This document shows positions 1-64,000 of a stretch of 64,000 bases of DNA, in pieces. The stretch spans positions 62,001 through 126,000 of the forward strand of contig JAPTHR010000002.1 in assembly GCA_029228645.1 (NCBI GenBank). The letters are read 5' to 3'. Origin of the DNA: Gammaproteobacteria bacterium Milos-ODIII6. Its GTDB lineage: Bacteria; Pseudomonadota; Gammaproteobacteria; Chromatiales; Chromatiaceae. A model generated the notes under the pieces. That model searched no databases, was not told the DNA's origin, and was given only the letters and a program-made list of their open reading frames with translations. The position numbers and the translations under genes are program-made. The first letter of the stretch is position 1, and each line of letters starts with the position of its first letter.

Positions 1-317
1 CCCTGCCAATCGATTTCGACCACGATATCCTGGCCCGAGGCGAGCTGCTCGCGCACGGCCGCTTCCGAGGTCCCGTAGTAATTGTCGAACACGCGAGCAT
101 GTTCGATGAATGCACCCTGCTGAACCAGTTTCTCGAACGACGGGACGTCCAGGAAATGATAGTGGACACCGTCCTGCTCGCCGGGGCGCATCGCCCGCGT
201 GGTATGCGAGACCGACAGCGCGAGCTGCTCGTCACGCTGCAACAGATCGCGCAACAGGCTGGTCTTGCCGGCGCCCGAGGGGGCAGAGACGATGAAGAGA
301 ATGCTGCTCGATGGCAT
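1..317 (-). CDS. gmk: Guanylate kinase (partial, C-terminus outside window)
   Basis: Cytoplasmic enzyme that phosphorylates GMP to GDP with ATP in purine nucleotide supply. The reverse-strand frame from the ATG at 315-317 begins [20 protein letters not shown], with the P-loop [10 protein letters not shown]. It continues with the GMP-binding segment ([32 protein letters not shown]) typical of Gmk. About 105 of the usual ~205 residues are present; the rest lies beyond base 1. It starts 17 bp downstream of the yicC stop, so the two are probably co-transcribed, as is common in gammaproteobacteria. Identity is secure from motifs and context. Confidence 0.95.
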
Positions 318-334
318 GCGCCTGTCTCCCTGGT

Positions 335-1210
335 TCATTCGATATTCTGAATTTGCTCGCGCATCTGCTCGATCAGGACCTTCATCTCGACCGAAACACG
401 CGTCACCTCGCTGTTGTTGGACTTGGAGCCGAGCGTGTTGGCCTCGCGATTGAGTTCCTGCATCAGGAAATCCAGGCGCCGGCCCACCGCCTCGCGGGAG
501 CCCTCGCTTCGGACGACGCGTTCGACCTCGTCCAGATGGGTGCTGAGACGATCCATTTCCTCATCCACATCGAGGCGTTGCGCCAGCAGCGCCATCTCCT
601 GCTCGAGGCGCTCCTGATCGAGATTTTCGCTGACCTCCGCGAGCCGCGCCACGAGACGCTCCCGCACTCCCTGGATGACCTCCGGCATGAGCCCACGCGC
701 GCGCTCCACCTGCTCGCGCAACAGCACCACCCGCTGCAGGATCAGTTCCGCCAGTCGCGCACCCTCACGCTCCCGTGTCTGCAACAGGTCGTCAAGCACC
801 CCGTCGAAGGCGGCCACCGCGGCATGCTGCACCGGCGTGAAGTCCTGCTCGGCGGTCTCCAGCACGCCCGGCCAGCGCATGATGTCCATGATGTTCGGCA
901 GAGGGGAGCTGTGCAGATGCTTCATCATCGCCGCTGCCGCTTCCAGCAACTGCTTCACCAGGACCTCGTTGATGCGAATGGCGCCGGCGGCGCTGCGGTC
1001 CGGCTGAAAACGCAGGCCGCACTCGACCTTGCCGCGACCGAGTCGCTCCCTGACTCGATCACGCACCGCCTGCTCGATAGCACGCAGTTCTTCCGGCAGG
1101 CGGACGTTCGACTCCAGGAAGCGATGATTGACGCTGCGCACCTCCCAGGTCAGTTCACCGAAGTCTTCTTTTGTCTGGCGCCGCGCGAAGGCGGTCATGC
1201 TGCGTATCAT
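335..1210 (-). CDS. yicC: YicC family endoribonuclease
   Basis: Protein of 291 residues, close to the E. coli YicC length, beginning [11 protein letters not shown], the family signature. It contains the conserved [10 protein letters not shown] and KVECGLRF segments. The C-terminal DUF1732 part includes the [19 protein letters not shown] segment just before the stop. YicC proteins are cytoplasmic endoribonucleases involved in RNA turnover (family knowledge). The open frame continues upstream to 1396, but the ATG at 1210 gives the canonical N-terminus, so I chose it. It is divergent from the kinase gene at 1302 and precedes gmk. Confidence 0.93.
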
Positions 1211-1301
1211 TAGGAATCTTGCATCTCTGTTATGGATAAAGTGTGTATGATAAATCCCGCGTACCCAAGCCGCACCCGTCGAACCAATCCCCAGCCACTC
1301 G

Positions 1302-2189
1302 ATGCCCAACGACCCGCGTGAAGCCCTGCCGGCCGGCAGCGTCCTGGACTGCTTCCGGATCCTGAAACTGATCGGACGCGGCGGATTCAGTCTCATTTAC
1401 CTGGCCGAAGACGAGGAAACCCACGCACAGGTCGCCATCAAGGAATACTTCCCCAAGGCCTTCGGGGAACGGGGCGAGCATGGCGAAGTATGCGTCAACG
1501 ACCCGCAAAAGCGAGCCAGTTTCGAGCGCGGCCGCGGGCTGTTCTACCGCGAAGCGCTGATCCTGGCGCAGCTGCATCACCCCAATATCGTGCGGGTGCG
1601 CAATTGTTTTCACGCCAATGACACCGCCTACCTGGCGATGGACCACGAACCGGGCAAGAACCTGGGCGGCTACCTGCGCAAGCGCAAGGGAAAGCTGAGC
1701 ACCCGCTTCCTTATGGCGGTCTTCCCGCCACTCCTGGAGGCCATCGAGGCACTGCATGCGACCGGCAACCTGCACCTCGACATCAAGCCATCCAACGTGC
1801 ACCTCCGTCCGGGTGGAAACCCCCTGCTGCTCGATTTCGGGGCCGCCTACCATCTCGACAACGTCGGCCTCAAAAAGGCCCAGGTGGTCACACCGGGATT
1901 CTCCCCGCCGGAGCAGTATACGCTCTCATCCAAGGTAGGCCCGTGTTCCGATGTCTACGCCACCGGCGCCAGTATGCGCGCCTGCATCGAGGGCAAGGCG
2001 CCGCCGTCGGCGGTCGATCGCAAGGCCGGAAAATTGCTCCAGCCTGCCGCCGAGGTGTTCGCTCAGCGTTATCCGCGCAAACTCCTGGAGGCAATCGACT
2101 GGGCCATGCAACTCGAGCCAGCCGACCGACCCCAGACCGCCGCGGCCCTGCGCCAGGCGCTGCTCGAGGCCATACCCCAGGGCGACTGA
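1302..2189 (+). CDS. Serine/threonine protein kinase, stand-alone catalytic domain
   Basis: Soluble eukaryotic-like protein kinase of 295 residues with little outside the kinase fold and no membrane segment. Visible motifs: Gly-rich loop LIGRGGFS (23-30), catalytic Lys in VAIKEYF (K47), probable helix-C Glu E84, catalytic loop HLDIKPSN (158-165) with Asp160 and Asn165 present, metal-binding DFG (178-180), and SPPEQY (201-206) in place of APE. The Arg of the usual HRD triad is Leu, so regulation by activation-loop phosphorylation may differ. It sits between yicC (divergent) and rph, 91 bp downstream of the yicC start. The substrate is unknown. Confidence 0.88.
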   Translation: MPNDPREALPAGSVLDCFRILKLIGRGGFSLIYLAEDEETHAQVAIKEYFPKAFGERGEHGEVCVNDPQKRASFERGRGLFYREALILAQLHHPNIVRVRNCFHANDTAYLAMDHEPGKNLGGYLRKRKGKLSTRFLMAVFPPLLEAIEALHATGNLHLDIKPSNVHLRPGGNPLLLDFGAAYHLDNVGLKKAQVVTPGFSPPEQYTLSSKVGPCSDVYATGASMRACIEGKAPPSAVDRKAGKLLQPAAEVFAQRYPRKLLEAIDWAMQLEPADRPQTAAALRQALLEAIPQGD

Positions 2190-2291
2190 ACGCGGCGCAG
2201 AAGATGCCCTGACTTTGCGCCCTTTTCACACCGTGATCCCAGAGGTAGGGTGCGAACCCAGCCTTGCCGAACCCGAACCGGAGGAACCCTT

Positions 2292-3011
2292 ATGAGACCC
2301 AGTGGCCGCAACCCGGATGAGATGCGCCCGGTCGCCTTTCTGCGCGACTACACCAAACACGCGGAAGGCTCGGTTCTGGTCAGCTTCGGAGACACCCGCG
2401 TGATCTGCACCGCCAGCGTGGACGACAAGTTGCCCCGCTGGATGCGCAATGAGAACCGCGGCTGGATCACCGCCGAGTACGGCATGCTGCCGCGCTCCAC
2501 CCATGACCGCATGGGCCGGGAGGCGGCCCGTGGCAAGCAGGGTGGTCGCACCATGGAAATCCAGCGCCTGATAGGCCGGGCCCTGCGCGCTGCCGTCGAC
2601 CTCGAAGTACTCGGGGCCCGCACTATCACGCTGGACTGCGACGTCATCCAGGCGGATGGCGGCACCCGCACCGCCTCGATTTCCGGAGCCTTCGTGGCGC
2701 TGCGGGATGCAATCGACCGGCTGATGGCCGACGGTCGTCTCGAGCACGATCCCATTCAACAGAATGTGGCCTCGGTCTCGGTCGGCATCTATCAGGGTGT
2801 CCCGGTGCTGGATCTCGACTACGCGGAGGATTCGACCGCCGAAACCGACATGAACATCGTGATGAATGCGCACGGACATTTCATAGAAATCCAGGGAACC
2901 GCCGAAGGCAGCCCGTTCAGCGACGACGAGATGCGCGCCATGCTGAACCTCGCGCACAAGGGCATCCGTGAGATCATCGCCGAACAGAACGCCGCGACCG
3001 GCAGGAGTTGA
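2292..3011 (+). CDS. rph: Ribonuclease PH
   Basis: Phosphorolytic 3'-5' exoribonuclease that trims tRNA and other RNA 3' ends, working as a hexamer in the cytoplasm. The 239-residue product begins [14 protein letters not shown] and carries [13 protein letters not shown]-type, [16 protein letters not shown] and [15 protein letters not shown] segments characteristic of RNase PH. The ATG at 2292 follows GAGGAACCC. The frame opens 14 codons earlier, but that start lacks the family N-terminus and a ribosome site. The stop lies 5 bp before the rdgB ATG, indicating co-transcription. Confidence 0.97.
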
Positions 3012-3016
3012 AGCGC

Positions 3017-3613
3017 ATGAAAGTCGTCCTCGCGAGTAACAACAAGGGCAAGCTACGCGAACTCGGAGAACTGCTCGCCGAGGACGACATCCAGGTGGTG
3101 CCGCAGCGTGAGTTCGACATTCCGGATGCGGTCGAGGACGGACTGAGTTTCGTGGAAAACGCAATCATCAAGGCGCGGCATGCAAGCGCTTTGAGCGGGC
3201 TGCCCGCGATCGCGGACGATTCCGGGCTGGAAGTGGACGCGCTCAAGGGGGAGCCGGGCATTTATTCGGCTCGCTATGCCGGCGAGGATGCGCAGGATGC
3301 AGACAACAACCGCAAGCTGCTTGCCGCACTGGGCGACCTCCCCGAGGCGGAGCGCAGCGCGCGCTTCCAATGCGTCATGGTTTACATGCGCCACGCCAAG
3401 GACCCGACCCCCCTGGTCTGCCAGGGAACCTGGGAGGGTTCCATACTGGACACGCCGCATGGTGACAACGGCTTCGGCTACGATCCCCTCTTTTGGATCC
3501 CGGAAGCGCAGGCAAGCGCCGCCGAGCTCCCGGCCGAAATCAAGAATGCACAGAGTCACCGCGGCCAGGCACTGCGCTGCCTGTTGCAGAAGCTCGCCAC
3601 GAGCAACAGCTGA
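3017..3613 (+). CDS. rdgB: RdgB/HAM1 non-canonical purine NTP pyrophosphatase
   Basis: House-cleaning enzyme that hydrolyses ITP, dITP and XTP to monophosphates. The 198-residue product begins MKVVLASNNKGKLREL (the SNNKGK substrate-binding signature). It also has the IADDSGLEVDAL catalytic region, GIYSARYAG, and the C-terminal GDNGFGYDPLF and SHRGQAL motifs. The start at 3017 is preceded by AGGAG at 3003-3007 with good spacing; a TTG three codons earlier was not chosen. It directly follows rph. Confidence 0.97.
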   Translation: MKVVLASNNKGKLRELGELLAEDDIQVVPQREFDIPDAVEDGLSFVENAIIKARHASALSGLPAIADDSGLEVDALKGEPGIYSARYAGEDAQDADNNRKLLAALGDLPEAERSARFQCVMVYMRHAKDPTPLVCQGTWEGSILDTPHGDNGFGYDPLFWIPEAQASAAELPAEIKNAQSHRGQALRCLLQKLATSNS

Positions 3614-3679
3614 GAAAATGATTCGGCCCGGCGTAGCCGCACAGCTTGCAGAAAATGCCAGCGCCGGGAGCCGGCTGCA

Positions 3680-4207
3680 ATGACAGAGGAATCGAACAGG
3701 ATGTCCAACCCCAGGCTGGAGCAGATCCATATCGATGTCGTGCGCAATGCGACCGACGACTTCAATCCCTTTCACGACCCCAACCGCTGGCAGAACATCC
3801 GTGACAACCCCTTCGGCGGCCCGATCGCGCTCGGCTTCCAACTTGCAGGCCTCGCACTCGATCGCATATCCCAATACCGGGCCGCCGCGTCGGAGCGGCA
3901 CCTGCCGGAAGAGAACGGCCTGCACTACAGCAACTACCAGTTCTCTTTTGCCGGCGCGGTGACCGCCGGAAGCGAACTGCAGGTCCAGGTGCGTCCCACG
4001 CGCCAGCGGGTCGACTCCGACGGCGAACTGTCCAACCGGGTTCTGCTCAAGGAAGGCGGCAGGCTGGTCCTGATGGGCAGCCGCAAGGACAGCCGCGCAC
4101 CAGTGATCGACCTGCAGTCGCCCGCCCTGCTGCCATCCAGGCCCAATCCGTACCGGATCGCAGCCTGCTACAGGGCGGCGCCTACTTTCTCAAACGAAAA
4201 TACCTGA
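3680..4207 (+). CDS. Double-hotdog (MaoC-like) protein, N-terminal part before an apparent frameshift
   Basis: First half of what looks like one ~310-residue protein with two hotdog folds. The visible reading (IDVVRNATDDFNPFHDP, NPFGGPIALGFQLAG, YSNYQFSFAGAV) resembles acyl-dehydratase-like hotdog proteins in the placement of the D-F-N-P-F-H-D and GGPIALGF motifs. In frame 2 it ends at the TGA at 4205-4207 with a low-complexity, non-family tail. Frame 1 from about 4141 reads DRSLLQGGAYFLKRKYLMTS straight into the next open frame. A single-base loss near 4141-4155 would explain this. No pathway assignment is possible; acyl-thioester chemistry is only suggested by the fold. Confidence 0.6.
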   Translation: MTEESNRMSNPRLEQIHIDVVRNATDDFNPFHDPNRWQNIRDNPFGGPIALGFQLAGLALDRISQYRAAASERHLPEENGLHYSNYQFSFAGAVTAGSELQVQVRPTRQRVDSDGELSNRVLLKEGGRLVLMGSRKDSRAPVIDLQSPALLPSRPNPYRIAACYRAAPTFSNENT

Positions 4208-4617
4208 TGACCAGCAACGGCAAGAACTTCTGCGCCGGCTGCTTCATCCCCCAGCACCACTATTTCGATGAACTCGCCGAGCGGGTCTTCTTCCCTCCCG
4301 CCTTCATCCTTTCACTGGTTTCCTGCGCCCTGCTGGAGAGAGCGTGGCACGAGGGCCACGATTTCGAGGCGCGACCCTACATCTACACCTCGCACAGCTT
4401 TTCCTTCGACAAGCGACTGCAGCGGGAACTGCGAAGCAACGATGCCGTCTACCTGCTGGTCAGCCGTCCGCAGCAGCGATGCGGAAAAGGCGGCTTGAGT
4501 GGCTCCGCCATTCCGCAGATCCAGCACGACTGCATCGGCATGCTCGATGATCAACGGGTGCTCTTCCGGGGAGAAGTTGGGCTCGCAGAATTGCAGGACG
4601 TCCTCAAGCCAGGCTGA
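4207..4617 (+). CDS. Double-hotdog protein, C-terminal part after an apparent frameshift
   Basis: Second half of the hotdog protein described at 3680. The frame-1 ATG at 4207 overlaps the stop of the first part (TGATG), but the same frame is open and family-like upstream of this ATG (GGAYFLKRKYL), so this is probably not a true start. The product contains MTSNGKNFCAG, YFDELAERVFFP and YTSHSFSFD segments consistent with a second hotdog unit. If the gene is translated as two pieces, a split two-subunit protein is possible. A frameshifted pseudogene or a sequencing error is more likely. It ends 1 bp before the convergent cNMP-protein stop. Confidence 0.55.
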   Translation: MTSNGKNFCAGCFIPQHHYFDELAERVFFPPAFILSLVSCALLERAWHEGHDFEARPYIYTSHSFSFDKRLQRELRSNDAVYLLVSRPQQRCGKGGLSGSAIPQIQHDCIGMLDDQRVLFRGEVGLAELQDVLKPG

Positions 4618-5097
4618 TCAGTCGGCCAGGTGCTTTTCGATACCGTGCGCCTTCAGCCCCCAGGCCATCAGTTGCTCGACCCGCTGATCAGCCTTGCGCA
4701 GGCGGTCATCCAGGACCAGGAAGAAATGCCGCATCAGGTGGTAACCCAGGTCGGGATGCTCATCCAGAAAAGTCACCAGCCGGGCCGCGTCGATTCGCAA
4801 CAGACAGCAGTCCTCCAGCGCCACCACCGAGGCGCTGCGGGTGCCGGCCTCGAACAGATTGAGTTCGCCGAATACCGCACCGGTGCCGAGATCCACGAGT
4901 CCCGGCTGGATATGCCGCTCGCCTTCGATTCCGACCCTGGCACTGACCCGGACCCTGCCCGACTCGACCACGTACAGGTAGCGATCGCTGTCCCCCTGGG
5001 TGATGATCCGCTCGTTGGGCGCACAGCACACGCGCTCGACGATGCCGCTTCCAGAGAAGCGCTCCGCAGTGAAGAACTTGAGCAGATCTAGATCCAC
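4618..5097 (-). CDS. Cyclic nucleotide-binding domain protein (no output domain)
   Basis: A 159-residue cytoplasmic protein made almost entirely of one cNMP-binding beta-roll. It shows VESGRVRVSARVG-type strands and a phosphate-binding cassette FGELNLFEAGTRSASVVA in which the expected Arg is present. The C-terminus is helical and has no helix-turn-helix, so it is not a Crp-type regulator. The start is GTG (5095-5097); the ribosome site is weak. It is convergent with the hotdog gene. It may sense cAMP or act as a regulatory subunit; its ligand and partner are unknown. Confidence 0.8.
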   Translation of the reverse strand: MDLDLLKFFTAERFSGSGIVERVCCAPNERIITQGDSDRYLYVVESGRVRVSARVGIEGERHIQPGLVDLGTGAVFGELNLFEAGTRSASVVALEDCCLLRIDAARLVTFLDEHPDLGYHLMRHFFLVLDDRLRKADQRVEQLMAWGLKAHGIEKHLAD

Positions 5098-5170
5098 GAG
5101 GGCCTGACTCGCAAACTTGTTTCGGGATTCCGGTTTTCCAGGGACAAGGACACAGCCTGTCGGGCAATGC

Positions 5171-5512
5171 TCAGTTCCAGCGGAATATCACCCAGCGGTT
5201 GACGTTGCGCCCCTCGGTCGGATCATCGGTGGTGTATTCCAGTTCACCGTCACCGTCATCGTCCACGAAATAGTAGGGGGGGCCGATGCGGGGCTCCACC
5301 CGCACCATGACCAGTTGGCCATTGATGCGGTATTCGTAGACTTTCTTGGTACCGGAGTCGCGGATCGTCACCTCGGGTTCGAGCGTCTCTCCCGACCGCA
5401 GGGCCTCCGGCGGAGGCGGCGCCTCGACCGGGATTGTTTCGGCGGCCAGCACGTGCGTGCTGCCCAGCAGCGCCAAGGCCAGCATCCATCCCTTGTTCAG
5501 TTGCTTCTGCAT
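5171..5512 (-). CDS. DUF2782 family exported protein
   Basis: A 113-residue protein with a signal peptide (MQKQLNKGWMLALALLGSTH, likely cleaved after VLAA) and a small domain containing VYEYRINGQLVMVRVEP, PPYYFVDDDGDG and NRWVIFRW, matching the DUF2782 pattern of gammaproteobacteria. The acidic DDDGDGE loop could bind a cation, but that is inference. I chose the ATG at 5512 over the longer frame to 5566 because GGAGCAGGAA lies just upstream and the signal peptide then starts correctly. In many gammaproteobacteria this family is encoded near polA; that gene is not here. Function unknown. Confidence 0.82.
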   Translation of the reverse strand: MQKQLNKGWMLALALLGSTHVLAAETIPVEAPPPPEALRSGETLEPEVTIRDSGTKKVYEYRINGQLVMVRVEPRIGPPYYFVDDDGDGELEYTTDDPTEGRNVNRWVIFRWN

Positions 5513-5577
5513 TTCCTGCTCCAATTGCACCCCGTGAGTATAGGTGAGTTTGATCCCCGCAGGCACCGGCGCGGGCT

Positions 5578-5741
5578 AGGGAGCCTCTGAGAAAGTCTGG
5601 GCCGAAAAGATTGACGATCAGAATTCGGCAGTTCGAGGCGCAAATCGCACGTAATAGCGAGCTATTGCGAAGATTTGCAACGAAGAAATGACGGATTCTG
5701 GCGTCACAGATTGAGGCTCATGACTTTTTCAGAGGCTCCCT
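5578..5741. repeat. MITE-like palindromic element with 20-bp terminal inverted repeats
   Basis: Left end AGGGAGCCTCTGAGAAAGTC (5578-5597) is the inverted complement of 5722-5741 at 19 of 20 positions. The interior is itself an imperfect palindrome: CAAATC pairs with GATTTG around TAATAG/CTATTG near 5642-5677. There is no open reading frame inside. The right end supplies the first base of the LOG-gene stop codon (TCA at 5741-5743), so the element abuts that gene exactly. It looks like a non-autonomous mobile or REP-type element; no target duplication is obvious. Confidence 0.75.
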
Positions 5742-6460
5742 CAGAGTTCCAGCATGATCTCCTGCTCTGCCTCGGACGGTTCCAGGCTGCGGGATTCGTA
5801 GTGCGTGAAGATCGCCTCGACTATCCCTTCCGGCTCGTCCATCACCTGGATCAGGTCGAGGTCTTCCGGGCTGATGGTGCCCGCCGTCACCAGGGACTCG
5901 CGAAACCAGTCGAGCAGTCCGCCCCAAAAGGCCGAACCCGCCAGAATGATCGGAATCGAACGGCTCTTGCCGGTCTGCACCAGGGTGAGTATCTCGGCCA
6001 GTTCGTCCAGGGTCCCGAAACCGCCAGGGAAGACCACGTAGGCGGAGGAATACTTCACGAACATCACCTTGCGCGCAAAGAAGTGCCTGAAGTTCAGGCT
6101 GATGTCCTGGTAGTCGTTCGGCTTCTGCTCGTGCGGCAGCTGGATGTTGACGCCCACGCTGGGCGACTTGCCCGGCTGCGCCCCCTTGTTTGCCGCCTCC
6201 ATGATGCCAGGGCCCCCTCCACTGATCACCGAAAAACCGGCATCCGAAAGCAGGCGCGCGGTTTTTTCGGTCATCTGGTACCAGGGATCATCCGTTGCGG
6301 TGCGTGCGGAGCCAAAGATGCTGACCGCCGGCGCGACATGACACAAGCGCTCGAAACCCTCCACGAACTCCGCCATGATCTGGAATATGCGCCAGCTCTC
6401 GCGTGAGAGCTGCGCCTCGGCAGCGCTCTTGGCGAAGCGTTTGCTTATCGTAGCGTTCAT
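5741..6460 (-). CDS. LOG family protein (TIGR00730-like nucleotide phosphoribohydrolase)
   Basis: A 239-residue cytoplasmic protein with the two hallmark loops of the lysine-decarboxylase-like/LOG fold: GGGPGIMEA (81-89) and PGGFGTLDE (145-153). Family members cleave N6-substituted AMP (cytokinin-type) or AMP to base plus ribose-5-phosphate; the exact substrate here is unknown. The start at 6460 (MNATISKRF) is preceded by GGAG at 6-nt spacing, better than the ATG at 6478. Its stop is formed at the edge of the MITE-like element. It is divergent from the dehydrogenase at 6552. Confidence 0.9.
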   Translation of the reverse strand: MNATISKRFAKSAAEAQLSRESWRIFQIMAEFVEGFERLCHVAPAVSIFGSARTATDDPWYQMTEKTARLLSDAGFSVISGGGPGIMEAANKGAQPGKSPSVGVNIQLPHEQKPNDYQDISLNFRHFFARKVMFVKYSSAYVVFPGGFGTLDELAEILTLVQTGKSRSIPIILAGSAFWGGLLDWFRESLVTAGTISPEDLDLIQVMDEPEGIVEAIFTHYESRSLEPSEAEQEIMLEL

Positions 6461-6551
6461 GTCGGACTCCGAAGGCATGCGTTCCGCGCTATGATAGCAA
6501 TGCGCCTGCCATGCGCGCACATCCCGCTGGACTTGCCACCTGTCTGACCCA

Positions 6552-7424
6552 ATGATCAACACCACCGTCATCGGCCTCGGCGCCATGGGTGCTGGCATCG
6601 CTGCCAACCTGCATCGCTCGGGCCAGCTCGCCGCAGCCTGGAACCGAACGCAGGCGCGCGCCGAACGCGCGGCCGGGCACCACGGCTTCCGGGTCACTCC
6701 CCACCTCGAGGCGGCGATGCAGGACGCCGAACTGGTGATCACCTCCGTCTCGGCGGACGAGGACCTGCTCGAGATGACCCACCGGATCGCGCCATTGCTG
6801 CAGCCCGGCAAGGTGGTCGTCGATACCTCCACGGTCAGCATCGAGACAGCCAGGGAAGCGCATCGCATATATGCCGCCGCTGGCGTCGAATTCCTGGATG
6901 GACCGGTCTCTGGTGGCAAGGAAGGCGCCGAGCAAGGCACCCTGGTCATGATGGTCGGGGGCGAAGCCAGCGTGCTGCAGCGGGTCATGCCCGCGCTCGA
7001 GGCGATCAGCCGCAAAGTCATTCACATGGGTCCGATCGGAAGCGGCCAGGCAAGCAAGGCCGTCAACCAGATCATGGCCGCAGGAATCAACCAGGCGGTC
7101 ACGGAGGCACTGGCCTTCGGCCTGCACCAGAGCCTGGATATGCAGCGGGTGATCGAGGTCACCTCCAGCGGCGCGGCCGGCAACTGGTTCCTCGATCATC
7201 GCGGGCGGAGCATGTGCGAAGAGCGCTTCGACCCCGGTTTCCGGCTCAGCCTGCACCACAAGGATCTCAGGATCTGCCAACAGGTACTGGCGAAAGAGGG
7301 CCTGCAACTGCCCATGCTGGAGTTGACCCTTGCCGACTACGACCGCCTGATCGAGGCCGGTTACGGCGACGAGGACATCTCGACCCTGATGCGTCTCAAA
7401 AAGGCCCTCCTCGGCGGCGACTGA
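6552..7424 (+). CDS. NAD(P)-dependent beta-hydroxyacid dehydrogenase (3-hydroxyisobutyrate dehydrogenase family)
   Basis: A 290-residue oxidoreductase. The N-terminal Rossmann motif GLGAMG (8-13) binds the dinucleotide, DGPVSGG (116-122) is the substrate-binding signature, and K169 with N172 (SKAVNQ) is the catalytic Lys/Asn pair. N30-R32 after the second strand (WNRT) suggests NADP preference. Closest in character to GlxR/GLYR-type tartronate- or succinic-semialdehyde reductases, but the substrate cannot be fixed from sequence. It ends 7 bp before rep. Confidence 0.9.
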   Translation: MINTTVIGLGAMGAGIAANLHRSGQLAAAWNRTQARAERAAGHHGFRVTPHLEAAMQDAELVITSVSADEDLLEMTHRIAPLLQPGKVVVDTSTVSIETAREAHRIYAAAGVEFLDGPVSGGKEGAEQGTLVMMVGGEASVLQRVMPALEAISRKVIHMGPIGSGQASKAVNQIMAAGINQAVTEALAFGLHQSLDMQRVIEVTSSGAAGNWFLDHRGRSMCEERFDPGFRLSLHHKDLRICQQVLAKEGLQLPMLELTLADYDRLIEAGYGDEDISTLMRLKKALLGGD

Positions 7425-7431
7425 CGACTGC

Positions 7432-9447
7432 ATGCAGGGCCTCAATCCCAAGCAACGCGAGGCAGTCCGCTACCTCGATGGCCCCAGCCTGGTGCTGGCC
7501 GGGGCGGGCTCCGGCAAGACCCGGGTGATCACCGCCAAAATCGCTCACCTGCTGCAGAATACCGGCATATCGGCACGCCATATCTACGCCGTGACGTTCA
7601 CCAACAAGGCGGCACGCGAAATGAAGGCGCGCGTCTCGAAGCTGCTGGCCGATACCGACACCACCGGCCTGAACATCTCCACCTTTCACACCTTCGGCCT
7701 GAACCTGCTGCGACAGGAACACGCTGCAGCCGGACTGCGCGCCGGATTCAGCATCTTCGACGAGCAGGATGTGGAGCAGCTGCTCAAAGAGCTGTCCAAG
7801 AAGAACGAGCCCGATCGCCACACCCTGCGGCAGGCGCGCAGCCGGATCTCCGCCTGGAAGAACCAGCTGGTCGAACCCGCGGCGGCGCTCGCGCAAGCGC
7901 AGGACGACTACGAGGCCTTCTACGCCGCCCTCTACCGCGCCTATTCGGATGCCTTGCAGGCATACAACGCACTCGACTTCGACGACCTGATCCTGCGCCC
8001 GGTGCAGTTGCTGCGGGAGGACAGCGCACTGCGTGACCGCTGGCAGAACCGGGTGCGGCATTTGCTGGTGGACGAATACCAGGACACCAACAGCGCCCAG
8101 TACGAGCTGGTCCGGCTGCTGGTCGGGGTGCAGGCGCGCTTCACCGTGGTCGGGGACGACGACCAGTCCATCTATGCCTGGCGGGGCGCGCGCCCGGAGA
8201 ACCTGGCCCGCCTGCAGCAGGATTTCCCACAGCTCAGGGTGATCAAGCTGGAACAGAATTACCGCTCCACCGGACGCATCCTGGGCGCCGCCAACACGCT
8301 CATTGCCAACAACCCGCACATTTTCGAGAAGCGCCTGTGGAGCGAACTGGGGCCGGGCGACCCGATCCGGGTCATCCAGTGCCGCGACGAGGAGGCGGAG
8401 GCCGACCGGGTGGCCGCTGAGATCCTGCGCCAGCGCTTCGACCATGGCGCCGCGTACGCCGACTTCGCCATCCTGTATCGTGGAAACCACCAGGCGCGTC
8501 CGTTCGAGAAGGCCCTGCGCACGCACAATATTCCCTACCAGGTGAGCGGCGGGACCGCCTTCTTCTCACGCGCCGAGGTCAAGGATTTGATGGCCTACCT
8601 TCGCCTGCTCAGCAACAGCGACGATGACGCTGCCTTGCTGCGCATCATCAACTCCCCGCGGCGCGAAATCGGACACGGGACCATCGCCAAACTCGCGGCC
8701 TGGGCCGGCCAGCGCCACGGTTCGCTGTTCGATGCCATTGCCAGCCTCGGCCTCGAGGAACAGCTCGCCACGCGCCCTCTCAACCGCCTGCGCGAGTTTC
8801 GCGAATGGATCCTTACACTGCAGCGCGAGGGAGAGCACCGCCCCCCCAGCGAGGTGCTGGAGCAACTGCTGAGCGACATCGATTACCGTGACTGGCTGCT
8901 GCAGACCAGCGCCAGCGACAAGAGCGGCGAGAGGCGTTGGGAAAACGTGCGCGACCTGGTGGATTGGCTGACGCGCCTGGAGCAGGATGAACACAAGGGC
9001 GAAACCCTGGGGGAGCTGGTCGCCCACCTCTCGCTGATGGATATCCTGGAACGCCAGGAAGAGGATGCCGGCGGCGACCGGGTCGCGCTCATGACCCTGC
9101 ACGCCGCCAAGGGGCTCGAATTCCCGGTCGTTTTCCTGGTCGGGATCGAGGAAGGGCTGCTGCCACATCAGACCAGCATCGAAGAGGACGCCCTCGAGGA
9201 AGAGAGACGCCTCGCCTACGTCGGGATCACGCGCGCTCAGCGCAGGCTGTTGATCACGGCAGCAGAGAAACGGCGCCGCGGCGGTGAACTGATGCGCTGC
9301 GAGCCGAGCCGCTTCCTCCAGGAACTGCCGGCAGACGACCTGAAATGGGAGGGCAAGGGGGTCGCGTTGAGCCCCGAGGAAAAACAGGAGCGCGGCCGGT
9401 CCAGTATCGCCAGCCTGCGCGCCCTGCTGGATGAGGATGCGGGCTGA
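7432..9447 (+). CDS. rep: ATP-dependent DNA helicase Rep
   Basis: A 671-residue SF1 3'-5' helicase that assists replication-fork progression. Motif I is AGAGSGKT (23-30), motif II VDEYQDTN, motif III VVGDDDQSIYAWRGA, motif IV region LEQNYRST, and the C-terminal motifs VALMTLHAAKGLEFPVVF and EERRLAYVGITRA are all intact. Length and the QDTN/DDQSIYAWRGA variants fit Rep better than UvrD. It follows the dehydrogenase with a 7-bp gap. Confidence 0.96.
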   Translation: MQGLNPKQREAVRYLDGPSLVLAGAGSGKTRVITAKIAHLLQNTGISARHIYAVTFTNKAAREMKARVSKLLADTDTTGLNISTFHTFGLNLLRQEHAAAGLRAGFSIFDEQDVEQLLKELSKKNEPDRHTLRQARSRISAWKNQLVEPAAALAQAQDDYEAFYAALYRAYSDALQAYNALDFDDLILRPVQLLREDSALRDRWQNRVRHLLVDEYQDTNSAQYELVRLLVGVQARFTVVGDDDQSIYAWRGARPENLARLQQDFPQLRVIKLEQNYRSTGRILGAANTLIANNPHIFEKRLWSELGPGDPIRVIQCRDEEAEADRVAAEILRQRFDHGAAYADFAILYRGNHQARPFEKALRTHNIPYQVSGGTAFFSRAEVKDLMAYLRLLSNSDDDAALLRIINSPRREIGHGTIAKLAAWAGQRHGSLFDAIASLGLEEQLATRPLNRLREFREWILTLQREGEHRPPSEVLEQLLSDIDYRDWLLQTSASDKSGERRWENVRDLVDWLTRLEQDEHKGETLGELVAHLSLMDILERQEEDAGGDRVALMTLHAAKGLEFPVVFLVGIEEGLLPHQTSIEEDALEEERRLAYVGITRAQRRLLITAAEKRRRGGELMRCEPSRFLQELPADDLKWEGKGVALSPEEKQERGRSSIASLRALLDEDAG

Positions 9448-9512
9448 ACCCGGCCTTACTGATCAGGCGTGCCAGCGTCGGACAAGATCTCTGCAGATAC
9501 CACCCGCAAACG

Positions 9513-9547
9513 AAAACACCCTGAACCGCCGACGGGATTCAGGGTGT
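9513..9547 (-). terminator. Intrinsic terminator of the cytochrome c gene
   Basis: A perfect 10-bp stem, ACACCCTGAA (9516-9525) with TTCAGGGTGT (9538-9547). Read on the minus strand it is followed by TTTTCG (9516-9511). It lies 72 bp past the stop of the 9619-10500 gene. The weaker plus-strand side could also stop rep transcripts. Confidence 0.75.
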
Positions 9548-9618
9548 CCTGACTGCCCAAGAGCCGGACCGGAGCGGTGACGCCCGGCCGCAGATCCTGG
9601 CTTGCCGGGCCAACCGCC

Positions 9619-10500
9619 TCAGCGCGCCCTGCTGACCATGTACGCGACCGAGTGGCGGATGTCGTCATCCGACAGGTCCATCCTGCCACCGCGCGGCGGC
9701 ATGCCGCCTTTGCCGTTGAGGGCGTGGTAAACCAAAGTGTCCATACCCTGACCGATGCGCGGTCTCCAGGCGGCATTGTCACCAAGCAGCGGAGCACCGG
9801 CCGCCCCCGTGGCATGGCAGGCGAAACAGGCGCTGTCGTAAACCGCCTTGCCCCTCTCGAGGTCGGCGGAGGGAGCCGCCTCGGGCGCCATCACCTGGCT
9901 GACCTGGGCAGTTGCCTGCTGCATGCTGTCGCGGGCCGCACCCACTGCAGAGGCCATCATGCCCCCCACCGCCGCCATCGGGCTGGCTTGTGCGGCTGGA
10001 GCGGGTGCCGCTTGGGCGGTCGGCGCAGCTGCCGCGGCATCGGCGGACAGACCGGACTCGGCCAGCATGAATTCAATGGCGCCGCGCAATTCCTCGTCGC
10101 TGGTGTTACCACCACCACGGGCGGGCATCCCGCCCTTGCCTTTGATTGCGCTGGTCAGCAGGCCATCGAGCCCGCCCTGCGCCGTGAGACGCGCCGACCA
10201 GTTGGCGCTGTCGCCGTTCTTGGGCGCGCCCAGGGCCCCGGTGCCGTGACAGGCGGCACACACCGTGTCGTAGACTTCCTTGCCGCCGCGCGGGGCAGCG
10301 GGCGCGGCATCGGCACGCGCCACGTTCACCTGGCCCACCGGCTTGATACGCTCGAGCACGATGGCCGCCTGGCGACCGAGGTCGTCTTCGGCCGCCACGG
10401 CGATCTCCGTGGCGAACACGGCAGATGCGGCCAGGCCGGCAATCAGAGACCGGGAAACAGAACTGGCGGAAAGGAACCGGGAAACTTTCTGAATCGGCAC
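9619..10500 (-). CDS. Two-haem c-type cytochrome (cytochrome c5-like)
   Basis: Exported 293-residue electron carrier. An N-terminal signal peptide (to about residue 37, AVAAEDD) is followed by two cytochrome c domains of class I/c5 type. Haem sites are C81-AA-C84-H85 and C225-FA-C228-H229, each with a downstream GKGGMP methionine ligand segment (M125 in the first). An Ala/Pro-rich linker (about 150-205) joins the domains. The start is GTG at 10498-10500, preceded by GGAGAG at 8 nt. Proximity to the ccm operon fits a need for covalent haem attachment. The partner oxidase or reductase is not in the window. Confidence 0.92.
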   Translation of the reverse strand: MPIQKVSRFLSASSVSRSLIAGLAASAVFATEIAVAAEDDLGRQAAIVLERIKPVGQVNVARADAAPAAPRGGKEVYDTVCAACHGTGALGAPKNGDSANWSARLTAQGGLDGLLTSAIKGKGGMPARGGGNTSDEELRGAIEFMLAESGLSADAAAAAPTAQAAPAPAAQASPMAAVGGMMASAVGAARDSMQQATAQVSQVMAPEAAPSADLERGKAVYDSACFACHATGAAGAPLLGDNAAWRPRIGQGMDTLVYHALNGKGGMPPRGGRMDLSDDDIRHSVAYMVSRAR

Positions 10501-10542
10501 GATGACACTCTCCGAATCGGGGAAATCCAAAAACAGGGCCGG

Positions 10543-10548
10543 ATTATA
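10543..10548 (-). promoter_or_regulatory. Candidate -10 box for the cytochrome c gene
   Basis: Minus-strand TATAAT lies 43 bp upstream of the GTG start at 10500. The hexamer at the matching -35 position (10566-10571) is a poor match, so an activator such as the adjacent Crp/Fnr-family protein may be needed. The activator link is inference only. Confidence 0.4.
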
Positions 10549-10568
10549 GCGGCAAAGGGTAAAGCCGC

Positions 10569-11321
10569 CTACTCGACGTCCCGGCGTCGCAATTCCCCGA
10601 TGGCAACCAGTTTCTCCAGGTCGAGAATATCCAGGCGCTGGCGATGGTGCTCGAGCACCCCTTCCTCCCTCAGCTTGCGCATCACGCGATTGGTGTGCAC
10701 CGAGGTGAGCCCGGTCATGTCTCCGAGCAGCTCCTGGGTGAGCGGAAAAGGCATCGAAACCGCCCCTTCCTCCAGGAGGTGTCGATTCAGCAGGCGAAAA
10801 TAGAGCTCGGCGATCAGATGGGCAATACGCTGTTCGGCGGTCTTGCGCCCCAGCCCGAGCATGGCCTCCTGGCAACTGGCCATGTAGCGCGACTGAATCC
10901 GGTTTAAATGGACCGACAACTGCGCGTGGCGGTCGATCATCTCATGCAGATCGCTTTGCTTGAATCCGCACAACACCACATTGCTCACCGCCAATGCGGA
11001 GTGGTGGTATTCCAGATCCTCCTGCGGCATGAAACCGATAAAGTCGCCGGGGAGTGCGATACGCAAGCCCTGCCGCCCGCCACTGGAGATCGCACGGTAG
11101 AGCAGCATCCAACCTTCATGGAGCGTGTAGGCCATGCCGGCCTGCTGGCCCTCCTCGTACAGATGCCTGCGCGCCGGCAAGGCGTACTGCCCGGTCCGCC
11201 TCGTCTGGGCGTCGTTGATGTATTCCGAGGGGACCACCTGAAAGAGGGCGCGCCGCCGGATCTCGCAGCTGGCGCACTGCGTCGGCGACTGGCGGGGTTG
11301 AAGGAACTTCGAAAGAGCCAA
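10569..11321 (-). CDS. Crp/Fnr family transcriptional regulator
   Basis: About 250 residues. An N-terminal CASCEIRRRALF segment with a CxxC (C16, C19 from the chosen start) resembles the FixK/FNR group. It is followed by a cNMP-type beta-roll (LPGDFIGFMPQED) and a C-terminal winged helix with the recognition-helix segment QELLGDMTGLTSVHTNRVMRKL. Only this CxxC plus one internal Cys are visible, so a 4Fe-4S FNR cluster is not established. The start is uncertain: TTG at 11319-11321 has GAGG 9 nt upstream, whereas the frame stays open to 11399. Likely control of respiratory or redox genes. Confidence 0.87.
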   Translation of the reverse strand: MALSKFLQPRQSPTQCASCEIRRRALFQVVPSEYINDAQTRRTGQYALPARRHLYEEGQQAGMAYTLHEGWMLLYRAISSGGRQGLRIALPGDFIGFMPQEDLEYHHSALAVSNVVLCGFKQSDLHEMIDRHAQLSVHLNRIQSRYMASCQEAMLGLGRKTAEQRIAHLIAELYFRLLNRHLLEEGAVSMPFPLTQELLGDMTGLTSVHTNRVMRKLREEGVLEHHRQRLDILDLEKLVAIGELRRRDVE

Positions 11322-11602
11322 AGATGCAAACCTCGCAACAACGTGGTGTGTGCGGATAATGCCTGAAGACGCCCGCCTGGCTAACCGGGATATCACCAAG
11401 GTTTATCCGCATGCAATTCAGGGTTTATCCCATCTCCGAACCCCTGCGACTTGCAGGGCGACCGGATTGAGCGCGGACCAGCTCGAACGAATGCCGATGC
11501 GACAGGCAGCACCCAAGCCGGACTCGCCGGGCTCGCATCGCGCAGGGTATGCTTGCCGACCTCTCCTTCCGCTTGGTCGCAGACCTGGGACGACGCCCTG
11601 GC

Positions 11603-12277
11603 ATGACGCCCCCAAACACGACACCCAGCACCCCGCCGACGGGGACAAACCTTCTCAAGGTCAGCGAGCTGTGCTGCATGCGCGGCGACCGGCGCCTGAT
11701 CGAACACCTCCATTTCGAACTGCGCAGCGGCCAGTTGATGTACCTGCGTGGCCACAACGGAAGCGGCAAGACGACCTTGATGCGCACCCTCGCGGGCCTG
11801 CTGCTGCCGGAGGCCGGCGAGATCCTGTGGAACGATGAGCCCATTCGCCGCATCCGCGAGGATTATCATGCCGAGTTGCTCTACCTCGGCCATCTCAATG
11901 CGCTCAAGGATGACCTCAACGCGATCGAGAACCTGCGCTTCGACAGCGCCATTCGCGGCCAGGCGCTGCGCGACGAGGAGGCCTGGCAACTGCTCACCGA
12001 CATCGGCCTGCGCGGACACGAGGATCTGGCGGTGAAATACCTGTCGCAAGGCCAGAAACGGCGCGTGGCGCTGGCGCGCCTGTGGGTCAACCGGGCCGCG
12101 TTGTGGATTCTGGACGAACCTTTCAGCGCCCTGGATCGGGACTCGGTCGAGGTGCTCCAGGAAGTCATCCGCCAACACCTGGGTCGCGGCGGCATGGCCA
12201 TCGTGACCACCCACCAGGAAGTCGACCTGCTTACCGAAGAGGTCCTGACCCTGACCCTTGGAAAGGACAATGTTTGA
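11603..12277 (+). CDS. ccmA: Haem exporter ATP-binding protein CcmA
   Basis: ABC ATPase of the CcmABCD complex that drives release of holo-CcmE. 224 residues with Walker A GHNGSGKTT, signature LSQGQKRRVALARL, Walker B LWILDEPF and the CcmA-type ALDRDSV D-loop. The ATG at 11603 was chosen; the frame extends 18 codons upstream without a family-like sequence, and the ribosome site is weak in either case. First gene of the ccm operon; its end overlaps ccmB by 8 bp. Confidence 0.95.
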   Translation: MTPPNTTPSTPPTGTNLLKVSELCCMRGDRRLIEHLHFELRSGQLMYLRGHNGSGKTTLMRTLAGLLLPEAGEILWNDEPIRRIREDYHAELLYLGHLNALKDDLNAIENLRFDSAIRGQALRDEEAWQLLTDIGLRGHEDLAVKYLSQGQKRRVALARLWVNRAALWILDEPFSALDRDSVEVLQEVIRQHLGRGGMAIVTTHQEVDLLTEEVLTLTLGKDNV

Positions 12278-12938
12278 GACCCTGGTATCGGTCATTCGCC
12301 GGGATGTGACCGTCGCACTCAGACGGCGCACCGACATTTTCATCACCCTGGTTTTCTTCGTCATCGTGGTCAGCCTGTTCCCGCTCGGGATCGGCCCGGA
12401 GCTCGAGACCCTGCGCCTGATCGCACCCGGCGTGGTCTGGGTGGGGGCCTTGCTCGCCTCGATGCTGGCCCTGGAACAGCTTTTCCTGGCCGACCACCGG
12501 GACGGCTCGCTCGAGCAGATGCTGCTCGCACCCCAACCGCTCTCACTGCTGGTGATCGGCAAGGTCATTGCGCACTGGCTGATCACCGGACTCCCACTGG
12601 TGGTGATCGCGCCCCTGTTGGGACTGCAGTACGCGCTCTCCGGAGAGGCCCTCGCAGTGATGATCTGGTCACTCCTGCTCGGCACCCCGACCCTGAGCCT
12701 GCTGGGTGCGATTGCCGCAGCGCTCACACTCGGCCTGCGCTCCGGCGGCGTCCTGGTGGCGCTGCTGGTGTTGCCGCTGTACATCCCGGTACTGATATTC
12801 GGTGCCGGCGCGGTCGAGGCGACCACTTCGGGGCTCGGGGGAGATGCGCACCTTTACATGCTGGGAGCCATCCTGCTGCTCTCGATTCTGGCGACACCGC
12901 TGGCCACTGCGGCCGCACTGCGCGTTTCTACCGAGTAG
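12270..12938 (+). CDS. ccmB: Haem exporter protein CcmB
   Basis: Six-helix inner-membrane subunit paired with CcmA (222 residues). Recognisable by the RRDVTVALRRRTD start, the ARGININE-rich cytoplasmic entry, and SLEQMLLAPQPL and LGTPTLSLLGAIAAALTLGL segments. The ATG at 12270 overlaps the end of ccmA, suggesting translational coupling. Confidence 0.95.
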   Translation: MFETLVSVIRRDVTVALRRRTDIFITLVFFVIVVSLFPLGIGPELETLRLIAPGVVWVGALLASMLALEQLFLADHRDGSLEQMLLAPQPLSLLVIGKVIAHWLITGLPLVVIAPLLGLQYALSGEALAVMIWSLLLGTPTLSLLGAIAAALTLGLRSGGVLVALLVLPLYIPVLIFGAGAVEATTSGLGGDAHLYMLGAILLLSILATPLATAAALRVSTE

Positions 12939-13048
12939 CGTGATACCGCACAGATTGTGTGGAACCGGACCCTTTTGCGCGGGTCTAGACGATGCGTTAA
13001 CCTTCGTCGTCTTTCAACTGCCGCCGAGAGCAGGACAAGCTTCCCACG

Positions 13049-13798
13049 ATGCAGCATCGTCTTCTTAACTGGTTCCGCTACTCCTCGCCCGCGACCTTCT
13101 ATCCGCTCGCCGGCCGGATCGCGCAGGTTTCCTGGTTAGTCGCGATCGTCCTCATCGGCGTCGGCCTCTATATGAGCTTTTTCGTCGCACCCACCGATTA
13201 CAAACAGGGCGACGGTTACCGCATCATTTTCGTACACGTGCCGGCCTCCTGGATGTCGATGTTTCTCTACCTGGTGATGGCCGGCTGGAGCGCGATCGGG
13301 CTGGTCTTCAATACCCGTCTGTCGCACATGATGTCCCAGGCGCTCGCGCCCACCGGCGCCATGTTCGCCTTCGTCTCCCTCTGGACCGGCGCCTTCTGGG
13401 GCAAGCCCATGTGGGGCACCTGGTGGGTCTGGGATGCCCGCATCACCTCGGAGCTCATCCTGCTGTTCCTGTACCTCGGTTACATGGCGCTCCTGGGAGC
13501 GATAGACGATCGCAGGCGCGCAGACCGCGCAGGGGCGATCCTGCTGCTGGTGGGCGTGATCAACATCCCGATCATTTATTTCTCGGTGAAATGGTGGAAC
13601 ACCCTGCATCAGGGCGCGACGGTCAAGATGAGCGGCGAAACGAGCATGGACGAAACCATGCTCTGGACCATGCTGATCATGAGCGTCGGCTTCTGGGCCT
13701 ACAGCATCGCGACCGCCATGATGCGGGTGCGCAGCATCATGCTGGAGCGCGAGCACGACACCCAGTGGGTACGCAACCTGATTGGAGCCAAGGCATGA
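13049..13798 (+). CDS. ccmC: Haem-handling protein CcmC
   Basis: Inner-membrane protein of 249 residues that loads haem onto CcmE. The WGTWWVWDAR tryptophan-rich motif (122-131), the periplasmic His in VHVP (H63) and a second His in NTLHQG match the haem-handling-protein family. Six membrane helices are apparent. A 110-bp gap separates it from ccmB. It overlaps ccmD by ATGA. Confidence 0.97.
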   Translation: MQHRLLNWFRYSSPATFYPLAGRIAQVSWLVAIVLIGVGLYMSFFVAPTDYKQGDGYRIIFVHVPASWMSMFLYLVMAGWSAIGLVFNTRLSHMMSQALAPTGAMFAFVSLWTGAFWGKPMWGTWWVWDARITSELILLFLYLGYMALLGAIDDRRRADRAGAILLLVGVINIPIIYFSVKWWNTLHQGATVKMSGETSMDETMLWTMLIMSVGFWAYSIATAMMRVRSIMLEREHDTQWVRNLIGAKA

Positions 13799-13962
13799 GC
13801 CTTCTCGAAAAACTCGACATGGGCAAATACGCCCTCTACGTCTGGGGCTCGTTCGGCATGACCGCCGCCTGCATGATTCTCGAGCCCCTGCTGCTACGCG
13901 CCCGCGCCCGCCGGGTGCGCGCACGCATCGCCCGTCTGAACCGCCTGGAGCAACAGCCATGA
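13795..13962 (+). CDS. ccmD: Haem exporter protein CcmD
   Basis: Small 55-residue single-helix membrane protein beginning MSLLEKLDMGKYALYVWGSF, with the Tyr/Trp-rich helix start and a highly basic cytoplasmic tail typical of CcmD. It stabilises the CcmABC complex and helps release holo-CcmE. It starts within the ccmC stop (ATGA) and ends within the ccmE start (ATGA), which fixes both boundaries. Confidence 0.9.
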   Translation: MSLLEKLDMGKYALYVWGSFGMTAACMILEPLLLRARARRVRARIARLNRLEQQP

Positions 13963-14420
13963 AAGCACGGCATAAACGATTCGGCTTCATTGTCCTCGGC
14001 TTGGCCATTCTCGCTGTGGCCGCGACCCTGGTGCTGAAAGCACTGGAAGGAAACCTGTCCTACTTCTTCTCTCCGACGGAGGTCACCGAGGGCAAGGCGC
14101 CGGCGGATCACGTCTTCCGCCTTGGCGGCATGGTCGAGGAGGGCAGCGTGCAGCGCGCCAGGGGCGACCTCACGGTCAACTTCGTCGTGACCGATCACCA
14201 CAAGACCATCAAGGTCGCCTACAGCGGCATTCTCCCCGACCTGTTCGAGGAGGGTCAGGGTGTCATCGCCCAGGGCCGTCTCGGACCCGACGGGACATTC
14301 GTTGCCGAGGAGGTCCTGGCCAAGCACGACGAGAACTACATGCCGCCGGAGGTCGCCCACGCGATGAAGGCCGGTGAGCAGGCCCGCATGCAGGGCACGC
14401 TTGCGGAGCAGAAGCTATGA
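13959..14420 (+). CDS. ccmE: Cytochrome c maturation haem chaperone CcmE
   Basis: Periplasmic, membrane-anchored chaperone that binds haem covalently before delivery to CcmF/H. 153 residues: an N-terminal anchor (about 8-28), an OB-fold domain, and the haem-attachment His in LAKHDENYMPPEV (H123) with the conserved Tyr127. The start overlaps ccmD (ATGA) and the end overlaps ccmF (ATGA). Confidence 0.97.
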   Translation: MKARHKRFGFIVLGLAILAVAATLVLKALEGNLSYFFSPTEVTEGKAPADHVFRLGGMVEEGSVQRARGDLTVNFVVTDHHKTIKVAYSGILPDLFEEGQGVIAQGRLGPDGTFVAEEVLAKHDENYMPPEVAHAMKAGEQARMQGTLAEQKL

Positions 14421-16381
14421 TCCCGGAACTCGGACAGATCACCCTGGCGCTGGCTTTGGCGCTGGCCCTGGTGCAGGGCATCCTGCCGCTGTGGGGCGCG
14501 CAACGCGGCGTCTCCAGCTGGATAGCACTCGCCCGCCCGCTGGCGAGGCTGCAGACCGTCGCGCTGGCGCTTGCCTTTGCGCTGCTGACCTACAGCTTCC
14601 TGATACACGACTTCTCGGTCGCCTACGTGGCGCACAATTCCAACACCCGGCTGCCGACACAATATCTGGTGTCGGCCGTGTGGGGCGCGCACGAGGGGTC
14701 GCTGCTGTTGTGGGCCCTCATCCTGAGCGCCTGGGGTTCGGCGGTGGCGTATTTCAGCCGCAGCGTGCCGGACGTGGTGGTGGCGCGTGTCCTCGGCGTG
14801 CTCGGACTGGTCGGCGTCGGTTTCCTGCTGTTCATGATCCTGACCTCCAACCCATTCGACCGCCTGGTCCCTTCCCCCATGGAGGGACGCGACCTCAATC
14901 CACTGCTGCAGGATCCGGGATTGGTGATCCATCCGCCGATGCTCTACATGGGTTACGTCGGTTTCGCCATTCCGTTCGCCTTCGCCGTGGCCGCCATGAT
15001 CGGCGGACAACTGGATGCCGCGTGGGCCCGCTGGTCGCGCCCGTGGACCCATGCTGCCTGGATATTCCTCACCCTCGGCATCGCGCTTGGCTCCTGGTGG
15101 GCCTACTACGAACTCGGCTGGGGCGGCTGGTGGTTCTGGGACCCGGTCGAGAACGCCTCCTTCCTCCCCTGGCTGGTCGGCACCGCCCTGATGCACTCGC
15201 TGGCGGTCACCGAGAAGCGCGGCGCCTTCAAGGCCTGGACGGTGTTGCTCGCGATCTTCGCCTTCTCACTCAGCCTGCTGGGTACCTTCCTGGTGCGCTC
15301 CGGGGTGCTGACCTCGGTGCACGCGTTCGCCTCCGACCCGGGGCGCGGCGTGTTCATCCTGATGTTCCTGTTCGCGGTTGTCGGCTCCTCGCTGCTGCTG
15401 TACGCCATCCGGGCCAACGAGATAAAGAGCTCGGTCCGCTTCGAAATGCTCTCGCGAGAGACCTTCCTGCTGCTCAACAACGCGATCTTGCTGGTGGCCA
15501 CCGTGGCGGTGCTGCTTGGCACCCTGTACCCGTTGATTGCGGACGCCCTGCAGTTGGGCAAGATCTCGGTCGGGCGGCCCTATTTCGACACCGTGTTCAT
15601 GATCCTGACCCTGCCGCTGGTGGCACTTGTCGGGATCGGCTCGATCTCCCGCTGGAAACGTGACAGCGGCGAGCGCCTGTGGAAGCGCTTGCGACTGCCT
15701 GCGCTCGTGGCGCTTGTTTTGGCGACTGCGCACAGCCTGCTGCTGGTGCCTTTCTTCAATCCCCTGACCCTGCTCGGCATGGCCTTGGGGCTGTGGGTGG
15801 TGGCGTCGACCCTGACCGCCTTGCGCGACCGCATGCGGCCGCACAACAACCTGCGCCACATCCCGCGTGGCTTCTGGGGCATGGCCCTCGGGCACCTCGG
15901 GCTCGCGGTGTTCGTGATCGGGGTCACCATGGTGGAGACCTACTCGGTCGAGAAGGACATCCGACTCGCCCCGGGTGAGACCTACGCCATGGGCGAGTAC
16001 AGCTTCGAGTTCAAGGGCGTGGACACAGTAACCGGGCCGAACTACACCGCCTTCGAGGGCGCCGTCGTTGCACGCCACGGCGAGCGGGAAATCGCTCAGC
16101 TCACCCCCCAGAAGCGGACCTACCTGGTACAGAAGATGCCCATGACCGAGGCCGCGATCGACGCCGGCCTGTTCCGGGACCTGTATGTCGCGCTGGGCGA
16201 AGATCTCGGCGACGGCGCCTGGAGCCTGCGTGTCTATCACAAGCCCTTCATTCGCTGGATCTGGCTGGGAACCCTGATCATGGCCCTCGGCGGGCTGATT
16301 GCGGCCACCGATCGCCGTTACCGTGCCCTGGCACGGCGGGCCGCCCCCACAGCGGGCGCGACGGGTACCGCCCGGGGCTGA
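14417..16381 (+). CDS. ccmF: Haem lyase component CcmF
   Basis: Large multi-span inner-membrane protein (654 residues) forming the haem-lyase core with CcmH/I. The WWD motif GWGGWWFWDPVEN (234-246) and the conserved VIHPPMLYMGYV loop (H172) are present, and the C-terminal periplasmic domain precedes a last membrane helix. It reduces haem-CcmE and ligates haem to apocytochrome CxxCH. Confidence 0.97.
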   Translation: MIPELGQITLALALALALVQGILPLWGAQRGVSSWIALARPLARLQTVALALAFALLTYSFLIHDFSVAYVAHNSNTRLPTQYLVSAVWGAHEGSLLLWALILSAWGSAVAYFSRSVPDVVVARVLGVLGLVGVGFLLFMILTSNPFDRLVPSPMEGRDLNPLLQDPGLVIHPPMLYMGYVGFAIPFAFAVAAMIGGQLDAAWARWSRPWTHAAWIFLTLGIALGSWWAYYELGWGGWWFWDPVENASFLPWLVGTALMHSLAVTEKRGAFKAWTVLLAIFAFSLSLLGTFLVRSGVLTSVHAFASDPGRGVFILMFLFAVVGSSLLLYAIRANEIKSSVRFEMLSRETFLLLNNAILLVATVAVLLGTLYPLIADALQLGKISVGRPYFDTVFMILTLPLVALVGIGSISRWKRDSGERLWKRLRLPALVALVLATAHSLLLVPFFNPLTLLGMALGLWVVASTLTALRDRMRPHNNLRHIPRGFWGMALGHLGLAVFVIGVTMVETYSVEKDIRLAPGETYAMGEYSFEFKGVDTVTGPNYTAFEGAVVARHGEREIAQLTPQKRTYLVQKMPMTEAAIDAGLFRDLYVALGEDLGDGAWSLRVYHKPFIRWIWLGTLIMALGGLIAATDRRYRALARRAAPTAGATGTARG

Positions 16382-16384
16382 GCA

Positions 16385-16921
16385 ATGAGCAAGAAGGCGA
16401 TCATCCCGCTGCTGCTGTTCGTGGCGCTGTCCGGCCTGTTCCTGTATGTGTTGGTGCAGATGAACAAGGGCGAGTACAACCCGCGCGATATCCCGACCGA
16501 GTTCATTGGACGCGCCGCGCCGGAATTCACCCTGCCCTCGCTGTTCGATCCGAACCAGCAGGTCAGCTCCAGCGCCTTCGAGGGAAACCCGTGGCTGTTG
16601 AATGTCTGGGGCACCTGGTGCCCGGAATGCTGGCGCGAACACGAGTACCTGCTCACGCTGCGCCAGCGCGGCATACCCATCGTCGGCATCGACTGGCGGG
16701 ACGACCGCGAGGAGGCCAAGGCCATGCTGGCGCGCCTCGGCAATCCCTTCGTCGCAGTCGGTTTCGACCCCGACAGCGAACTGGCGATCGACTACGGCGT
16801 ATACGGCGCGCCCGAGACGTTCCTGATCGACGCCGATGGCATCATCCGCGCCAAGCATGCGGGCGCCATGAATGAAACCGTCTGGCGCGAGAAATTCGCC
16901 AGCCACTTCGACAAAGGTTGA
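16385..16921 (+). CDS. ccmG: Thiol:disulfide interchange protein CcmG/DsbE
   Basis: Membrane-anchored periplasmic thioredoxin-like reductase (178 residues) that keeps the apocytochrome CxxCH thiols reduced. A membrane anchor (about 5-25) is followed by the active site W78-CPEC (C79, C82) and the cis-Pro region GAPETFLID. The Glu between the cysteines resembles other CcmG proteins. Start 3 bp after the ccmF stop. Confidence 0.95.
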   Translation: MSKKAIIPLLLFVALSGLFLYVLVQMNKGEYNPRDIPTEFIGRAAPEFTLPSLFDPNQQVSSSAFEGNPWLLNVWGTWCPECWREHEYLLTLRQRGIPIVGIDWRDDREEAKAMLARLGNPFVAVGFDPDSELAIDYGVYGAPETFLIDADGIIRAKHAGAMNETVWREKFASHFDKG

Positions 16922-16923
16922 GC

Positions 16924-17400
16924 ATGAGACACGGGATACTGATCGCCGCCCTGCTGCTGTCGCTGTCTGCCGGGGCATCCAAAATCGAGGTCTACGAGTT
17001 CGAGAGCGCCGAGCAGGAGCGCGCCTACAAGGCCCTGACCACCGAGCTGCGCTGCCTGGTGTGCCAGAACCAGGACATCGCCGATTCCAATGCCGAACTC
17101 GCTCAGGACATGCGCCGCAAGGTGCACAGCATGCTGCGGGAGGGCAAGGACAAAAAGGAAATCGCGGATTTCATGGTGCAGCGCTACGGGGATTTCGTGT
17201 TGTACAAGCCCCCCTTCGACGCGCGCACCGCGGTTCTCTGGATTGGCCCCTTCGTGTTCTTCATTCTCGCCGTCTGGCTGATGCTGCGCTCGATCCGCAA
17301 GGCCGGTGAACGCGACCGCAACGTCCGCATCGACAGTGAGCAAGTGCAACAGGCCCATCACCTGCTCGACGACAAGCCCGACAACGGAAACAAGCGATGA
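16924..17400 (+). CDS. ccmH: Cytochrome c-type biogenesis protein CcmH
   Basis: Signal-anchored periplasmic protein (158 residues) with the LRCLVCQNQ motif (C44, C47) that handles apocytochrome thiols, and a C-terminal membrane helix (LWIGPFVFFILAVWLMLRSI). It corresponds to the short N-terminal half of E. coli CcmH; the TPR half is the separate ccmI gene downstream. I chose the ATG at 16924; a TTG two codons earlier overlaps ccmG. Confidence 0.95.
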   Translation: MRHGILIAALLLSLSAGASKIEVYEFESAEQERAYKALTTELRCLVCQNQDIADSNAELAQDMRRKVHSMLREGKDKKEIADFMVQRYGDFVLYKPPFDARTAVLWIGPFVFFILAVWLMLRSIRKAGERDRNVRIDSEQVQQAHHLLDDKPDNGNKR

Positions 17401-18698
17401 CCCCCAGCTTCCTCTACCTCAGCGCCGCCATCGTGCTGCTGGCGATCGGCCTGCTCGCCCCGACCCTGCTGCGCCGTCAGCGCGTGGGTGCGGAGGACCG
17501 GCGCCAATACAACGTCCAGGTCGCGCGCGATCGCCTCAAGGAACTGCAGGCGGAACACGATCGCGGGGAGCTGTCGGACGAGGAGTTCGAACAGGCGCGT
17601 CAGGATCTGGACATTGCCCTCGCCCAGGATCTGGAAGTCCCGAGCCAGGACCGGACGACCGAAGACAGCGGTCGCACCGGATCGATCACCCTGGCCGGCC
17701 TGTTGCTGCTGATACCCCTGATCGTGGCCGCGACCTACCTCGAGGTCGGCACCCCGGACGCCCTCGGTGTCAGCGGTCGCGCGGTGGCCCAGGCGCAACA
17801 GGCGATCAACGGTGGCGAGGGCATGCCCCCGCTGAGCGAACTGGTCAAGAGGCTGGAGCAGCAGCTGGAGGAAAACCCGGACAACGCCGACGGCTGGTTC
17901 CTGCTGGGTCGCACCTACATGAACCTGTCGCAGTACGCGGACGCCGTGCGTGCCTACCGCCGCCTGGATGAACTCCAGCCGGACAACAGCTCGGTCCAGA
18001 TCGCCCTTGCGGACGCCCTCTCCATGCAGAACGGTGGCCAGATACCGCAGCAGGCGGTGCAACTGCTCGGCACGGTCTACCAGCGCGAGCCGGAAAACGT
18101 CATCGCCCTGTGGCTGCTCGGCAGGGCCTCGCTGCAGCAGGACGCACCGGGGCTGGCGCTCGAATTCTGGTCCAAGGCCTATCCGCTGCTGGACGAAGAG
18201 CCGGACATGCAGGCCGAACTGGGCAGCGCCATTCGTGAGCTCGAATCCGAGACCGGCCTGAGCGCGAACATCCCTCGGGCGGAACCCGCCCTGCCTGACA
18301 TCATGGCCCCCGAGCCGATGCCCGCAGAACGCGATACGCAAATCCCGGCCGGCCCGGGTGTCACCGTCGAGGTCGCGCTCGACCCGGAGCTGATGGACAG
18401 CACCTCGCTCAACGATACGGTTTTCGTCTACGCCAAGGCCAGCGCCGGCCCTCCGATGCCGCTGGCAGTGGCGCGCAAGCGGGTATCCGACCTGCCGCTG
18501 CGGGTCACCCTGAGCGACGAGATGGCCATGATGCCGCAGATGAAGCTCTCGGGCTTCCCGCGGGTCAAGGTAGGCGCCCGGATATCCCGGACCGGCCAGG
18601 CCATCGCGCAATCGGGCGACCTGCAGAGCATCGAAGTCGAAACCGCCAGCGACGGCGGCGATACCATCCAGCTGGTGATCGACAGCCGTCGACCCTGA
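17397..18698 (+). CDS. ccmI: Cytochrome c-type biogenesis protein CcmI
   Basis: Apocytochrome chaperone of the haem-lyase complex (433 residues). Two N-terminal membrane helices flank a Leu-rich cytoplasmic segment (ARDRLKELQAEHDRGELSDE). A periplasmic TPR region (about 165-285) and a C-terminal beta-rich domain (VTVEVALDPEL, VFVYAKASAGPPMPLAV) follow. The start overlaps ccmH by ATGA. Last gene of the operon. Confidence 0.93.
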   Translation: MTPSFLYLSAAIVLLAIGLLAPTLLRRQRVGAEDRRQYNVQVARDRLKELQAEHDRGELSDEEFEQARQDLDIALAQDLEVPSQDRTTEDSGRTGSITLAGLLLLIPLIVAATYLEVGTPDALGVSGRAVAQAQQAINGGEGMPPLSELVKRLEQQLEENPDNADGWFLLGRTYMNLSQYADAVRAYRRLDELQPDNSSVQIALADALSMQNGGQIPQQAVQLLGTVYQREPENVIALWLLGRASLQQDAPGLALEFWSKAYPLLDEEPDMQAELGSAIRELESETGLSANIPRAEPALPDIMAPEPMPAERDTQIPAGPGVTVEVALDPELMDSTSLNDTVFVYAKASAGPPMPLAVARKRVSDLPLRVTLSDEMAMMPQMKLSGFPRVKVGARISRTGQAIAQSGDLQSIEVETASDGGDTIQLVIDSRRP

Positions 18699-18742
18699 GG
18701 TCCCGCCTGCACAGCGGGGCGACTTCTCCGACAAGCCGCGCA

Positions 18743-18764
18743 CGCCGCCCGATTCCGGGCGGCG
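18743..18764 (+). terminator. GC-rich hairpin after the ccm operon
   Basis: A perfect 9-bp stem, CGCCGCCCG with CGGGCGGCG around loop ATTC, 45 bp past ccmI. There is no T-tract, only ACTTGATA, so termination strength is uncertain. Confidence 0.4.
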
Positions 18765-18790
18765 ACTTGATACAGGTTGGGAAAACCCGG

Positions 18791-18818
18791 TTCCAAATTC
18801 CCCCATTCGCGTTATGCT
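18791..18818 (+). promoter_or_regulatory. Candidate promoter for the V/A-ATPase operon
   Basis: TTCCAA (18791-18796) and TATGCT (18813-18818) are 16 bp apart in the 257-bp gap between ccmI and the first ATPase gene. The match to sigma-70 boxes is moderate. No other obvious elements were seen in this gap beyond the hairpin at 18743. Confidence 0.3.
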
Positions 18819-18955
18819 TGATTGGCCCGGCAGCCTGATATCCGCTCGTTCAGCCCAGGCTGACCAAATAATGAAATAGAACATTCTGGTTCGGGGCATC
18901 AGCTTGCCGGGGCATAAGAACGAAAAGCGACACCACCTTGGGGGAGGGCCGTGTC

Positions 18956-19276
18956 TTGGAAGCGGAACTGAAGAGCCTGTTGGCTGTTGAGGAAGAGGCC
19001 GAGCGCCTGGTCACCGAAGCCGAAGAGGCACATCGTGACCTGATTGCCGCCGCGCAGGAGGAGGCCAACCTGCTGGAACAGCAGTTTGCCGAGGATTCGC
19101 GGGACATTCTCCTGCAACACATGGAAAAGGCGGAGACCCGCGCCAAACAGACAATCGCGGAACTGCAACGCCACCACGAGGAACAGGACGCAAAGCTGCG
19201 CGCCGAGGCCAAAAGCCGGCACGACAAGGCGCTGGCGGAAGCGTTGCAGATTTTCCAGTCCCGTTCGGAGCCCTGA
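18956..19276 (+). CDS. V/A-type ATPase subunit H/G (peripheral-stalk coiled coil)
   Basis: A 106-residue, highly charged protein that is almost entirely coiled coil (EEEAERLVTEAEEAHRDLIA and following). It matches the AhaH/NtpF-type stalk subunit that pairs with subunit E. Its position as the first gene of the operon supports this. The start is a TTG at 18956 preceded by GGGGGAGG with about 7-nt spacing. A TTG at 18938 is also in frame but lies in the ribosome-binding region. Confidence 0.75.
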   Translation: MEAELKSLLAVEEEAERLVTEAEEAHRDLIAAAQEEANLLEQQFAEDSRDILLQHMEKAETRAKQTIAELQRHHEEQDAKLRAEAKSRHDKALAEALQIFQSRSEP

Positions 19277-19278
19277 GC

Positions 19279-20322
19279 ATGGGTGCGGCCATGCGCCATG
19301 CCTACCTGGATGCCCGGGTTTCCCTGATGGCGGCACGCCTGCTGAGCGAGGCAGACATCGAGCGCCTCATCGATGCCCCGGCGCAGGGCGAGGAAGGCAC
19401 CGAATGGCTGGGCGAGGCGATCGGGCTGGACGAAGAGGGCATCGCGGGTATCGACCGCGGCCTCATGCCCCGCCTGCTGTGCGAACTGTCCATCCTGTTG
19501 CGCGGCCTGTACCGCCAGGAGCGTGAAATGGTGCGCTTCTGGGCACGGCGCTTCGAGCTGGCCAATATCAAAACCCTGTTGCGCGGCAAGATGAGCGGCC
19601 ACAACGACGAGTCGCTGCGGGATCAGCTGGTCGACCTGGGCCAGTTCAGCCAGGTGAGCACGGACAAGCTGCTGTTGAGCAGCGATACCGCGGAACTGCT
19701 GCGCCAGCTCGAGAAAGGTGTGTATGCGGACTTCGCGCGCGAGATGCGCCTTGGCCTCAGCAAACAGCAGGAACTCTTCACCATCGATGCGAGCATCGAT
19801 CGCCACTACTTCGGCGGCCTGGCGACGCGCGCGCGCAGCGTCGGCAGCAGCGCCCGTCTCCTGGTGGGCAGCATGGTCGACCGGGTCAACCTCGTTTGGC
19901 TGCTGCGCTACCGCTTCGCCTACGAACTCCCACCGGCGCAGACCTACTACCAGCTGATCCCCGCGGGTCACCTGCTGACGCGCGAGACCCTGCTGGAACT
20001 GACCCGCCTGGATAGCCTGCCCCAGGTGCTCGAGGCGCTGCCCGAGCCGTTCTCCGGGATGCTCTCGGACGCGGCCTCGACCTCGGAGGTGACCCGCCGC
20101 CTGGAAAACAACAACTGGGAAACGGCGCGCCGCATTCTGATCGGGCAGCGCTTCAATCCCACGCGTGCGCTGGCCTACCTGATCCTGCGCGAACGCGACC
20201 TGCGCCGGATTCGCGCCATCGTGCGCGGCCGGCGCCTGCAGATGGACCCCAGAATGGTGCGTATGGCGACAGGCCTGGTCAACGTCGACACGGCCCTCGG
20301 CAACCCGGGGGAAGCGGCCTGA
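19279..20322 (+). CDS. V/A-type ATPase subunit C (d-like)
   Basis: A 347-residue soluble subunit linking the central rotor to the membrane ring. It starts 3 bp after the H/G gene and has the AYLDARVSLMAARLLSE N-terminus and the FELANIKTLLRGK motif characteristic of AtpC/NtpC. Its stop overlaps the subunit I start (TGATG). Confidence 0.85.
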   Translation: MGAAMRHAYLDARVSLMAARLLSEADIERLIDAPAQGEEGTEWLGEAIGLDEEGIAGIDRGLMPRLLCELSILLRGLYRQEREMVRFWARRFELANIKTLLRGKMSGHNDESLRDQLVDLGQFSQVSTDKLLLSSDTAELLRQLEKGVYADFAREMRLGLSKQQELFTIDASIDRHYFGGLATRARSVGSSARLLVGSMVDRVNLVWLLRYRFAYELPPAQTYYQLIPAGHLLTRETLLELTRLDSLPQVLEALPEPFSGMLSDAASTSEVTRRLENNNWETARRILIGQRFNPTRALAYLILRERDLRRIRAIVRGRRLQMDPRMVRMATGLVNVDTALGNPGEAA

Positions 20323-22211
20323 TGTTTTTCCCCCTGCCGATGTCGCATGTCAGCCTGCTGGTAATCCGCGAACAGGCCTCGCGTGCGGCCCTGCTCATGG
20401 CGCGCCTGGGGGTATTCGAGCCGCGCACCGAGGAGGAGGATGAAGAGGCCTTGCCGGAGGTGCCGGCCCAGCCCTGCCGGGATCGTATCAACCGCGCCCT
20501 GGCGCGTCAGGAGAAGATCCTGGAGCATTTCGGCCTGGAGTGGAACACGCACACCAGCGACGCGATACCCGCCGAGGCCAAGGAGGTCGAGGCTATCGAC
20601 AAAGAGCTGTCGGCTATCTGGGCGGGCTGTTCGGAACGGGACGAACGCCTCCACCGCAACCGCGAACAGACCCGCCACCTGGAGCATCTCTCGGCCAGCC
20701 TGGACACCTTTTCCTCGCTGGACATGGATCTGGGCCTGCTGCATCGCACCCATCGTTTTCTCGATCTCCGGGTCGGGACCCTGCCGCCGCAGAACGTCAA
20801 GCGCCTGAGCGATGCCGTCAGCCTGGCGGGTTATCAGCTGAGTGTTTTCCAACATTCCGAGAATTACCTCAATGTGCTCCTGGCGGGCCCATTGGAGCAG
20901 GCGCAACAGATCCGGCCGGCGCTGGACTCTTCCGGCTGGCAGGTGCTGCCGGTGCCGGAGGAGTTGCGCGGCCACCCCGAGCAGATCCGGCACGAGATCG
21001 AGCAGCGCCTGCAGGCACTGGCGAGCGAGCGCGATGAGATCGAGCGCGAGCGACTGCAGGAGCGTGAACGGCTGGAATCCCGCCTCGACCGCATCTCGCA
21101 GAGCCTCAACGAGGCACGCCCCTTCGCCCAACTGGCCGATACGCTGCGCGGCCGCGGCGCTCTGGTACGGGTCACCGGCTGGGTGCCGCGCCGCGACGTC
21201 GAGCGCCTGCAGCAGGGCGTCAACGCCGATCTCGGGGACAAGGCGCTGCTGCGCGCCCGCCCTCCCCGTCCCGAGGAGCGATCGCAGGTACCCAGCAGTT
21301 TCGATCACCCACGCTGGGCCAGACCCTTCCTCGCGCTGGTGCAGAACTACGGGGTGCCGCGCTACGGTGAATTCGACCCGACCCTGCTGTTTGCCCTCAC
21401 CTACGTGGCCATGTTCGGGATGATGTTCGGCGACATCGGCCACGGACTGTGCATCATGCTGGCCGCTCCGCTGCTGCGCCGGCGCGCCCCGGTGGCCGTG
21501 CCCTTCATGCTCCTGTGCGGGCTGAGCGCGACCCTGTTCGGCTGGGCCTACGGCAGCATCTTCGGCTTCGAGCACCTGATCACTCCGCTGTGGATCTCGC
21601 CCTTGTCCGACCCCAGCTACATGCTCGAGGTCGCGCTGTACGTCGGGATCGCATTCATCCTGCTCGCGACCCTGCTCTCGATCCGCAACCACCTGTCCTC
21701 GGGCGACCGTCACGAAGCGCTGTACACCGGCGGCGGGCTGGCCGGCCTGGTGCTGTACCTTTCGCTCATCTGGCTGGCGGTGCAACTGGCGCGCGGCGAA
21801 CCGGCGTGGCCGCCTGCCCTGCCGCTGCTGGCCAGCCTGGCCGTGATCATGGGCTTCAGCGCCTGGGAGAACCGCGAGGCGGCCATCGGGGAACGGATTC
21901 TGATCGTGATCATCGAGGCCTTCGAGAGCGTCATGAAGTTCGTCTCGGGCACGCTTTCCTATCTCCGTATCGCCGCTTTCAGCCTCAATCACGTGGCCCT
22001 GGCGATCGCGGTGTTCACCCTCGCCGCGATGCTCGACACCACCGGCTACTGGGTGACCGTGGTGCTAGGCAACATTTTCATCCTGGTACTCGAGGGCGCG
22101 ATCGTCATGATCCAGGCGCTGAGACTCGAGTACTACGAGGGCTTCTCCCGCTTTTTCTACGGCGACGGACGCGAATTCCGCCCCCTGCGACTGCGCGGGG
22201 ACAACCCCTGA
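20322..22211 (+). CDS. V/A-type ATPase subunit I (a subunit, membrane stator)
   Basis: A 629-residue stator subunit. The soluble N-terminal half contains long coiled coils (EQRLQALASERDEIERERLQ), and the C-terminal half has about seven membrane helices. The essential channel Arg is in SYLRIAAFSLN (R549), and the following helix has ALRLEYYEGFSRF. The MMFGDIGHG motif of the first membrane segments is present. Together with subunit K it forms the ion path. Confidence 0.93.
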   Translation: MFFPLPMSHVSLLVIREQASRAALLMARLGVFEPRTEEEDEEALPEVPAQPCRDRINRALARQEKILEHFGLEWNTHTSDAIPAEAKEVEAIDKELSAIWAGCSERDERLHRNREQTRHLEHLSASLDTFSSLDMDLGLLHRTHRFLDLRVGTLPPQNVKRLSDAVSLAGYQLSVFQHSENYLNVLLAGPLEQAQQIRPALDSSGWQVLPVPEELRGHPEQIRHEIEQRLQALASERDEIERERLQERERLESRLDRISQSLNEARPFAQLADTLRGRGALVRVTGWVPRRDVERLQQGVNADLGDKALLRARPPRPEERSQVPSSFDHPRWARPFLALVQNYGVPRYGEFDPTLLFALTYVAMFGMMFGDIGHGLCIMLAAPLLRRRAPVAVPFMLLCGLSATLFGWAYGSIFGFEHLITPLWISPLSDPSYMLEVALYVGIAFILLATLLSIRNHLSSGDRHEALYTGGGLAGLVLYLSLIWLAVQLARGEPAWPPALPLLASLAVIMGFSAWENREAAIGERILIVIIEAFESVMKFVSGTLSYLRIAAFSLNHVALAIAVFTLAAMLDTTGYWVTVVLGNIFILVLEGAIVMIQALRLEYYEGFSRFFYGDGREFRPLRLRGDNP

Positions 22212-22265
22212 AAACCTGGACATGACGATTCGGTACGGCAAGCTCACGCACAAGAGGACAAACGC

Positions 22266-22712
22266 ATGAACGGCTTCATCTACCTACTGGCGCTCAGCAT
22301 TCTGGGACTGATCCTGATCGGCGGCTATTTCCACTTCCGCCCGATTCGTGACCCGGCCAAGGCGCAGCGCTGGTGGCGCAACAGCATCGGCGCCAACGTC
22401 GCTCTCGGCGCAATCGGTCTGCTGGGGTTCGCCTTCAGCACCTCGCAGGAGGCCCTCGCGGCGAGCGAAGCGGTCACCGCCGGCGGCGACATCAGCGTCG
22501 GCCTGGGGCTCGCACTGCTGGGCATCGGTCTGCCGACCGGGCTGGCGACCATCGGCGCCGGTATCGCCGTCGGAACGGTTGGCGCCGCGGCGCTCGCACT
22601 GCTGGGCGAGAAGCCCGAGATGTTCGGACGGACCCTGATCTTCGTTGGTCTGGCCGAGGGTATCGCCATTTATGGCCTGGTGGTGACCATCCTGCTGCTG
22701 GGCAGGATCTGA
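22266..22712 (+). CDS. V/A-type ATPase subunit K (rotor-ring proteolipid)
   Basis: A 148-residue membrane proteolipid. An extra N-terminal helix (4-21) and basic loop precede a standard helical hairpin pair. The ion-carrying Glu is E131 in FVGLAEGIAIYG; GIGLPTGLATIGAGIAVG forms the Gly-rich first helix. Only one carboxylate is seen, so the protein is a single-hairpin ring subunit plus leader helix rather than a duplicated one. Coupling ion (H+ or Na+) cannot be decided from sequence. Confidence 0.92.
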   Translation: MNGFIYLLALSILGLILIGGYFHFRPIRDPAKAQRWWRNSIGANVALGAIGLLGFAFSTSQEALAASEAVTAGGDISVGLGLALLGIGLPTGLATIGAGIAVGTVGAAALALLGEKPEMFGRTLIFVGLAEGIAIYGLVVTILLLGRI

Positions 22713-22714
22713 GC

Positions 22715-23056
22715 ATGGCGGAGAACGTCACTCCGCCGCGCATGCTGGCGTTCGGCAACGCGCCCCTGGTGGAGGGCTTTGCGCTGATCGGATTCGAGGC
22801 CTACCCGGACGCGACGCCCGATCTGCTCGATCAGACGCTGGCACAACTGCACCGCAGCAACGCCACCGCCCTGGTACTGGTGGAACACAAGCTGGCCAGG
22901 GAGGGCGGTGAATGGTTCCGGCGCCTGCGCAACGAGGGGGGCCGCATCGTCATCACCGAGGTGCCACCGCTGCACGCGCCCGCGGATTACCACCCGGCCG
23001 TCGAGGACCTGGTGACCGAGGTACTCGGCGCCCAGGCATTGGAGCCACGCTCATGA
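22715..23056 (+). CDS. V/A-type ATPase subunit F (central stalk)
   Basis: A 113-residue small Rossmann-like subunit of the rotor shaft: MLAFGNAPLVEGFALIGFEA, followed by ATALVLVEHKLA and GGRIVITEVPPL, in the pattern of NtpG/AtpF. It starts 2 bp after the subunit K stop and overlaps subunit E by ATGA. Confidence 0.83.
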   Translation: MAENVTPPRMLAFGNAPLVEGFALIGFEAYPDATPDLLDQTLAQLHRSNATALVLVEHKLAREGGEWFRRLRNEGGRIVITEVPPLHAPADYHPAVEDLVTEVLGAQALEPRS

Positions 23057-23706
23057 GCAAAGAGAAAGACACCCAGGCGCTCGCCAACGCCCTCCTGCAG
23101 CGCGCCAAGCGCCTCGCCGACGAGGAAAAAAAGCTGGCCGAGCACGAGCGCGAGCGCATCCTGCGGGCAGCGCGCGAACGCCTGGCGCAGCGGCGCGAGC
23201 GGGCGGAAAAAGAGGCCTCGCAGGCCGCCGAGCAACATTACCGGCGCCTCGTTCAGCGCGCCGAGCAGGACATCCGCAGCAAGCTGGAGAAACTGCGCTG
23301 GACCCTCATAGAGGCGGTCCTGATCGATCTGCGCAACCATCTCCACAAGCTGCACAAAGAGCCGGATCGCTACCGCGAATTGTTGCAGGGACTGCTGGCC
23401 GAGGCCTGCGTGACGCTGCGCCGGGACGATCTCGTGGCGCAACTGAACAATCGCGACCATGCCGCCTTCAGAGAAGGCTGGCAACAGCTGCTGGAGGCGG
23501 CCGGTTGCCATGCCGGCATCGAACTGAGCGAGCGTCGCTGCGATTGCGTCGGTGGCGTGCGGCTGGAGAACCGCGACGCAGACCTGCGCCTCGACAACAC
23601 CTTCGAGGCGCGTCTCGAGCGGCTGGGGCCGGTGCTCGCGCGCGACATCGATGCGGCGCTCTTCGGCAGCGCCGAAACCAGTGGAGAGAAAGTCCATGCA
23701 GGGTAG
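23053..23706 (+). CDS. V/A-type ATPase subunit E (peripheral stalk)
   Basis: A 217-residue stalk subunit. The N-terminal ~80 residues are a long Arg/Glu-rich coiled coil that would pair with subunit H/G. The C-terminal globular part contains DCVGGVRLENRDADLRLDNT, the conserved GGV-type segment of E subunits that contacts the A/B head. The start overlaps subunit F and the end overlaps subunit A. Confidence 0.87.
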   Translation: MSKEKDTQALANALLQRAKRLADEEKKLAEHERERILRAARERLAQRRERAEKEASQAAEQHYRRLVQRAEQDIRSKLEKLRWTLIEAVLIDLRNHLHKLHKEPDRYRELLQGLLAEACVTLRRDDLVAQLNNRDHAAFREGWQQLLEAAGCHAGIELSERRCDCVGGVRLENRDADLRLDNTFEARLERLGPVLARDIDAALFGSAETSGEKVHAG

Positions 23707-25480
23707 GATCACCGAGTTGAACGGACCCATCGTCACGGCCGAACTGCCCGGCATAGCGACCGGGGAGCAGGTCCACCTCGGCGCCCTGGGGATAGTCGGC
23801 GAGGTGATTGCGCGCGAGCGCGACGAGGCGATTATCCAGGCCTATGAGTCGACCGAATCGCTTTGCCCGGGAGACACCGTCGAGGCGCTTGGCCATCCAC
23901 TCTCGGTGGAACTCGGCCCCGGTCTGCTGGGACAGATCTTCGATGGCATCCAGCGGCCACTGGAAAAGCTTTTCAGCCGCCACGGGGACAAGCTGCCGCG
24001 CGGTGACAACGAGCCGGGCCTGGCGCGCGAGCGCGGCTGGGCCTTCGAACCGAACCCGGCGTTGAAGGAGGGCCAGCACGTCGCGGGCGGCGCCCAGCTC
24101 GGCACGGTGCCGGAGACCGAGACCATCGAGCACCGTATTCTGGTACCACCCGGGATCGAGGGCGAACTCCTGGAAATTGCCCCCGCCGGCAGCTACAACA
24201 TCGAAAACGTGATCGCCCACGTGCGGGATACACACGGCGACATCCACGAGCTGCAACTTTTTCATCGCTGGCCGGTGCGCCATGCACGCCCTTACAAGCA
24301 GCGCGATAACGCGGTCGCACCGCTGCTCACCGGGCAACGCATCCTGGATACCTTCTTTCCCCTGCTCAAGGGTGGCAAGGGCGCCGTACCCGGCCCCTTC
24401 GGCGCCGGCAAGACCATGGTGCAGCAACAGATCGCGCGCTGGGCGGACGCCGACATCGTGATTTACGTCGGCTGCGGCGAGCGTGGCAACGAGCTGGTCG
24501 ACATCCTGGAGACTTTTCCCAACCTGACCGACCCGCATACCGGGCGCTCGCTGATGGAGCGCACCCTGCTGATCGCGAATACCTCCAACATGCCGGTGGT
24601 GGCGCGTGAGGCCTCGATCTACGTCGGCGTCACCCTGGCGGAGTACTATCGCGACCAGGGCTACGACGTGGTCATGGTGGCGGACTCGACCAGCCGCTGG
24701 GCCGAAGCCCTGCGCGAGGTCGGCGGGCGCCTCGGCGAGATGCCGGTGGAAGAAGGCTACCCCGCTTACCTCGCCTCACGCCTGGCCGCTTTCTACGAAC
24801 GCGCCGGGCGGGTCGAGACGCTCGGCGACCGGCGCGGCTCGGTCACCCTGATCGGCGCGGTCTCGCCGCCCGGGGGCGACTTCTCGGAACCGGTCACCGC
24901 GCATACCAAAGATATCGTGGAGACCTTCTGGGCCTTGTCCAAGCCGCTCGCGGATGCCCGCCACTACCCCGCGGTAGACTGGACCGACAGCTTCTCGGGC
25001 TATGCCGCGGTCGCCGCGCGCTGGTGGAAGGAGGAGATCTCTCCCGATTGGGAATCGACACGCGCCGAGGCGCTGGCCCTGCTCTCGCAGGCGGACGAAC
25101 TGACCCGGATCGTCAACCTGGTGGGCCCGGAGGCCCTCTCGCCCGCACAGCGTTGGGCGCTGGAGGGCGCCAGCCTGGTCAAGCAGGGGGTGTTGCAGCA
25201 AAGCGCGCTGGATCCGGTCGACAGCTACTGCGATCCGCACAAACAGGTAGCCCTGTTGCAGGCCGTATTGAAACTTTACGACACCGGGCGCGAGCTGTTA
25301 TCGCACGGTATCCCGGTGCAGGAGCTGCTGCGCCAGCCGCTGCTGGCGGAGGCCCGCCGCCTGAAGGGTCTCGAGAGCAAGGACGACGCCGATCCAATCG
25401 CGGACTTCGACAGCCGCGCGGAAAACAGCCTGGCCGAACTGCGTGGCCAATACCTGCGCCAGCAGGAGGGGAGTGCATGA
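23696..25480 (+). CDS. V/A-type ATPase catalytic subunit A
   Basis: A 594-residue catalytic subunit. P-loop GPFGAGKT with K239 and T240; the non-homologous insertion typical of A subunits lies before it; Walker-B-like VVMVADSTSRWAEALRE and the GRLGEMPVEEGYPAYL segment are intact. This is the ATP-hydrolysing or ATP-synthesising site. The ATG at 23696 gives the canonical MQGRITELNGP N-terminus and overlaps subunit E. Direction of physiological reaction is not known. Confidence 0.96.
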   Translation: MQGRITELNGPIVTAELPGIATGEQVHLGALGIVGEVIARERDEAIIQAYESTESLCPGDTVEALGHPLSVELGPGLLGQIFDGIQRPLEKLFSRHGDKLPRGDNEPGLARERGWAFEPNPALKEGQHVAGGAQLGTVPETETIEHRILVPPGIEGELLEIAPAGSYNIENVIAHVRDTHGDIHELQLFHRWPVRHARPYKQRDNAVAPLLTGQRILDTFFPLLKGGKGAVPGPFGAGKTMVQQQIARWADADIVIYVGCGERGNELVDILETFPNLTDPHTGRSLMERTLLIANTSNMPVVAREASIYVGVTLAEYYRDQGYDVVMVADSTSRWAEALREVGGRLGEMPVEEGYPAYLASRLAAFYERAGRVETLGDRRGSVTLIGAVSPPGGDFSEPVTAHTKDIVETFWALSKPLADARHYPAVDWTDSFSGYAAVAARWWKEEISPDWESTRAEALALLSQADELTRIVNLVGPEALSPAQRWALEGASLVKQGVLQQSALDPVDSYCDPHKQVALLQAVLKLYDTGRELLSHGIPVQELLRQPLLAEARRLKGLESKDDADPIADFDSRAENSLAELRGQYLRQQEGSA

Positions 25481-26874
25481 AGGACATCGAATACCGTTGT
25501 GTCGATGCCGCCCGCGGCGGCCTGATGTTTCTGCGCGCGGTGCCGGGCGTGGGACTGGGAGAACGCGTACGTGTGGTCGACAGCCACGGCCAGGAACGCA
25601 CCGGGCAGGTGATCCGCGCCACCGAGGAACTGCTCCTGGTGCAGGTGTTCGAGGGCACCGACCACCTCAATCCCGAAGAGACCTGGGTCCGCTTCCTGGG
25701 AGAGCCGTTCCATATCACGCTCGCCCCGGGGATACTCGGACGGGTGTTCAACGGCATCGGGCAACCCCGCGACCAGCGCCCCGAACTGCTGTCCAACCTG
25801 CGGCGCAACGTCAACGGCTCGCCGGTCAACCCGGCGGCGCGCGCCTACCCGCGCGAGTTCATCGAAACCGGGGTCTCCGCGATCGATGGGCTCAACTCCC
25901 TGGTACGCGGGCAGAAGCTGCCGATCTTCAGCGGCTCCGGCCTGCCGCACAACGAACTCGCGGCACAGATCGTTCGCCAGGCACGCCTGCCGGGCGAGGA
26001 ATCGGATTTCGCAATCGTGTTCGCCGCCATGGGCATGTCGCACAACGAGGCGCGCTTCTTCGAGGAGAATTTCGAAGCCAGCGGCGTGCTGGGCAAGGTC
26101 GCGATGTTCATCAACCTCGCCGACGATCCGGTGATCGAACGCCTGATCCTGCCGCGCACCGCGCTGACGGCCGCCGAGTACCTCGCCTTCGACCGCGACA
26201 TGCACGTCCTGGTAGTGATCACCGACATGACCCAGTACGCCTCGGCGCTGCGCGAGGTGGCGACTGCCAAGGGCGACGTGCCCTCGCGCAAGGGTTACCC
26301 CGGTTATCTCTATTCCGACCTGGCCGAGATCTACGAACGCGCGGGCCGGATCAAGGCGCGGCATGGCTCGATCACCATGGTGCCGGTGGTGAGCATGCCG
26401 AGCGACGACATCACCCACCCCATCCCGGACCTGACCGGCTACATCACCGAAGGCCAGATCGTGCTCAGCCGGGAACTGCACAACCAGGGCGTCTATCCGC
26501 CGATCAACATTCCGCCGTCCCTGTCGCGCCTGATGAAGGATGGCATCGGCAAGGACCACACCCGCGAGGACCACCCCCGGGTCGCCAGCCAGATCTACGC
26601 CTCTTACGCACGCGCCCTGGAGGTCAGAAACCTGGCCTCCATCATCGGTGCGGAAGAACTCTCCAGCAGCGACCAGCAGTACCTGGATTTCGGCAGTTCC
26701 TTCGAAGCCCGCTTCGTCGGCCAGGGCGCCGAAGAGGGGCGCAGCATCGGCCAGACCCTGGACCTGTGCTGGGAACTGCTGTCGCAGCTGCCGCGCCAGG
26801 AACTCACCCGTGTCAGCGAGGCCGACCTGGCACGCTACTACGTCAGCGAGCGCGAAGAGGCGCCTGCCGCGTGA
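25477..26874 (+). CDS. V/A-type ATPase regulatory subunit B
   Basis: A 465-residue nucleotide-binding but non-catalytic head subunit. It is homologous to subunit A but lacks the P-loop lysine (GSGLPHNELAAQI replaces GxxxxGKT), as expected for B subunits. VLVVITDMTQYASALREV and SRKGYPGYLYSDL are conserved. The start overlaps subunit A by ATGA. Confidence 0.95.
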   Translation: MKDIEYRCVDAARGGLMFLRAVPGVGLGERVRVVDSHGQERTGQVIRATEELLLVQVFEGTDHLNPEETWVRFLGEPFHITLAPGILGRVFNGIGQPRDQRPELLSNLRRNVNGSPVNPAARAYPREFIETGVSAIDGLNSLVRGQKLPIFSGSGLPHNELAAQIVRQARLPGEESDFAIVFAAMGMSHNEARFFEENFEASGVLGKVAMFINLADDPVIERLILPRTALTAAEYLAFDRDMHVLVVITDMTQYASALREVATAKGDVPSRKGYPGYLYSDLAEIYERAGRIKARHGSITMVPVVSMPSDDITHPIPDLTGYITEGQIVLSRELHNQGVYPPINIPPSLSRLMKDGIGKDHTREDHPRVASQIYASYARALEVRNLASIIGAEELSSSDQQYLDFGSSFEARFVGQGAEEGRSIGQTLDLCWELLSQLPRQELTRVSEADLARYYVSEREEAPAA

Positions 26875-27506
26875 GCCAGCGCCTCAAAGTCCCACCGACC
26901 AAGAGCGCCCTGTTGGGCCTCAAGCGCCAGGTCGACTTCCTGCAGCAGGGTCACGACATGCTCGAGCGCAAGCGCGACCTGCTGACCCGGCTGGTGTACG
27001 AACGCCTGCACCAGTACCGCGAGATGCGCCGCGAGACCCGCGAAACGCTCGACCGGGCCTACCGCTGGCTCGGCATCGCCCATCTGCGCATGGGTCAGAC
27101 CCTGCTGCGCCAGGCCGGCATGGCGCTCGAACCGGGTCTCGACCTGAGTATCCTGCCGCGCAGCCATATCGGGGTCGAATATCCCTCGGTCAAGGCGAGC
27201 ACCCGTCCACTGCAGCCGGTGGGCCTGATGTGGACCGACCCGAGCTTCGACGAGGCGCGCCGCCAGCTGCTCGATCTCGCCTCCCTGCTGGCCCGCCAGG
27301 GCGAGGCAGAGACTGCCCTGTGGCGCCTGCTGGCGGAACAGCGCAAGACCCAGAAGCGGGTCAATGCACTCAAGTACAACGTCATCCCGCGCTATCGCGA
27401 GACCATCCGTTTCATCCAGGGCGCGCTCGAGGAAGAGGAGCGCAATGGGCTGTTCCAGGTGAAGCTGTTGCGCGCGCAGCAGGAAAAGTCCCGCCGCAAG
27501 GGATGA
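26871..27506 (+). CDS. V/A-type ATPase subunit D (central rotor shaft)
   Basis: A 211-residue coiled-coil rotor subunit, analogous to F-type gamma. VPPTKSALLGLKRQ near the N-terminus and RRVNALKYNVIP-like QKRVNALKYNVIPRYRETIR near the C-terminus are the family signatures. The GTG start at 26871 overlaps the subunit B stop (GTGA). Last gene of the operon; convergent with the pilus locus. Confidence 0.92.
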   Translation: MSQRLKVPPTKSALLGLKRQVDFLQQGHDMLERKRDLLTRLVYERLHQYREMRRETRETLDRAYRWLGIAHLRMGQTLLRQAGMALEPGLDLSILPRSHIGVEYPSVKASTRPLQPVGLMWTDPSFDEARRQLLDLASLLARQGEAETALWRLLAEQRKTQKRVNALKYNVIPRYRETIRFIQGALEEEERNGLFQVKLLRAQQEKSRRKG

Positions 27507-27518
27507 TCCCCGTCCTGC

Positions 27519-27538
27519 TTTTTGACCTCAGTCAAAAA
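27519..27538. terminator. AT-rich palindromic hairpin between convergent operons, with a Dnr/Fnr-like core
   Basis: TTTTTGAC (27519-27526) and GTCAAAAA (27531-27538) form an 8-bp stem with loop CTCA, 13 bp past the subunit D stop. Flanking T/A runs could terminate transcription in either direction. The core TTGAC-CTCA-GTCAA is also a perfect match to the Dnr/NNR-type variant of the FNR box. A second near match, ATGAC-CTTT-ATCAA, lies at 27581-27594. Confidence 0.45.
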
Positions 27539-27622
27539 GAAGCCACTCCCAGACCCCGTTTCAGCGCCCAAAGAAAAAACATGACCTTTATCAAAGTTAT
27601 GTCATTTCCTGCCCAGCCGGGC

Positions 27623-29044
27623 TCAGTAGTCGAACATCTCCTGGAAGTCCTCGTAGGGATGACGCTCGGTTTGTACCGCCGCAGAAGCGGCCTGAGCCGG
27701 CGATGCCTGCCCGCTCGCACTTGCGGCCGCGGTCGACCCCGTGGCCTTTCTGTCGAACAGTCGACGTATCTCGGTATTGGCTTTCTGCTCGGCGGCATTG
27801 AGCTCGGTTTCGATACGCTCGGTGGCGCGAACCGGGTCCGTGTTCCAGTTGTTGTCCCGGAAATCAACCAGCTTCGGGGTGATCAGCACCACGATCTCCC
27901 TGGCCGTGGTCTGGCTCGAGCGGTTGGAAAACAGGCCGCCGACCCCCGGCAGATCACCCAGCAACGGCACCCCTGTGCGGCTCTCATCCAGGTTGCGACT
28001 GATCAGTCCACCAAGAAAGACCGTCTGTCCATCCGGCACCAGCATGCGGGTCTCCAGCTGGGTGGTGCTCTTGCTCGGAATACCGTCAGGGGACACCGTC
28101 GCGGTGCTCACCTCCGGCTCGATATCGAGCAGGATCTGACCGTTGCGGTCGACCGACGGCGTCACCTTGAGGATGATGCCGCTCTCGAGAAACTCGATGC
28201 TCTCGGAGGTCACCTGGTTGATCGTGGTCGTCACCCGGTAGCCGGTTCGCGAGCCGACCACGGTCTGGGCCTGGCGATCCTCCATGGCCAGCAGTCGCGG
28301 CGTGGAGAGTGTGCGTAGACGACCCCGGTCGCGCAAGGCATCCAGGGCCAGTTCCAGGTTCGGGCCCGCGAACTCCAGGAACAGTCCAGAACCGCCGGAA
28401 CTGAGCGCCCGGGTGCCGAAGCTGCCCGAACCGCCACCGGAACTGAATATCTTGCGCCAGTCCAGACCGAACGATTCGTCGTCGGTCAGGGTGACCTCCA
28501 TGATCCTGGCCTGGATGAGTACCTGGCGGGGCTCGCGGTCGATGGTTTCGAGGATGGACTCGACCTTCTCGAGGAATACCGGCTGGTCCTTCACCACCAG
28601 CATCCTGCGATCCTGGAGCACGGTGATGTTACCGAAACTGGATATGTGCTCCTTCAGTATGCCTTCGACATCACTGGGCTCGCTGTACTGCACCTTGTAC
28701 GCGCGCGTCTCGGTGACGCCGGATTCCGCATGCTTGCCGACCTCGTCACGCTCGACGACGAAAAAATTGCCGTTGCGCTCCTCCACCGCCAGGCCGGCCG
28801 CCTGGGTGATCGCATACAGGGCATCGCGCACCCGCATGTCGTACATGTTGATCGAGACATCCGCCTCGACCCCATCGGCGACAAAGATATTCAGGCGCTG
28901 CTGCAGAGACAGCATTCTCATCACGTCGTGAATCGATGTGTTCTGCAGGGATATGGATACCCTGTCTGACAGCGATCCCGCTTGCGCCTGCAGGCCCGGC
29001 AACGCCAGGACGAGAAACAAAAGAGTTCTGAGAACGGTGAGCAA
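27623..29044 (-). CDS. mshL: MSHA-type pilus outer-membrane secretin MshL
   Basis: A 473-residue outer-membrane channel for the pilus. A signal peptide (about 1-22) is followed by an STN/secretin N-terminal domain (IHDVMRMLSLQQRLNIFVAD, YDMRVRDALYAIT), an N1-type domain (YKVQYSEPSDVEGILKEH) and the secretin core ending with PLLGDLPGVGGLFSNR and ITPKLVDF. The tail is Ala/Ser-rich. The start is a TTG at 29044 with a poor ribosome site, so the exact start is uncertain. It is the last gene of the minus-strand pilus locus. Confidence 0.9.
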   Translation of the reverse strand: MLTVLRTLLFLVLALPGLQAQAGSLSDRVSISLQNTSIHDVMRMLSLQQRLNIFVADGVEADVSINMYDMRVRDALYAITQAAGLAVEERNGNFFVVERDEVGKHAESGVTETRAYKVQYSEPSDVEGILKEHISSFGNITVLQDRRMLVVKDQPVFLEKVESILETIDREPRQVLIQARIMEVTLTDDESFGLDWRKIFSSGGGSGSFGTRALSSGGSGLFLEFAGPNLELALDALRDRGRLRTLSTPRLLAMEDRQAQTVVGSRTGYRVTTTINQVTSESIEFLESGIILKVTPSVDRNGQILLDIEPEVSTATVSPDGIPSKSTTQLETRMLVPDGQTVFLGGLISRNLDESRTGVPLLGDLPGVGGLFSNRSSQTTAREIVVLITPKLVDFRDNNWNTDPVRATERIETELNAAEQKANTEIRRLFDRKATGSTAAASASGQASPAQAASAAVQTERHPYEDFQEMFDY

Positions 29045-29061
29045 GCCTTATATCCCCCGGG

Positions 29062-29421
29062 CTACTGGCCAGTCACCAAGCCATCGACCTCGATTTCCAC
29101 CAACTCCCCCCTGTACCGGAAAACCGCCGCATGCTCGCGCACCGTCTCCAGTACGTAGCCCGCATGCGACTCCCCCGGCCTAAGCAGCTCCCCGCCAAGG
29201 ATAACCATAGGGGCCCCAGCGGAAACCAGGGTCGCGGTCAGACGAGGCGGCGGCTCTTCAACGACTGGCGGCTCCTGCGCGGCAGCCTCTTCAGGGGCTG
29301 GTTCCGCCAGAGCCGATCTCTCGAAGGGATCGAATTGCAGGGGCTGCGCGACCTCTTCGGCATAGGCATCAAACCACAGCAGGAGCGCGAGTGAAAGCAG
29401 GAATGGCCGAAAGGCCGTCAT
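29062..29421 (-). CDS. MshK-like pilus biogenesis protein
   Basis: A 119-residue exported protein: signal peptide (MTAFRPFLLSLALLLWFDAY, cleavage near AEE), a Pro/Glu-rich linker (PAPEEAAAQEPPVVEEPPPR), then a small beta domain (LTATLVSAGAPMVILGGELL). Layout and position between the PilO-like and secretin genes fit MshK or PilP-type connectors to the secretin. The ATG at 29421 overlaps the upstream stop (ATGA). The longer open frame to 29556 is antisense-like and was not used. Confidence 0.7.
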   Translation of the reverse strand: MTAFRPFLLSLALLLWFDAYAEEVAQPLQFDPFERSALAEPAPEEAAAQEPPVVEEPPPRLTATLVSAGAPMVILGGELLRPGESHAGYVLETVREHAAVFRYRGELVEIEVDGLVTGQ

Positions 29422-29978
29422 TCCTTGACGAGATGGTAGGACGCGATGGTGAGGCGTATATCCAGCTCGGTGGGAGTGGCCTCCCGCCTCAGCGGACTGA
29501 TGTGGTAATTCTTCACCACGACGAATCCCAGGTCTGTGCCTATGCTGTTCAGCCAACGATAGAATCCCGAATATCCCGCGTGCAGGCGGATGTCGAACAC
29601 CCGCTCCTGAAAATTCTGGATCCTTTCGCCAACACCGGGTCTGACACTGACCAGGCGAACCTCGTTGTCCCAGGAGATCTTCTGCAGGCGGCCAATGATG
29701 AAGGATTCCATCTGCTTGCCCGGCAGCCCTGCCATGTCGCCATGCAGCCTGCGCGAGAGCCCGGCGACCTCATCACGTGCCTGCTCCAACTGCATTGCCA
29801 AGCCGCTGTTGCCCGGCGCGGCCTGGACGAGGATCTCCTGCGAGCGCGTGTATTCCTGATACTTCTGAAACTGCGGCCACAGAAAGTACACCACCAGAAT
29901 TGCAGCCGATAATACTACGATGCTTCCCAGGCCGAACAGCAGAGTTTTCGGTTCGGTTTTTTCCAGCAGCTCATCCAT
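29418..29978 (-). CDS. PilO/MshJ-like pilus alignment protein
   Basis: A 186-residue inner-membrane protein. A cytoplasmic start, one membrane helix (about 14-34) and a periplasmic coiled coil precede an alpha/beta domain with the YSGFYRWLNSIG motif seen in PilO/GspM-like proteins. Predicted to pair with the PilN-like protein encoded immediately upstream (ATGA overlap). MshJ in Vibrio naming. Confidence 0.75.
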   Translation of the reverse strand: MDELLEKTEPKTLLFGLGSIVVLSAAILVVYFLWPQFQKYQEYTRSQEILVQAAPGNSGLAMQLEQARDEVAGLSRRLHGDMAGLPGKQMESFIIGRLQKISWDNEVRLVSVRPGVGERIQNFQERVFDIRLHAGYSGFYRWLNSIGTDLGFVVVKNYHISPLRREATPTELDIRLTIASYHLVKE

Positions 29979-30646
29979 CAGGCATCGGCCTCCCGCTGTG
30001 GCCAGGCAACCACCACGTCCAGACTGAACCGGATCAGCTCCCGCTGTTGCTGCTGGAAGGTCTCGGTGCGGATCACCCGCACCGTCTGGATTTCGGGCTG
30101 ATCGACCAGGCGCGAGACGAATCCCGAGAGGGCCGCATGATCCATGGCCTCGCCATCGATCTTCATCTGCGTTTCGATCACCCAGGCCTCGGACCCGGCA
30201 GGCGCCTGTGTGCGAGGCACCAGGATGAGGTATTTACCGGGCAGCTGCGGCTGAGCCTCGGATACTCTCGCCTTTGAACCGGCCCGGCGGAACGACCAGT
30301 CGGTGAACCACACCTTGGCGTCGGCCATGGCGCGATCGACCGTGAGCAGCATGCCAACCGCGGCAATCCCACTGCGCAGACCACTGAGCAGCTCGTATTG
30401 CTGGGTGATCTCCAGCTTGCGCTGGTTGATGTCGAGCAGATTGGCACGCTGCTGACTGCTGATCGCCTTGGCATGCTGCAGTCTTTCCAGCCCGTCCTCG
30501 AGAATCCCGTTTTCGTGCTGCAGGAACAGGGCCGCCCCCAGGATCAGGGCGAGCGCCGCTGTCGAGGAATAGGCAATGCTGCGCAAGCGCCGCAGCAACT
30601 GTTGTTTCTGCCGATAGGCGCCGGGGACCAGATCGATTTCAGACAT
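29978..30646 (-). CDS. PilN-like pilus alignment protein
   Basis: A 222-residue bitopic membrane protein. The N-terminal cytoplasmic motif SEIDLVPGAYRQKQQ resembles the INLLP motif of PilN that docks on PilM. One membrane helix (about 27-43), a coiled coil and a periplasmic domain follow. It overlaps the PilM-like gene by 8 bp and the PilO-like gene by ATGA, forming a PilM-N-O set. Confidence 0.72.
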   Translation of the reverse strand: MSEIDLVPGAYRQKQQLLRRLRSIAYSSTAALALILGAALFLQHENGILEDGLERLQHAKAISSQQRANLLDINQRKLEITQQYELLSGLRSGIAAVGMLLTVDRAMADAKVWFTDWSFRRAGSKARVSEAQPQLPGKYLILVPRTQAPAGSEAWVIETQMKIDGEAMDHAALSGFVSRLVDQPEIQTVRVIRTETFQQQQRELIRFSLDVVVAWPQREADA

Positions 30647-31784
30647 CCTCGACCATCCCTCTCAAGGCCAGACCGACCGCGACCGCCATCTCCGGAAACA
30701 AGGGCTGCTCGTCCTCATCCGTATCCGCACGACGCCCGAAGCAGGCCTCCAGGTCGTCGTATTCGCCGCACCCGGAAACGCCGACGAGCTTGCACAGGAC
30801 CTCCCTGAAACCGTCCCAGCGGGCAAGACTGCCCAGCAGCAGGATCCGGTCCATCGGCCGGCCACGGGTTTCGGAAGCGGTGTAGATCAGGACCCGGTTG
30901 ATTTCCTCGATCAGTCCGAGAATGCTCGGCTTGAGAACCTCGAGCAGGGTTTCGGAGACATCCATACCGAGGCCGCCAGCCATATCCGGCGAGGCGCCCC
31001 CCCGCTTGCTCAGTCCATGCTGGTCGATCAGCTTCCTGATCGCTTCCTGCGACAGCTCGAGACTGTCCTCGAGCTTGCTCAGGAGCTGGACCTCTCCAAA
31101 GGAAACATGCTGGTCCAGCAGCAGGCGTCGTCCGGCAATGACGCTCAGGTAGGTGTCTGTGGCGCCGGTATTCACGACCAGAATGACGTCACCCTCACCC
31201 TCTCCGGCATACAGCGACGACAGGGTCCTGCGGATCGCCGCCGGGCCGATATCGAGCGCGTCGACGACAAAACCCGCATGACTGAGCGCATCCAGGTAGG
31301 TCATGACATGATCGCGCTGGGCGACCGCTGCCAGCGCCAGGCGCTCCTGGGCGCCGGTGGCCGTGCGCACCGGCAGGTAGTCCACCACGTAGTCAGCGAT
31401 GCTGCCCGTGACCCGCTCACTCACCATCTTGAGTACCGCAGCCGCCACTTCCCGCTCCTCGGCCTGCAGCATCAGGGGCATAAAACGCACCCGGTCGGGA
31501 GGGAGCGCGGTGACGATATGATTTCCGCGGAAGCCCTTGCCCCGCATGGCCTGGCGCAGGTAGCGCTTGAGCAGTTCTGGCGAACCCAGGAGTTCCTCGC
31601 GGCTTTCCCGGAAAGGTATGACAGAACGCGCCAGGACCCGATGGCTCCCCTGCTCAACCGCGGCCAGCTGACACAGGTGGAGATTGCCATTGCCTATCTC
31701 CAGCCCGATCGGACCGGGGCGCTGCAGGAGCCGCGAGGCGACCTGCGGCAGCGCCGGGAGGGTACTGTTAAGCCACGCTCGCAC
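30639..31784 (-). CDS. PilM/MshI-like actin-fold pilus protein
   Basis: A 381-residue cytoplasmic protein with an actin-like fold: GPIGLEIGNGNLHLCQL at the N-terminus, then VILVVNTGATDTYLSVI and DRILLLGSLARWDGFRE (nucleotide-site strands) as in PilM. I chose a GTG at 31782-31784 because GAGGAAGG lies 5 nt upstream; the frame is open to 31835. It begins inside the 3' end of the diguanylate cyclase gene (17-bp overlap), suggesting translational coupling of signalling and pilus genes. Confidence 0.78.
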   Translation of the reverse strand: MRAWLNSTLPALPQVASRLLQRPGPIGLEIGNGNLHLCQLAAVEQGSHRVLARSVIPFRESREELLGSPELLKRYLRQAMRGKGFRGNHIVTALPPDRVRFMPLMLQAEEREVAAAVLKMVSERVTGSIADYVVDYLPVRTATGAQERLALAAVAQRDHVMTYLDALSHAGFVVDALDIGPAAIRRTLSSLYAGEGEGDVILVVNTGATDTYLSVIAGRRLLLDQHVSFGEVQLLSKLEDSLELSQEAIRKLIDQHGLSKRGGASPDMAGGLGMDVSETLLEVLKPSILGLIEEINRVLIYTASETRGRPMDRILLLGSLARWDGFREVLCKLVGVSGCGEYDDLEACFGRRADTDEDEQPLFPEMAVAVGLALRGMVEDV

Positions 31785-32946
31785 TCGGGCCTTCCTCCAG
31801 GCGGTCGACCTTGATGCGATCGCGGTCCGGCGCATGCTTGTCCGCCTTGGATCTGTACAGGACCTGATCTGCCGCGCGATACAGGGCGTCCAGCGAGTCA
31901 GCCGGCCCGCAGTCCATCACCAGCCCAACGCTGACATCGATCCGGGCGGTGGCGTTTGCCTCGCAACCCGTGATTTCCGGATCCCGTTCGAGTGCTTCGA
32001 GCGCCGTTGTGATTTTTTCACTGGCGTCCGCTTGAGACATCAGCAGGAGAAACTCGTCCCCACCGACGCGAACCATGTGATCCCCGCTGCGCATGACCTC
32101 GCGGAAATTGGCCACCAGGCGCCGTAGCACGGTGTCCCCATAGTCGTGCCCACAGGAATCGTTGATCTGTTTGAAGTCGTCTATGTCAATCAGCGCGAAC
32201 TGGAAGCCACTGCCGGACTGGATCGCCTGATCGCGAATCCGTTCGTAACGTTGATCCAGATAGCGACGATTCCATGCGCCGGTGAGCGGGTCGACGAGGG
32301 ACAGCAATTCCATGCGGTCATGCGCCTGTTCCAGCTCATAACGGGCGCGGATGTCATTGCGTCTTATCAGTGCATTGCGCGCTATGACAATCAGGGTGGT
32401 GATGCTCCCGGCGAACATCATCAACTGCAGCATCCACAGCGTATCGGTCTCGAAGCGATCTTCGACGCTGAGCGTGGACAGCGTGAACATGCCGTATACC
32501 AGCACGACGATCAGGATCGCCTCGCGCAGACCCCAGGGCACCAGTGGCATCAGCAGGAAGAGCAGCATCACACCGGCAAACAGCGCCGCATTCAGGCTCT
32601 TCGAGTAGTGGGCGAGTAGAACGAATGCCACACCGCTGACCAGCACCAGGGTGGTGCCGAGCAGATACAGCGCCTTGGTTTCACGCGCGGCACGCGCCGA
32701 TATCGCGACATGCAGGGACAGCACCGCGAGGACCACGCTGGAGTGCACATAGATATCGTCGTAGCCGAGAATCGAGTAAGCCAGCGCGGAAATCGACAAC
32801 AGCGCCGTGCTCACCAGACCCAGGGCGCGCAGCCCCCGACTGGCATCCACGAACATCATCGACTCCGCATAAAGGCTCATTTCGCGACCCTCGAAACGGG
32901 TCAATGTCCAGAGTTCACGCAATGTATCCAAGGGTTTCACAGCCAC
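31768..32946 (-). CDS. Membrane-bound diguanylate cyclase (GGDEF)
   Basis: A 392-residue inner-membrane enzyme making c-di-GMP from two GTP. Six or more membrane helices occupy about 40-205, then a GGDEF domain starts at DPLTGAWNRRYLD. The active-site loop is VGGDEF (295-299 for GGDEF) and the inhibitory I-site RxxD is present (R286-S-G-D289), so product feedback is expected. FALIDIDDFKQIND supplies the metal ligands. The likely start is GTG at 32944-32946. It lies upstream of and overlapping the PilM-like gene. Confidence 0.92.
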   Translation of the reverse strand: MAVKPLDTLRELWTLTRFEGREMSLYAESMMFVDASRGLRALGLVSTALLSISALAYSILGYDDIYVHSSVVLAVLSLHVAISARAARETKALYLLGTTLVLVSGVAFVLLAHYSKSLNAALFAGVMLLFLLMPLVPWGLREAILIVVLVYGMFTLSTLSVEDRFETDTLWMLQLMMFAGSITTLIVIARNALIRRNDIRARYELEQAHDRMELLSLVDPLTGAWNRRYLDQRYERIRDQAIQSGSGFQFALIDIDDFKQINDSCGHDYGDTVLRRLVANFREVMRSGDHMVRVGGDEFLLLMSQADASEKITTALEALERDPEITGCEANATARIDVSVGLVMDCGPADSLDALYRAADQVLYRSKADKHAPDRDRIKVDRLEEGPSASVA

Positions 32947-33097
32947 GTCTCAGCCCCATTAACAGGTGTGGATTCGATTTTATGAACGGGTGGGAGACAC
33001 CACCCGGCCTGGTTCTTGTTCACCGGGTTCTCCGGGATGCACGCGTCCGGAGGAGCACCATTTTTTCGTCCTGGCATGACTCGCCTGCAAATACCAC

Positions 33098-33955
33098 TCA
33101 AGCCGCCGTCCTCAGGAGCCCCATTACCTTGTCCAGCTCCTCTTCGACCCGTTCCGGCAGGGAGAGCAGGTTCTCCTCCAACAAACCGGTGGTTCGGAGT
33201 GCGAACTCACTGACCCGGCGGAGAGATTCCTCGCCGGGCGATTCCGCATCGAATGAGTCCGCCACCACGGCGGCGATGTGCACCAGGGAAGCCACGTATT
33301 CCTCGTCTCCCGCCCTGGATGGCTCGACATGCTGTGCAGTGGGACCCCAGATCGCCTCAGGCAGGCCCCAGATACGCATGGCCTCCGCCCCGACGTGGGC
33401 GAAGTCGATCCCGATCAGCGAGCGCTCGGCCTGGTGGAGCGGAATACCCCGCTGGAGATGCAACTGCTGCGCCTGCAGCGACAGGCGCGGGGCTTTCTGG
33501 TAGAGGAAGAGATGACCGATATCGCGCAGCAGACCGGCAACGAACAGGCGGTCACTGTCGAGCACGTTGCACGACACGGCCAACTCCTTGGCGGCGATGG
33601 CGCACACCACGCTCTTGCGCCAGAAGGTATGCATGTCCATCACATCGTTGTGCATGCCCTCGAAGGACTGCAGCACGGATGTCGCCAGAACCAGGTCATG
33701 CACCTCCTGGGCACCCAGGAGGCTGACTGCCCTGGCAACGCTGTCTATCTGGGTCGCCAGACCGAAGTAGCCGCTGTTCGCCACCCGCAACAGCCTGGCG
33801 GTTATTCCCGGGTCGTTGGATACGACCTCCACGATATCCGCCATGCAGTATTCCGGATCCTCCAGGACCGCCTTGAGGCGCGCATACACCTCCGGCAGCG
33901 TCACCAGACTGGCTTCCGCGAGTATCTCATCGGCCCGACTGACAGCTTGTTGCAT
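33098..33955 (-). CDS. HDOD domain protein
   Basis: A 285-residue cytoplasmic protein whose first ~200 residues form an HDOD domain (LPEVYARLKAVLEDPEYCMA, ISNDPGITARLLRVANSGYF-type core, DRLFVAGLLRDIGHL). HDOD domains are catalytically degenerate HD relatives used in signalling, often with c-di-GMP or two-component systems. In Vibrio the MSHA locus likewise contains signalling-type genes. Target unknown. It lies between the diguanylate cyclase and the pilin, separated from the pilin by a 512-bp gap. Confidence 0.85.
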   Translation of the reverse strand: MQQAVSRADEILAEASLVTLPEVYARLKAVLEDPEYCMADIVEVVSNDPGITARLLRVANSGYFGLATQIDSVARAVSLLGAQEVHDLVLATSVLQSFEGMHNDVMDMHTFWRKSVVCAIAAKELAVSCNVLDSDRLFVAGLLRDIGHLFLYQKAPRLSLQAQQLHLQRGIPLHQAERSLIGIDFAHVGAEAMRIWGLPEAIWGPTAQHVEPSRAGDEEYVASLVHIAAVVADSFDAESPGEESLRRVSEFALRTTGLLEENLLSLPERVEEELDKVMGLLRTAA

Positions 33956-34044
33956 GCTTTTCCCCTTTTTGGCGTTAGCGGCTTCGGGTCCGAAATCTTG
34001 ATGCGGGCGACAGACTGAAAATCGCCTGATGTCCGATAGCGGGT

Positions 34045-34313
34045 CTAGTGGGCTGCTTGGTAAGTTCGGTTACTCTCAGAGCCCCGCTACTTGGTCAAGA
34101 CAAGGCGCACTTCGCAGGGAATGGCAGGCCCTTTTCAAGAAGTGCAACGCTGTATTGGCCAAGTAGCGGGGCTCCCTTCGGGCCGGTCCACAAGCGCCAT
34201 CGCCTGTGTTTCGCTCGCTTGAATTAGCAACGGCTAGTCCTGTGCTCGCGAGCCTTGCCGATGACGCTTGTGGATCGGCTGAGTGTTACCGAACTTACCA
34301 AGCAGCCCACTAG
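34045..34313. repeat. 269-bp non-coding element with ~35-bp inverted ends and two internal hairpins
   Basis: The outer ends CTAGTGGGCTGCTTGGTAAG (from 34045) and its complement (to 34313) are inverted repeats that match at about 33 of 35 positions. Inside are two further stems: AGCCCCGCTACTTGG (34080-34094) with its exact complement at 34159-34173, and CCACAAGCGCCATCG (34188-34202) with 34259-34273 (14 of 15). No protein-coding frame fits. It lies between the HDOD gene and the pilin terminator, in the 33956-34467 gap. It looks like a MITE or a highly structured RNA-encoding element; no target-site duplication was found. Confidence 0.75.
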
Positions 34314-34315
34314 GC

Positions 34316-34352
34316 AAAAAAATCGGGAGACACCCCTTGGAGTGGCTCCCGA
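34316..34352 (-). terminator. Strong intrinsic terminator of the major pilin gene
   Basis: On the minus strand, TCGGGAG and CTCCCGA (34346-34352 and 34323-34329) form a perfect 7-bp outer stem around CCACTCCAAGGGGTGT, followed directly by a run of seven T (34316-34322). It lies 115 bp past the pilin stop, as expected for a highly expressed single gene. The palindromic element begins 3 bp beyond. Confidence 0.85.
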
Positions 34353-34467
34353 CTGTTCAATCAGACCGTTCCGTTCACCCCGGCGGATCATCCCGCCTCG
34401 GTCACCAAGCAACAGCCGACCGGCCTGGCCGCTACCCGGGGGTCACCCCGGCTAGCGGCCCGTTGTA

Positions 34468-35019
34468 TCAGCGGCCGTCTTCGGCGGTGATGTTGACGAT
34501 GAACTTGCCGGTCTTGGAGTCGTACTTGTAACCGCCCGGGTCCGTGCCGGTCGCAGCCATGTTGAGGTCGCCCGCCGCTACCACTTCCATAACACTGGCG
34601 TTCTTGAAGGGCTCCGGCTCCAGCTGAGGCTTTTTGATGTAAGGACCGTACTTGTGATTGGCATCCGCGACAGAGCAGGCGCCGCCGTCCTTGTCGGTGT
34701 ACAGGCTCAGCTGCTCCAGGAAAGCCGTCTCGGCAGTTGCGCCTGCCCCACCGGTCGCCACGCCCGTGCCAGCTGATCCACCACAGGCCTGGGTCGGCAC
34801 CGCGGTCTTGGAACCGGGATATTCACCGTGCTGCTGGTAGTACAGGTCGAGCGCTGCTCGCACGTTGGACAGCGAGGTGTCTACCGCGGCAGAGGCTGCA
34901 TCATCGGTGGATGCGGCGAACTGCGGGATCACGATCGCCGATAGCAGGGCGAGGATGATCACCACGATCAGGAGTTCAACGAGTGAGAAACCGCGCTGTA
35001 GATTCTTCCGAACGGTCAT
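34468..35019 (-). CDS. Type IV major pilin (MshA/PilA-like)
   Basis: A 183-residue prepilin. A short basic leader MTVRKNLQRG is cleaved at G10-F11, giving mature FSLVELLIVVIILALLSAIV with Glu at +5. The globular domain has a cysteine pair candidate (one Cys in TQACGGS, one in GACSVAD) and a VEVVAAGDLNMAAT region. The ATG at 35019 is chosen because it gives the canonical leader; the frame is open to 35094. A strong terminator follows. It is the only standard full-length pilin in the locus, so the main pilus subunit. Confidence 0.9.
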   Translation of the reverse strand: MTVRKNLQRGFSLVELLIVVIILALLSAIVIPQFAASTDDAASAAVDTSLSNVRAALDLYYQQHGEYPGSKTAVPTQACGGSAGTGVATGGAGATAETAFLEQLSLYTDKDGGACSVADANHKYGPYIKKPQLEPEPFKNASVMEVVAAGDLNMAATGTDPGGYKYDSKTGKFIVNITAEDGR

Positions 35020-35332
35020 TGAAGGAGGCCTCTTGATATTTAAACAGATTGAATTCATTGGACTTGGTAGCTGTGGGAATCGGCTGCCGATCACAGTTCT
35101 TTAGTCCGTCGTGCAAAAAATCCTGGAAAATCCGGCCGGGAGAAGCCGCTTTGTCTGATGTGCCCGGACACCCGGTGCGCCCTTTCCAGTTGCGAGGGAG
35201 TAAGACGGGAATGGGGGCTCCATCAACAAGGTTCCTTCCCCACCCCGGCCCGTCCAATCGCAAACGGTTGCTTAAGCGCAACCCTTCCCCACGAGTGGGG
35301 AGGGGGATCGATATCCGACCCCTGTGAGAGTG
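35020..35332. other. Gene-free region upstream of the pilin
   Basis: About 310 bp between the pilin start and the platform-gene stop. It should contain the pilin promoter; TTGCAC near 35113 on the minus strand is a possible -35, but I see no convincing -10 or sigma-54 site. It also contains one member of the window's GC-rich hairpin family (35282-35306, CCTTCCCCAC/GTGGGGAGGG) next to the platform-gene end. Confidence 0.5.
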
Positions 35333-36454
35333 CTACCCGACGGCACGCGAGAGCTTGAATATCGGCAGGATCAGGGAACTGACGATCACGCCCACCAGCA
35401 CCCCCATGATCAGCAACAGGACCGGCTCGGCGAGCCGTGACAGGGTTGCCAGTCGATTGGTGACCTCGCGCTCGTAATGATCCGCGACCCGCCCCATCAC
35501 CCGTGCCAGGTTGCCGGTCTCTTCCCCGGTTCTGATCATCTGGTACACGATCGGGGGAATGAACCGGCTGTCCGCGAATCCCGCGGCCATGCCCTCGCCA
35601 TTGTTGATGCGGTTCTCCACATCGCTGAAGAGACGCCGGAAGATCCGGTTCTGGACCACATCGCGGCCGGCGTGCAATGCATCGATGACGGGGACGCCAT
35701 TGCTCAGCGAAAGCCCGAGAACGCGCAGCGATTGGGTGAGATAGAGCCGCATGAAGACACTGCTCAATGGCGGCGCATGCAGCTTCAGCCAGTCGATTTT
35801 TACCCGGCCATCGGCACTGCGCGCCCAGTAGCGGATACCCAGCATCAGGACCGCCAAGCCCAGCAGAAGCAGTGGCCACTGCAGGCGGAACAGGTCGCTC
35901 AGGCCCATCAGGAAAACCGTGGTCGCCGGCAGTTCGTCCTGGATACCCTCGAAAAGGTCGGAGAACTTGGGAAAGACGAACACCAGCACGAAGATCACCA
36001 CACCCAGTGCGAACACCAACAGAAAGGCCGGATAGGAAAGCGCGGATACCAGGGTGTCATGCAGCTTTTCGCGCTTCTCCTCCATCTCCAGGATCTGATC
36101 GAGCACTTCCGCCATGAAGCCCCCCTCTTCACTCGCGGCGATCAGATTGACATAGGTCGGCGAGAAGACCTGCGGGTGACTGGCGAGCGCGGCCGAGAAC
36201 TGACGCCCCTCGGACACGTCGCGCGCAAGCGTCTCCAGCAGCCGGCGCAGCGCGGGCTTGCTGGCCTGCTGCTGGATCGCCAGCAGCGAGGCGTGCAGAT
36301 TGGTCCCGGTCGAGAGCATCAGGGCCAGCTGTTCGGTGAAGAAGTTGCGATCCTTGTCGCTCACCCGCCCCGCGCGAAGCGACGCGCCCAGGCGGATACC
36401 GTCCGAACCCTTTGCGGCACGCTTCTCCAGATTGACGTTGTATTCGATGGCCAT
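35333..36454 (-). CDS. Type IV pilus inner-membrane platform protein (MshG/PilC/GspF family)
   Basis: A 373-residue polytopic protein with the two tandem GspF domains: RNFFTEQLALMLSTGTNLHA ... GGFMAEVLDQILEMEEKREK and LTQSLRVLGLSLSNGVPVID ... TGEETGNLARVMGRVADHYE. Three membrane helices (about 147-170, 195-212, 345-365). It forms the rotating platform driven by the assembly ATPase encoded 7 bp upstream. Confidence 0.92.
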   Translation of the reverse strand: MAIEYNVNLEKRAAKGSDGIRLGASLRAGRVSDKDRNFFTEQLALMLSTGTNLHASLLAIQQQASKPALRRLLETLARDVSEGRQFSAALASHPQVFSPTYVNLIAASEEGGFMAEVLDQILEMEEKREKLHDTLVSALSYPAFLLVFALGVVIFVLVFVFPKFSDLFEGIQDELPATTVFLMGLSDLFRLQWPLLLLGLAVLMLGIRYWARSADGRVKIDWLKLHAPPLSSVFMRLYLTQSLRVLGLSLSNGVPVIDALHAGRDVVQNRIFRRLFSDVENRINNGEGMAAGFADSRFIPPIVYQMIRTGEETGNLARVMGRVADHYEREVTNRLATLSRLAEPVLLLIMGVLVGVIVSSLILPIFKLSRAVG

Positions 36455-36461
36455 GGTTTAC

Positions 36462-38552
36462 TCAGCTGTTGAGCACGCGCGAAATCTCTTCGATCGTGGT
36501 CTGCCCCTGGAGCACCCGTTGCATGCCGTCGTCGAACAGGTTGTCGATGCCCTTGCCGCGCAGGAACTCGTCCAGGGCGTCGCGGGAAGGATTGCTGATG
36601 ATCAGCTTCTGCAGATCCTCGTCGGTCTCCACGATCTCGTGCACCCCCATGCGCCCCTTGTATCCCGAGTCGTAGCATTCCGGACATCCCCGACCGCGAG
36701 CCAGGCGCACGTTGCCCTTCGCCTGCCAGGCATAACGCTCCACCAGTTCGGTCGGCGCGAGGTACTCGGTCCTGCAACTCGGGCAGATGCCGCGCACCAG
36801 TCGCTGCGCGACCACGCCGATCAGGGCGGAGGACAACAGGTAGGGCTCAACCCCCATATCCAGCATCCGGGTGACCGCACCCACGCTGTCGTTGGTATGC
36901 AGGGTGGAAAGCACCAAATGCCCGGTCAGAGCCGCCTGGACTGCGATCTCCGCGGTTTCCTTCTCCCGGATCTCGCCCACCATCACCACGTCCGGGTCCT
37001 GACGCAGCACGTGTTTGAGGACCTTGGCGAAGGTCAGCCCGATCTGCTCCTTGACCGGGTTCTGGTTGACGATATCAAGTTGATACTCGACCGGGTCCTC
37101 GATCGTGACGATGTTCTTTTCGATACTGTTGAGATAATTCAGCGCGGCATACAGCGTCGTTGTCTTGCCGCTACCGGTCGGACCCGTCACCAGCACCAGG
37201 CCGTAACTTCTGTCCAGCAGACCACGGTAGCGTTCCAGGTTGTCCGGCAACATGCCGATCCGGTTGATGTCGAGGATCGCCTGGTTCTTGTCGAGTACCC
37301 GCAGGACCACCTTCTCGCCATACATGCCCGGCAGGGAGCTGAAACGCAGGTCCACGGGGCGCCCCTGGGTATGCACCTGGATGCGGCCGTCCTGCGGCAG
37401 GCGCCGCTCCGCGATATCCATGTTCGCCATCACCTTGAGGCGCGACACGATCGCCGGATGCAGGCTCATACGCGGCGTCATGACCTCGTAGAGCAGTCCG
37501 TCGATACGCAGACGCACGCGCGCATGCGTCTTGCCGGGCTCGATGTGGATATCACTCGCCTTGTCGGTCACCGCGCGCTGAATAATCGAGTTGACCATGT
37601 TGATGACCGGGCTGTCGCCGGCCATCTCGTCGATTTTTTCATAGTCCGAGGGCTGGTGGCTGTCGACCACCTCGAAGTCGTCGGCCACCTCTTCCAGCAG
37701 CATGGTGCCGTACTGGCTGCCCGAATGCGCCTCGGAGAGGGTCTTGAGTATCTGCTCCTTGCGCGCCAGCACCGGGCGCACGCGCAGACCGGTGCGCTCC
37801 TCGACTTCGCCAAAGCTCGGCGCCGCCTGCGGATCGGCGGTAGCGACGTAGAGATACTCCCGCACCCGGAACAGCGGCAGCATGGCCAACCGCTTGCAAA
37901 CCTCCGGATCGAGCAGACCGATAATGTCCGGGTCGTACAGGCCCGCTTTCAGATCGGCATAGGGAATCCCGAGTTGCTCCCCGAGGGCGCTCAGCAGAAC
38001 CTTTTCGGTGATCCAGCCCTTGTCGATGACGATCTGCCCGAGCCGCCTGCCGCTGGTCTTCTGCAGCAGAATCGCCTCCTGCACCTTGTCCGGCGGAAGC
38101 AGGCCCTTCTCCACCAGGAGATCGCCCAGCCGGATGTTGCGCACCTCGCGGAAGTCCGTGGTGGCATTCTCCGGCCGGTCACCGTCGACCGCCACCGCGA
38201 TGACCCGCTCCAGTCCGGTAATGCGGAAGATTTCCCGGTTGAGCGCATTCACGTTGGCCACTTTGAGCCAGCCGCCCGCCTTGGCCAGGCGTTCCTGGGC
38301 GCTCACCAGCGCTTCCAGGCCGATGCTCTGCACCAGTGGCACACCGGACATATCCACCACCACGCGCGTATCCCACTGCTGCAACGACCGCTCGACCGCC
38401 TGCAGCAGGGGCGCCAGCTCCTCCTCCGTGGAAAGCACCCCACGCGGCGCCAGGTAGGTCATCACCCCCATGCGGGTGCATTGCACCTCGTTGCCCGCAT
38501 CGAGCCCGGCCCCGGTGACCGCCATGTCCGGCTTTTCGGCGTGCTCAGGCAT
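36462..38552 (-). CDS. Pilus assembly ATPase MshE/PilB with N-terminal STAS domain
   Basis: A 696-residue hexameric motor with an unusual layout. Residues about 22-123 form a STAS-like domain (RVVVDMSGVPLVQSIGLEAL, then AKAGGWLKVANVN). Two tandem MshEN motifs, R141 to Q164 and R170 to Q193, each start RLG and follow the RLGxx..G..LxxQ pattern of c-di-GMP-binding MshE. The ATPase core has Walker A GPTGSGKT (457-464), Walker B DPDVVMVGEIRE (519-530) and a Zn-type four-Cys site (C590, C593, C623, C626). It overlaps the EAL gene by 8 bp. Likely the extension motor, regulated by c-di-GMP. Confidence 0.93.
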   Translation of the reverse strand: MPEHAEKPDMAVTGAGLDAGNEVQCTRMGVMTYLAPRGVLSTEEELAPLLQAVERSLQQWDTRVVVDMSGVPLVQSIGLEALVSAQERLAKAGGWLKVANVNALNREIFRITGLERVIAVAVDGDRPENATTDFREVRNIRLGDLLVEKGLLPPDKVQEAILLQKTSGRRLGQIVIDKGWITEKVLLSALGEQLGIPYADLKAGLYDPDIIGLLDPEVCKRLAMLPLFRVREYLYVATADPQAAPSFGEVEERTGLRVRPVLARKEQILKTLSEAHSGSQYGTMLLEEVADDFEVVDSHQPSDYEKIDEMAGDSPVINMVNSIIQRAVTDKASDIHIEPGKTHARVRLRIDGLLYEVMTPRMSLHPAIVSRLKVMANMDIAERRLPQDGRIQVHTQGRPVDLRFSSLPGMYGEKVVLRVLDKNQAILDINRIGMLPDNLERYRGLLDRSYGLVLVTGPTGSGKTTTLYAALNYLNSIEKNIVTIEDPVEYQLDIVNQNPVKEQIGLTFAKVLKHVLRQDPDVVMVGEIREKETAEIAVQAALTGHLVLSTLHTNDSVGAVTRMLDMGVEPYLLSSALIGVVAQRLVRGICPSCRTEYLAPTELVERYAWQAKGNVRLARGRGCPECYDSGYKGRMGVHEIVETDEDLQKLIISNPSRDALDEFLRGKGIDNLFDDGMQRVLQGQTTIEEISRVLNS

Positions 38553-40728
38553 TGATCACCGTCTCCAACTCATTCGTTCCCGCGAGCACCTCGCCCAGAG
38601 GTATGGGGCGGCCAAAGTGGTAGCCCTGCGCATAGTCGACCCCGATCTCGTTGAGCCTGGCCACAATTTCCGCATTCTCGACGTACTCCGCGATGGTCCG
38701 CAGCCCCATCACCTGACCCACCCGGTTGATCGCTGCAACCATCGTCGCGGCAACCTTGTCCTCGTGGATCCGGCGCACAAAGGAACCATCGATCTTGAGA
38801 TAGTCGAGCTCCATTTCCTGCAGGTAAGCAAACGAACTCAGGCCGCTGCCAAAGTCATCCAGGGAGAATCTGCAGCCGAAGTCGCGTACCCGCCGCATGA
38901 ACAGGCGCGCCTCGTCCATGCTCTCGATCGCGGCCGACTCGGTGACCTCGAATACCAGCTGACCCAAAAGATCACCCGCCTGCTGCAATGCCCGGAATAT
39001 CTTCTGCTGCAGTGCGGGATCGTTCAGTGTCTGTCCGGACAGGTTGATGGAAAAACTCCCTTCCAGCCCGCCCGGCGAGTGTTGCTGAGCCGATAATTCC
39101 CTGATCGACTGTTGTACCACCCACCAGTCCAGTTCCGGCATCAGGAAAAAATGCTCTGCCGGTGGAATGAATGTGGCGGGCGACAGGATCTGGCCATCCT
39201 CGGCCTGCAGACGCACCAGGATCTCGTGGTGGCTTCCCTGGATGTCCTCTTTCAAGCTCCGGATCGGCTGTGCATACAGGCGGAAGTGATCATCGCGGAT
39301 CGCCCGCTGGATGCGCCCCATCCATTCGGCCTCGCCGCGCCTGAGCGTGAGCACACTGTTCGATTCCCGGTACACCTCGGTGCGGTTGACACCCTTGGTC
39401 TTGGCTGCACGCAGGGCCGTCTCCGCCATCGAGAGCACCTCCGAGACATCCCGGATTCCCGGATTGAGTTCTACGCCCCCGATACACGCGCTCAGCGCGC
39501 ACGCCTCCCCCTGCCACTGGTAGTCCAGTTTGGTAATCAGTTGCCGCAGCGTATTGCCGAGCACCTCGGCCCTTTGCCCGGCCCCATTCTCCAACAGCAG
39601 GCCAAATCGGCCGCCGCCCAGGCGTGCGGCGCTGCCCTCCGGGCCAGCCAGATCCGAGAGCAGGCGGCCGGCCTTGACCAGCACCTCGTCTCCCACCTCG
39701 CGCCCGCTCATGTCGTTGATCACATTGAAGCGATCGATGTCGACCAGCAGCAGGACCGGTGCGGGCTCCACCTGCCTCGCGTTATCGAGCGCTTGCCGGA
39801 TCGCCCACTCCAGGCTCTGCGCATTCTCCATCCCGGTCAGGGGATCGAAGTTGACCTGCAGCGCCTTGTCGATACGGCCTGCCATCACCTCGAGCATATT
39901 GCGGTCGCTGTTCTCGAAATCCCCACCGTCCCTTTTGTTCAGCACCAGCAAAACGCCGATGATGCGCGCGCCACCGGCTAGCAGTGGAGCGATCATCAGC
40001 TTGTTGTCCGGCGACGGCGGGAGTGACCAGGCCAGCTGTTCCGCATCGCTGTTGACCACCACAGCGGTATCGGGATCCTTTTGCAGTGCCGCATGCAGCC
40101 GCAGGTGATCCAGCAGCCCCGGCCAGATGCGTTCGACTTCCTCCTCGGCCGGGTCAAAGCACTGGATGCGTTTTCTCAGGACCAACAGGCCGCAGGCGGC
40201 AACATCCAGCGCATTGCCGGTGTGTCGCACCAATTGCGCCAGGGACTCGTATCCAAAACTGACCGACGCGCGTGCCATCTCCGCCGCGAACATCATGTTG
40301 AGTTCGTCATACCGCGCAGCGAGATCGTCGGCCATGCTGTCCAATTCCGCATTCAGCAGAAAATCACGCCGCAATCCCTCGCAGACCAGATGGCAGAGTC
40401 GAATATGATCGGCCTTGCTATTCCCGAGGGTCAGCAGCGCAATGAAGACCAGATCATCCTGTTCATCGCGAATCCGGCAGCATAGCGCGGTACCCTTGTT
40501 CGGCAGGCATTCCTCCAGCACCTCGGAAGAACCCTCCGCCCCTGCCTGGTCGCGCGCGCGAAACCTCCGGATCGTTTCCGGCGAGAGCTCGTTGTCCTCG
40601 GGCGCATCGGCCCACACGGGGCGCCAGCGATCATCGAGCAAGCGGAAGTCAATCAGGTCGACCCCGGCCGCCCGCAGGAGGGCGACGCTGTTTTCGACTT
40701 CCAGCTGATCGATCACCCAGTTTGCCAT
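38545..40728 (-). CDS. GAF / degenerate GGDEF / EAL c-di-GMP phosphodiesterase
   Basis: A 727-residue cytoplasmic protein. An N-terminal region of unknown type is followed by a GAF-like domain (about 150-290), a GGDEF domain whose active loop is GGGRF (371-375) and so inactive as a cyclase, and an EAL domain. EAL ligands are present: E502 (EIL form of EAL), N562, E594, D624-D625, K645, E681 and Q701. Predicted to hydrolyse c-di-GMP, with the GGDEF domain possibly a GTP sensor. It overlaps the motor gene by 8 bp, tying it to pilus control. Confidence 0.9.
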   Translation of the reverse strand: MANWVIDQLEVENSVALLRAAGVDLIDFRLLDDRWRPVWADAPEDNELSPETIRRFRARDQAGAEGSSEVLEECLPNKGTALCCRIRDEQDDLVFIALLTLGNSKADHIRLCHLVCEGLRRDFLLNAELDSMADDLAARYDELNMMFAAEMARASVSFGYESLAQLVRHTGNALDVAACGLLVLRKRIQCFDPAEEEVERIWPGLLDHLRLHAALQKDPDTAVVVNSDAEQLAWSLPPSPDNKLMIAPLLAGGARIIGVLLVLNKRDGGDFENSDRNMLEVMAGRIDKALQVNFDPLTGMENAQSLEWAIRQALDNARQVEPAPVLLLVDIDRFNVINDMSGREVGDEVLVKAGRLLSDLAGPEGSAARLGGGRFGLLLENGAGQRAEVLGNTLRQLITKLDYQWQGEACALSACIGGVELNPGIRDVSEVLSMAETALRAAKTKGVNRTEVYRESNSVLTLRRGEAEWMGRIQRAIRDDHFRLYAQPIRSLKEDIQGSHHEILVRLQAEDGQILSPATFIPPAEHFFLMPELDWWVVQQSIRELSAQQHSPGGLEGSFSINLSGQTLNDPALQQKIFRALQQAGDLLGQLVFEVTESAAIESMDEARLFMRRVRDFGCRFSLDDFGSGLSSFAYLQEMELDYLKIDGSFVRRIHEDKVAATMVAAINRVGQVMGLRTIAEYVENAEIVARLNEIGVDYAQGYHFGRPIPLGEVLAGTNELETVINA

Positions 40729-40732
40729 TGCG

Positions 40733-41116
40733 TCAGCAGGCTTTGCGCTCGTTCAGTTCAAAATAACTGTCCAGCTCGGCGATCACCCGGCGCATGCTGA
40801 CCGGCTTCTCCAGAAACACGAGCTTATCGATGCCACGCGACCATTCCCGATGCTCGAGCTCCGTGCGTGAGGTCACGACAAAGATCAGAAATTGGCGCGC
40901 CGGCAGCGTCTCCTGGATTTTTCGGCAGAGTTCCTCGCCGGTCATGCGCGGCATCTCGATATCGGTAATCAGCACATCCGGCGGATCCTCGAGGATGCGC
41001 TCGAGCGCGACCGCGCCGTTCGGAACGCCCTCCACCCGGTAACCCTGGCGTTCCAGCGCCTGCGCCATCACGCGAATGACATGCCGCTGATCATCGGCAA
41101 TCAGGATTCTCTTCAT
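40733..41116 (-). CDS. Single-domain response regulator (CheY-like)
   Basis: A 127-residue receiver with no output domain. The acidic pocket is D8-D9, the phospho-acceptor D52 (LITDIEMPRMTG), T82 and K104-P105, all present. It starts within the histidine kinase stop (ATGA) and ends 4 bp before the EAL gene, so kinase, receiver, EAL protein and motor are translationally linked. It may bind the EAL protein or the STAS-motor; that is inference. Confidence 0.92.
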   Translation of the reverse strand: MKRILIADDQRHVIRVMAQALERQGYRVEGVPNGAVALERILEDPPDVLITDIEMPRMTGEELCRKIQETLPARQFLIFVVTSRTELEHREWSRGIDKLVFLEKPVSMRRVIAELDSYFELNERKAC

Positions 41117-42951
41117 GCGTTCGCCACCTGCAGCAGGTTTGCCGTATCTTTGGGAATTCGAATGCGGAAAGTCGTGCCCTTGTCCGGGATGCTGTCCACT
41201 TCAAGGCTGCCGTGATGCAGCCGAATAATCTGCTGCGCCAGCGGAAGACCCAGGCCATGGCCCTGCTGCGCCCGCACCCTGTCGTCGTCGGAGCGGTAGA
41301 ACTTGTCGAAGATGCGGGCCTGCTCATCGGGGCGGATGCCAAGCCCGGTGTCGGTGACGCGCACCTCGACCCATTCCGCCGTCTCTGCGGCCTGCAGCAC
41401 GACTTTGCCACCGGGCCGGTTGTATTTGATCGCGTTGGTCAACAGGTTGTTGAGCGCGATGCGCAACATCTCCTTGTCCACGTTCACCGCGCCAATCTCA
41501 CGCGGCAGATCGAGTTCGAACCCGATATCGCGTCCACGCCCGCTCTGGGAAACGTTGTCGAAGGCGTCCTGCAGCAGTTCCACCAACCGCACCCGACCGC
41601 GATCGAGTGTGCCTCCACCCAATTCCAGGCGGTTCAGCGCCAGCATGCCGTTGATCAGTTCGGCCAGGCGCTCGACCTCGTCGTGGATGACATTGACCGC
41701 TTCGATGCGATAGGCCTTGTCTTCTCCGTCCTCACCGAGCAGCGATTCGCTGTACATCGACAGCACGTTCAGCGGGGTTTTCAGCTCGTGCGCCAGCTGG
41801 GTCACGAACTCGATCTGGCCGCGCTTGGCGGCCTGCTCCTCGGCGATATCCCGAAACACCACCAGGGTGCCGAGCAACTCGTTTTCCCGCTTCGGCGAGA
41901 ACAGGGGATAGGCGCGAACCTCGAACAGGTGTTCATTGTCTCCGGAAGGGGAGTACTGCATCGAATCGGTGACGATGCCCATGTGGCGCGCATTACGCAG
42001 TGGCGACAGGTAACGCAGGAGCTCCTGGCTTTTGCAGAAATCCGAGGGCGGATGGCCGACCAGCTCCCCTTCCGGCACGTTCAGAATGCCGGGCACCCGT
42101 GCGTTGGCATAGCTGATCACTCCCGTCTCATCCAGGACCATGACGGCATCCGGCAGGGTGCCCAGGATGGACTCGATCTTGCCCTGGCGATACATCAGCA
42201 GCTTGCTGGAGGTTTCCATGTGTTCGTGCTCGTCCTCCAGCACCTTGACGCGCTCGGTCGCCATATCCACGAACTGGTTGAACCGTGAGATGAAATCGCT
42301 CATCTCCTCGTTCGGGGCGACTTCCGTCTTCTGCAGGACGCCCTGCTCCATCACCCGGTCGATGCGCTCGCTGACCGAGCGCAGGGATGCCGTCTCGCGA
42401 CGGAGCAGGAAATAGAAAATCGGCACCAGCAGGAACACCACCAGTCCCAGTTGCGCGGCATAGGACAGGGTGTTCAGGTCGACATCCAGGGTGGGTTTGA
42501 GGTAGCCCAGCCGGACATAACCTTCAAGGTTGCCGTCCGAGATCACCGGCGCGTGGAATTCGATCAGCGGATCGCCGCCGCTGGCAGCGGGAAACTCCCG
42601 CTCGCCCAGCCAGGCGGAAGGATCGGCCGGAGGATTCGCATTCGGCACGATCACGCCGGGCGCCGCCTCCAATGCCACGGGCTTGCCGTCCGGGCTCACC
42701 ACGGCCACGTAGGCGAAGTCGTCGCGGCTGTGGGAGTGACGCAGGGCCCGAAGCACGCCACCGGTGGCACTGCTGGGCACCAGTTCCTGCCAGGACATGC
42801 CCCCGAGAACCCGCGCCAGTGCCACGCCCTGCCCGCGGACCTGTTCCATGCGCGCCTGGGTGTGTTCGAACAGGAACATGTACGCGACAACCGCCATCAC
42901 ACCCAGGGATGCGACCACTATTCCAAGCCCTGTTCGTTCGCTTCTCTGCAC
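41113..42951 (-). CDS. Membrane sensor histidine kinase (dCache/PAS-type input)
   Basis: A 612-residue kinase. Membrane helices at about 9-28 and 165-183 enclose a periplasmic sensor (about 30-160). A HAMP-like linker, a PAS domain (about 258-375, MVLDETGVISYANARVPGIL), HisKA with phospho-acceptor H388 (LAHELKTPLN) and HATPase_c (NNLLTNAIKYN, DTGLGI, GHGLGLPLAQQI) follow. The GTG start at 42951 has GGAGG 5 nt upstream. Partner is the receiver encoded immediately downstream. Confidence 0.92.
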   Translation of the reverse strand: MQRSERTGLGIVVASLGVMAVVAYMFLFEHTQARMEQVRGQGVALARVLGGMSWQELVPSSATGGVLRALRHSHSRDDFAYVAVVSPDGKPVALEAAPGVIVPNANPPADPSAWLGEREFPAASGGDPLIEFHAPVISDGNLEGYVRLGYLKPTLDVDLNTLSYAAQLGLVVFLLVPIFYFLLRRETASLRSVSERIDRVMEQGVLQKTEVAPNEEMSDFISRFNQFVDMATERVKVLEDEHEHMETSSKLLMYRQGKIESILGTLPDAVMVLDETGVISYANARVPGILNVPEGELVGHPPSDFCKSQELLRYLSPLRNARHMGIVTDSMQYSPSGDNEHLFEVRAYPLFSPKRENELLGTLVVFRDIAEEQAAKRGQIEFVTQLAHELKTPLNVLSMYSESLLGEDGEDKAYRIEAVNVIHDEVERLAELINGMLALNRLELGGGTLDRGRVRLVELLQDAFDNVSQSGRGRDIGFELDLPREIGAVNVDKEMLRIALNNLLTNAIKYNRPGGKVVLQAAETAEWVEVRVTDTGLGIRPDEQARIFDKFYRSDDDRVRAQQGHGLGLPLAQQIIRLHHGSLEVDSIPDKGTTFRIRIPKDTANLLQVANA

Positions 42952-43196
42952 CGAGTCCTCCAGGCTGACGCACGGCGATCGGGTTTCCGACCGGATAGGC
43001 GCGTTCTGACAGTTCTGGGTATCGTTCGATGGCGGGATTTCTTTAATTCACACGGGGCTGGAAGCGCGATCCTGGAGCGTCTCGGGGACGCGGGCGGTTC
43101 AGCCGGTGATGTATACCAAACCGACCGATTGCGGACAGGCACACTGCAGCCGCAGCCGGAGCGATGGCTTCAGCCCCAGGCTCCCCTGGCAGGCGT

Positions 43197-46100
43197 TCAG
43201 GGCGTGCACTGGACCTGAATGTTGTCGAAAAACACGAAGTCCCTGCCCCCGTTGTCGGGAGAGCTGCGCAGGCGGATGGCGGTATTCGCCGAGATGAACG
43301 CGCTGATATCCCGGGAATAGGGCTGATAACTGCCGTCCGTGCCGCCACCCTCGATGCGGGGGGCCGGCAGTTCAGTCCAGGGCCCCGCCGTGCCGTTGGA
43401 GGAGGCATACACAGCGACATAGTCACCACTGTTGTCGAGATCCTTGCGCCGATAGTCGAAGCTCAGGATGGCAGTGCCCGCGCCCGTCAGATCGGCCACA
43501 CGCTCCACCCCTTCGCCGCCATTGTCGTTATCCGCAATCTGCAGCTGGTAATCGCTGAGATCGTTTTTGACCCGCACGTCCCCCTTGCTAACACCATCAC
43601 TTTCCCCTAATTCCACCCAGGGGTTTGCGCTCCAATCCAAAGTCCCGTCCGTGCCATCCCAGGACACGGCATTGAACTCGTCGCGGTAGGTGCCATCGCA
43701 ACTCCCGCCCGGCTCCGGCCCGCTACCGCCGCCACCGCCCGCCGCGATTGCCGCGATCTCGCTCTCATCGAGCATATGACCATAAATGCGCGCATCGTCG
43801 ATGACCCCGTCGAAGGTATTGGTGACGCCGCCGGCGAAATTGCCCAATGTCAGCTTGAGGTCCGCATCGGAACGCAGATCGCCCGAGGGGGTGTCCACCT
43901 CGGTCACCGCCAGCGGCACCCCGTTGAGATAGATCAGCGGGTCATTGCCCACCGAGCCCGCATAGTAGACGACCGCGATGTGCTGCCAGGTGTTCAGTGT
44001 GATTTCACCGACGGCTGCCTGCCACCAACCCCGGCCACCGGTAAAGCCCTGCCCGAAGTTGAGTCCGTCATTGTCCGTATTAAGACGGATTGCCCAGCCA
44101 TCGCCGGTCGAAGAGGCCGAGCTGGATTTGTCGAAGATGCGCCCGTAACCGTTACCACCCCAGCCGGCCGGGTTGATCCATGCCATGACCGTGGCGCCAC
44201 CGACAAAGACGTCGTCCAGTTCCGCATCCGATGTCAGATTGACGTAGTCATCCAGACCATCGAAAGACAAGGCACCATTATCCTGACCGGTGGTCCAAAC
44301 CGGCCCATTACCCAGCTCGCCGTCATGCCCCCCTTCCGAGTCCACCGCGATGACACCGGTTGTCTCATCGAGCTTCCAGTGCGCAACCGGGCCGAGTTCG
44401 ATATTGGCCCCACCGGCCCACTCCAGCGAACGGCGCAGAATCGTCAGGCCATCGTTGCTGAGGGTTGCGACATCCAGGCTGTCCCAGGGCATTTGCGCGC
44501 GACGGCCCGCCGTCTCCTCCGCCATCGAGTTCATGGCACCGGCATCCAGCGTCACCAGGCCGCCCAAGGGCGACAGCGCGCCACCGCTCCAGGTGCCGGG
44601 CTGCTCGAGGCCCGCTGCCAGGGTCCCGACCGCGCCGCCCGACGGTTGATCCGCGGTGTACAGGGTAAGCGGGGCCCCACCGAACGGCTGGGTGATGTAA
44701 TGACTGGCCACCGTGTTGAGCGGCGCATTGGTCGAGGACACGTAGCGCGCCGTAGAGAAGCCGAAATCATCGTGCAGGCCGGTGTTGCCGTTGACCACGC
44801 CGATGGCGACCTTGTACAGCTTGGCGCCGACGCTCTCGGGCACCGCGGTCGCGGAGACATACACGACCTCGTTTGCGAGCGACGCGGCATCGAAATCCGC
44901 CACGGGTGCATCGTCATCGATCAGGTTGACCCTGTAACCCCACGACTGGAAAACGCTTTTCTTGGCCTGGTCAGAGCTGTCGAGGGCACTTGGGTCGGCC
45001 ACCACGAACAACAGTTCCTGCGCCGCGCCCTGGGTTTGCGCGCCCCACTCGATCGCCCGCCGCATGAGGGTGCGCCCATCGTCGCTCAATAGGTCGATGT
45101 CGAAGGTGCCTCCGCCCCAGGGTAGCTGCACGCGCCGCCCCGCGGCCGTGCCCCCACCGGACAGTTGATCCCCGGGTTCCAGCACTGCCAACGACGGCTC
45201 CCAGAGAGAGCCCGTGTTAAGGCTCTGCCCCAGTGTCTGCAACGCCGGTGCCACCTGGCCCGACAGCATGTGGACCGATTGATCGACCTGGGAAAACGCC
45301 AGCAGCCCGAGCGCGAACGGCTGGGTGATGTAGTGGCTGTTGTCGACAATGTCGATCTCGCGCAGGGTCTTGAAAATCTTGTCTCCGCTGAACCCGAGCT
45401 CGTCGACCTGTTCGCCCTCTTCATTGACCACGCCGATCGGTGCATTGACCAACTTGGTTCCCAGGTTGGACGAGGTGATGTCCTGCGGAATGTAGGCCAC
45501 GTCGTTGCCCGCAACCGCTGTATCGAAATTTTCCTGGCTGTCGGCATCGCTGATCAGGTTGACCGTAAAGCCCCAGGATTCCATCAGGTCGATACGCAGT
45601 TGCTCCTGGGCTGTGGGAATGATCGTGGTTGCGCCGGTTCCGACTTCGACAACGACATATCCCGCCGAAACGAGCAGGATATTTCCCGCACTGGTGTCGT
45701 CCGCACCCATGGACCAAGCAAGCGCCCGCTGCACCAGCAGGCGACCGTTGGCATTCAGATAATCCCAGTTGAACCGGTAACGGGTGCCGAGCGGCAGGAT
45801 CACGCGCCGTCCCGCCGCCGTTCCGCCTCCCTGCATCGCAGCGCCGGCATCGAGCACAACAAGTGAACCCTCAGCGCCGATTTCGGCGAGCGTCTGCTGG
45901 CCTGCGGTCAGGATGCCGCTGACAATGGCCTGCTCCATGTCGGCGCTATAGATCGGGAGGGTGCCAGCGGCAAACGGCCGGGTGATGAAGTGATCGGTGC
46001 TGACGATATCGATTTTACCGCCGACCTTGAGCGCCGCGCCCGTCGCCAGGCCGAGGTCCGGATTGTAGTCGCCAGCCTGGCTGACCACGCCGATCGGGGC

Positions 46101-47816
46101 ACCCGCCAGCTTGGGACCCAGCAGGTGCGAACTGACGGTCTCCGAGATGAACACCACGTCGTTGTTCGCAACTCCGGCGTCATAGGTCGCCTGGTTGGCG
46201 CTCCCGCTGATGACATTTACCGTGTAGCCCCAGGACTCGAACAAGTCCCTGGCCTTCTGGTCCGCCTCTACCAGGTTGGTCGGGTCGACCACAGCCATCA
46301 GGATGTTGCCGTAGCCCTGCGGTGCCAGGCAGGCCTGATCGCAGCCACAGGTATAGCTCACCTCGAGGACGGGGCGTTGCTCGGGAACCGTGTAATCACT
46401 GCTGCGAAAATAGACCTCGGTGGCCGGGGCGGCCGGCACCAGTGCCAAACCCTGGTTATCGAACTGCCCGGAGGCCCAGCCCTGCACGAGCGCGGAAATA
46501 TCCCATTCGTAGTAACCCACACTACCCGTCGGGACCGTCTGGGTGGCGACGGACGCTGTGTCAAAGTCGCCGCCCGGATCGGTCCAGTTTGCTGCACTGT
46601 TCGCGACGATCCAGGTCGCTCCCGCGCCGGCCCCGCCGCTCTTTTCGCCTTCGTCCCAGGCGCGCTTGATCCGATGCACCCCGACCTCGCCACCGTTGAC
46701 CGAGGGCGAGTGCTGATAAAGGCGCAGCGTCGCTTGTTGTACCCGGGCGCCGCGCGGCAGCCTGCCGAGGTTGAATTTGAGCAGGCTGATGGCCTCCGAA
46801 TCGGTGAAGTAATTGGAAACCCAAATCTCATCACTTGCCCCGTAGTTCCAGGTCGATTTCCATTCATAGACATAGGTATCCAGCCCCTCTGTCGCGTCCG
46901 GGCGCAGGCTCAGATAACCGGGGGGAGTCTGATACAGCGTCACATCTCGCCGCTGGACAGTGACGCCCCCACCGCCCGCTGTTTTTCCGATCGATTTCAA
47001 TTGTGCCGGATTTGCCGGTGGGGTCCCGACGACGATCTCGAGATAAGGCGCAAACGAGGATTCACGACTGTTGATCTTGGCCGAGATATTGACTGACGAC
47101 GGCTTGAACATGACACCGTAGTTGGACTGCCCGTTGACCCAGGCCTGAACCAGGCCGGTCAGGTTGGACGCAACCCAGACACCGGAGGACGGCGGCGGCG
47201 GGATGCTCGCAAGCACCTGGCTATCGAATTGGTCGCTCATACTGTTCCAGGTGGCGTCTGATTCGAGCCAGTCGCCGCTTACCCGGTGAACGTCGAGCGT
47301 ACCGGTCGTATGAGCCGTTTGGATATACGCATGCATCGTAGCCGCCAGGATGCTGGCATCGGGCGGCAGGGACGACAGATCAAAGCGAATCAGGCTGCGT
47401 TCCTCGTCCACACCATCGAAGCTGACATTCAGTTTGACGCTGCCGCCATTATTGGCATCCGGTTCCGCCGAAACGATACCGTCGTCCTGGTCCGCCGGTA
47501 ACGTGTAAGCGGTTGTGGCACCGAGGTCCGTGGTGAGGCTGGTGCTGTACGTTTCGCTCCCAATGGGTACGTTGAGCAAGTCAGTGTAGGGGCCGCAGCC
47601 CTGCTGCGCGGTATGCCTCAGAGCGTGTTGCAGCCCGGCCTGGGCGACATAGTTCGCTTTGGTGCTCTCGAGCTCGCTCACGGACATGTTGATGCCCATG
47701 CCGCTTTCACGGCTGCTCATGAAGGCGATGGTCGCGATCAGGGCGATCGCGATCGCAACCGGCAGCAAAATGTAACCGCGGGCGCGAGAAACTGTTGGTA
47801 AGCCGTTTACGGTCAC
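43197..47816 (-). CDS. Giant PilX/GspK-like pilin-anchored tip protein (DNRLRE x2, three ~200-aa repeats, LamG)
   Basis: A 1539-residue surface protein. The leader and helix RARGYILLPVAIAIALIATI (11-30) resemble minor pilins that lack Glu5, as GspK and PilX-type subunits can. Two DNRLRE-like domains follow (about 107-265 and 300-490). Three homologous repeats come next (503-703, 711-925, 934-1134), each with a VxDP/SWGY..N-type start, ITxPFA, GGGTAAGRR-like and (A/S)(L/I)EW-end blocks. A LamG/concanavalin-type domain (1143-1360), a Gly/Ser linker and a C-terminal beta domain (1373-1539) complete it. In MSHA loci MshQ-type proteins occupy this place. Likely a pilus-tip adhesin; the ligand is unknown. 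GTG start overlaps the previous stop. Confidence 0.85.
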   Translation of the reverse strand: MTVNGLPTVSRARGYILLPVAIAIALIATIAFMSSRESGMGINMSVSELESTKANYVAQAGLQHALRHTAQQGCGPYTDLLNVPIGSETYSTSLTTDLGATTAYTLPADQDDGIVSAEPDANNGGSVKLNVSFDGVDEERSLIRFDLSSLPPDASILAATMHAYIQTAHTTGTLDVHRVSGDWLESDATWNSMSDQFDSQVLASIPPPPSSGVWVASNLTGLVQAWVNGQSNYGVMFKPSSVNISAKINSRESSFAPYLEIVVGTPPANPAQLKSIGKTAGGGGVTVQRRDVTLYQTPPGYLSLRPDATEGLDTYVYEWKSTWNYGASDEIWVSNYFTDSEAISLLKFNLGRLPRGARVQQATLRLYQHSPSVNGGEVGVHRIKRAWDEGEKSGGAGAGATWIVANSAANWTDPGGDFDTASVATQTVPTGSVGYYEWDISALVQGWASGQFDNQGLALVPAAPATEVYFRSSDYTVPEQRPVLEVSYTCGCDQACLAPQGYGNILMAVVDPTNLVEADQKARDLFESWGYTVNVISGSANQATYDAGVANNDVVFISETVSSHLLGPKLAGAPIGVVSQAGDYNPDLGLATGAALKVGGKIDIVSTDHFITRPFAAGTLPIYSADMEQAIVSGILTAGQQTLAEIGAEGSLVVLDAGAAMQGGGTAAGRRVILPLGTRYRFNWDYLNANGRLLVQRALAWSMGADDTSAGNILLVSAGYVVVEVGTGATTIIPTAQEQLRIDLMESWGFTVNLISDADSQENFDTAVAGNDVAYIPQDITSSNLGTKLVNAPIGVVNEEGEQVDELGFSGDKIFKTLREIDIVDNSHYITQPFALGLLAFSQVDQSVHMLSGQVAPALQTLGQSLNTGSLWEPSLAVLEPGDQLSGGGTAAGRRVQLPWGGGTFDIDLLSDDGRTLMRRAIEWGAQTQGAAQELLFVVADPSALDSSDQAKKSVFQSWGYRVNLIDDDAPVADFDAASLANEVVYVSATAVPESVGAKLYKVAIGVVNGNTGLHDDFGFSTARYVSSTNAPLNTVASHYITQPFGGAPLTLYTADQPSGGAVGTLAAGLEQPGTWSGGALSPLGGLVTLDAGAMNSMAEETAGRRAQMPWDSLDVATLSNDGLTILRRSLEWAGGANIELGPVAHWKLDETTGVIAVDSEGGHDGELGNGPVWTTGQDNGALSFDGLDDYVNLTSDAELDDVFVGGATVMAWINPAGWGGNGYGRIFDKSSSASSTGDGWAIRLNTDNDGLNFGQGFTGGRGWWQAAVGEITLNTWQHIAVVYYAGSVGNDPLIYLNGVPLAVTEVDTPSGDLRSDADLKLTLGNFAGGVTNTFDGVIDDARIYGHMLDESEIAAIAAGGGGGSGPEPGGSCDGTYRDEFNAVSWDGTDGTLDWSANPWVELGESDGVSKGDVRVKNDLSDYQLQIADNDNGGEGVERVADLTGAGTAILSFDYRRKDLDNSGDYVAVYASSNGTAGPWTELPAPRIEGGGTDGSYQPYSRDISAFISANTAIRLRSSPDNGGRDFVFFDNIQVQCTP

Positions 47817-48808
47817 AAGGCGCCACCCAGCCTGACCGTGGTGTTCAGACTGACGGATTCGCCATTCGCCGGGTCGGTCAGCTCCAGGGTCAGATCAACC
47901 CGATCGAACGGTCCCGGAGTGGCGACCCGCTCGACCCGGAAACGGGTCACATTCTCGGCAATAGACGACTCAACGAAGTCCCGCCCGTCTATCCCGCCAC
48001 TGGAATTTTCGTCCCAGGGAACCGGCAGACGTTCTATGAGTATGCCGGCGTCGAGAAAATAGACCAGTGGGTCGTACCAGTCCTCGTCGGCGGTACCATC
48101 CTCGTCATCATCATCGACACTGCCTTCATCGATATTTCCATCGCCGTCATCATCCACGCCGCAGATACCCGGACAACCATCCTCGTTCATGTTGGCCGAC
48201 GGATCCTCGTCGATGTTATTGTCGCCGTCGTCGTCGATACCGTTGATCGGATCCTCGCCTTCCAGGTTCAGGCGCTCGTCGTCGTCGATATCGATACTGT
48301 TATCGGCGCCACCGTCACCATCGTCGTCGACGCCGTACACCCCTGAACCGAAATCATTATGGATATCTTCGGGAAGGTCCTCATCGATTTGCCCATCACC
48401 ATCGTTGTCAGCATCCGGCACACCGTTGGCGTCGGTATCGAAATGGGCAGGCAGCGTGAAAGCGAGCACGGCCGTTGCGAGTGTGCTGTCGCCGATAGGG
48501 GGCGATGGCGGGACGGTCTGTTCGCGGATGTGTTCCGGATAGTTGGTGTAGGGATTGTCGTTGAATGGCAGTAAAAGTTGGCGGCTATGCGCGATATTTT
48601 GCGTCATTCTCTGCATGGCGAAGCGCGCCTGCTGCGACAGATCGTTGCGCTTACCGACCACCTCGCTGGTCTTGGTCGCGGTATTGACCACGCCCATCAG
48701 GCCGGCGATCAACAAAGCCGAAATGGTGATGGACACCAACAGCTCGACATAGGTGAATCCGCGAGCGATGCGGATACGGTGGCTGACTGAAGCGGATCGA
48801 TGACGCAT
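47813..48808 (-). CDS. Minor pilin (MshO/PilW-like) with Asp-rich Ca-binding-type repeats
   Basis: A 331-residue prepilin-like protein. Leader MRHRSASVSHRIRIARG is cleaved at G17-F18 to give FTYVELLVSITISALL, with Glu at +5. Residues 124-243 hold six DxDxDG-type loops (for example DNDGDGQID and DDDGDGNID), like thrombospondin-3/dockerin Ca sites, inserted in the globular domain. The region near the C-terminus (RFRVERV, VDLTLELTDP) is PilW/MshO-like. It lies in the minor-pilin run, overlapping the giant protein start by GTGA. Confidence 0.82.
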   Translation of the reverse strand: MRHRSASVSHRIRIARGFTYVELLVSITISALLIAGLMGVVNTATKTSEVVGKRNDLSQQARFAMQRMTQNIAHSRQLLLPFNDNPYTNYPEHIREQTVPPSPPIGDSTLATAVLAFTLPAHFDTDANGVPDADNDGDGQIDEDLPEDIHNDFGSGVYGVDDDGDGGADNSIDIDDDERLNLEGEDPINGIDDDGDNNIDEDPSANMNEDGCPGICGVDDDGDGNIDEGSVDDDDEDGTADEDWYDPLVYFLDAGILIERLPVPWDENSSGGIDGRDFVESSIAENVTRFRVERVATPGPFDRVDLTLELTDPANGESVSLNTTVRLGGAL

Positions 48809-48817
48809 GGGTTTCTT

Positions 48818-49240
48818 CTAGCGTGCGAGCAGCGTCTGCAACGATTGACTGTCGTCGGCCAGTGCCACCCGGACCCACAGCAGATCGTCTTCGCCGCCGG
48901 TCATGACGTCTCCGTCGAGGTCGGCATCGTCCACGTCGTAGCGCCAGATATACACATTGCGCGTGATCTCCGGACTGAACACGTCGGAGTAGCTCGTGGG
49001 CGTGGTCCATGACCCGGCCGTTATGGCTGCAGCATCCAGGTTGTCAAAGGGCTCCGCCAACAGCATTTCCATCTTGCCGCTCAAGGCGTAATGGACCTCT
49101 GCATGCTGTCTGTGCAGGGCAGAACCCTGCATTCCCGGCGAAAGCGCATCCAGTGCGGGGACCAGGGTCAGGGCGATCAGTACCGTGGCGACCATCACCT
49201 CGATGTAAGTGACACCACGTTGATAGCGCAACGATGTCAT
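48818..49240 (-). CDS. Minor pilin (PilV/MshD-like)
   Basis: A 140-residue prepilin-like protein: MTSLRYQRG is cleaved at G9-V10, giving VTYIEVMVATVLIALTLVPA with Glu at +5. The short globular part contains HAEVHYALSGKMEMLLAEPF, a PilV/MshD-like pattern, and an Asp-rich loop (DVDDADLDGDVMTGGEDD). It overlaps the upstream minor-pilin stop by ATGA. Confidence 0.82.
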   Translation of the reverse strand: MTSLRYQRGVTYIEVMVATVLIALTLVPALDALSPGMQGSALHRQHAEVHYALSGKMEMLLAEPFDNLDAAAITAGSWTTPTSYSDVFSPEITRNVYIWRYDVDDADLDGDVMTGGEDDLLWVRVALADDSQSLQTLLAR

Positions 49241-49788
49241 TGCAGCGCCACCCGGCCGGTAAGAGGAGATATCCTGATGGTGCGGGTAGCGTTGCCGTAG
49301 CTGAGTTGCACACTGCCGTCGGTCAAACGGAAGATTTCGTCGGTGGAGCCGAAAAACCAGACCGGCGCGCCCGTCCGGTCGAATAACAGGCTCTTGCGAC
49401 GATTGTTGTCGCTGAAGAGGAAGGCATCCTGGGTATTACTGATGGTCACTCCGGCGGTGAGTGGCTCCTCTTCCACATTGAATTCGTAGACCTGCTTCTC
49501 CAGAGGGTGGTACAGCTTGAACTCGGTAGTGATGGGGGATGTGGTCAGGTCATATTTTTTTACTTCCACCTTGTGGGTGTTCTGACTGATGGTCAGCCCG
49601 TGCATCTCGCCGGTGCGCAGGGATTCGCTGCGCGCCATGCGGATCGCCTGCATCACCTCGCTGGCGGCCAAGTCCAGCTTGGCCGGGTCGGTCGCGGAGA
49701 AGTTCGGCAGCACGACCGCAGCCAGGACGCCCAGGATGGCAATCACAAGGGTCAGTTCCAGCAGGCTCATGCCTGTCTGCGGTTTCAT
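49237..49788 (-). CDS. Minor pilin (GspH/FimT, MshC-like)
   Basis: A 183-residue prepilin-like protein. Leader MKPQTG is cleaved before MSLLELTLVIAILGVLAAVV, with Glu at +5. The GspH-type globular domain begins ASEVMQAIRMARSESLRTGE and ends RIRISPLTGRVALQ. First gene of the minor-pilin operon; GAGGACC is a possible ribosome site upstream, though spaced rather far. The open frame continues upstream to 49926 but gives no leader peptide. Confidence 0.83.
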   Translation of the reverse strand: MKPQTGMSLLELTLVIAILGVLAAVVLPNFSATDPAKLDLAASEVMQAIRMARSESLRTGEMHGLTISQNTHKVEVKKYDLTTSPITTEFKLYHPLEKQVYEFNVEEEPLTAGVTISNTQDAFLFSDNNRRKSLLFDRTGAPVWFFGSTDEIFRLTDGSVQLSYGNATRTIRISPLTGRVALQ

Positions 49789-50381
49789 CAGCTTGAGGTC
49801 CTCACATGGCGCCCACGCCCTGTTCGATCCAGATCGCGGTGCGCGGATGGCTTTGCGGGGCTTTGCAGCGTTAACAGCGACAGGCTCCCGGCAATTTTCG
49901 GCTGAGAGCAATATCGGCAAGGACAAGAATTAATTTACCTGTTGGCTCCACCCGAGCCGCAAACCCAGCTGGCCGCGAACACGCCACCGGCTGAACGCCG
50001 GGTCGGTCGGCCATGCGGCCGACTATCCCCTCCCCGCTTGTGGGAAGCGGCCATTGTGGGCAATCCCAACAGCTTCTTCGTTTGTCCCCTCCCCACTTGT
50101 AGGGAGGGTTAGGGTGGGCAATCGCAACAGCTTCTTCGTTTGTCCCCTCCCCACTCGTGGGGAGGGTTAGGGTGGCGAGGAAACAGCCCAACCAACTGAA
50201 CGCCACCCCCATCCCAACCTTCCCCCTCCAAGAGGGGGAAGGGGCGAAGTGGCCATACCAACCTTCCCCCTCCGAGAGGGGGAAGGGGCGAAGTGGCTAT
50301 CCCCTCCCCACCCGTGGGGATTGTCAGGGTGGGCAATCGCAACAGCTACTTCGTTTATCCCCTCCCTACTTGTGGGGAGGG
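49789..50381. other. Gene-free, repeat-filled region upstream of the minor-pilin operon
   Basis: About 590 bp without a credible gene. The first ~200 bp should hold the minor-pilin promoter (none clear). The rest is the palindrome GTCGGCC-ATGC-GGCCGAC (50006-50023) followed by tandem GC-rich hairpin repeats (see 50025-50396). Transcription in this stretch would meet many stable hairpins. Confidence 0.55.
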
Positions 50382-50396
50382 CTAGGGTGGGGAGAG
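50025..50396. repeat. Tandem cluster of two GC-rich hairpin repeat families
   Basis: Family B units read TCCCCTCCCCACTTGTGGGG then AGGGTTAGGGTGGG and CAATCGCAACAGCTTCTTCG. Copies begin near 50025, 50084 and 50142 (period 58-59 bp) and again near 50299 and 50357. Family C units (AACCTTCCCCCTCCAAGAGG then GGGAAGGGGCGAAGTGGC) begin at 50214 and 50258 (period 44). Every unit forms a short hairpin. There are no unique spacers, so this is not a CRISPR array. Confidence 0.8.
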
Positions 50397-50723
50397 GTGC
50401 CGCAGAATATCCGCCAATACCGCCTCCGTTTCCTGCAGCACCTGGTCGTTCCAGTAGCGCAATACCTGGAAACCCGCTTGACCGATGAAGCGGTCCCTGC
50501 TGCGATCATATGCGGCCCGTTCCGCATGTTGTCCGCCATCGAGTTCCACGACCAGCTGCTGCTGCAGGCAGACAAAATCTACGATGTAGACCCCGATGGG
50601 ATATTGTCGGCGGAACCGGTGGCCATGCAATTGGCCTTTGCGCAGATACCGCCACAAAAGGCGTTCTGCATCGGTAGGGTTGTTGCGCAGCTTCCTGGCG
50701 CGTTGGGTGCGTGGGTGAGGCAT
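50382..50723 (-). CDS. DUF559 domain protein (endonuclease-like fold)
   Basis: A 113-residue protein beginning MPHPRTQRARKLRNNPTDAE and containing LWRYLRKGQLHGHRFRRQYP, IVDFVC and VVELDGGQH, the PD-(D/E)xK-like core of the DUF559/VSR-related family. Family members are single-domain putative nucleases of unknown role. The stop codon (TAG at 50382-50384) lies inside a family B repeat unit, and more units lie just upstream of the start, so the gene is embedded in the repeat cluster. The longer open frame to 51377 crosses the tRNA and was rejected. Confidence 0.8.
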   Translation of the reverse strand: MPHPRTQRARKLRNNPTDAERLLWRYLRKGQLHGHRFRRQYPIGVYIVDFVCLQQQLVVELDGGQHAERAAYDRSRDRFIGQAGFQVLRYWNDQVLQETEAVLADILRHLSPP

Positions 50724-50756
50724 ATTGATCGTCCTTGATCGGTGCTGGTTGGTATT

Positions 50757-50925
50757 TTTCCCCCTCCCAGCCTCCCCCACAAGTGGGGGAGGAGAAGGAC
50801 TTGCAGTCCCATCTCCACCTGTAGTGGGGTCAGCACCTGTAGTGGGGTCAGAGTGGGCAATCGCAACAGCTCCTTCGGTTGTCCCCTCCCCACTTGTGGG
50901 GAGGGTTAGGGTGGGGAGATGACTT
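50757..50925. repeat. GC-rich hairpin repeats on the other side of the DUF559 gene
   Basis: A family B-like inverted unit (CCTCCCCCACAAGTGGGGGA, about 50770-50793), a short tandem (two copies of a GTAGTGGGGTCAGCACCT-type unit at about 50818-50850), and a full direct B unit with the CAATCGCAACAGC tail and CCCCTCCCCACTTGTGGGGA core at 50857-50922. Same family as 50025-50396. Confidence 0.75.
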
Positions 50926-50992
50926 TGCGGGTGCCTCGGCAGACCGATGCCTCTTACCGACCCCGGACCGGAGTGGTAACATTCACGCCCGA

Positions 50993-51011
50993 GCGCCCGT
51001 AGCTCAGCTGG
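50993..51011 (+). repeat. Truncated 5' copy of tRNA-Arg
   Basis: GCGCCCGTAGCTCAGCTGG is identical to the first 19 nt of the intact tRNA-Arg at 51185, 192 bp downstream, then diverges. Acceptor 5' strand and D-arm start are present; no anticodon stem follows. Segments of similarity to the tRNA (GAGTACCGCCC at 51118-51128) reappear after about 105 bp, so the tRNA copy may have been interrupted. Confidence 0.8.
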
Positions 51012-51014
51012 GTG

Positions 51015-51160
51015 AGCCGCGGTCGCCAACGGCGAGCAAAAGCCATTTAACATGGCTTTTGCAGCGGCGAACGCCCGAACCGTTTCGGTTTGGGCCGGGG
51101 AAGCGGCGAAGCCGCGTGAGTACCGCCCGGTTGCCCGCAGGGCAACTCGAGTTCGCGTTG
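51015..51160. other. Array of five consecutive hairpins beside the tRNA fragment
   Basis: In order: TCGCC/GGCGA (51023-51035); GCAAAAGCCAT/ATGGCTTTTGC, an 11-bp perfect stem (51036-51062); GCCCGAACC/GGTTTGGGC, one mismatch (51073-51095); GCGGC/GCCGC (51103-51115); GTTGCCC/GGGCAAC (51130-51146). No coding frame and no T-tracts. The density of stems suggests a structured RNA or a mobile DNA element; unidentified. Confidence 0.6.
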
Positions 51161-51184
51161 CCTCGATTATGACAACAAGTTTCT

Positions 51185-51261
51185 GCGCCCGTAGCTCAGC
51201 TGGATAGAGTACCGCCCTCCGAAGGCGGGGGTCACAGGTTCGAATCCTGTCGGGCGCGCCA
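51185..51261 (+). tRNA. tRNA-Arg (anticodon CCG)
   Basis: A 77-nt gene with a complete cloverleaf. Acceptor GCGCCCG pairs with CGGGCGC; D-arm GCTC; anticodon stem CCGCC/GGCGG with loop CTCCGAA (anticodon CCG, reads codon CGG); T-arm ACAGG-TTCGAAT-CCTGT; discriminator G and encoded CCA. A hairpin follows at 51268. Fragments of the same gene lie on both sides. Confidence 0.97.
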
Positions 51262-51267
51262 TACTCT

Positions 51268-51291
51268 GAACCCTCCCATCGCGGAGGGTTC
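51268..51291 (+). terminator. Terminator after tRNA-Arg
   Basis: GAACCCTCC (51268-51276) and GGAGGGTTC (51283-51291) form a perfect 9-bp stem with loop CATCGC, 7 bp past the tRNA CCA. The T-tract is short (TCTGCTTTC). Confidence 0.7.
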
Positions 51292-51445
51292 TCTGCTTTC
51301 GGTGTACCGCTTTGCCCATCTGTGCAACCCGCTGGCGCGTTACATCCCTGTAGCCACCTTCCAGCTCGGCCATCCACGACCGAGCGTTCAGCCCTGTATT
51401 TGCCATGTTAGATGGCAAATCCCCGCCTCCGGCGACCGGGCTTCA

Positions 51446-51494
51446 CCCTGTCGGGCGCGCCATATTCAAGGAACCCTCCCATCGCGGGGGGTTC
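51446..51494 (+). repeat. Truncated 3' copy of tRNA-Arg plus its terminator
   Basis: CCTGTCGGGCGCGCCATA (51447-51464) repeats the tRNA 3' end including CCA. A near-copy of the terminator hairpin follows (GAACCCTCC at 51471-51479, GGGGGGTTC at 51486-51494), about 200 bp downstream of the intact versions. Together with the 5' fragment it suggests a decayed tRNA array or repeated recombination at the tRNA 3' end. Confidence 0.75.
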
Positions 51495-51537
51495 TTTGCG
51501 TTTGGACCGAGCCCCCCCTTTGTAGCAGCGGCCTATT

Positions 51538-51670
51538 GTAGGAGCGGCCTTGGCCGCGAAGAATCTGCTTCGACAGGTTCCAATCGGCCTTCATTCGCGA
51601 GCAAGCGCGCTCCTACGGCATGGGGATGGTCCCAGGCGCATAACACGTAGGAACGACCTTGGCCGCAAAA
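51538..51670. repeat. REP sequences (inverted pair plus a third copy)
   Basis: GTAGGAGCGGCCTTGGCCGC (51538-51557) and its inverted relative TTCGCGAGCAAGCGCGCTCC (51594-51613, continuing TAC to 51616) form a REPIN-like pair. A third direct, more degenerate copy begins at 51647 (GTAGGAACGACCTTGGCCGC). The pattern matches Pseudomonas-type REP elements. The remainder of the tRNA-nhaA gap shows no gene. A RAYT transposase is not present in the window. Confidence 0.75.
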
Positions 51671-51750
51671 GGCAAGGCTCACGCCCTAGCGATCATAAGG
51701 TTCGGCGCATTTTTGCCGTTAGCTTCCCAGGTTTTTGCCGTCAGGTGTTT

Positions 51751-51813
51751 CATCGGGGAGCGCGCTTGTTGCACAATCCCGTCAGGAAAGCCGTTCGCTG
51801 TAGGCGAGCCTGA
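51751..51813 (+). promoter_or_regulatory. Structured leader of nhaA, candidate ion-sensing riboswitch
   Basis: Just upstream of nhaA are two adjoining stems: CGGG/CCCG (51754-51757 with 51778-51781) and TCAGG/CCTGA (51782-51786 with 51809-51813), the latter enclosing TCGC/GCGA around TGTAG. Position and compactness recall nhaA-associated riboswitch RNAs (nhaA-I type, Li+/Na+ sensing), but I cannot confirm the consensus. It could also be a plain leader hairpin. Confidence 0.35.
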
Positions 51814-51843
51814 ATAACGACTCAAGCAAACAGGAGCAAGGCC

Positions 51844-53253
51844 GTGGGTTCAAATTCCCCCGATGACTTCACACCGGACGACGACACCCCGGTCATCCGC
51901 GCGCGCTGGGAAAAGGGATTCAGCAAGATCCTTACCCCCTTCGAACAGTTCGTCAAACAGACCACCGCCAGTGGCCTGATCCTGATGGCCACCGCATTGC
52001 TCGCGCTGGTCGTGGCCAACAGCGTGCTGGCGTCGCATTACGAACACCTGCTGCACGTCCCGATCGGTTTCTCGGTAGGCAGCTGGGGCCTGGAGAAGAC
52101 ACTCCACCACTGGATCAACGACGGCCTGATGACGCTGTTCTTCTTCGTGGTGGGGCTCGAACTCAAACGCGAGATCCTGGTCGGCGAATTGTCTGACGCC
52201 AAGGCCGCCGCCCTGCCGATCTTCGCCGCTATCGGCGGCATGGTGGTACCGGCATTGCTGTATGTCTGGATCAGCCCGGACGGCAACGCCCTGCGCGGTT
52301 GGGGCATTCCCATGGCAACCGATATCGCCTTCGCCCTGGGGGTCATCGCCATTCTGGCCAGCCGGGTACCCAAATCGCTGATCACCTTCCTGGTGGCGCT
52401 GGCGATCGTCGACGACCTCGGTGCGGTGGTAGTGATCGCCCTGTTCTACACCCAGCAACTGGTCTGGGAGTTCCTGTTCGCGGCAGCCGTGCTTACCATC
52501 CTGCTGGTGGTGATGAACCTGATCGGCCTGCGCAACCCCACCGGATACTTCCTGGTCGGCATTCTGCTCTGGCTGGCGCTGCTGCAGTCGGGCGTACACG
52601 CCACCCTGGCCGGCGTGATCACCGCCTTCACCATTCCCAGTCTGCCGCGCTTCGACCCGGAGACCTTCAGTCAACGCATGCGCCGGCTGTTGGACCGCTT
52701 CGACGACAGTCACAAACCCGGCGAGAGCATCCTGCAGAACCAGCAGCTGAGCGGCGTGGTGCAGACCCTGGAGAACGGCATCCACAGCGTCGAGACCCCA
52801 CTGCAGCGCCTCGAGCACAACATGCATTTCCCGGTCGCCTTCCTGGTACTGCCGGTATTCGCACTGTTCAACGCCGGGGTGCACATCGACTTTGGCAACC
52901 TGGGCCAGGCATTGAGTCACCCGGTCACAGCCGGGGTCATCCTGGGCCTTGTGGTGGGCAAGTTCATCGGCATCGCCGGCACCAGCTGGCTGGTCACGCG
53001 CCTGGGCTGGGCGACCCTGCCGCGCAGCGTCAGCCTGAGCCACATCGGTGGTGCCGCGCTGCTCGGCGGCATCGGCTTCACCATGTCGATCTTCATCGCC
53101 GAGCTCGCCTTCGCCAACTACCCGGAACTGATCCTGCAATCCAAGCTCGGCATCCTGACCGCCTCGCTGATCGCCGGGGTGGCGGGTTCTGTGTGGCTCT
53201 ACATGCTGGGTGAGAAGAAAGCGAGGGAGAGAAAGGCGGCGCGCGCAGCCTAA
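51844..53253 (+). CDS. nhaA: Na+/H+ antiporter NhaA
   Basis: A 469-residue inner-membrane antiporter exporting Na+ in exchange for H+. The functional residues are present: D160 in ATDIAFALG (E. coli D133 equivalent) and the tandem D190-D191 in AIVDDLGAVVVIALFY (E. coli D163/D164). GLELKRE near residue 104 is the conserved cytoplasmic loop. It is about 80 residues longer than E. coli NhaA, with an insertion at about 265-330 (LLDRFDDSHKPGESILQNQQ and following) and an extended N-terminus. GTG start at 51844 with AGGAG 8 nt upstream. Confidence 0.95.
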   Translation: MGSNSPDDFTPDDDTPVIRARWEKGFSKILTPFEQFVKQTTASGLILMATALLALVVANSVLASHYEHLLHVPIGFSVGSWGLEKTLHHWINDGLMTLFFFVVGLELKREILVGELSDAKAAALPIFAAIGGMVVPALLYVWISPDGNALRGWGIPMATDIAFALGVIAILASRVPKSLITFLVALAIVDDLGAVVVIALFYTQQLVWEFLFAAAVLTILLVVMNLIGLRNPTGYFLVGILLWLALLQSGVHATLAGVITAFTIPSLPRFDPETFSQRMRRLLDRFDDSHKPGESILQNQQLSGVVQTLENGIHSVETPLQRLEHNMHFPVAFLVLPVFALFNAGVHIDFGNLGQALSHPVTAGVILGLVVGKFIGIAGTSWLVTRLGWATLPRSVSLSHIGGAALLGGIGFTMSIFIAELAFANYPELILQSKLGILTASLIAGVAGSVWLYMLGEKKARERKAARAA

Positions 53254-53639
53254 GTGGGGCTGTTGCGGGCCTGGCAGCTATATCTTTCCCAGGAAAACCG
53301 TGAGATCGCGCGAAGCCTTCTTGAAGGGTAGTTTCCAGGTTCCTCGGTTTTCCACCGAATAACCCGGATCCGTTGGGGCGATGCTGGCCGCACCTGCCAC
53401 AAGAGGGCTTCAGACTGTGAATACGCCGGAGGTTTCGGGTTCCGGCTGAAAGCCGGTTCGGTCGGCCATGCGGCCGACTCCCCCCTCCCCACTACTTGTG
53501 GCGAGGGCTGGGGTGGGGATACAACTCGTTAATCATCCGAACGCCACCCCCTTCCCAACCTTCTCCCTCGGGAGGGGAGAAGAGGCAAAAAGACAATCCG
53601 GCCAACGCCAGGAGGTTTAAAGACCCCCTATCGGGGACG
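53254..53639. other. Gene-free region with a second palindrome-hairpin repeat module
   Basis: About 385 bp between nhaA and the convergent gene at 53640. The second part (53461-53585) repeats the order seen at 50006: palindrome GTCGGCC-ATGC-GGCCGAC (53461-53478), a family B unit (about 53480-53520), then a family C-like unit (AACGCCACCCCCTTCCCAAC from about 53540). The first ~200 bp show nothing recognisable. Confidence 0.55.
53461..53585. repeat. Palindrome plus GC-rich hairpin repeats, second module
   Basis: Same A (palindrome), B (CCCCTCCCCAC..GGGCTGGGGTGGGG) and C (CCAACCTTCTCCCTCGGGAG..) order and orientation as at 50006-50300. The two modules bracket the DUF559-tRNA-nhaA interval as direct repeats about 3.4 kb apart. 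Confidence 0.7.
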
Positions 53640-54449
53640 CTAAAACCGAACCAGGTGCTGTGGAACGCTGAAGGGCCCGCCTGGCGTGGTACGCGTGAGC
53701 GGCAGGATCAGGGGGTGATGGCGGAGGCCGCGCCCCAGCGGGACCAGTCGGATGACTGCATCCAGATAGCCGTCGGCATTCACATCCGCATAGTCGATCG
53801 CGACCATGCGAAAACCGTTGGCGTGACGGTCGAGCAGGCATTTCATGCCATCCGGCTGAAACGAAACCCAGCCGCGAAACACGCCGTTCTCGACCCGGCA
53901 CTGCTCGGCAGAGGGTTTTACTCCTTCCTCGCTTTCCCGCGGACCGTGCGTCAGGACCTGCTTCAATTCCACGAAACCGGGCGGCAGCGACTCGCAACGA
54001 TCTTTCGCATTGTCACAGCCGGCCGCCGCTGCAAGCTCGCGCAGGTCGGAGTTCCTGAAATCGAAATCGCTGACGAAGTCGTGCGCCACCTGGGTCCTGG
54101 CGCGCTGTAGGAAGGCGACGTAGTAGCAATCCTGCATCACCTTGTCCCATACGCGACGCTCGACCCGGGTGCCCCACTGGTCGGCGCCCAGCCGAACCGC
54201 ATTTTGGGCCAGGTCGCAGTCGCGCGGGATGTGAAAGGTTTCCTTGTGCTGAGCACTGACCGGCAGGGTGATCTCGTATGTCTCGACCCGCTCGCCGCTG
54301 TAGGGCGCACGGAAATGCGGATCGGACCAGGCGTTCGATTGTACCAACACCAACAGCAGAGTGAGCGCGACGATCGGCAATCGACGGCTGAAAGGTCCTG
54401 GTTCGGGGCGGCTGGCTCGGGATCCTGTTTTGATCAGGTCTTGAATCAT
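53640..54449 (-). CDS. Conserved exported protein of unknown function, partner of the MMPL-cNMP transporter
   Basis: A 269-residue protein with a signal peptide (SRRLPIVALTLLLVLVQSNA, cleavage near AWS). I do not recognise its family. The mature part has six Cys that could pair (DCDLAQN, QDCYY, GCDNAKDRCES, EQCRVE, MKCLLD) and a DVNADGYLDAV loop resembling FG-GAP/EF-hand Ca sites near the C-terminus. The ATG at 54449 overlaps the transporter stop (ATGA), so the two proteins are probably made together. A periplasmic or surface role is inferred. Confidence 0.75.
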   Translation of the reverse strand: MIQDLIKTGSRASRPEPGPFSRRLPIVALTLLLVLVQSNAWSDPHFRAPYSGERVETYEITLPVSAQHKETFHIPRDCDLAQNAVRLGADQWGTRVERRVWDKVMQDCYYVAFLQRARTQVAHDFVSDFDFRNSDLRELAAAAGCDNAKDRCESLPPGFVELKQVLTHGPRESEEGVKPSAEQCRVENGVFRGWVSFQPDGMKCLLDRHANGFRMVAIDYADVNADGYLDAVIRLVPLGRGLRHHPLILPLTRTTPGGPFSVPQHLVRF

Positions 54450-57235
54450 GGCTTGCGGACGCACTGGCTCGTTTCGGTGTGTTTCAGCCTCGCGTCCGGT
54501 TGCTCGGCACTCTTGTCGCCAGACTCGATCCGGCTGATGAAACGGATCCAGCGACAGCTCACGTCTATCGCCAGGTTGTAGAAAATACGGCTGCCGATAA
54601 AGGGGTGATGCTTTACCACATTGTAGAGACTCTCGCGGCTCAATTCCAAGAGCACGGAGGCCTCGGTCGCGACCGCGCGGGTCCGACGGAGTTCGCCCGC
54701 GAGCACCGCGACGTCGCCGAACAGGTCGCCCGCGCCGAATCGACCGACCACGACCGGTTCTCCAATCTCCGGCTTCGCTGGCAGCCGCACCTCGACCGCC
54801 CCCTCCATCACCAGGTACATCCGGGAACCCTCGTCGCCCGGCTCGAACACGATCTGTTCCCTGGCGTAATCGACCAGGTCGGAGGCGAGGATGAAACGAC
54901 GGATCTGCCAGGGGCGCATCCCACGGAAAAGGGCGCTGTTCGGGATCAGTTCGCGCCGTAGCTGCGCCGAGAGCAGGTCCCAGAGGTTGACCAGGCGCAG
55001 CGAGGATATCGCCAGCGGGGTGATCACGAAGTCCGCCAACAGTGCGGTTGCGATCACCAGCGCGCTGAGCACACCGAACAGGAACACGGGCTGGAAGTCC
55101 GAGAGGGTGAACACCAGGAAACCGGCGATCAGCGCGACCGAGGTCGACAGCACCGGCAGGCTCTCGGCCGCCAGGGTGGCGTGAATTGCCGCGACCTGAT
55201 GATGCGAGGATTTCAGTTCCTGGTTGTAGCGCAGCAAAAAGTGCAGGGTGTCGTCGACCGCGATCCCGATCGCGATCGCGGCCGCCATGGTGGTGCCGAT
55301 ATTGAGCGGGATGTCTGCAAAGCCCATCACGCCGAACAGCACCACGACCGGAAACGCGTTCGGCAGCGCCGCGAGCAAACCGACCCGGATGTCGGTGAAC
55401 AGCACCGAGATGATCAGGATGAAGACCCCCAGCAGCAGCGCTATCGACTCCAGCTGTCCCCGTAGCATGGAATCGGTCGCGGACAGGGTCAGCACCGAGG
55501 AGCCGGTGATGCGCGCGCGCAGCCCCGGATCGAGATTGGCATCGATGAAGCCCTGGATATCATCCAGGAATACCTGCATCTCGCCGGTCGAATCGACCGC
55601 ATGCCGCACCAGGATGCGGACCCGGCTGTAGTCGGGCGAGGCATAGGCCTGGACGTGCCGATAGTCGAGAAACACCATCAGTTCGTCGACCACGTCATCC
55701 GAAGCCGGCAGGCTTGCCTGGTTCAGCTCCTGAAAGGCCATGTTGAGCATTGCCAGGTAGTCGGTGAACGCGGTGGTGGATCGCGACAGGCCCTGCTGCT
55801 GGATGAAGTCCTGGATCGCCTCAACCTGCTCCAGGTAGCGGACCTTGAGGAAGGTATCCTGGATACCCGACTCCAGGATGATCGAAAAGCTGTCCAGCCC
55901 GGCCAGGTCGCGGTTGACCTGCTCGACCTGCTGGCGCACCTGCGAGTCCTTCGCCAGGCTCTCGATGGCGCTGTGATTCACCTCGATCCTGGGTATGCCC
56001 AGGAGCGCCACCAAGGTGGCGGCAAGCAGCGATCCCAGTATCCACCAGCGGTAACGATGCAGTTGTCGCCAGTAGGCGGCGACCAGGCGCCCACACCCCC
56101 GGATGAGGGGGCGGGTTGGCCGCTCCAGTCCCCAACGTCCCACCAGCGACAGCAGCGCGGGGATCAGGGATACGGTCACGAGAAAGTTGAACAACAGCCC
56201 GGTGGATGCGAGCACGCCGAACTGCCACAAGGCCTCGATCCCGCTGATCCCGACCGAGAAGAATCCGATGTAGGTGGTCACGAAGGTCAGCAGCACGATC
56301 CTGCCCATACGCTCGGCCATGACCTGCAGCGAAACGCGCGTGCCCTTTCGCTTCAACTGGGCACGACGGAACTCGGACAACAGATGGATGTCCTCGGTGG
56401 AACCCACGATGATCAGCAGCACCGGCACCATCGAGGTGACCACGTTGAGGGGGATGCCGGTCACGCCCATCAGCCCCAGGGTCCACAGGATGCTGATCGC
56501 GCCGGTCAGTACCGGGACCAGGATATCGACCACGTGGCGCAACAGCAGGAACAAGGCGATCAACAACGCCCCCAGGGCATAGGGCAGCAGGCGGGTCTGC
56601 TCCTCCTGGATCTGATGCGAGATGGCCGTGCGGACGTAGGGGTGGCCAATCGCGAAGGTTTCCTGGTAGACCCCCCTCAGGGGCTCGATGGCCTCGTCCA
56701 CGGCGGTAGTGAGGGCCAGGTCATCGACCCCGGAGAGGTCCTCGCGCAGCACGATCGCGGCGCTCATCACCCCGCCATCCTCGGACAGCAGGGTGTACTT
56801 GACGAAGGGGTCGGCGAGCGCCTGCTGCAGGACCGCCGCACCCCCGGCCGCGTCATCCGGCAGCCGTTCGAGGTAGGGGTCCTTCTTCAGGTAACCGTCC
56901 ACGCTGCGGACATGCGGCACCGAAAACAGGCTCTCGACCCGTTCGACGAAAGGCAGCTGCTCGATCCGCCGAACTGCATCCTGTAAGGCCACGAGCTTTG
57001 CCGGCGCCATCAGCACCGGATCCCGGATCAACAGCAGAACGACCTGCTCGTCGCCGAACTGTTGGCTGATCTCTTCGTAATAAGCCCGCTCCGGGTCGTC
57101 GATCAGGAGCAGTTCCTCGGTCGAGATCCTGACGTGGACGCGATCCAGCTGAGTGGCCGCGAGCAGCGAAAACGCCAGCAGCAGCGAGAGGACCCACCAG
57201 GGTCGGTCGGCGCAAAGCATCAGGAAGCGGCGCAT
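54446..57235 (-). CDS. MMPL/RND-superfamily transporter fused to a C-terminal cNMP-binding domain
   Basis: A 929-residue inner-membrane protein. Two RND halves each have one helix, a large periplasmic loop, then a helix cluster. The SSD-like segment LLIIVGSTEDIHLLSEFRRA in half one and AIAIGIAVDDTLHFLLRYNQ in half two carry the conserved Asp/Glu positions of MMPL-type exporters. Residues 769-890 are a cNMP-binding beta-roll with phosphate cassette FGDVAVLAGELRRTRAVA. The start ATG at 57235 follows GGAGGG. Likely a lipid or hydrophobe exporter under ligand control; substrate unknown. Confidence 0.88.
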   Translation of the reverse strand: MRRFLMLCADRPWWVLSLLLAFSLLAATQLDRVHVRISTEELLLIDDPERAYYEEISQQFGDEQVVLLLIRDPVLMAPAKLVALQDAVRRIEQLPFVERVESLFSVPHVRSVDGYLKKDPYLERLPDDAAGGAAVLQQALADPFVKYTLLSEDGGVMSAAIVLREDLSGVDDLALTTAVDEAIEPLRGVYQETFAIGHPYVRTAISHQIQEEQTRLLPYALGALLIALFLLLRHVVDILVPVLTGAISILWTLGLMGVTGIPLNVVTSMVPVLLIIVGSTEDIHLLSEFRRAQLKRKGTRVSLQVMAERMGRIVLLTFVTTYIGFFSVGISGIEALWQFGVLASTGLLFNFLVTVSLIPALLSLVGRWGLERPTRPLIRGCGRLVAAYWRQLHRYRWWILGSLLAATLVALLGIPRIEVNHSAIESLAKDSQVRQQVEQVNRDLAGLDSFSIILESGIQDTFLKVRYLEQVEAIQDFIQQQGLSRSTTAFTDYLAMLNMAFQELNQASLPASDDVVDELMVFLDYRHVQAYASPDYSRVRILVRHAVDSTGEMQVFLDDIQGFIDANLDPGLRARITGSSVLTLSATDSMLRGQLESIALLLGVFILIISVLFTDIRVGLLAALPNAFPVVVLFGVMGFADIPLNIGTTMAAAIAIGIAVDDTLHFLLRYNQELKSSHHQVAAIHATLAAESLPVLSTSVALIAGFLVFTLSDFQPVFLFGVLSALVIATALLADFVITPLAISSLRLVNLWDLLSAQLRRELIPNSALFRGMRPWQIRRFILASDLVDYAREQIVFEPGDEGSRMYLVMEGAVEVRLPAKPEIGEPVVVGRFGAGDLFGDVAVLAGELRRTRAVATEASVLLELSRESLYNVVKHHPFIGSRIFYNLAIDVSCRWIRFISRIESGDKSAEQPDARLKHTETSQCVRKP

Positions 57236-57530
57236 GCATCCCTCCTGCTGGCGGGATATCGGGGATATCCTGCAGACACTACGGCGCGGCCGCCCCACAT
57301 GCAAGAGACCGGCGTGTCCGCAACTGGCGACGCCGAACACAGCGCGAGCCCTGCACTGGCCTGGAAATCGCGCGCAACAGCCGGGTGACGAGCAGGTAGA
57401 ATGACGTGGGTTTGATTGTTGAAAAAAGAATGACCTTGAAAACCGACCGAAGCTGCCAACACCGCCCCCGGCAACAGGCCTTCCGCCTGTCACCCCGGCC
57501 TGTTTCCACCCTGATCCCGGAGCAAGCGGC

Positions 57531-57965
57531 ATGACCGGAAACACCGACTTCGCAAACCGCTTGGCGGGGAAGTTCGTCGGGATCCTGCGCTGGGAACAAC
57601 TCGATGCCCTGTGGGACACGCTCAACGGCTCGGGCCAGGCATGGTTCCTTTATCAGGTCGGTTCGGAACTCCCCCAGCTACCGCTCAAGGGCGATGGCCT
57701 GAAGAACGCCCTGTCCAAGCTCGACCACCTGCTGCATCAGGAGCACGAACACGATTACTGCGGCATCGTGTATGCCGACAGCCCCGCGGAGCCGACCCTG
57801 GTCAAGGTCTACGACCCGAACCACCTCGGCTCATCCTGCGGCAGCAGCGGCATGACCATCCCGCCGCGCTGGATCATCAGCCTGGAGCGGCCCAGCGAGG
57901 TCAGCGACGAGGCTCCCACCCCCAAGAATCGCCAGCGCTGGTGGCAGAGACTGTTCCACGAGTAG
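57531..57965 (+). CDS. Hypothetical protein, 144 aa
   Basis: I do not recognise the family. It is a soluble, moderately acidic protein with a GKFVGILRWEQLDALWDTLN start and a DYCGIVYADSPAEPTLVKVY / LGSSCGSSG central segment with two cysteines. The C-terminus is basic (KNRQRWWQRLFHE). The codon pattern is like its neighbours and the frame is intact, supporting a real gene. It has its own 295-bp upstream region (57236-57530) shared with the divergent transporter. Confidence 0.65.
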   Translation: MTGNTDFANRLAGKFVGILRWEQLDALWDTLNGSGQAWFLYQVGSELPQLPLKGDGLKNALSKLDHLLHQEHEHDYCGIVYADSPAEPTLVKVYDPNHLGSSCGSSGMTIPPRWIISLERPSEVSDEAPTPKNRQRWWQRLFHE

Positions 57966-58069
57966 GGTTTACGGCGTCGCCTGCAATAACAACCCTCTGT
58001 TTCTATTATATTTATTGCCTCCAAACCCGTTTCGACGGGGGTGACGCCTGTGCCCGACAGAAAATCGAA

Positions 58070-58097
58070 TTGTTTTATTAGAACTTCGGAATATTAT
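58070..58097 (+). promoter_or_regulatory. Candidate sigma-70 promoter of the 88-aa exported protein gene
   Basis: TTGTTT (58070-58075) and TATTAT (58092-58097) are 16 bp apart in an unusually AT-rich stretch (about 58000-58130), 91 bp upstream of the start at 58188. An alternative TTGACT at 58100-58105 lacks a -10. Confidence 0.35.
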
Positions 58098-58187
58098 ATT
58101 TGACTAAAGTATTAGGAGATTCTGCCGCAAGGGAGATTTGGAACCTCTTCTCAGATGGCTTTCAGGCGCAGTAACCAGGAGCGGATG

Positions 58188-58454
58188 ATGAAATCGGGAT
58201 TGAAAGGATTTGCAGTGATTCTGCTGCTTGTTTTTACAGGCGCCGCGAGCGCCGAAGAAGGCATGCTGCAGGACCCGGACGTGATCACCTACCAGATGGC
58301 GATCCAGGCCTTCGGAGTGAGCAAACAGGCCGCCTTCGCAGCGGCCCAGTTGGCCACCCAGGAAGCCGATCGCCACGACGGTAAAGAGGATCAGGACAAG
58401 CCGGCGAAGGAACAGCGCTTCGTGTTCTCCGGCAACCCCTACTTCATCGATTGA
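58188..58454 (+). CDS. Small exported protein of unknown function, 88 aa
   Basis: Signal peptide MKSGLKGFAVILLLVFTGAA with cleavage near ASA-EE, then a ~65-residue mature chain with no Cys: an Ala/Gln-rich helix (YQMAIQAFGVSKQAAFAAAQ) and a charged Lys/Asp/Glu tail. AGGAG lies 6 nt before the ATG at 58188; the ATG at 58185 is also possible. The 3' end overlaps the convergent arsJ gene by 11 bp. No family recognised. Confidence 0.6.
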   Translation: MKSGLKGFAVILLLVFTGAASAEEGMLQDPDVITYQMAIQAFGVSKQAAFAAAQLATQEADRHDGKEDQDKPAKEQRFVFSGNPYFID

Positions 58455-59670
58455 GCGTTGCAGCTCGCTCATGGCCCGTTTGCTGTGGCAGGCGTAGCGA
58501 CAACAACAGTGCCAGCAGGATGAATCCGGCCGACCACCACAGGCATCCCACCAGGCCGTGTTCCTGGTAGGCCCAGCCGGATAGCACGGTCCCCGCGAGA
58601 CGTCCCCCGGCATTCGCCATGTAGTAGAAACCCACGTTGAGCGAGACCTTGTCGAAATCCGAGTAGGCCAGGATCAGGTAGGAGTGGAGCGCCGAGTTGA
58701 TCGCGAACACGACCCCGAAGGCGAACAGTCCGACGATCAGGACCAGGGCCGGGTCGAAGCCCCGGCCCAGGGCGAGCGCCATGAGAGCCGGGATCACCAC
58801 CAGCACCAGCGCGGCCAGGCGCGCCGTGCCACCTCCCGGCCCCCGCCCGGAATGACTGCGGCGCAGCAGCCGGGGAGCCGCCGCCTGGACGAAGCCATAG
58901 CCGATCACCCAGGCTGCGAGGAAGGCGCCGACCTGCATGAAATCCCACTTGAGGACCTCGTACAGGAAGACCGGCAGACCCACCACGAACCAGACGTCAC
59001 GCGAGCCGAACAGGAAGAAGCGCGCCGCCGAGAGCCAGTTGATCTCCGGCGTGTTGGAGAAGACCTGGGCGAACTTCGGTCGGGATTTCATCCGGCCCAC
59101 GCCCGAGGGCAGCAGCACCAGGGTGAACAGCAGGATCGCCGCCAGCGACCCCGCCAGCACGTACAGCGCGCCCCGGAAGCCGAGCCATTCCAGCAGGACC
59201 GCGCCGACGAAGAAGCCGCCACCCTTGAGCGCGTTCTTGGAGCCGGTCAACACCGCCACCCAGCGGAACAGGCGCGACTCGCCGCCATCGCCGGCCAGGG
59301 TCTTGACACTCGCCTTGGCGGACATCTTGTTGAGGTCCTTGGCGATACCCGAGAGCGCCTGCGCGGCCATCACATAGGGCACCGACAGCCAGGCATCCGG
59401 GACGGTCAACATCAGCAGGGCAAAGACCTGCAGGGCCATGCCAATGTGCATGGTCAGATTGAGGCCGATACGCGCGCCCAGCCAACCACCCACCAGGTTG
59501 GTGACAATGCCGAAGAACTCGTAGAACAGGAACAGCATCGCCACCTCGAACGGCGAGTAGCCGAGCAGGTGGAAATAGAGCACCACCAGCATCCGGATGG
59601 CCCCGTCGGTGACGGTGAAACCCCAGTAACCGGCGGTCACCACGAGATAATTTTTCAATGACTGCTGCAT
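58444..59670 (-). CDS. arsJ: Organoarsenical efflux MFS permease ArsJ
   Basis: A 408-residue, roughly 12-helix MFS permease. The SLKNYLVVTAGYWGFTVTDG start, the VAQALSGIAKDLNKMSAKAS-like segment (AQALSGIAKDLNKMSAKASV) and LNVGFYYMANAGGRLAGTVL are ArsJ-like. ArsJ exports 1-arseno-3-phosphoglycerate made by the adjacent GAPDH, giving arsenate resistance (family knowledge). The ATG at 59670 is used; a TTG two codons upstream is possible. Confidence 0.92.
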   Translation of the reverse strand: MQQSLKNYLVVTAGYWGFTVTDGAIRMLVVLYFHLLGYSPFEVAMLFLFYEFFGIVTNLVGGWLGARIGLNLTMHIGMALQVFALLMLTVPDAWLSVPYVMAAQALSGIAKDLNKMSAKASVKTLAGDGGESRLFRWVAVLTGSKNALKGGGFFVGAVLLEWLGFRGALYVLAGSLAAILLFTLVLLPSGVGRMKSRPKFAQVFSNTPEINWLSAARFFLFGSRDVWFVVGLPVFLYEVLKWDFMQVGAFLAAWVIGYGFVQAAAPRLLRRSHSGRGPGGGTARLAALVLVVIPALMALALGRGFDPALVLIVGLFAFGVVFAINSALHSYLILAYSDFDKVSLNVGFYYMANAGGRLAGTVLSGWAYQEHGLVGCLWWSAGFILLALLLSLRLPQQTGHERAATLNR

Positions 59671-59838
59671 GGACAACTTGTTAACAGGAATGCAGGTATA
59701 GATAGGTTTGCGGTTTGCAACATTGAACCAGCGAAAGACCGATTTCCTTCATGCACGCCCTCCGGCACGAGACGCCAGTCACTGCCTGGACTCTGACAAT
59801 CTTTGCGACCTTGGCGCCCTTCGCGGTTAAGCTCCCGC

Positions 59839-60840
59839 TCACAGGGTTTCCGCCACCATCCCGACAATGTCCATCATCCGGTTCACGTAGCCCCATTCGT
59901 TGTCGTACCAGGCGTAGATCTTGACCTGGGTGCCATCGACCACCAGGGTGGAGAGGGCGTCCACCACCGACGAGCGCGGGTCATTCACATAGTCGACCGA
60001 GACCAGCGGTCGCTCCTCGTAACCCAGGATGCCGCGCAGTTCGCCTTCGGACGCCTCTTTGAACAGGGCATTGATCTCCTCCGCGCTGACCGGCCGGCCC
60101 GCCTCGAAGACGAAGTCGGTCAGCGAGGCATTCAGCAGGGGCACGCGCACCGCATGCCCATTCAACTTGCCCTCCAGTTCGGGAAAGATGCGCGTGATCG
60201 CGCGCGCCGAACCGGTGGTGGTCGGGATCAGCGACTGCCCGCAGGCGCGCGCCCGGCGCAGGTCCTTGTGACCGCGATCGACGATCGTCTGGGTGTTGGT
60301 GATATCGTGGATCGTGGTCATGCTGCCGTGCACGATACCGACCCGCTCGTGCATCACCTTGACCACCGGTGCGAGGCAGTTGGTGGTGCAGGATGCCGCG
60401 GTGACCCGGTGGTGCTTGGCCGGATCGTACAGGCCTTGGTTGATCCCGTAGACGATATTCAGGGCGCCATCGGTGGGTGCGGCCACCACGACCTTTTTCA
60501 CGCCCTGCCTGAAATAGGCCTGCAGGTTCTCGGGCTGCTTGTGATGGCGGCCAGTGGCCTCGATCACGATATCGCAACCGGACCAGTCGACCGCATCGAT
60601 GGTGGCCTCACTGGTATGCCGGATCGGCCGATCGGCGATGATCATCCGGCCCTCCCCGGCGCGGCAGTCGACATCCCAGGTGCCATGCACGGAGTCGAAC
60701 TGACACAGGTGCGCCGAGCCGGCCGCATCGCAGGCGATTTCATTGACCCGGATCACCTCGAAGCCTTCCCGCTTCCACCCGGCGCGCAGACCGAGCCGCC
60801 CCATGCGGCCGAACCCATTGATACCCACCTTGATACTCAT
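59839..60840 (-). CDS. ArsJ-associated glyceraldehyde-3-phosphate dehydrogenase
   Basis: A 333-residue GAPDH: Rossmann start [11 protein letters not shown], catalytic Cys151 in [12 protein letters not shown], His in the [13 protein letters not shown] segment, and C-terminal [11 protein letters not shown]. In this context it would use arsenate in place of phosphate on glyceraldehyde-3-phosphate to form the unstable 1-arseno-3-phosphoglycerate exported by ArsJ. The start ATG at 60840 has AAGGAG 6 nt upstream; a second ATG at 60843 is adjacent. A 168-bp gap separates it from arsJ. Confidence 0.95.
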
Positions 60841-60859
60841 CATCGACTCCTTACGTGTT

Positions 60860-61201
60860 TCACTCGCAACCCTGCCGCCTGCCGTTTTTCTCCAGGCGTC
60901 GTACGTCACGGGCATATGGCTGGCGTTCGCGTGCCCCTCGCAGCAGCGCCTGTAACAGCTCCTGGACCCAGTCCGAGAGGTCCGGATCGATGCGGTAGTG
61001 CACCCATTGACCCGCGCGCCGGTCGACCACCAGGCCGGCCTCGCGCAATAGCGCAAGCTGGCGCGAAACCCGCGGCTGCACGAGTTGCAGCGTCGTGGCC
61101 AGGTCGCAGACGCATAACTCGCCCGCGACCGAGAGCAGCACCACGATGCGCAGCCGGGTGTCGTTGGACAGAGCGGAAACAAGTTGCAGGGGATCCGTCA
61201 T
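60860..61201 (-). CDS. arsR: ArsR-family arsenic-responsive repressor
   Basis: A 113-residue winged-helix repressor. [20 protein letters not shown] contains the As(III)-binding CxC in the DNA-recognition region (C30, C32), the classical ArsR-type site; the recognition helix is [14 protein letters not shown]. The start is taken as ATG 61201; ATG 61204 and 61228 are alternatives. It heads the arsR-gap-arsJ transcription unit and would be relieved by arsenite. Confidence 0.9.
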
Positions 61202-61210
61202 CATACGGCG

Positions 61211-61236
61211 CAATATATCATTATCCATATATATCG
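61211..61236 (-). promoter_or_regulatory. Candidate ArsR operator
   Basis: CAATATAT (61211-61218) and ATATATCG (61229-61236) form an imperfect inverted repeat with a 10-bp spacer, immediately upstream of arsR in a locally AT-rich patch. ArsR binding to such AT-rich palindromes is known for the family; placement here is inference. Confidence 0.45.
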
Positions 61237-61387
61237 AAAATGAAATTTTTATGACCGCGTATCGGCTATCTCCCGGCCCCGGAAACACCACGGCGATAGG
61301 CGACGATTCGAGGGGATGCGCGGCGCCAAGAACGCTTATGATCCCCGGTTCGGCGGCCCCACCGCGCCACTTGCAACCGCTATTCGC

Positions 61388-61681
61388 ATGAGTGACATCA
61401 CCGTCTGGATCATCGTGATCGCCTTCTACGCGCCGCTGCATTACCTGCTGCCGGTGCTGTTCCTGTTCATCACCGGGAAGGAGTCCGAGACGGTGCGCAA
61501 GCGCCTCATCCGCAGCGCGGTGATCGACGCCAGCCTTTCAATGGTAGCGGCCTTCGTGGTCGCCATCGTGCTGGTGCAGCTGGGCTGGATCGGCGCAGCG
61601 ATGCTGGTCCTGCTGGCTTCGATGCTCTTGCCGTTCGCACGCATCCTGCGTCACCGCAAGGAGATCACCTCCGGCGCCTGA
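61388..61681 (+). CDS. Small hydrophobic membrane protein of unknown function, 97 aa
   Basis: Three predicted membrane helices (about 3-28 with a charged break at TGKESETVRKRLIRS, then 47-68 and 70-85) and a basic end (RILRHRKEITSG). No family recognised. The ATG at 61388 starts MSDITVWIIVIAFYAP; an upstream in-frame start gives a non-hydrophobic N-terminus and is less likely. It is divergent from arsR and convergent with the peptidase. Confidence 0.6.
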   Translation: MSDITVWIIVIAFYAPLHYLLPVLFLFITGKESETVRKRLIRSAVIDASLSMVAAFVVAIVLVQLGWIGAAMLVLLASMLLPFARILRHRKEITSGA

Positions 61682-61709
61682 GGCGCTCGCCCATGCCGGC
61701 GGTCGTGCC

Positions 61710-63710
61710 TCACAGGTCGCGCGCAAGCTTCGACCAGGGGTTGTCCGGAACCGCCTTGAGGCGATTGCTGCCCGTGGCAGCATCGAAGACCAGCACACCA
61801 TAGGATCCGTAATGCGGCAGCTTGCGCGCAAGCGCATCGATCAGCGCCGCGCTATCCGCTCCAATGAAGCCGGTGCTGATGCCGCGCGCATCGGTGCTCA
61901 CCCGCACCACGGCATGCTCGTCCCTGGTCCAGTCCCGACCCTCTGCCGAGAGCGCCCCGGCCGCGAGCTGGAAGCCGCCGTCGCTCAGGCGCGTGGGGTC
62001 AAAATCGCGGTTGTCCCAACCCAGCAGGAGACGGTTGTCACGCGCGGGTATCGATGCCAGCTCGCTGTCGTCGATGATCTTCAGATTGGCGTAGCGTCGT
62101 TTCCAGGCCTCCGCGAGGCGCTTCCAAGCGCGCCGCTGCTCGTTCGGCGCCTCACTGGGGAGCACCAGCCAGGTCGCGCCACCGAACAACTGGCTCAGCA
62201 CCGGCGGTTGTTCACTGGGATCGAGACGGCGCAGCACGTCGTAGTCGGGGTCGATGCGCAGGCGCTTCGGCTTGCCATCCAGGGAGAATCCGAAACGCCG
62301 TTCACTCCGGTCGAGCCGAAGCGTATGGCGTAGCGTCGTGCCGTCATCCAGCTCTACGACGAGGGGTACGTCGAGATCGAATGCCGGTACCGCATCCTGG
62401 CCGAGGGACAGTTCGAGGCGGTGGCCAGCATCCTGCGGGCGCGCGAGCACATCCTTCAGGATCAGGCCTGGCGCGCCCTCGCGCTGCAGCCAGGGAAGAA
62501 AGCGTTCCTCGAGATCCGGACGCTCGCCGATGATGGCCCGCAGCGCGTCGACAAAACCGATACGCTGGAAGCGATGCCGCTGCCAGAGCCTGCGCAACCC
62601 CGCATCGAAGGCCTCGTCTCCAAGCGCGCGTCGCAGCATGTGAAAAAACATCAGCGACTTGCTGTAACCGACCGATTGGGTGTCCTCGTTATGGCGGCTG
62701 ACGAATGCCAACAGCGGCATATCCGCGCCCCGGGCCGCGTAGTTGCTGTAGCGCTGCAGCGCACGCAGCCGGTACTGGGCCCCACCGCCCTCGCGCTCCT
62801 TCATCCAGTGATCCGCGAGGTAGGCGGTCAAGCCCTCGCTCCAGTTGCCGGCGCGGTAATCGACCCAGATGCCGTTACCGAACCAGTTGTGCAGGATTTC
62901 GTGCGGCAAGGACGTGTAGGGAATGAACGGCAGGCGCAGCACCTGCGAACCGAGCAGGGTGAACGAGGGCATGCCCAGGCCGGTCGGCCAGCGATTCTCC
63001 ACCACCGCAAACTTGGCGAAGGGATAGCGGCCAATCAGGTCGCTGTAGTGATCGATGTACTCTCCCAGCAGGGCGAGGTAACGCCCGGCCAGCGCCGGGT
63101 CGTCCTGCAACAGCCACACGGACAGGTCGATGTCGCCGTGCCGCCGCTGGTGCAGGGTGTAGGGTCCGCTGATCAGGTAGAGATCGTCGTGCGGCTTTTC
63201 GCTCTGCCAGGTCACCCCGCCGGGCTGCGCCTCGCGTCGCCCCGCGCTCAACAGCTTCCAGCCCTCGGGTTCGCTGGCGTGCATTCTGAACGAGGTGATC
63301 AGCTCGTCGTTCAACGGATACCACGCGGAGCTGCCATCCAGATAGACGCCCTGTGGCGACAGGTCACCCTGTGGCATGCCGCCGTGCCCGCGGGTACGCG
63401 CGAACAATGGAACCCCCTCGTAGCGCAAGGTAACCTGCCGCAGCGGCTGTGCGAAGGTCAGGCGATAGCGCGACTGCAGCGGTCCGGTTTCCACCTCGAA
63501 GGCCAGCGACCCCGACAGGTGGATGCGGAAGCCGGCGTTCAGGACGAAAGACAGGCTTTTGCGGGGTTCTTCGAAACCGATGCGGTCGGTTACGATCAGT
63601 TCGCCCGATTCCGGATGAAGCTCGACCTGCATGTCGTGCGCCAGACCGGCAGTCGCCGGTCCGACGGAAACCAATAGCAGGAAAGCAATGAAAGCCTTGA
63701 CCCTTCGCAT
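61710..63710 (-). CDS. M1-like zinc metallopeptidase, exported
   Basis: A 666-residue protein with a signal peptide (MRRVKAFIAFLLLVSVGPAT, cleavage near AGLA). The N-terminal beta domain is followed by a thermolysin-like domain with HEILH (H270-H274, E271 catalytic), the third Zn ligand E292 in GNWSEGLTAYLADHW, and SVGYSKSLMFFHMLRRALGD. The spacing HEXXH-x17-E is one shorter than classical M1, as in a subgroup of M1-like proteins. Probably a periplasmic aminopeptidase-like enzyme. The start ATG at 63710 lies inside the divergent ChaN gene 5' end. Confidence 0.85.
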   Translation of the reverse strand: MRRVKAFIAFLLLVSVGPATAGLAHDMQVELHPESGELIVTDRIGFEEPRKSLSFVLNAGFRIHLSGSLAFEVETGPLQSRYRLTFAQPLRQVTLRYEGVPLFARTRGHGGMPQGDLSPQGVYLDGSSAWYPLNDELITSFRMHASEPEGWKLLSAGRREAQPGGVTWQSEKPHDDLYLISGPYTLHQRRHGDIDLSVWLLQDDPALAGRYLALLGEYIDHYSDLIGRYPFAKFAVVENRWPTGLGMPSFTLLGSQVLRLPFIPYTSLPHEILHNWFGNGIWVDYRAGNWSEGLTAYLADHWMKEREGGGAQYRLRALQRYSNYAARGADMPLLAFVSRHNEDTQSVGYSKSLMFFHMLRRALGDEAFDAGLRRLWQRHRFQRIGFVDALRAIIGERPDLEERFLPWLQREGAPGLILKDVLARPQDAGHRLELSLGQDAVPAFDLDVPLVVELDDGTTLRHTLRLDRSERRFGFSLDGKPKRLRIDPDYDVLRRLDPSEQPPVLSQLFGGATWLVLPSEAPNEQRRAWKRLAEAWKRRYANLKIIDDSELASIPARDNRLLLGWDNRDFDPTRLSDGGFQLAAGALSAEGRDWTRDEHAVVRVSTDARGISTGFIGADSAALIDALARKLPHYGSYGVLVFDAATGSNRLKAVPDNPWSKLARDL

Positions 63711-64000
63711 CGTACTGATCCTTTCTTCCGGCCTGTTGAGCAATGCCTGCGCCGTGACCACCGTCGAGCAGCCGGCACAGACGCACGGCGGCAATTCCCT
63801 GGTGCTGGCGACCGCCAGCAGTCCCAGCGTCGAGCAGGTCCTGCAATCGCTGAACGGCGAACGCCTGATCTACGTCGGCGAGACCCACACCCGCTACGCG
63901 GACCACATGCTACAGCTATCGGCGTTGCGCGCCCTCCCCGCTGACCAGGTCGCGCTCGGGGTCGAATGGTTCCAGGCACGCTTTCAGCCGGCGCTGGACG
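63688..64000 (+). CDS. ChaN family lipoprotein (partial, C-terminus outside window)
   Basis: The first 104 codons: MKALTLRIVLILSSGLLSNA followed by Cys, a lipobox-like site (SNAC, slightly atypical), then ERLIYVGETHTRYADHMLQL and QVALGVEWFQARFQPALD, the signature of ChaN/DUF399 haem-binding lipoproteins. Ribosome site GCAGGAAAGC just upstream of the ATG. Its 5' end overlaps the divergent peptidase gene by 23 bp. Role in haem or iron handling is family knowledge. Confidence 0.85.
   Translation, partial: MKALTLRIVLILSSGLLSNACAVTTVEQPAQTHGGNSLVLATASSPSVEQVLQSLNGERLIYVGETHTRYADHMLQLSALRALPADQVALGVEWFQARFQPALD

Follow-up and report, generated by a model that had tools for sequence, protein, structure and literature searches.

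A giant minor pilin with three tandem repeats of glutamine amidotransferase-like fold is a candidate multi-lectin of the pilus tip

What would a minor pilin of 1539 residues do with its three tandem repeats and the other modules around them? We addressed this question in a window of 64,000 nucleotides (the whole stretch of DNA that was analyzed) from Gammaproteobacteria bacterium Milos-ODIII6, contig JAPTHR010000002.1 (Table 1). The gene starts with GTG and is the last of an H-I-J-K minor-pilin cassette whose other three prepilins have 140-331 residues as called, making “giant” a fair label for its product. Downstream on the same strand are pilus-machine genes, with HDOD and GGDEF proteins also among them. 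The protein is a modular pilin in that it joins a pilin module to functional modules that are not specific to pili. An earlier note on this DNA had described two DNRLRE domains and one LamG domain on a PilX/GspK-like stem. The domains were recovered with PF24517 (E = 7e-33), NF033679 (E = 2e-55) and Laminin_G_3 (E = 1e-18), and the stem is of the GspK/PilX prepilin type, has no Glu5 and occupies the K position of the cassette. Points that go beyond that note are the CBM96 domain in the pilin head, the non-amidotransferase nature of the repeats, the recurrence on minor pilins in another phylum and the conservation of repeat 1.

Table 1. Modules of the 1539-residue protein and genes of the pilus locus (positions in the window)
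Feature	Position	Strand	Details
Giant modular minor pilin, GspK/PilX-type, K position	43197..47816	-	1539 aa
Prepilin leader and alpha-1 helix, aa 1-75	47592..47816	-	sequence; helix in model
Pilin head, first part, aa 76-105	47502..47591	-	alignment with insert-free L015; model strands
CBM96/DNRLRE domain 1, aa 106-262, inside head	47031..47501	-	Pfam PF24517; fold matches 8wab_B, 7vbo
Pilin head, second part, aa 263-300	46917..47030	-	alignment; model strands
CBM96/DNRLRE domain 2, aa 313-486	46359..46880	-	NCBIfam NF033679, best stretch
C-x-C-x3-C cluster, aa 490-496, directly before repeat 1	46329..46349	-	sequence
Repeat 1, aa 501-705, GATase/ThuA-like, no Cys	45702..46316	-	BLASTP, model, fold search
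Repeat 2, aa 709-928, same family as repeat 1	45033..45692	-	sequence comparison
Repeat 3, aa 932-1140, same family as repeat 1	44397..45023	-	sequence comparison
Laminin_G_3 (concanavalin A-like lectin), aa 1187-1355	43752..44258	-	PF13385, E 1e-18
Choice-of-anchor-J-like C-terminal stretch, aa 1446-1535, weak	43212..43481	-	NF038128, E 5e-4, below cut-off
J-type minor prepilin (PilW/GspJ-like), Asp-rich loops	47813..48808	-	
I-type minor prepilin (PilV/GspI-like)	48818..49240	-	position and weak matches
H-type minor prepilin (FimU/GspH-like)	49237..49926	-	
PAS histidine kinase	41113..42951	-	
Response regulator receiver	40733..41116	-	
GGDEF-EAL protein	38545..40728	-	
Extension ATPase with STAS and MshEN domains	36462..38552	-	
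Platform protein (T2SSF)	35333..36454	-	
Putative major pilin (N_methyl; T2SSG weak)	34468..35094	-	
PilM-like	30639..31835	-	
PilN-like	29978..30646	-	
PilO-like, weak	29418..29978	-	E 0.003, below cut-off
Secretin	27623..29044	-	

The repeats have about 205 residues each and span residues 501-705, 709-928 and 932-1140, essentially where they had been placed before (503-703, 711-925 and 934-1134). By BLASTP, repeat 1 is 42% identical to repeat 2 over 207 residues (E = 8e-47) and 33% identical to repeat 3 over 211 residues (E = 9e-33), and repeats 2 and 3 share 34% identity over 191 residues (E = 6e-31). Smith-Waterman scores between the repeats lie 37-53 standard deviations above those of 500 shuffles; their homology is real and well beyond chance. 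The motifs SWG(Y/F).VN, IGVV, H(Y/F)IT.PF and GRR, which had been picked out by inspection, are present in all three. We aligned 33 units from 17 proteins (alignment A2, with one incomplete unit of L019 left out; L numbers denote our homologous loci) and found W29, H109, R170, R171, P175 and W201 to be invariant, which may reflect a structural role, and Asp or Glu at position 156 in 32 units. The repeats have no significant match in Pfam, NCBIfam or, by phmmer and by profile, among PDB sequences. GATase and ThuA families are absent from the 6 Pfam families listed for the 33 units at E up to 10, a scan in which the HMMER filters remove most matches above an E of about 0.1. UvrB (E = 0.07) and ApoL (E = 0.16, on the repeat units) were dismissed as chance-level matches, and the Pfam labels TGFb_propeptide and Toxin_R_bind_N on this family were taken as a beta-sandwich likeness to CBM96 and LamG and not as function.

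The earlier note had guessed a flavodoxin-like or glutamine amidotransferase-like fold and had suggested modeling a single repeat and searching structural databases with it; an AlphaFold2 model of repeat 1 (mean pLDDT 93.3, pTM 0.91), searched with Foldseek and compared with VIA-align, does have a class I GATase/ThuA-like fold. The best PDB match is 1i1q_B, the GATase subunit of anthranilate synthase (Foldseek E = 2e-7; VIA-align Z = 16.2 over 172 residues at 2.7 A). By VIA-align, the model also resembles residues 180-438 of levan utilisome chain G (8aa2_G; Z = 15.0, 191 residues, 3.2 A), ThuA-like 1t0b (Z = 14.8), the N-terminal domain of IFT52 (5fmr; Z = 13.7), Agd3 (Z = 13.1) and galacto-N-biose phosphorylase (Z = 12.9), and the Foldseek matches include the oligosaccharyltransferase chains 6c26_B and 6s7t_G. 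The top two rows of the fold matches are enzymes, and dimethylformamidase, N-acetyl-phenylalanine acylase and homoserine succinyltransferase are found among the others; function is not readable from the fold match by itself. Among viral proteins the fold search returned 2 matches at E <= 0.001, neither of them informative.

We considered whether the repeats are class I amidotransferases and rejected this candidate: the GATase fold is present, but the catalytic Cys and any Pfam GATase match are absent. The three repeats contain no Cys at all, and hence are not amidotransferases; no alignment column has more than one Cys among the 33 units. Position 79, which comes after the fourth strand and by the usual topology should be the nucleophile site, is occupied by N, S, T, F, I or Y, and position 80 is E in 23 of 33 units and Q in repeat 1 and its group (7/33). 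Judged by these residues, GATase-type catalysis appears to have been lost. The levan utilisome match offers an analogy for what may have taken its place, as the ThuA-like C-terminal domain of SGBPlev binds levan, with Trp297 and Trp359 mattering for binding (PMC7618045), and sugar binding has also been proposed for GIFT domains (PMC7226087). By this analogy, the repeats look like an old enzyme fold without its catalytic part that most likely serves to grip sugars on surfaces.

The protein begins as a prepilin. Its N terminus, RARG followed by YILLPVAIAIALIATIAF, has a class III leader ending in Gly and then about 20 hydrophobic residues, with Pro instead of Glu at position +5 (YILLP). A structural model of the N-terminal region (15 rows; pLDDT 81; model residue 1 is residue 9 of the protein) predicts a long N-terminal helix (9-64), strands at 75-77 and 80-87, a CBM96 sandwich at about 91-256 and further strands at 263-270 and 276-284; given a pTM of 0.59, the placement of the domains relative to each other is unsure. 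The sandwich is similar to the chondroitin-sulfate-binding CBM 8wab_B (Z = 22.2) and to the alginate-binding CBM 7vbo (Z = 19.1). In an alignment, the two segments of the pilin head are directly joined in L015 and are separated by CBM96 in the window protein and 14 other rows; CBM96/DNRLRE domain 1 thus sits inside the pilin head. One of these rows, L008, which alignment A3 does not include, is short of about 35 residues in the second head segment. Not every relative therefore has a complete head, and an insert reading for all relatives was discarded on this account. Because CBM96 fills the list, no solved pilin fold is among the 50 best fold matches of the N-terminal model, and we therefore infer the pilin fold of the head from sequence and position. 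Pfam PilX_N has no match in the window protein and a weak one in L009 (E = 0.056). The PilY1/PilC tip adhesin family PF05567 has no match in the 1539-residue protein; at E <= 0.01 the genome has one PilY1-family match, on another contig.

Where in the filament would such a protein sit? In published work, the minor-pilin complex is capped at the tip by a subunit that lacks Glu5, and filament assembly starts there (PMC10191384); by this precedent, the window protein, also without Glu5, should be at the tip. An adhesin role is supported, by analogy, by the CBM96 and LamG domains alongside the repeats and by the levan-binding protein of the same fold, and the lectin-bearing modular pilin PilC of Streptococcus sanguinis is known to bind glycans (PMC9934059). 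Glycan binders are documented for CBM96, for LamG-type lectins and for the GATase/ThuA fold, which is the basis for suggesting a multi-lectin. On balance, we lean towards a modular tip pilin that would recognize glycans through its non-catalytic GATase-fold domains. We propose that a multi-lectin has arisen here by enlargement of the tip-capping K-position minor pilin in an MSHA-like type IV pilus. The K subunit would start the filament together with H, I and J, and for this reason would come to lie at the distal tip and present more than 1,200 residues of putative binding modules there. The GATase-fold repeats, having lost catalysis, would bind polysaccharide much as SGBPlev, the levan surface glycan-binding protein of Bacteroides, does with its ThuA-like domain. 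The ligand of repeat 1 would be constant, while exchange of repeats 2 and 3 and of the C-terminal modules between lineages would widen or tune the range of targets. Acting through the MshEN-type ATPase and the locus's GGDEF/EAL genes, c-di-GMP would govern both extension and adhesion.

A scan of a genome collection yielded 13 loci. Matches were found in 9 of 210 genomes of the window's family, in 1 of 8 in its genus (its own only, by whole-protein search), in 4 of 369 across the class and in 20 of 392 in the phylum of L016, a Phycisphaerae contig; with such low counts, the distribution is sporadic. We classified 36 proteins (window, L007-L019, L049 and L076-L095, with two in L080), leaving out 7 weaker genomes of the 20 in the L016 phylum (G618, G502, G379, G558, G438, G339 and G412) and the class-level genomes G774, G821 and G870, of which the repeats only were re-scanned. 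K-type prepilins account for 24 of the 36, J-type prepilins with Glu5 for 3 (L019, L082 and L083), proteins with a secretion-like N terminus and no pilin for 5 (L018, L049 and L085-L087; judged by eye) and proteins whose N terminus is cut by a contig end for 4 (L010, L013, L089 and L095), counts that are not unbiased frequencies since the bait for all homologs was a pilin-borne repeat. Given the 5 proteins without a pilin, the domain does not belong strictly to pili. Carriers span Gammaproteobacteria and Planctomycetota, and 11 of the 14 classified proteins in the L016 phylum sample are prepilins. None of the 24 K-type carriers has Glu5, and 22 of them are accompanied by one or more Glu5 prepilin genes (the exceptions are L078 and L088). 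LamG was detected in 26 of 31 scanned proteins, a set without L012, L049, L082, L087 and L095, and was absent in L013, L018, L019, L023 and L083; L021, L022 and L023 cover the proteins of L088, L089 and L091 over a shorter stretch, and the L088 frame begins 244 bases into its contig. The three-Cys cluster before the first repeat, searched for with one to four residues allowed before the last Cys, is present in all 18 proteins of the window's group (window, L007-L015 and L088-L095), and none of the 10 K-type proteins in L016, L017, L076-L081 and L084 has it.

The repeats themselves have had different histories. Their number among the homologous proteins compared ranges from one to three. The first repeats of seven proteins form one supported group in the tree (99/97), repeat 3 of the window protein pairs with repeat 3 of L010 (100/100), and repeats 2 and 3 of L009 are sisters of each other (100/100); by these groupings, the later repeats have been duplicated or exchanged. 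When the window is compared with L007-L009, the identity of repeat 1 is 77-78%, as against 30-60% for the other modules and 49-58% for the pilin helix, and it is the best conserved of 15 window pieces in a comparison that leaves out PilM, PilN, PilO and the secretin. For instance, the motor ATPase is 65-66% and PilW 57-58% identical between the window and L007 and L009. The order is reversed in L011 (repeat 1 53%, ATPase 57%) and L012 (57% and 64%, respectively); for L010, the repeat with the higher identity to the window is repeat 3 (73%, as against 68% for repeat 1). At fourfold sites, repeat 1 is identical at 57/94 (L007, 61%), 52/97 (L008, 54%) and 57/93 (L009, 61%), and the ATPase at 121/230 (L007) and 123/232 (L009), or 53% each. 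The value for repeat 1 is thus slightly higher in L007 and L009 (61 versus 53%; Fisher P = 0.22 each), and recent gene conversion as the source of its conservation is unsupported by these sites. Selection on the protein is therefore a likelier cause than recent exchange, perhaps with some exchange as well.

A fixed protein partner would explain this conservation at least as well as a glycan would. The repeats, and repeat 1 in particular, might accordingly be a docking platform for the H-I-J complex or for a secreted tip effector, with adhesion left to CBM96 and LamG. We regard docking as unlikely, but as the main rival to glycan recognition: the top rank of repeat 1 in the comparison with L007-L009 is what a fixed partner would lead one to expect, and L016, L017 and L077 have the domain after the pilin head, with no CBM96 found. 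IFT52, which shares the GATase-like fold with repeat 1, is a scaffold protein. There is also a precedent in CofB, an adapter for CofJ (PMC8179133). However, a fixed docking site needs neither one to three copies nor exchanged and duplicated repeats 2 and 3 (as in the sister repeats of L009), and pilin-free homologs carry the domain too, with three LamG stretches each in L085 and L086.

A different role for the old GATase pocket would be a new active site, making the repeats enzymes such as hydrolases or deacetylases that act on surface polymers. The invariant polar residues H109, R170 and R171, the near-invariant acidic position 156 and the presence of the fold in dimethylformamidase, N-acetyl-phenylalanine acylase and homoserine succinyltransferase are in keeping with such enzymes, but we find them improbable in the face of an alignment that has no Cys and no conserved nucleophile, varies at position 79 and, at the mostly acidic position 80, has Q in the repeat 1 group. 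Most improbable, in our judgment, is that the repeats are a passive spacer extending the LamG and C-terminal domains away from the fiber. A copy number of one to three and the faster divergence of repeats 2 and 3 in most pairs would suit a spacer, but against it stand the strong constraint on repeat 1 and the six residues that stay invariant across phyla, as well as L082 and L083, in which the protein stops with the domain and a spacer would have nothing to extend. Returning to glycan recognition at the tip, a broader form of this proposal is that the repeats represent an undescribed family of non-catalytic GATase-fold lectins, recurring as a head module on K- and J-type tip pilins of type 4 filaments in at least Gammaproteobacteria and Planctomycetota, that replaces PilY1-type adhesins in these loci and whose first repeat recognizes one conserved polysaccharide across species. 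We put this forward tentatively, as a claim somewhat more apt to fail than to hold.

Module grafting on pilins is known and widespread, with 264 architectures in InterPro counted by Raynaud et al. (PMC8179133). New here are a GATase-fold module that has no family model and is found repeatedly, in two phyla, on pilins of the K and J types, and a CBM96 insert in the pilin head; no description of a GATase-fold pilin module was found among the matches listed in a search of open-licence PMC texts. Surveys of modular pilins by pilin signature and named domains would probably miss these proteins, as the K-type stems lack Glu5 and the repeats lack a family model. If our proposal is true, an enzyme fold has been reused as a dedicated module for sugar recognition at pilus tips, where sequence libraries reveal nothing. 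Repeat 1 is small, confidently modeled and strongly conserved, and so would provide a handle on the possible ligand, tip position and c-di-GMP control of an MSHA-like pilus.

Comparison with known systems places the protein among several partial likenesses. MshQ is a large protein with a LamG domain that is encoded by a separate gene, whereas the window protein carries its adhesin-like modules on the K pilin itself. MshQ is the putative adhesin of the Vibrio cholerae MSHA pilus, whose activity is under c-di-GMP control, and its loss lowers surface pili (PMC7096442). The modular pilins of S. sanguinis (PilB with vWA and PilC with a lectin module; PMC8179133, PMC9934059) likewise combine a pilin with effector modules presented by the filament, and they share with the window protein a concanavalin A-like lectin module and a tip placement argued from architecture. 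Unlike PilB and PilC, the window protein is built on a K-type pilin that lacks Glu5, belongs to an HIJK cassette and bears about seven added modules, including one inside the head, and GATase-fold repeats. The C-terminal domain of SGBPlev (8aa2; PMC7618045) uses a ThuA/GATase-like fold for binding at the cell surface; it is 13% identical to repeat 1, and SGBPlev is a lipoprotein of a SusCD complex and not a pilin. The class I glutamine amidotransferases TrpG, PabA and GuaA have the overall fold of repeat 1 (Z of about 13-16), but the repeats lack the catalytic Cys, are predicted to be extracellular and stand in tandem. GIFT domains (IFT52, GldG and Wbp1), represented in the fold search by 5fmr, 6c26_B and 6s7t_G, have this fold in common as well, the proteins being eukaryotic or of gliding systems. 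Lastly, GspK of type II secretion pseudopili is also a tip pilin with an extra domain in its pilin sheet (PMC8179133); the GspK insert is an alpha-domain, whereas the insert in the window protein is a CBM96 beta-sandwich and is joined by further C-terminal modules.

A three-Cys cluster adjoins repeat 1 of the giant pilin, and we find it in all proteins of the window's group (18 of 18), but it is absent from the Planctomycetota-type set (0 of 10 K-type proteins). Could this cluster form a metal or disulfide knuckle?

At L080:1523-9891, a single prepilin gene set is followed by tandem genes for two K-type giant pilins, both carrying the GATase-fold domain. In L108 and L113, both from genome G870, two repeats are followed by a gap of ~215 residues and then by the third repeat; this gap may hold a different module or a lost repeat. 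The domain also occurs once in each of three homologues without a pilin (L085, L086 and L087) from the phylum sample of the Phycisphaerae contig L016, and a domain scan of L085 and L086 gave three LamG stretches apiece. A distant match (E 1.2e-4) at L075, in a protein that also has a weak fibronectin type III match, suggests a broader, unnamed GATase-like family. As a separate observation, a LamG stretch 42% identical to that of the giant pilin sits in a 3800-residue open frame of the same genome, away from the window (L037; G000:C19:100501-101040).

Among the other pilus genes, the J-type minor pilin has six Asp-rich stretches (aa 132-238), which include several of the DxDxDG type and are reminiscent of calcium-binding loops. 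The pilus ATPase carries an RLGxxLVxxGLL motif at aa 141. Because its matches in the 7 other genomes of the genus are 35-50% identical and begin at residue 135 or later, the window's pilus locus may be absent from those genomes.

Features of the pilus locus in window coordinates
Feature	Position	Strand	Description
C-x-C-x3-C cluster of giant pilin (aa 490-496)	46329-46349	-	directly N-terminal to repeat 1
Pilus ATPase	36462-38552	-	STAS domain N-terminal, then MshEN
J-type minor pilin	47813-48808	-	six Asp-rich stretches
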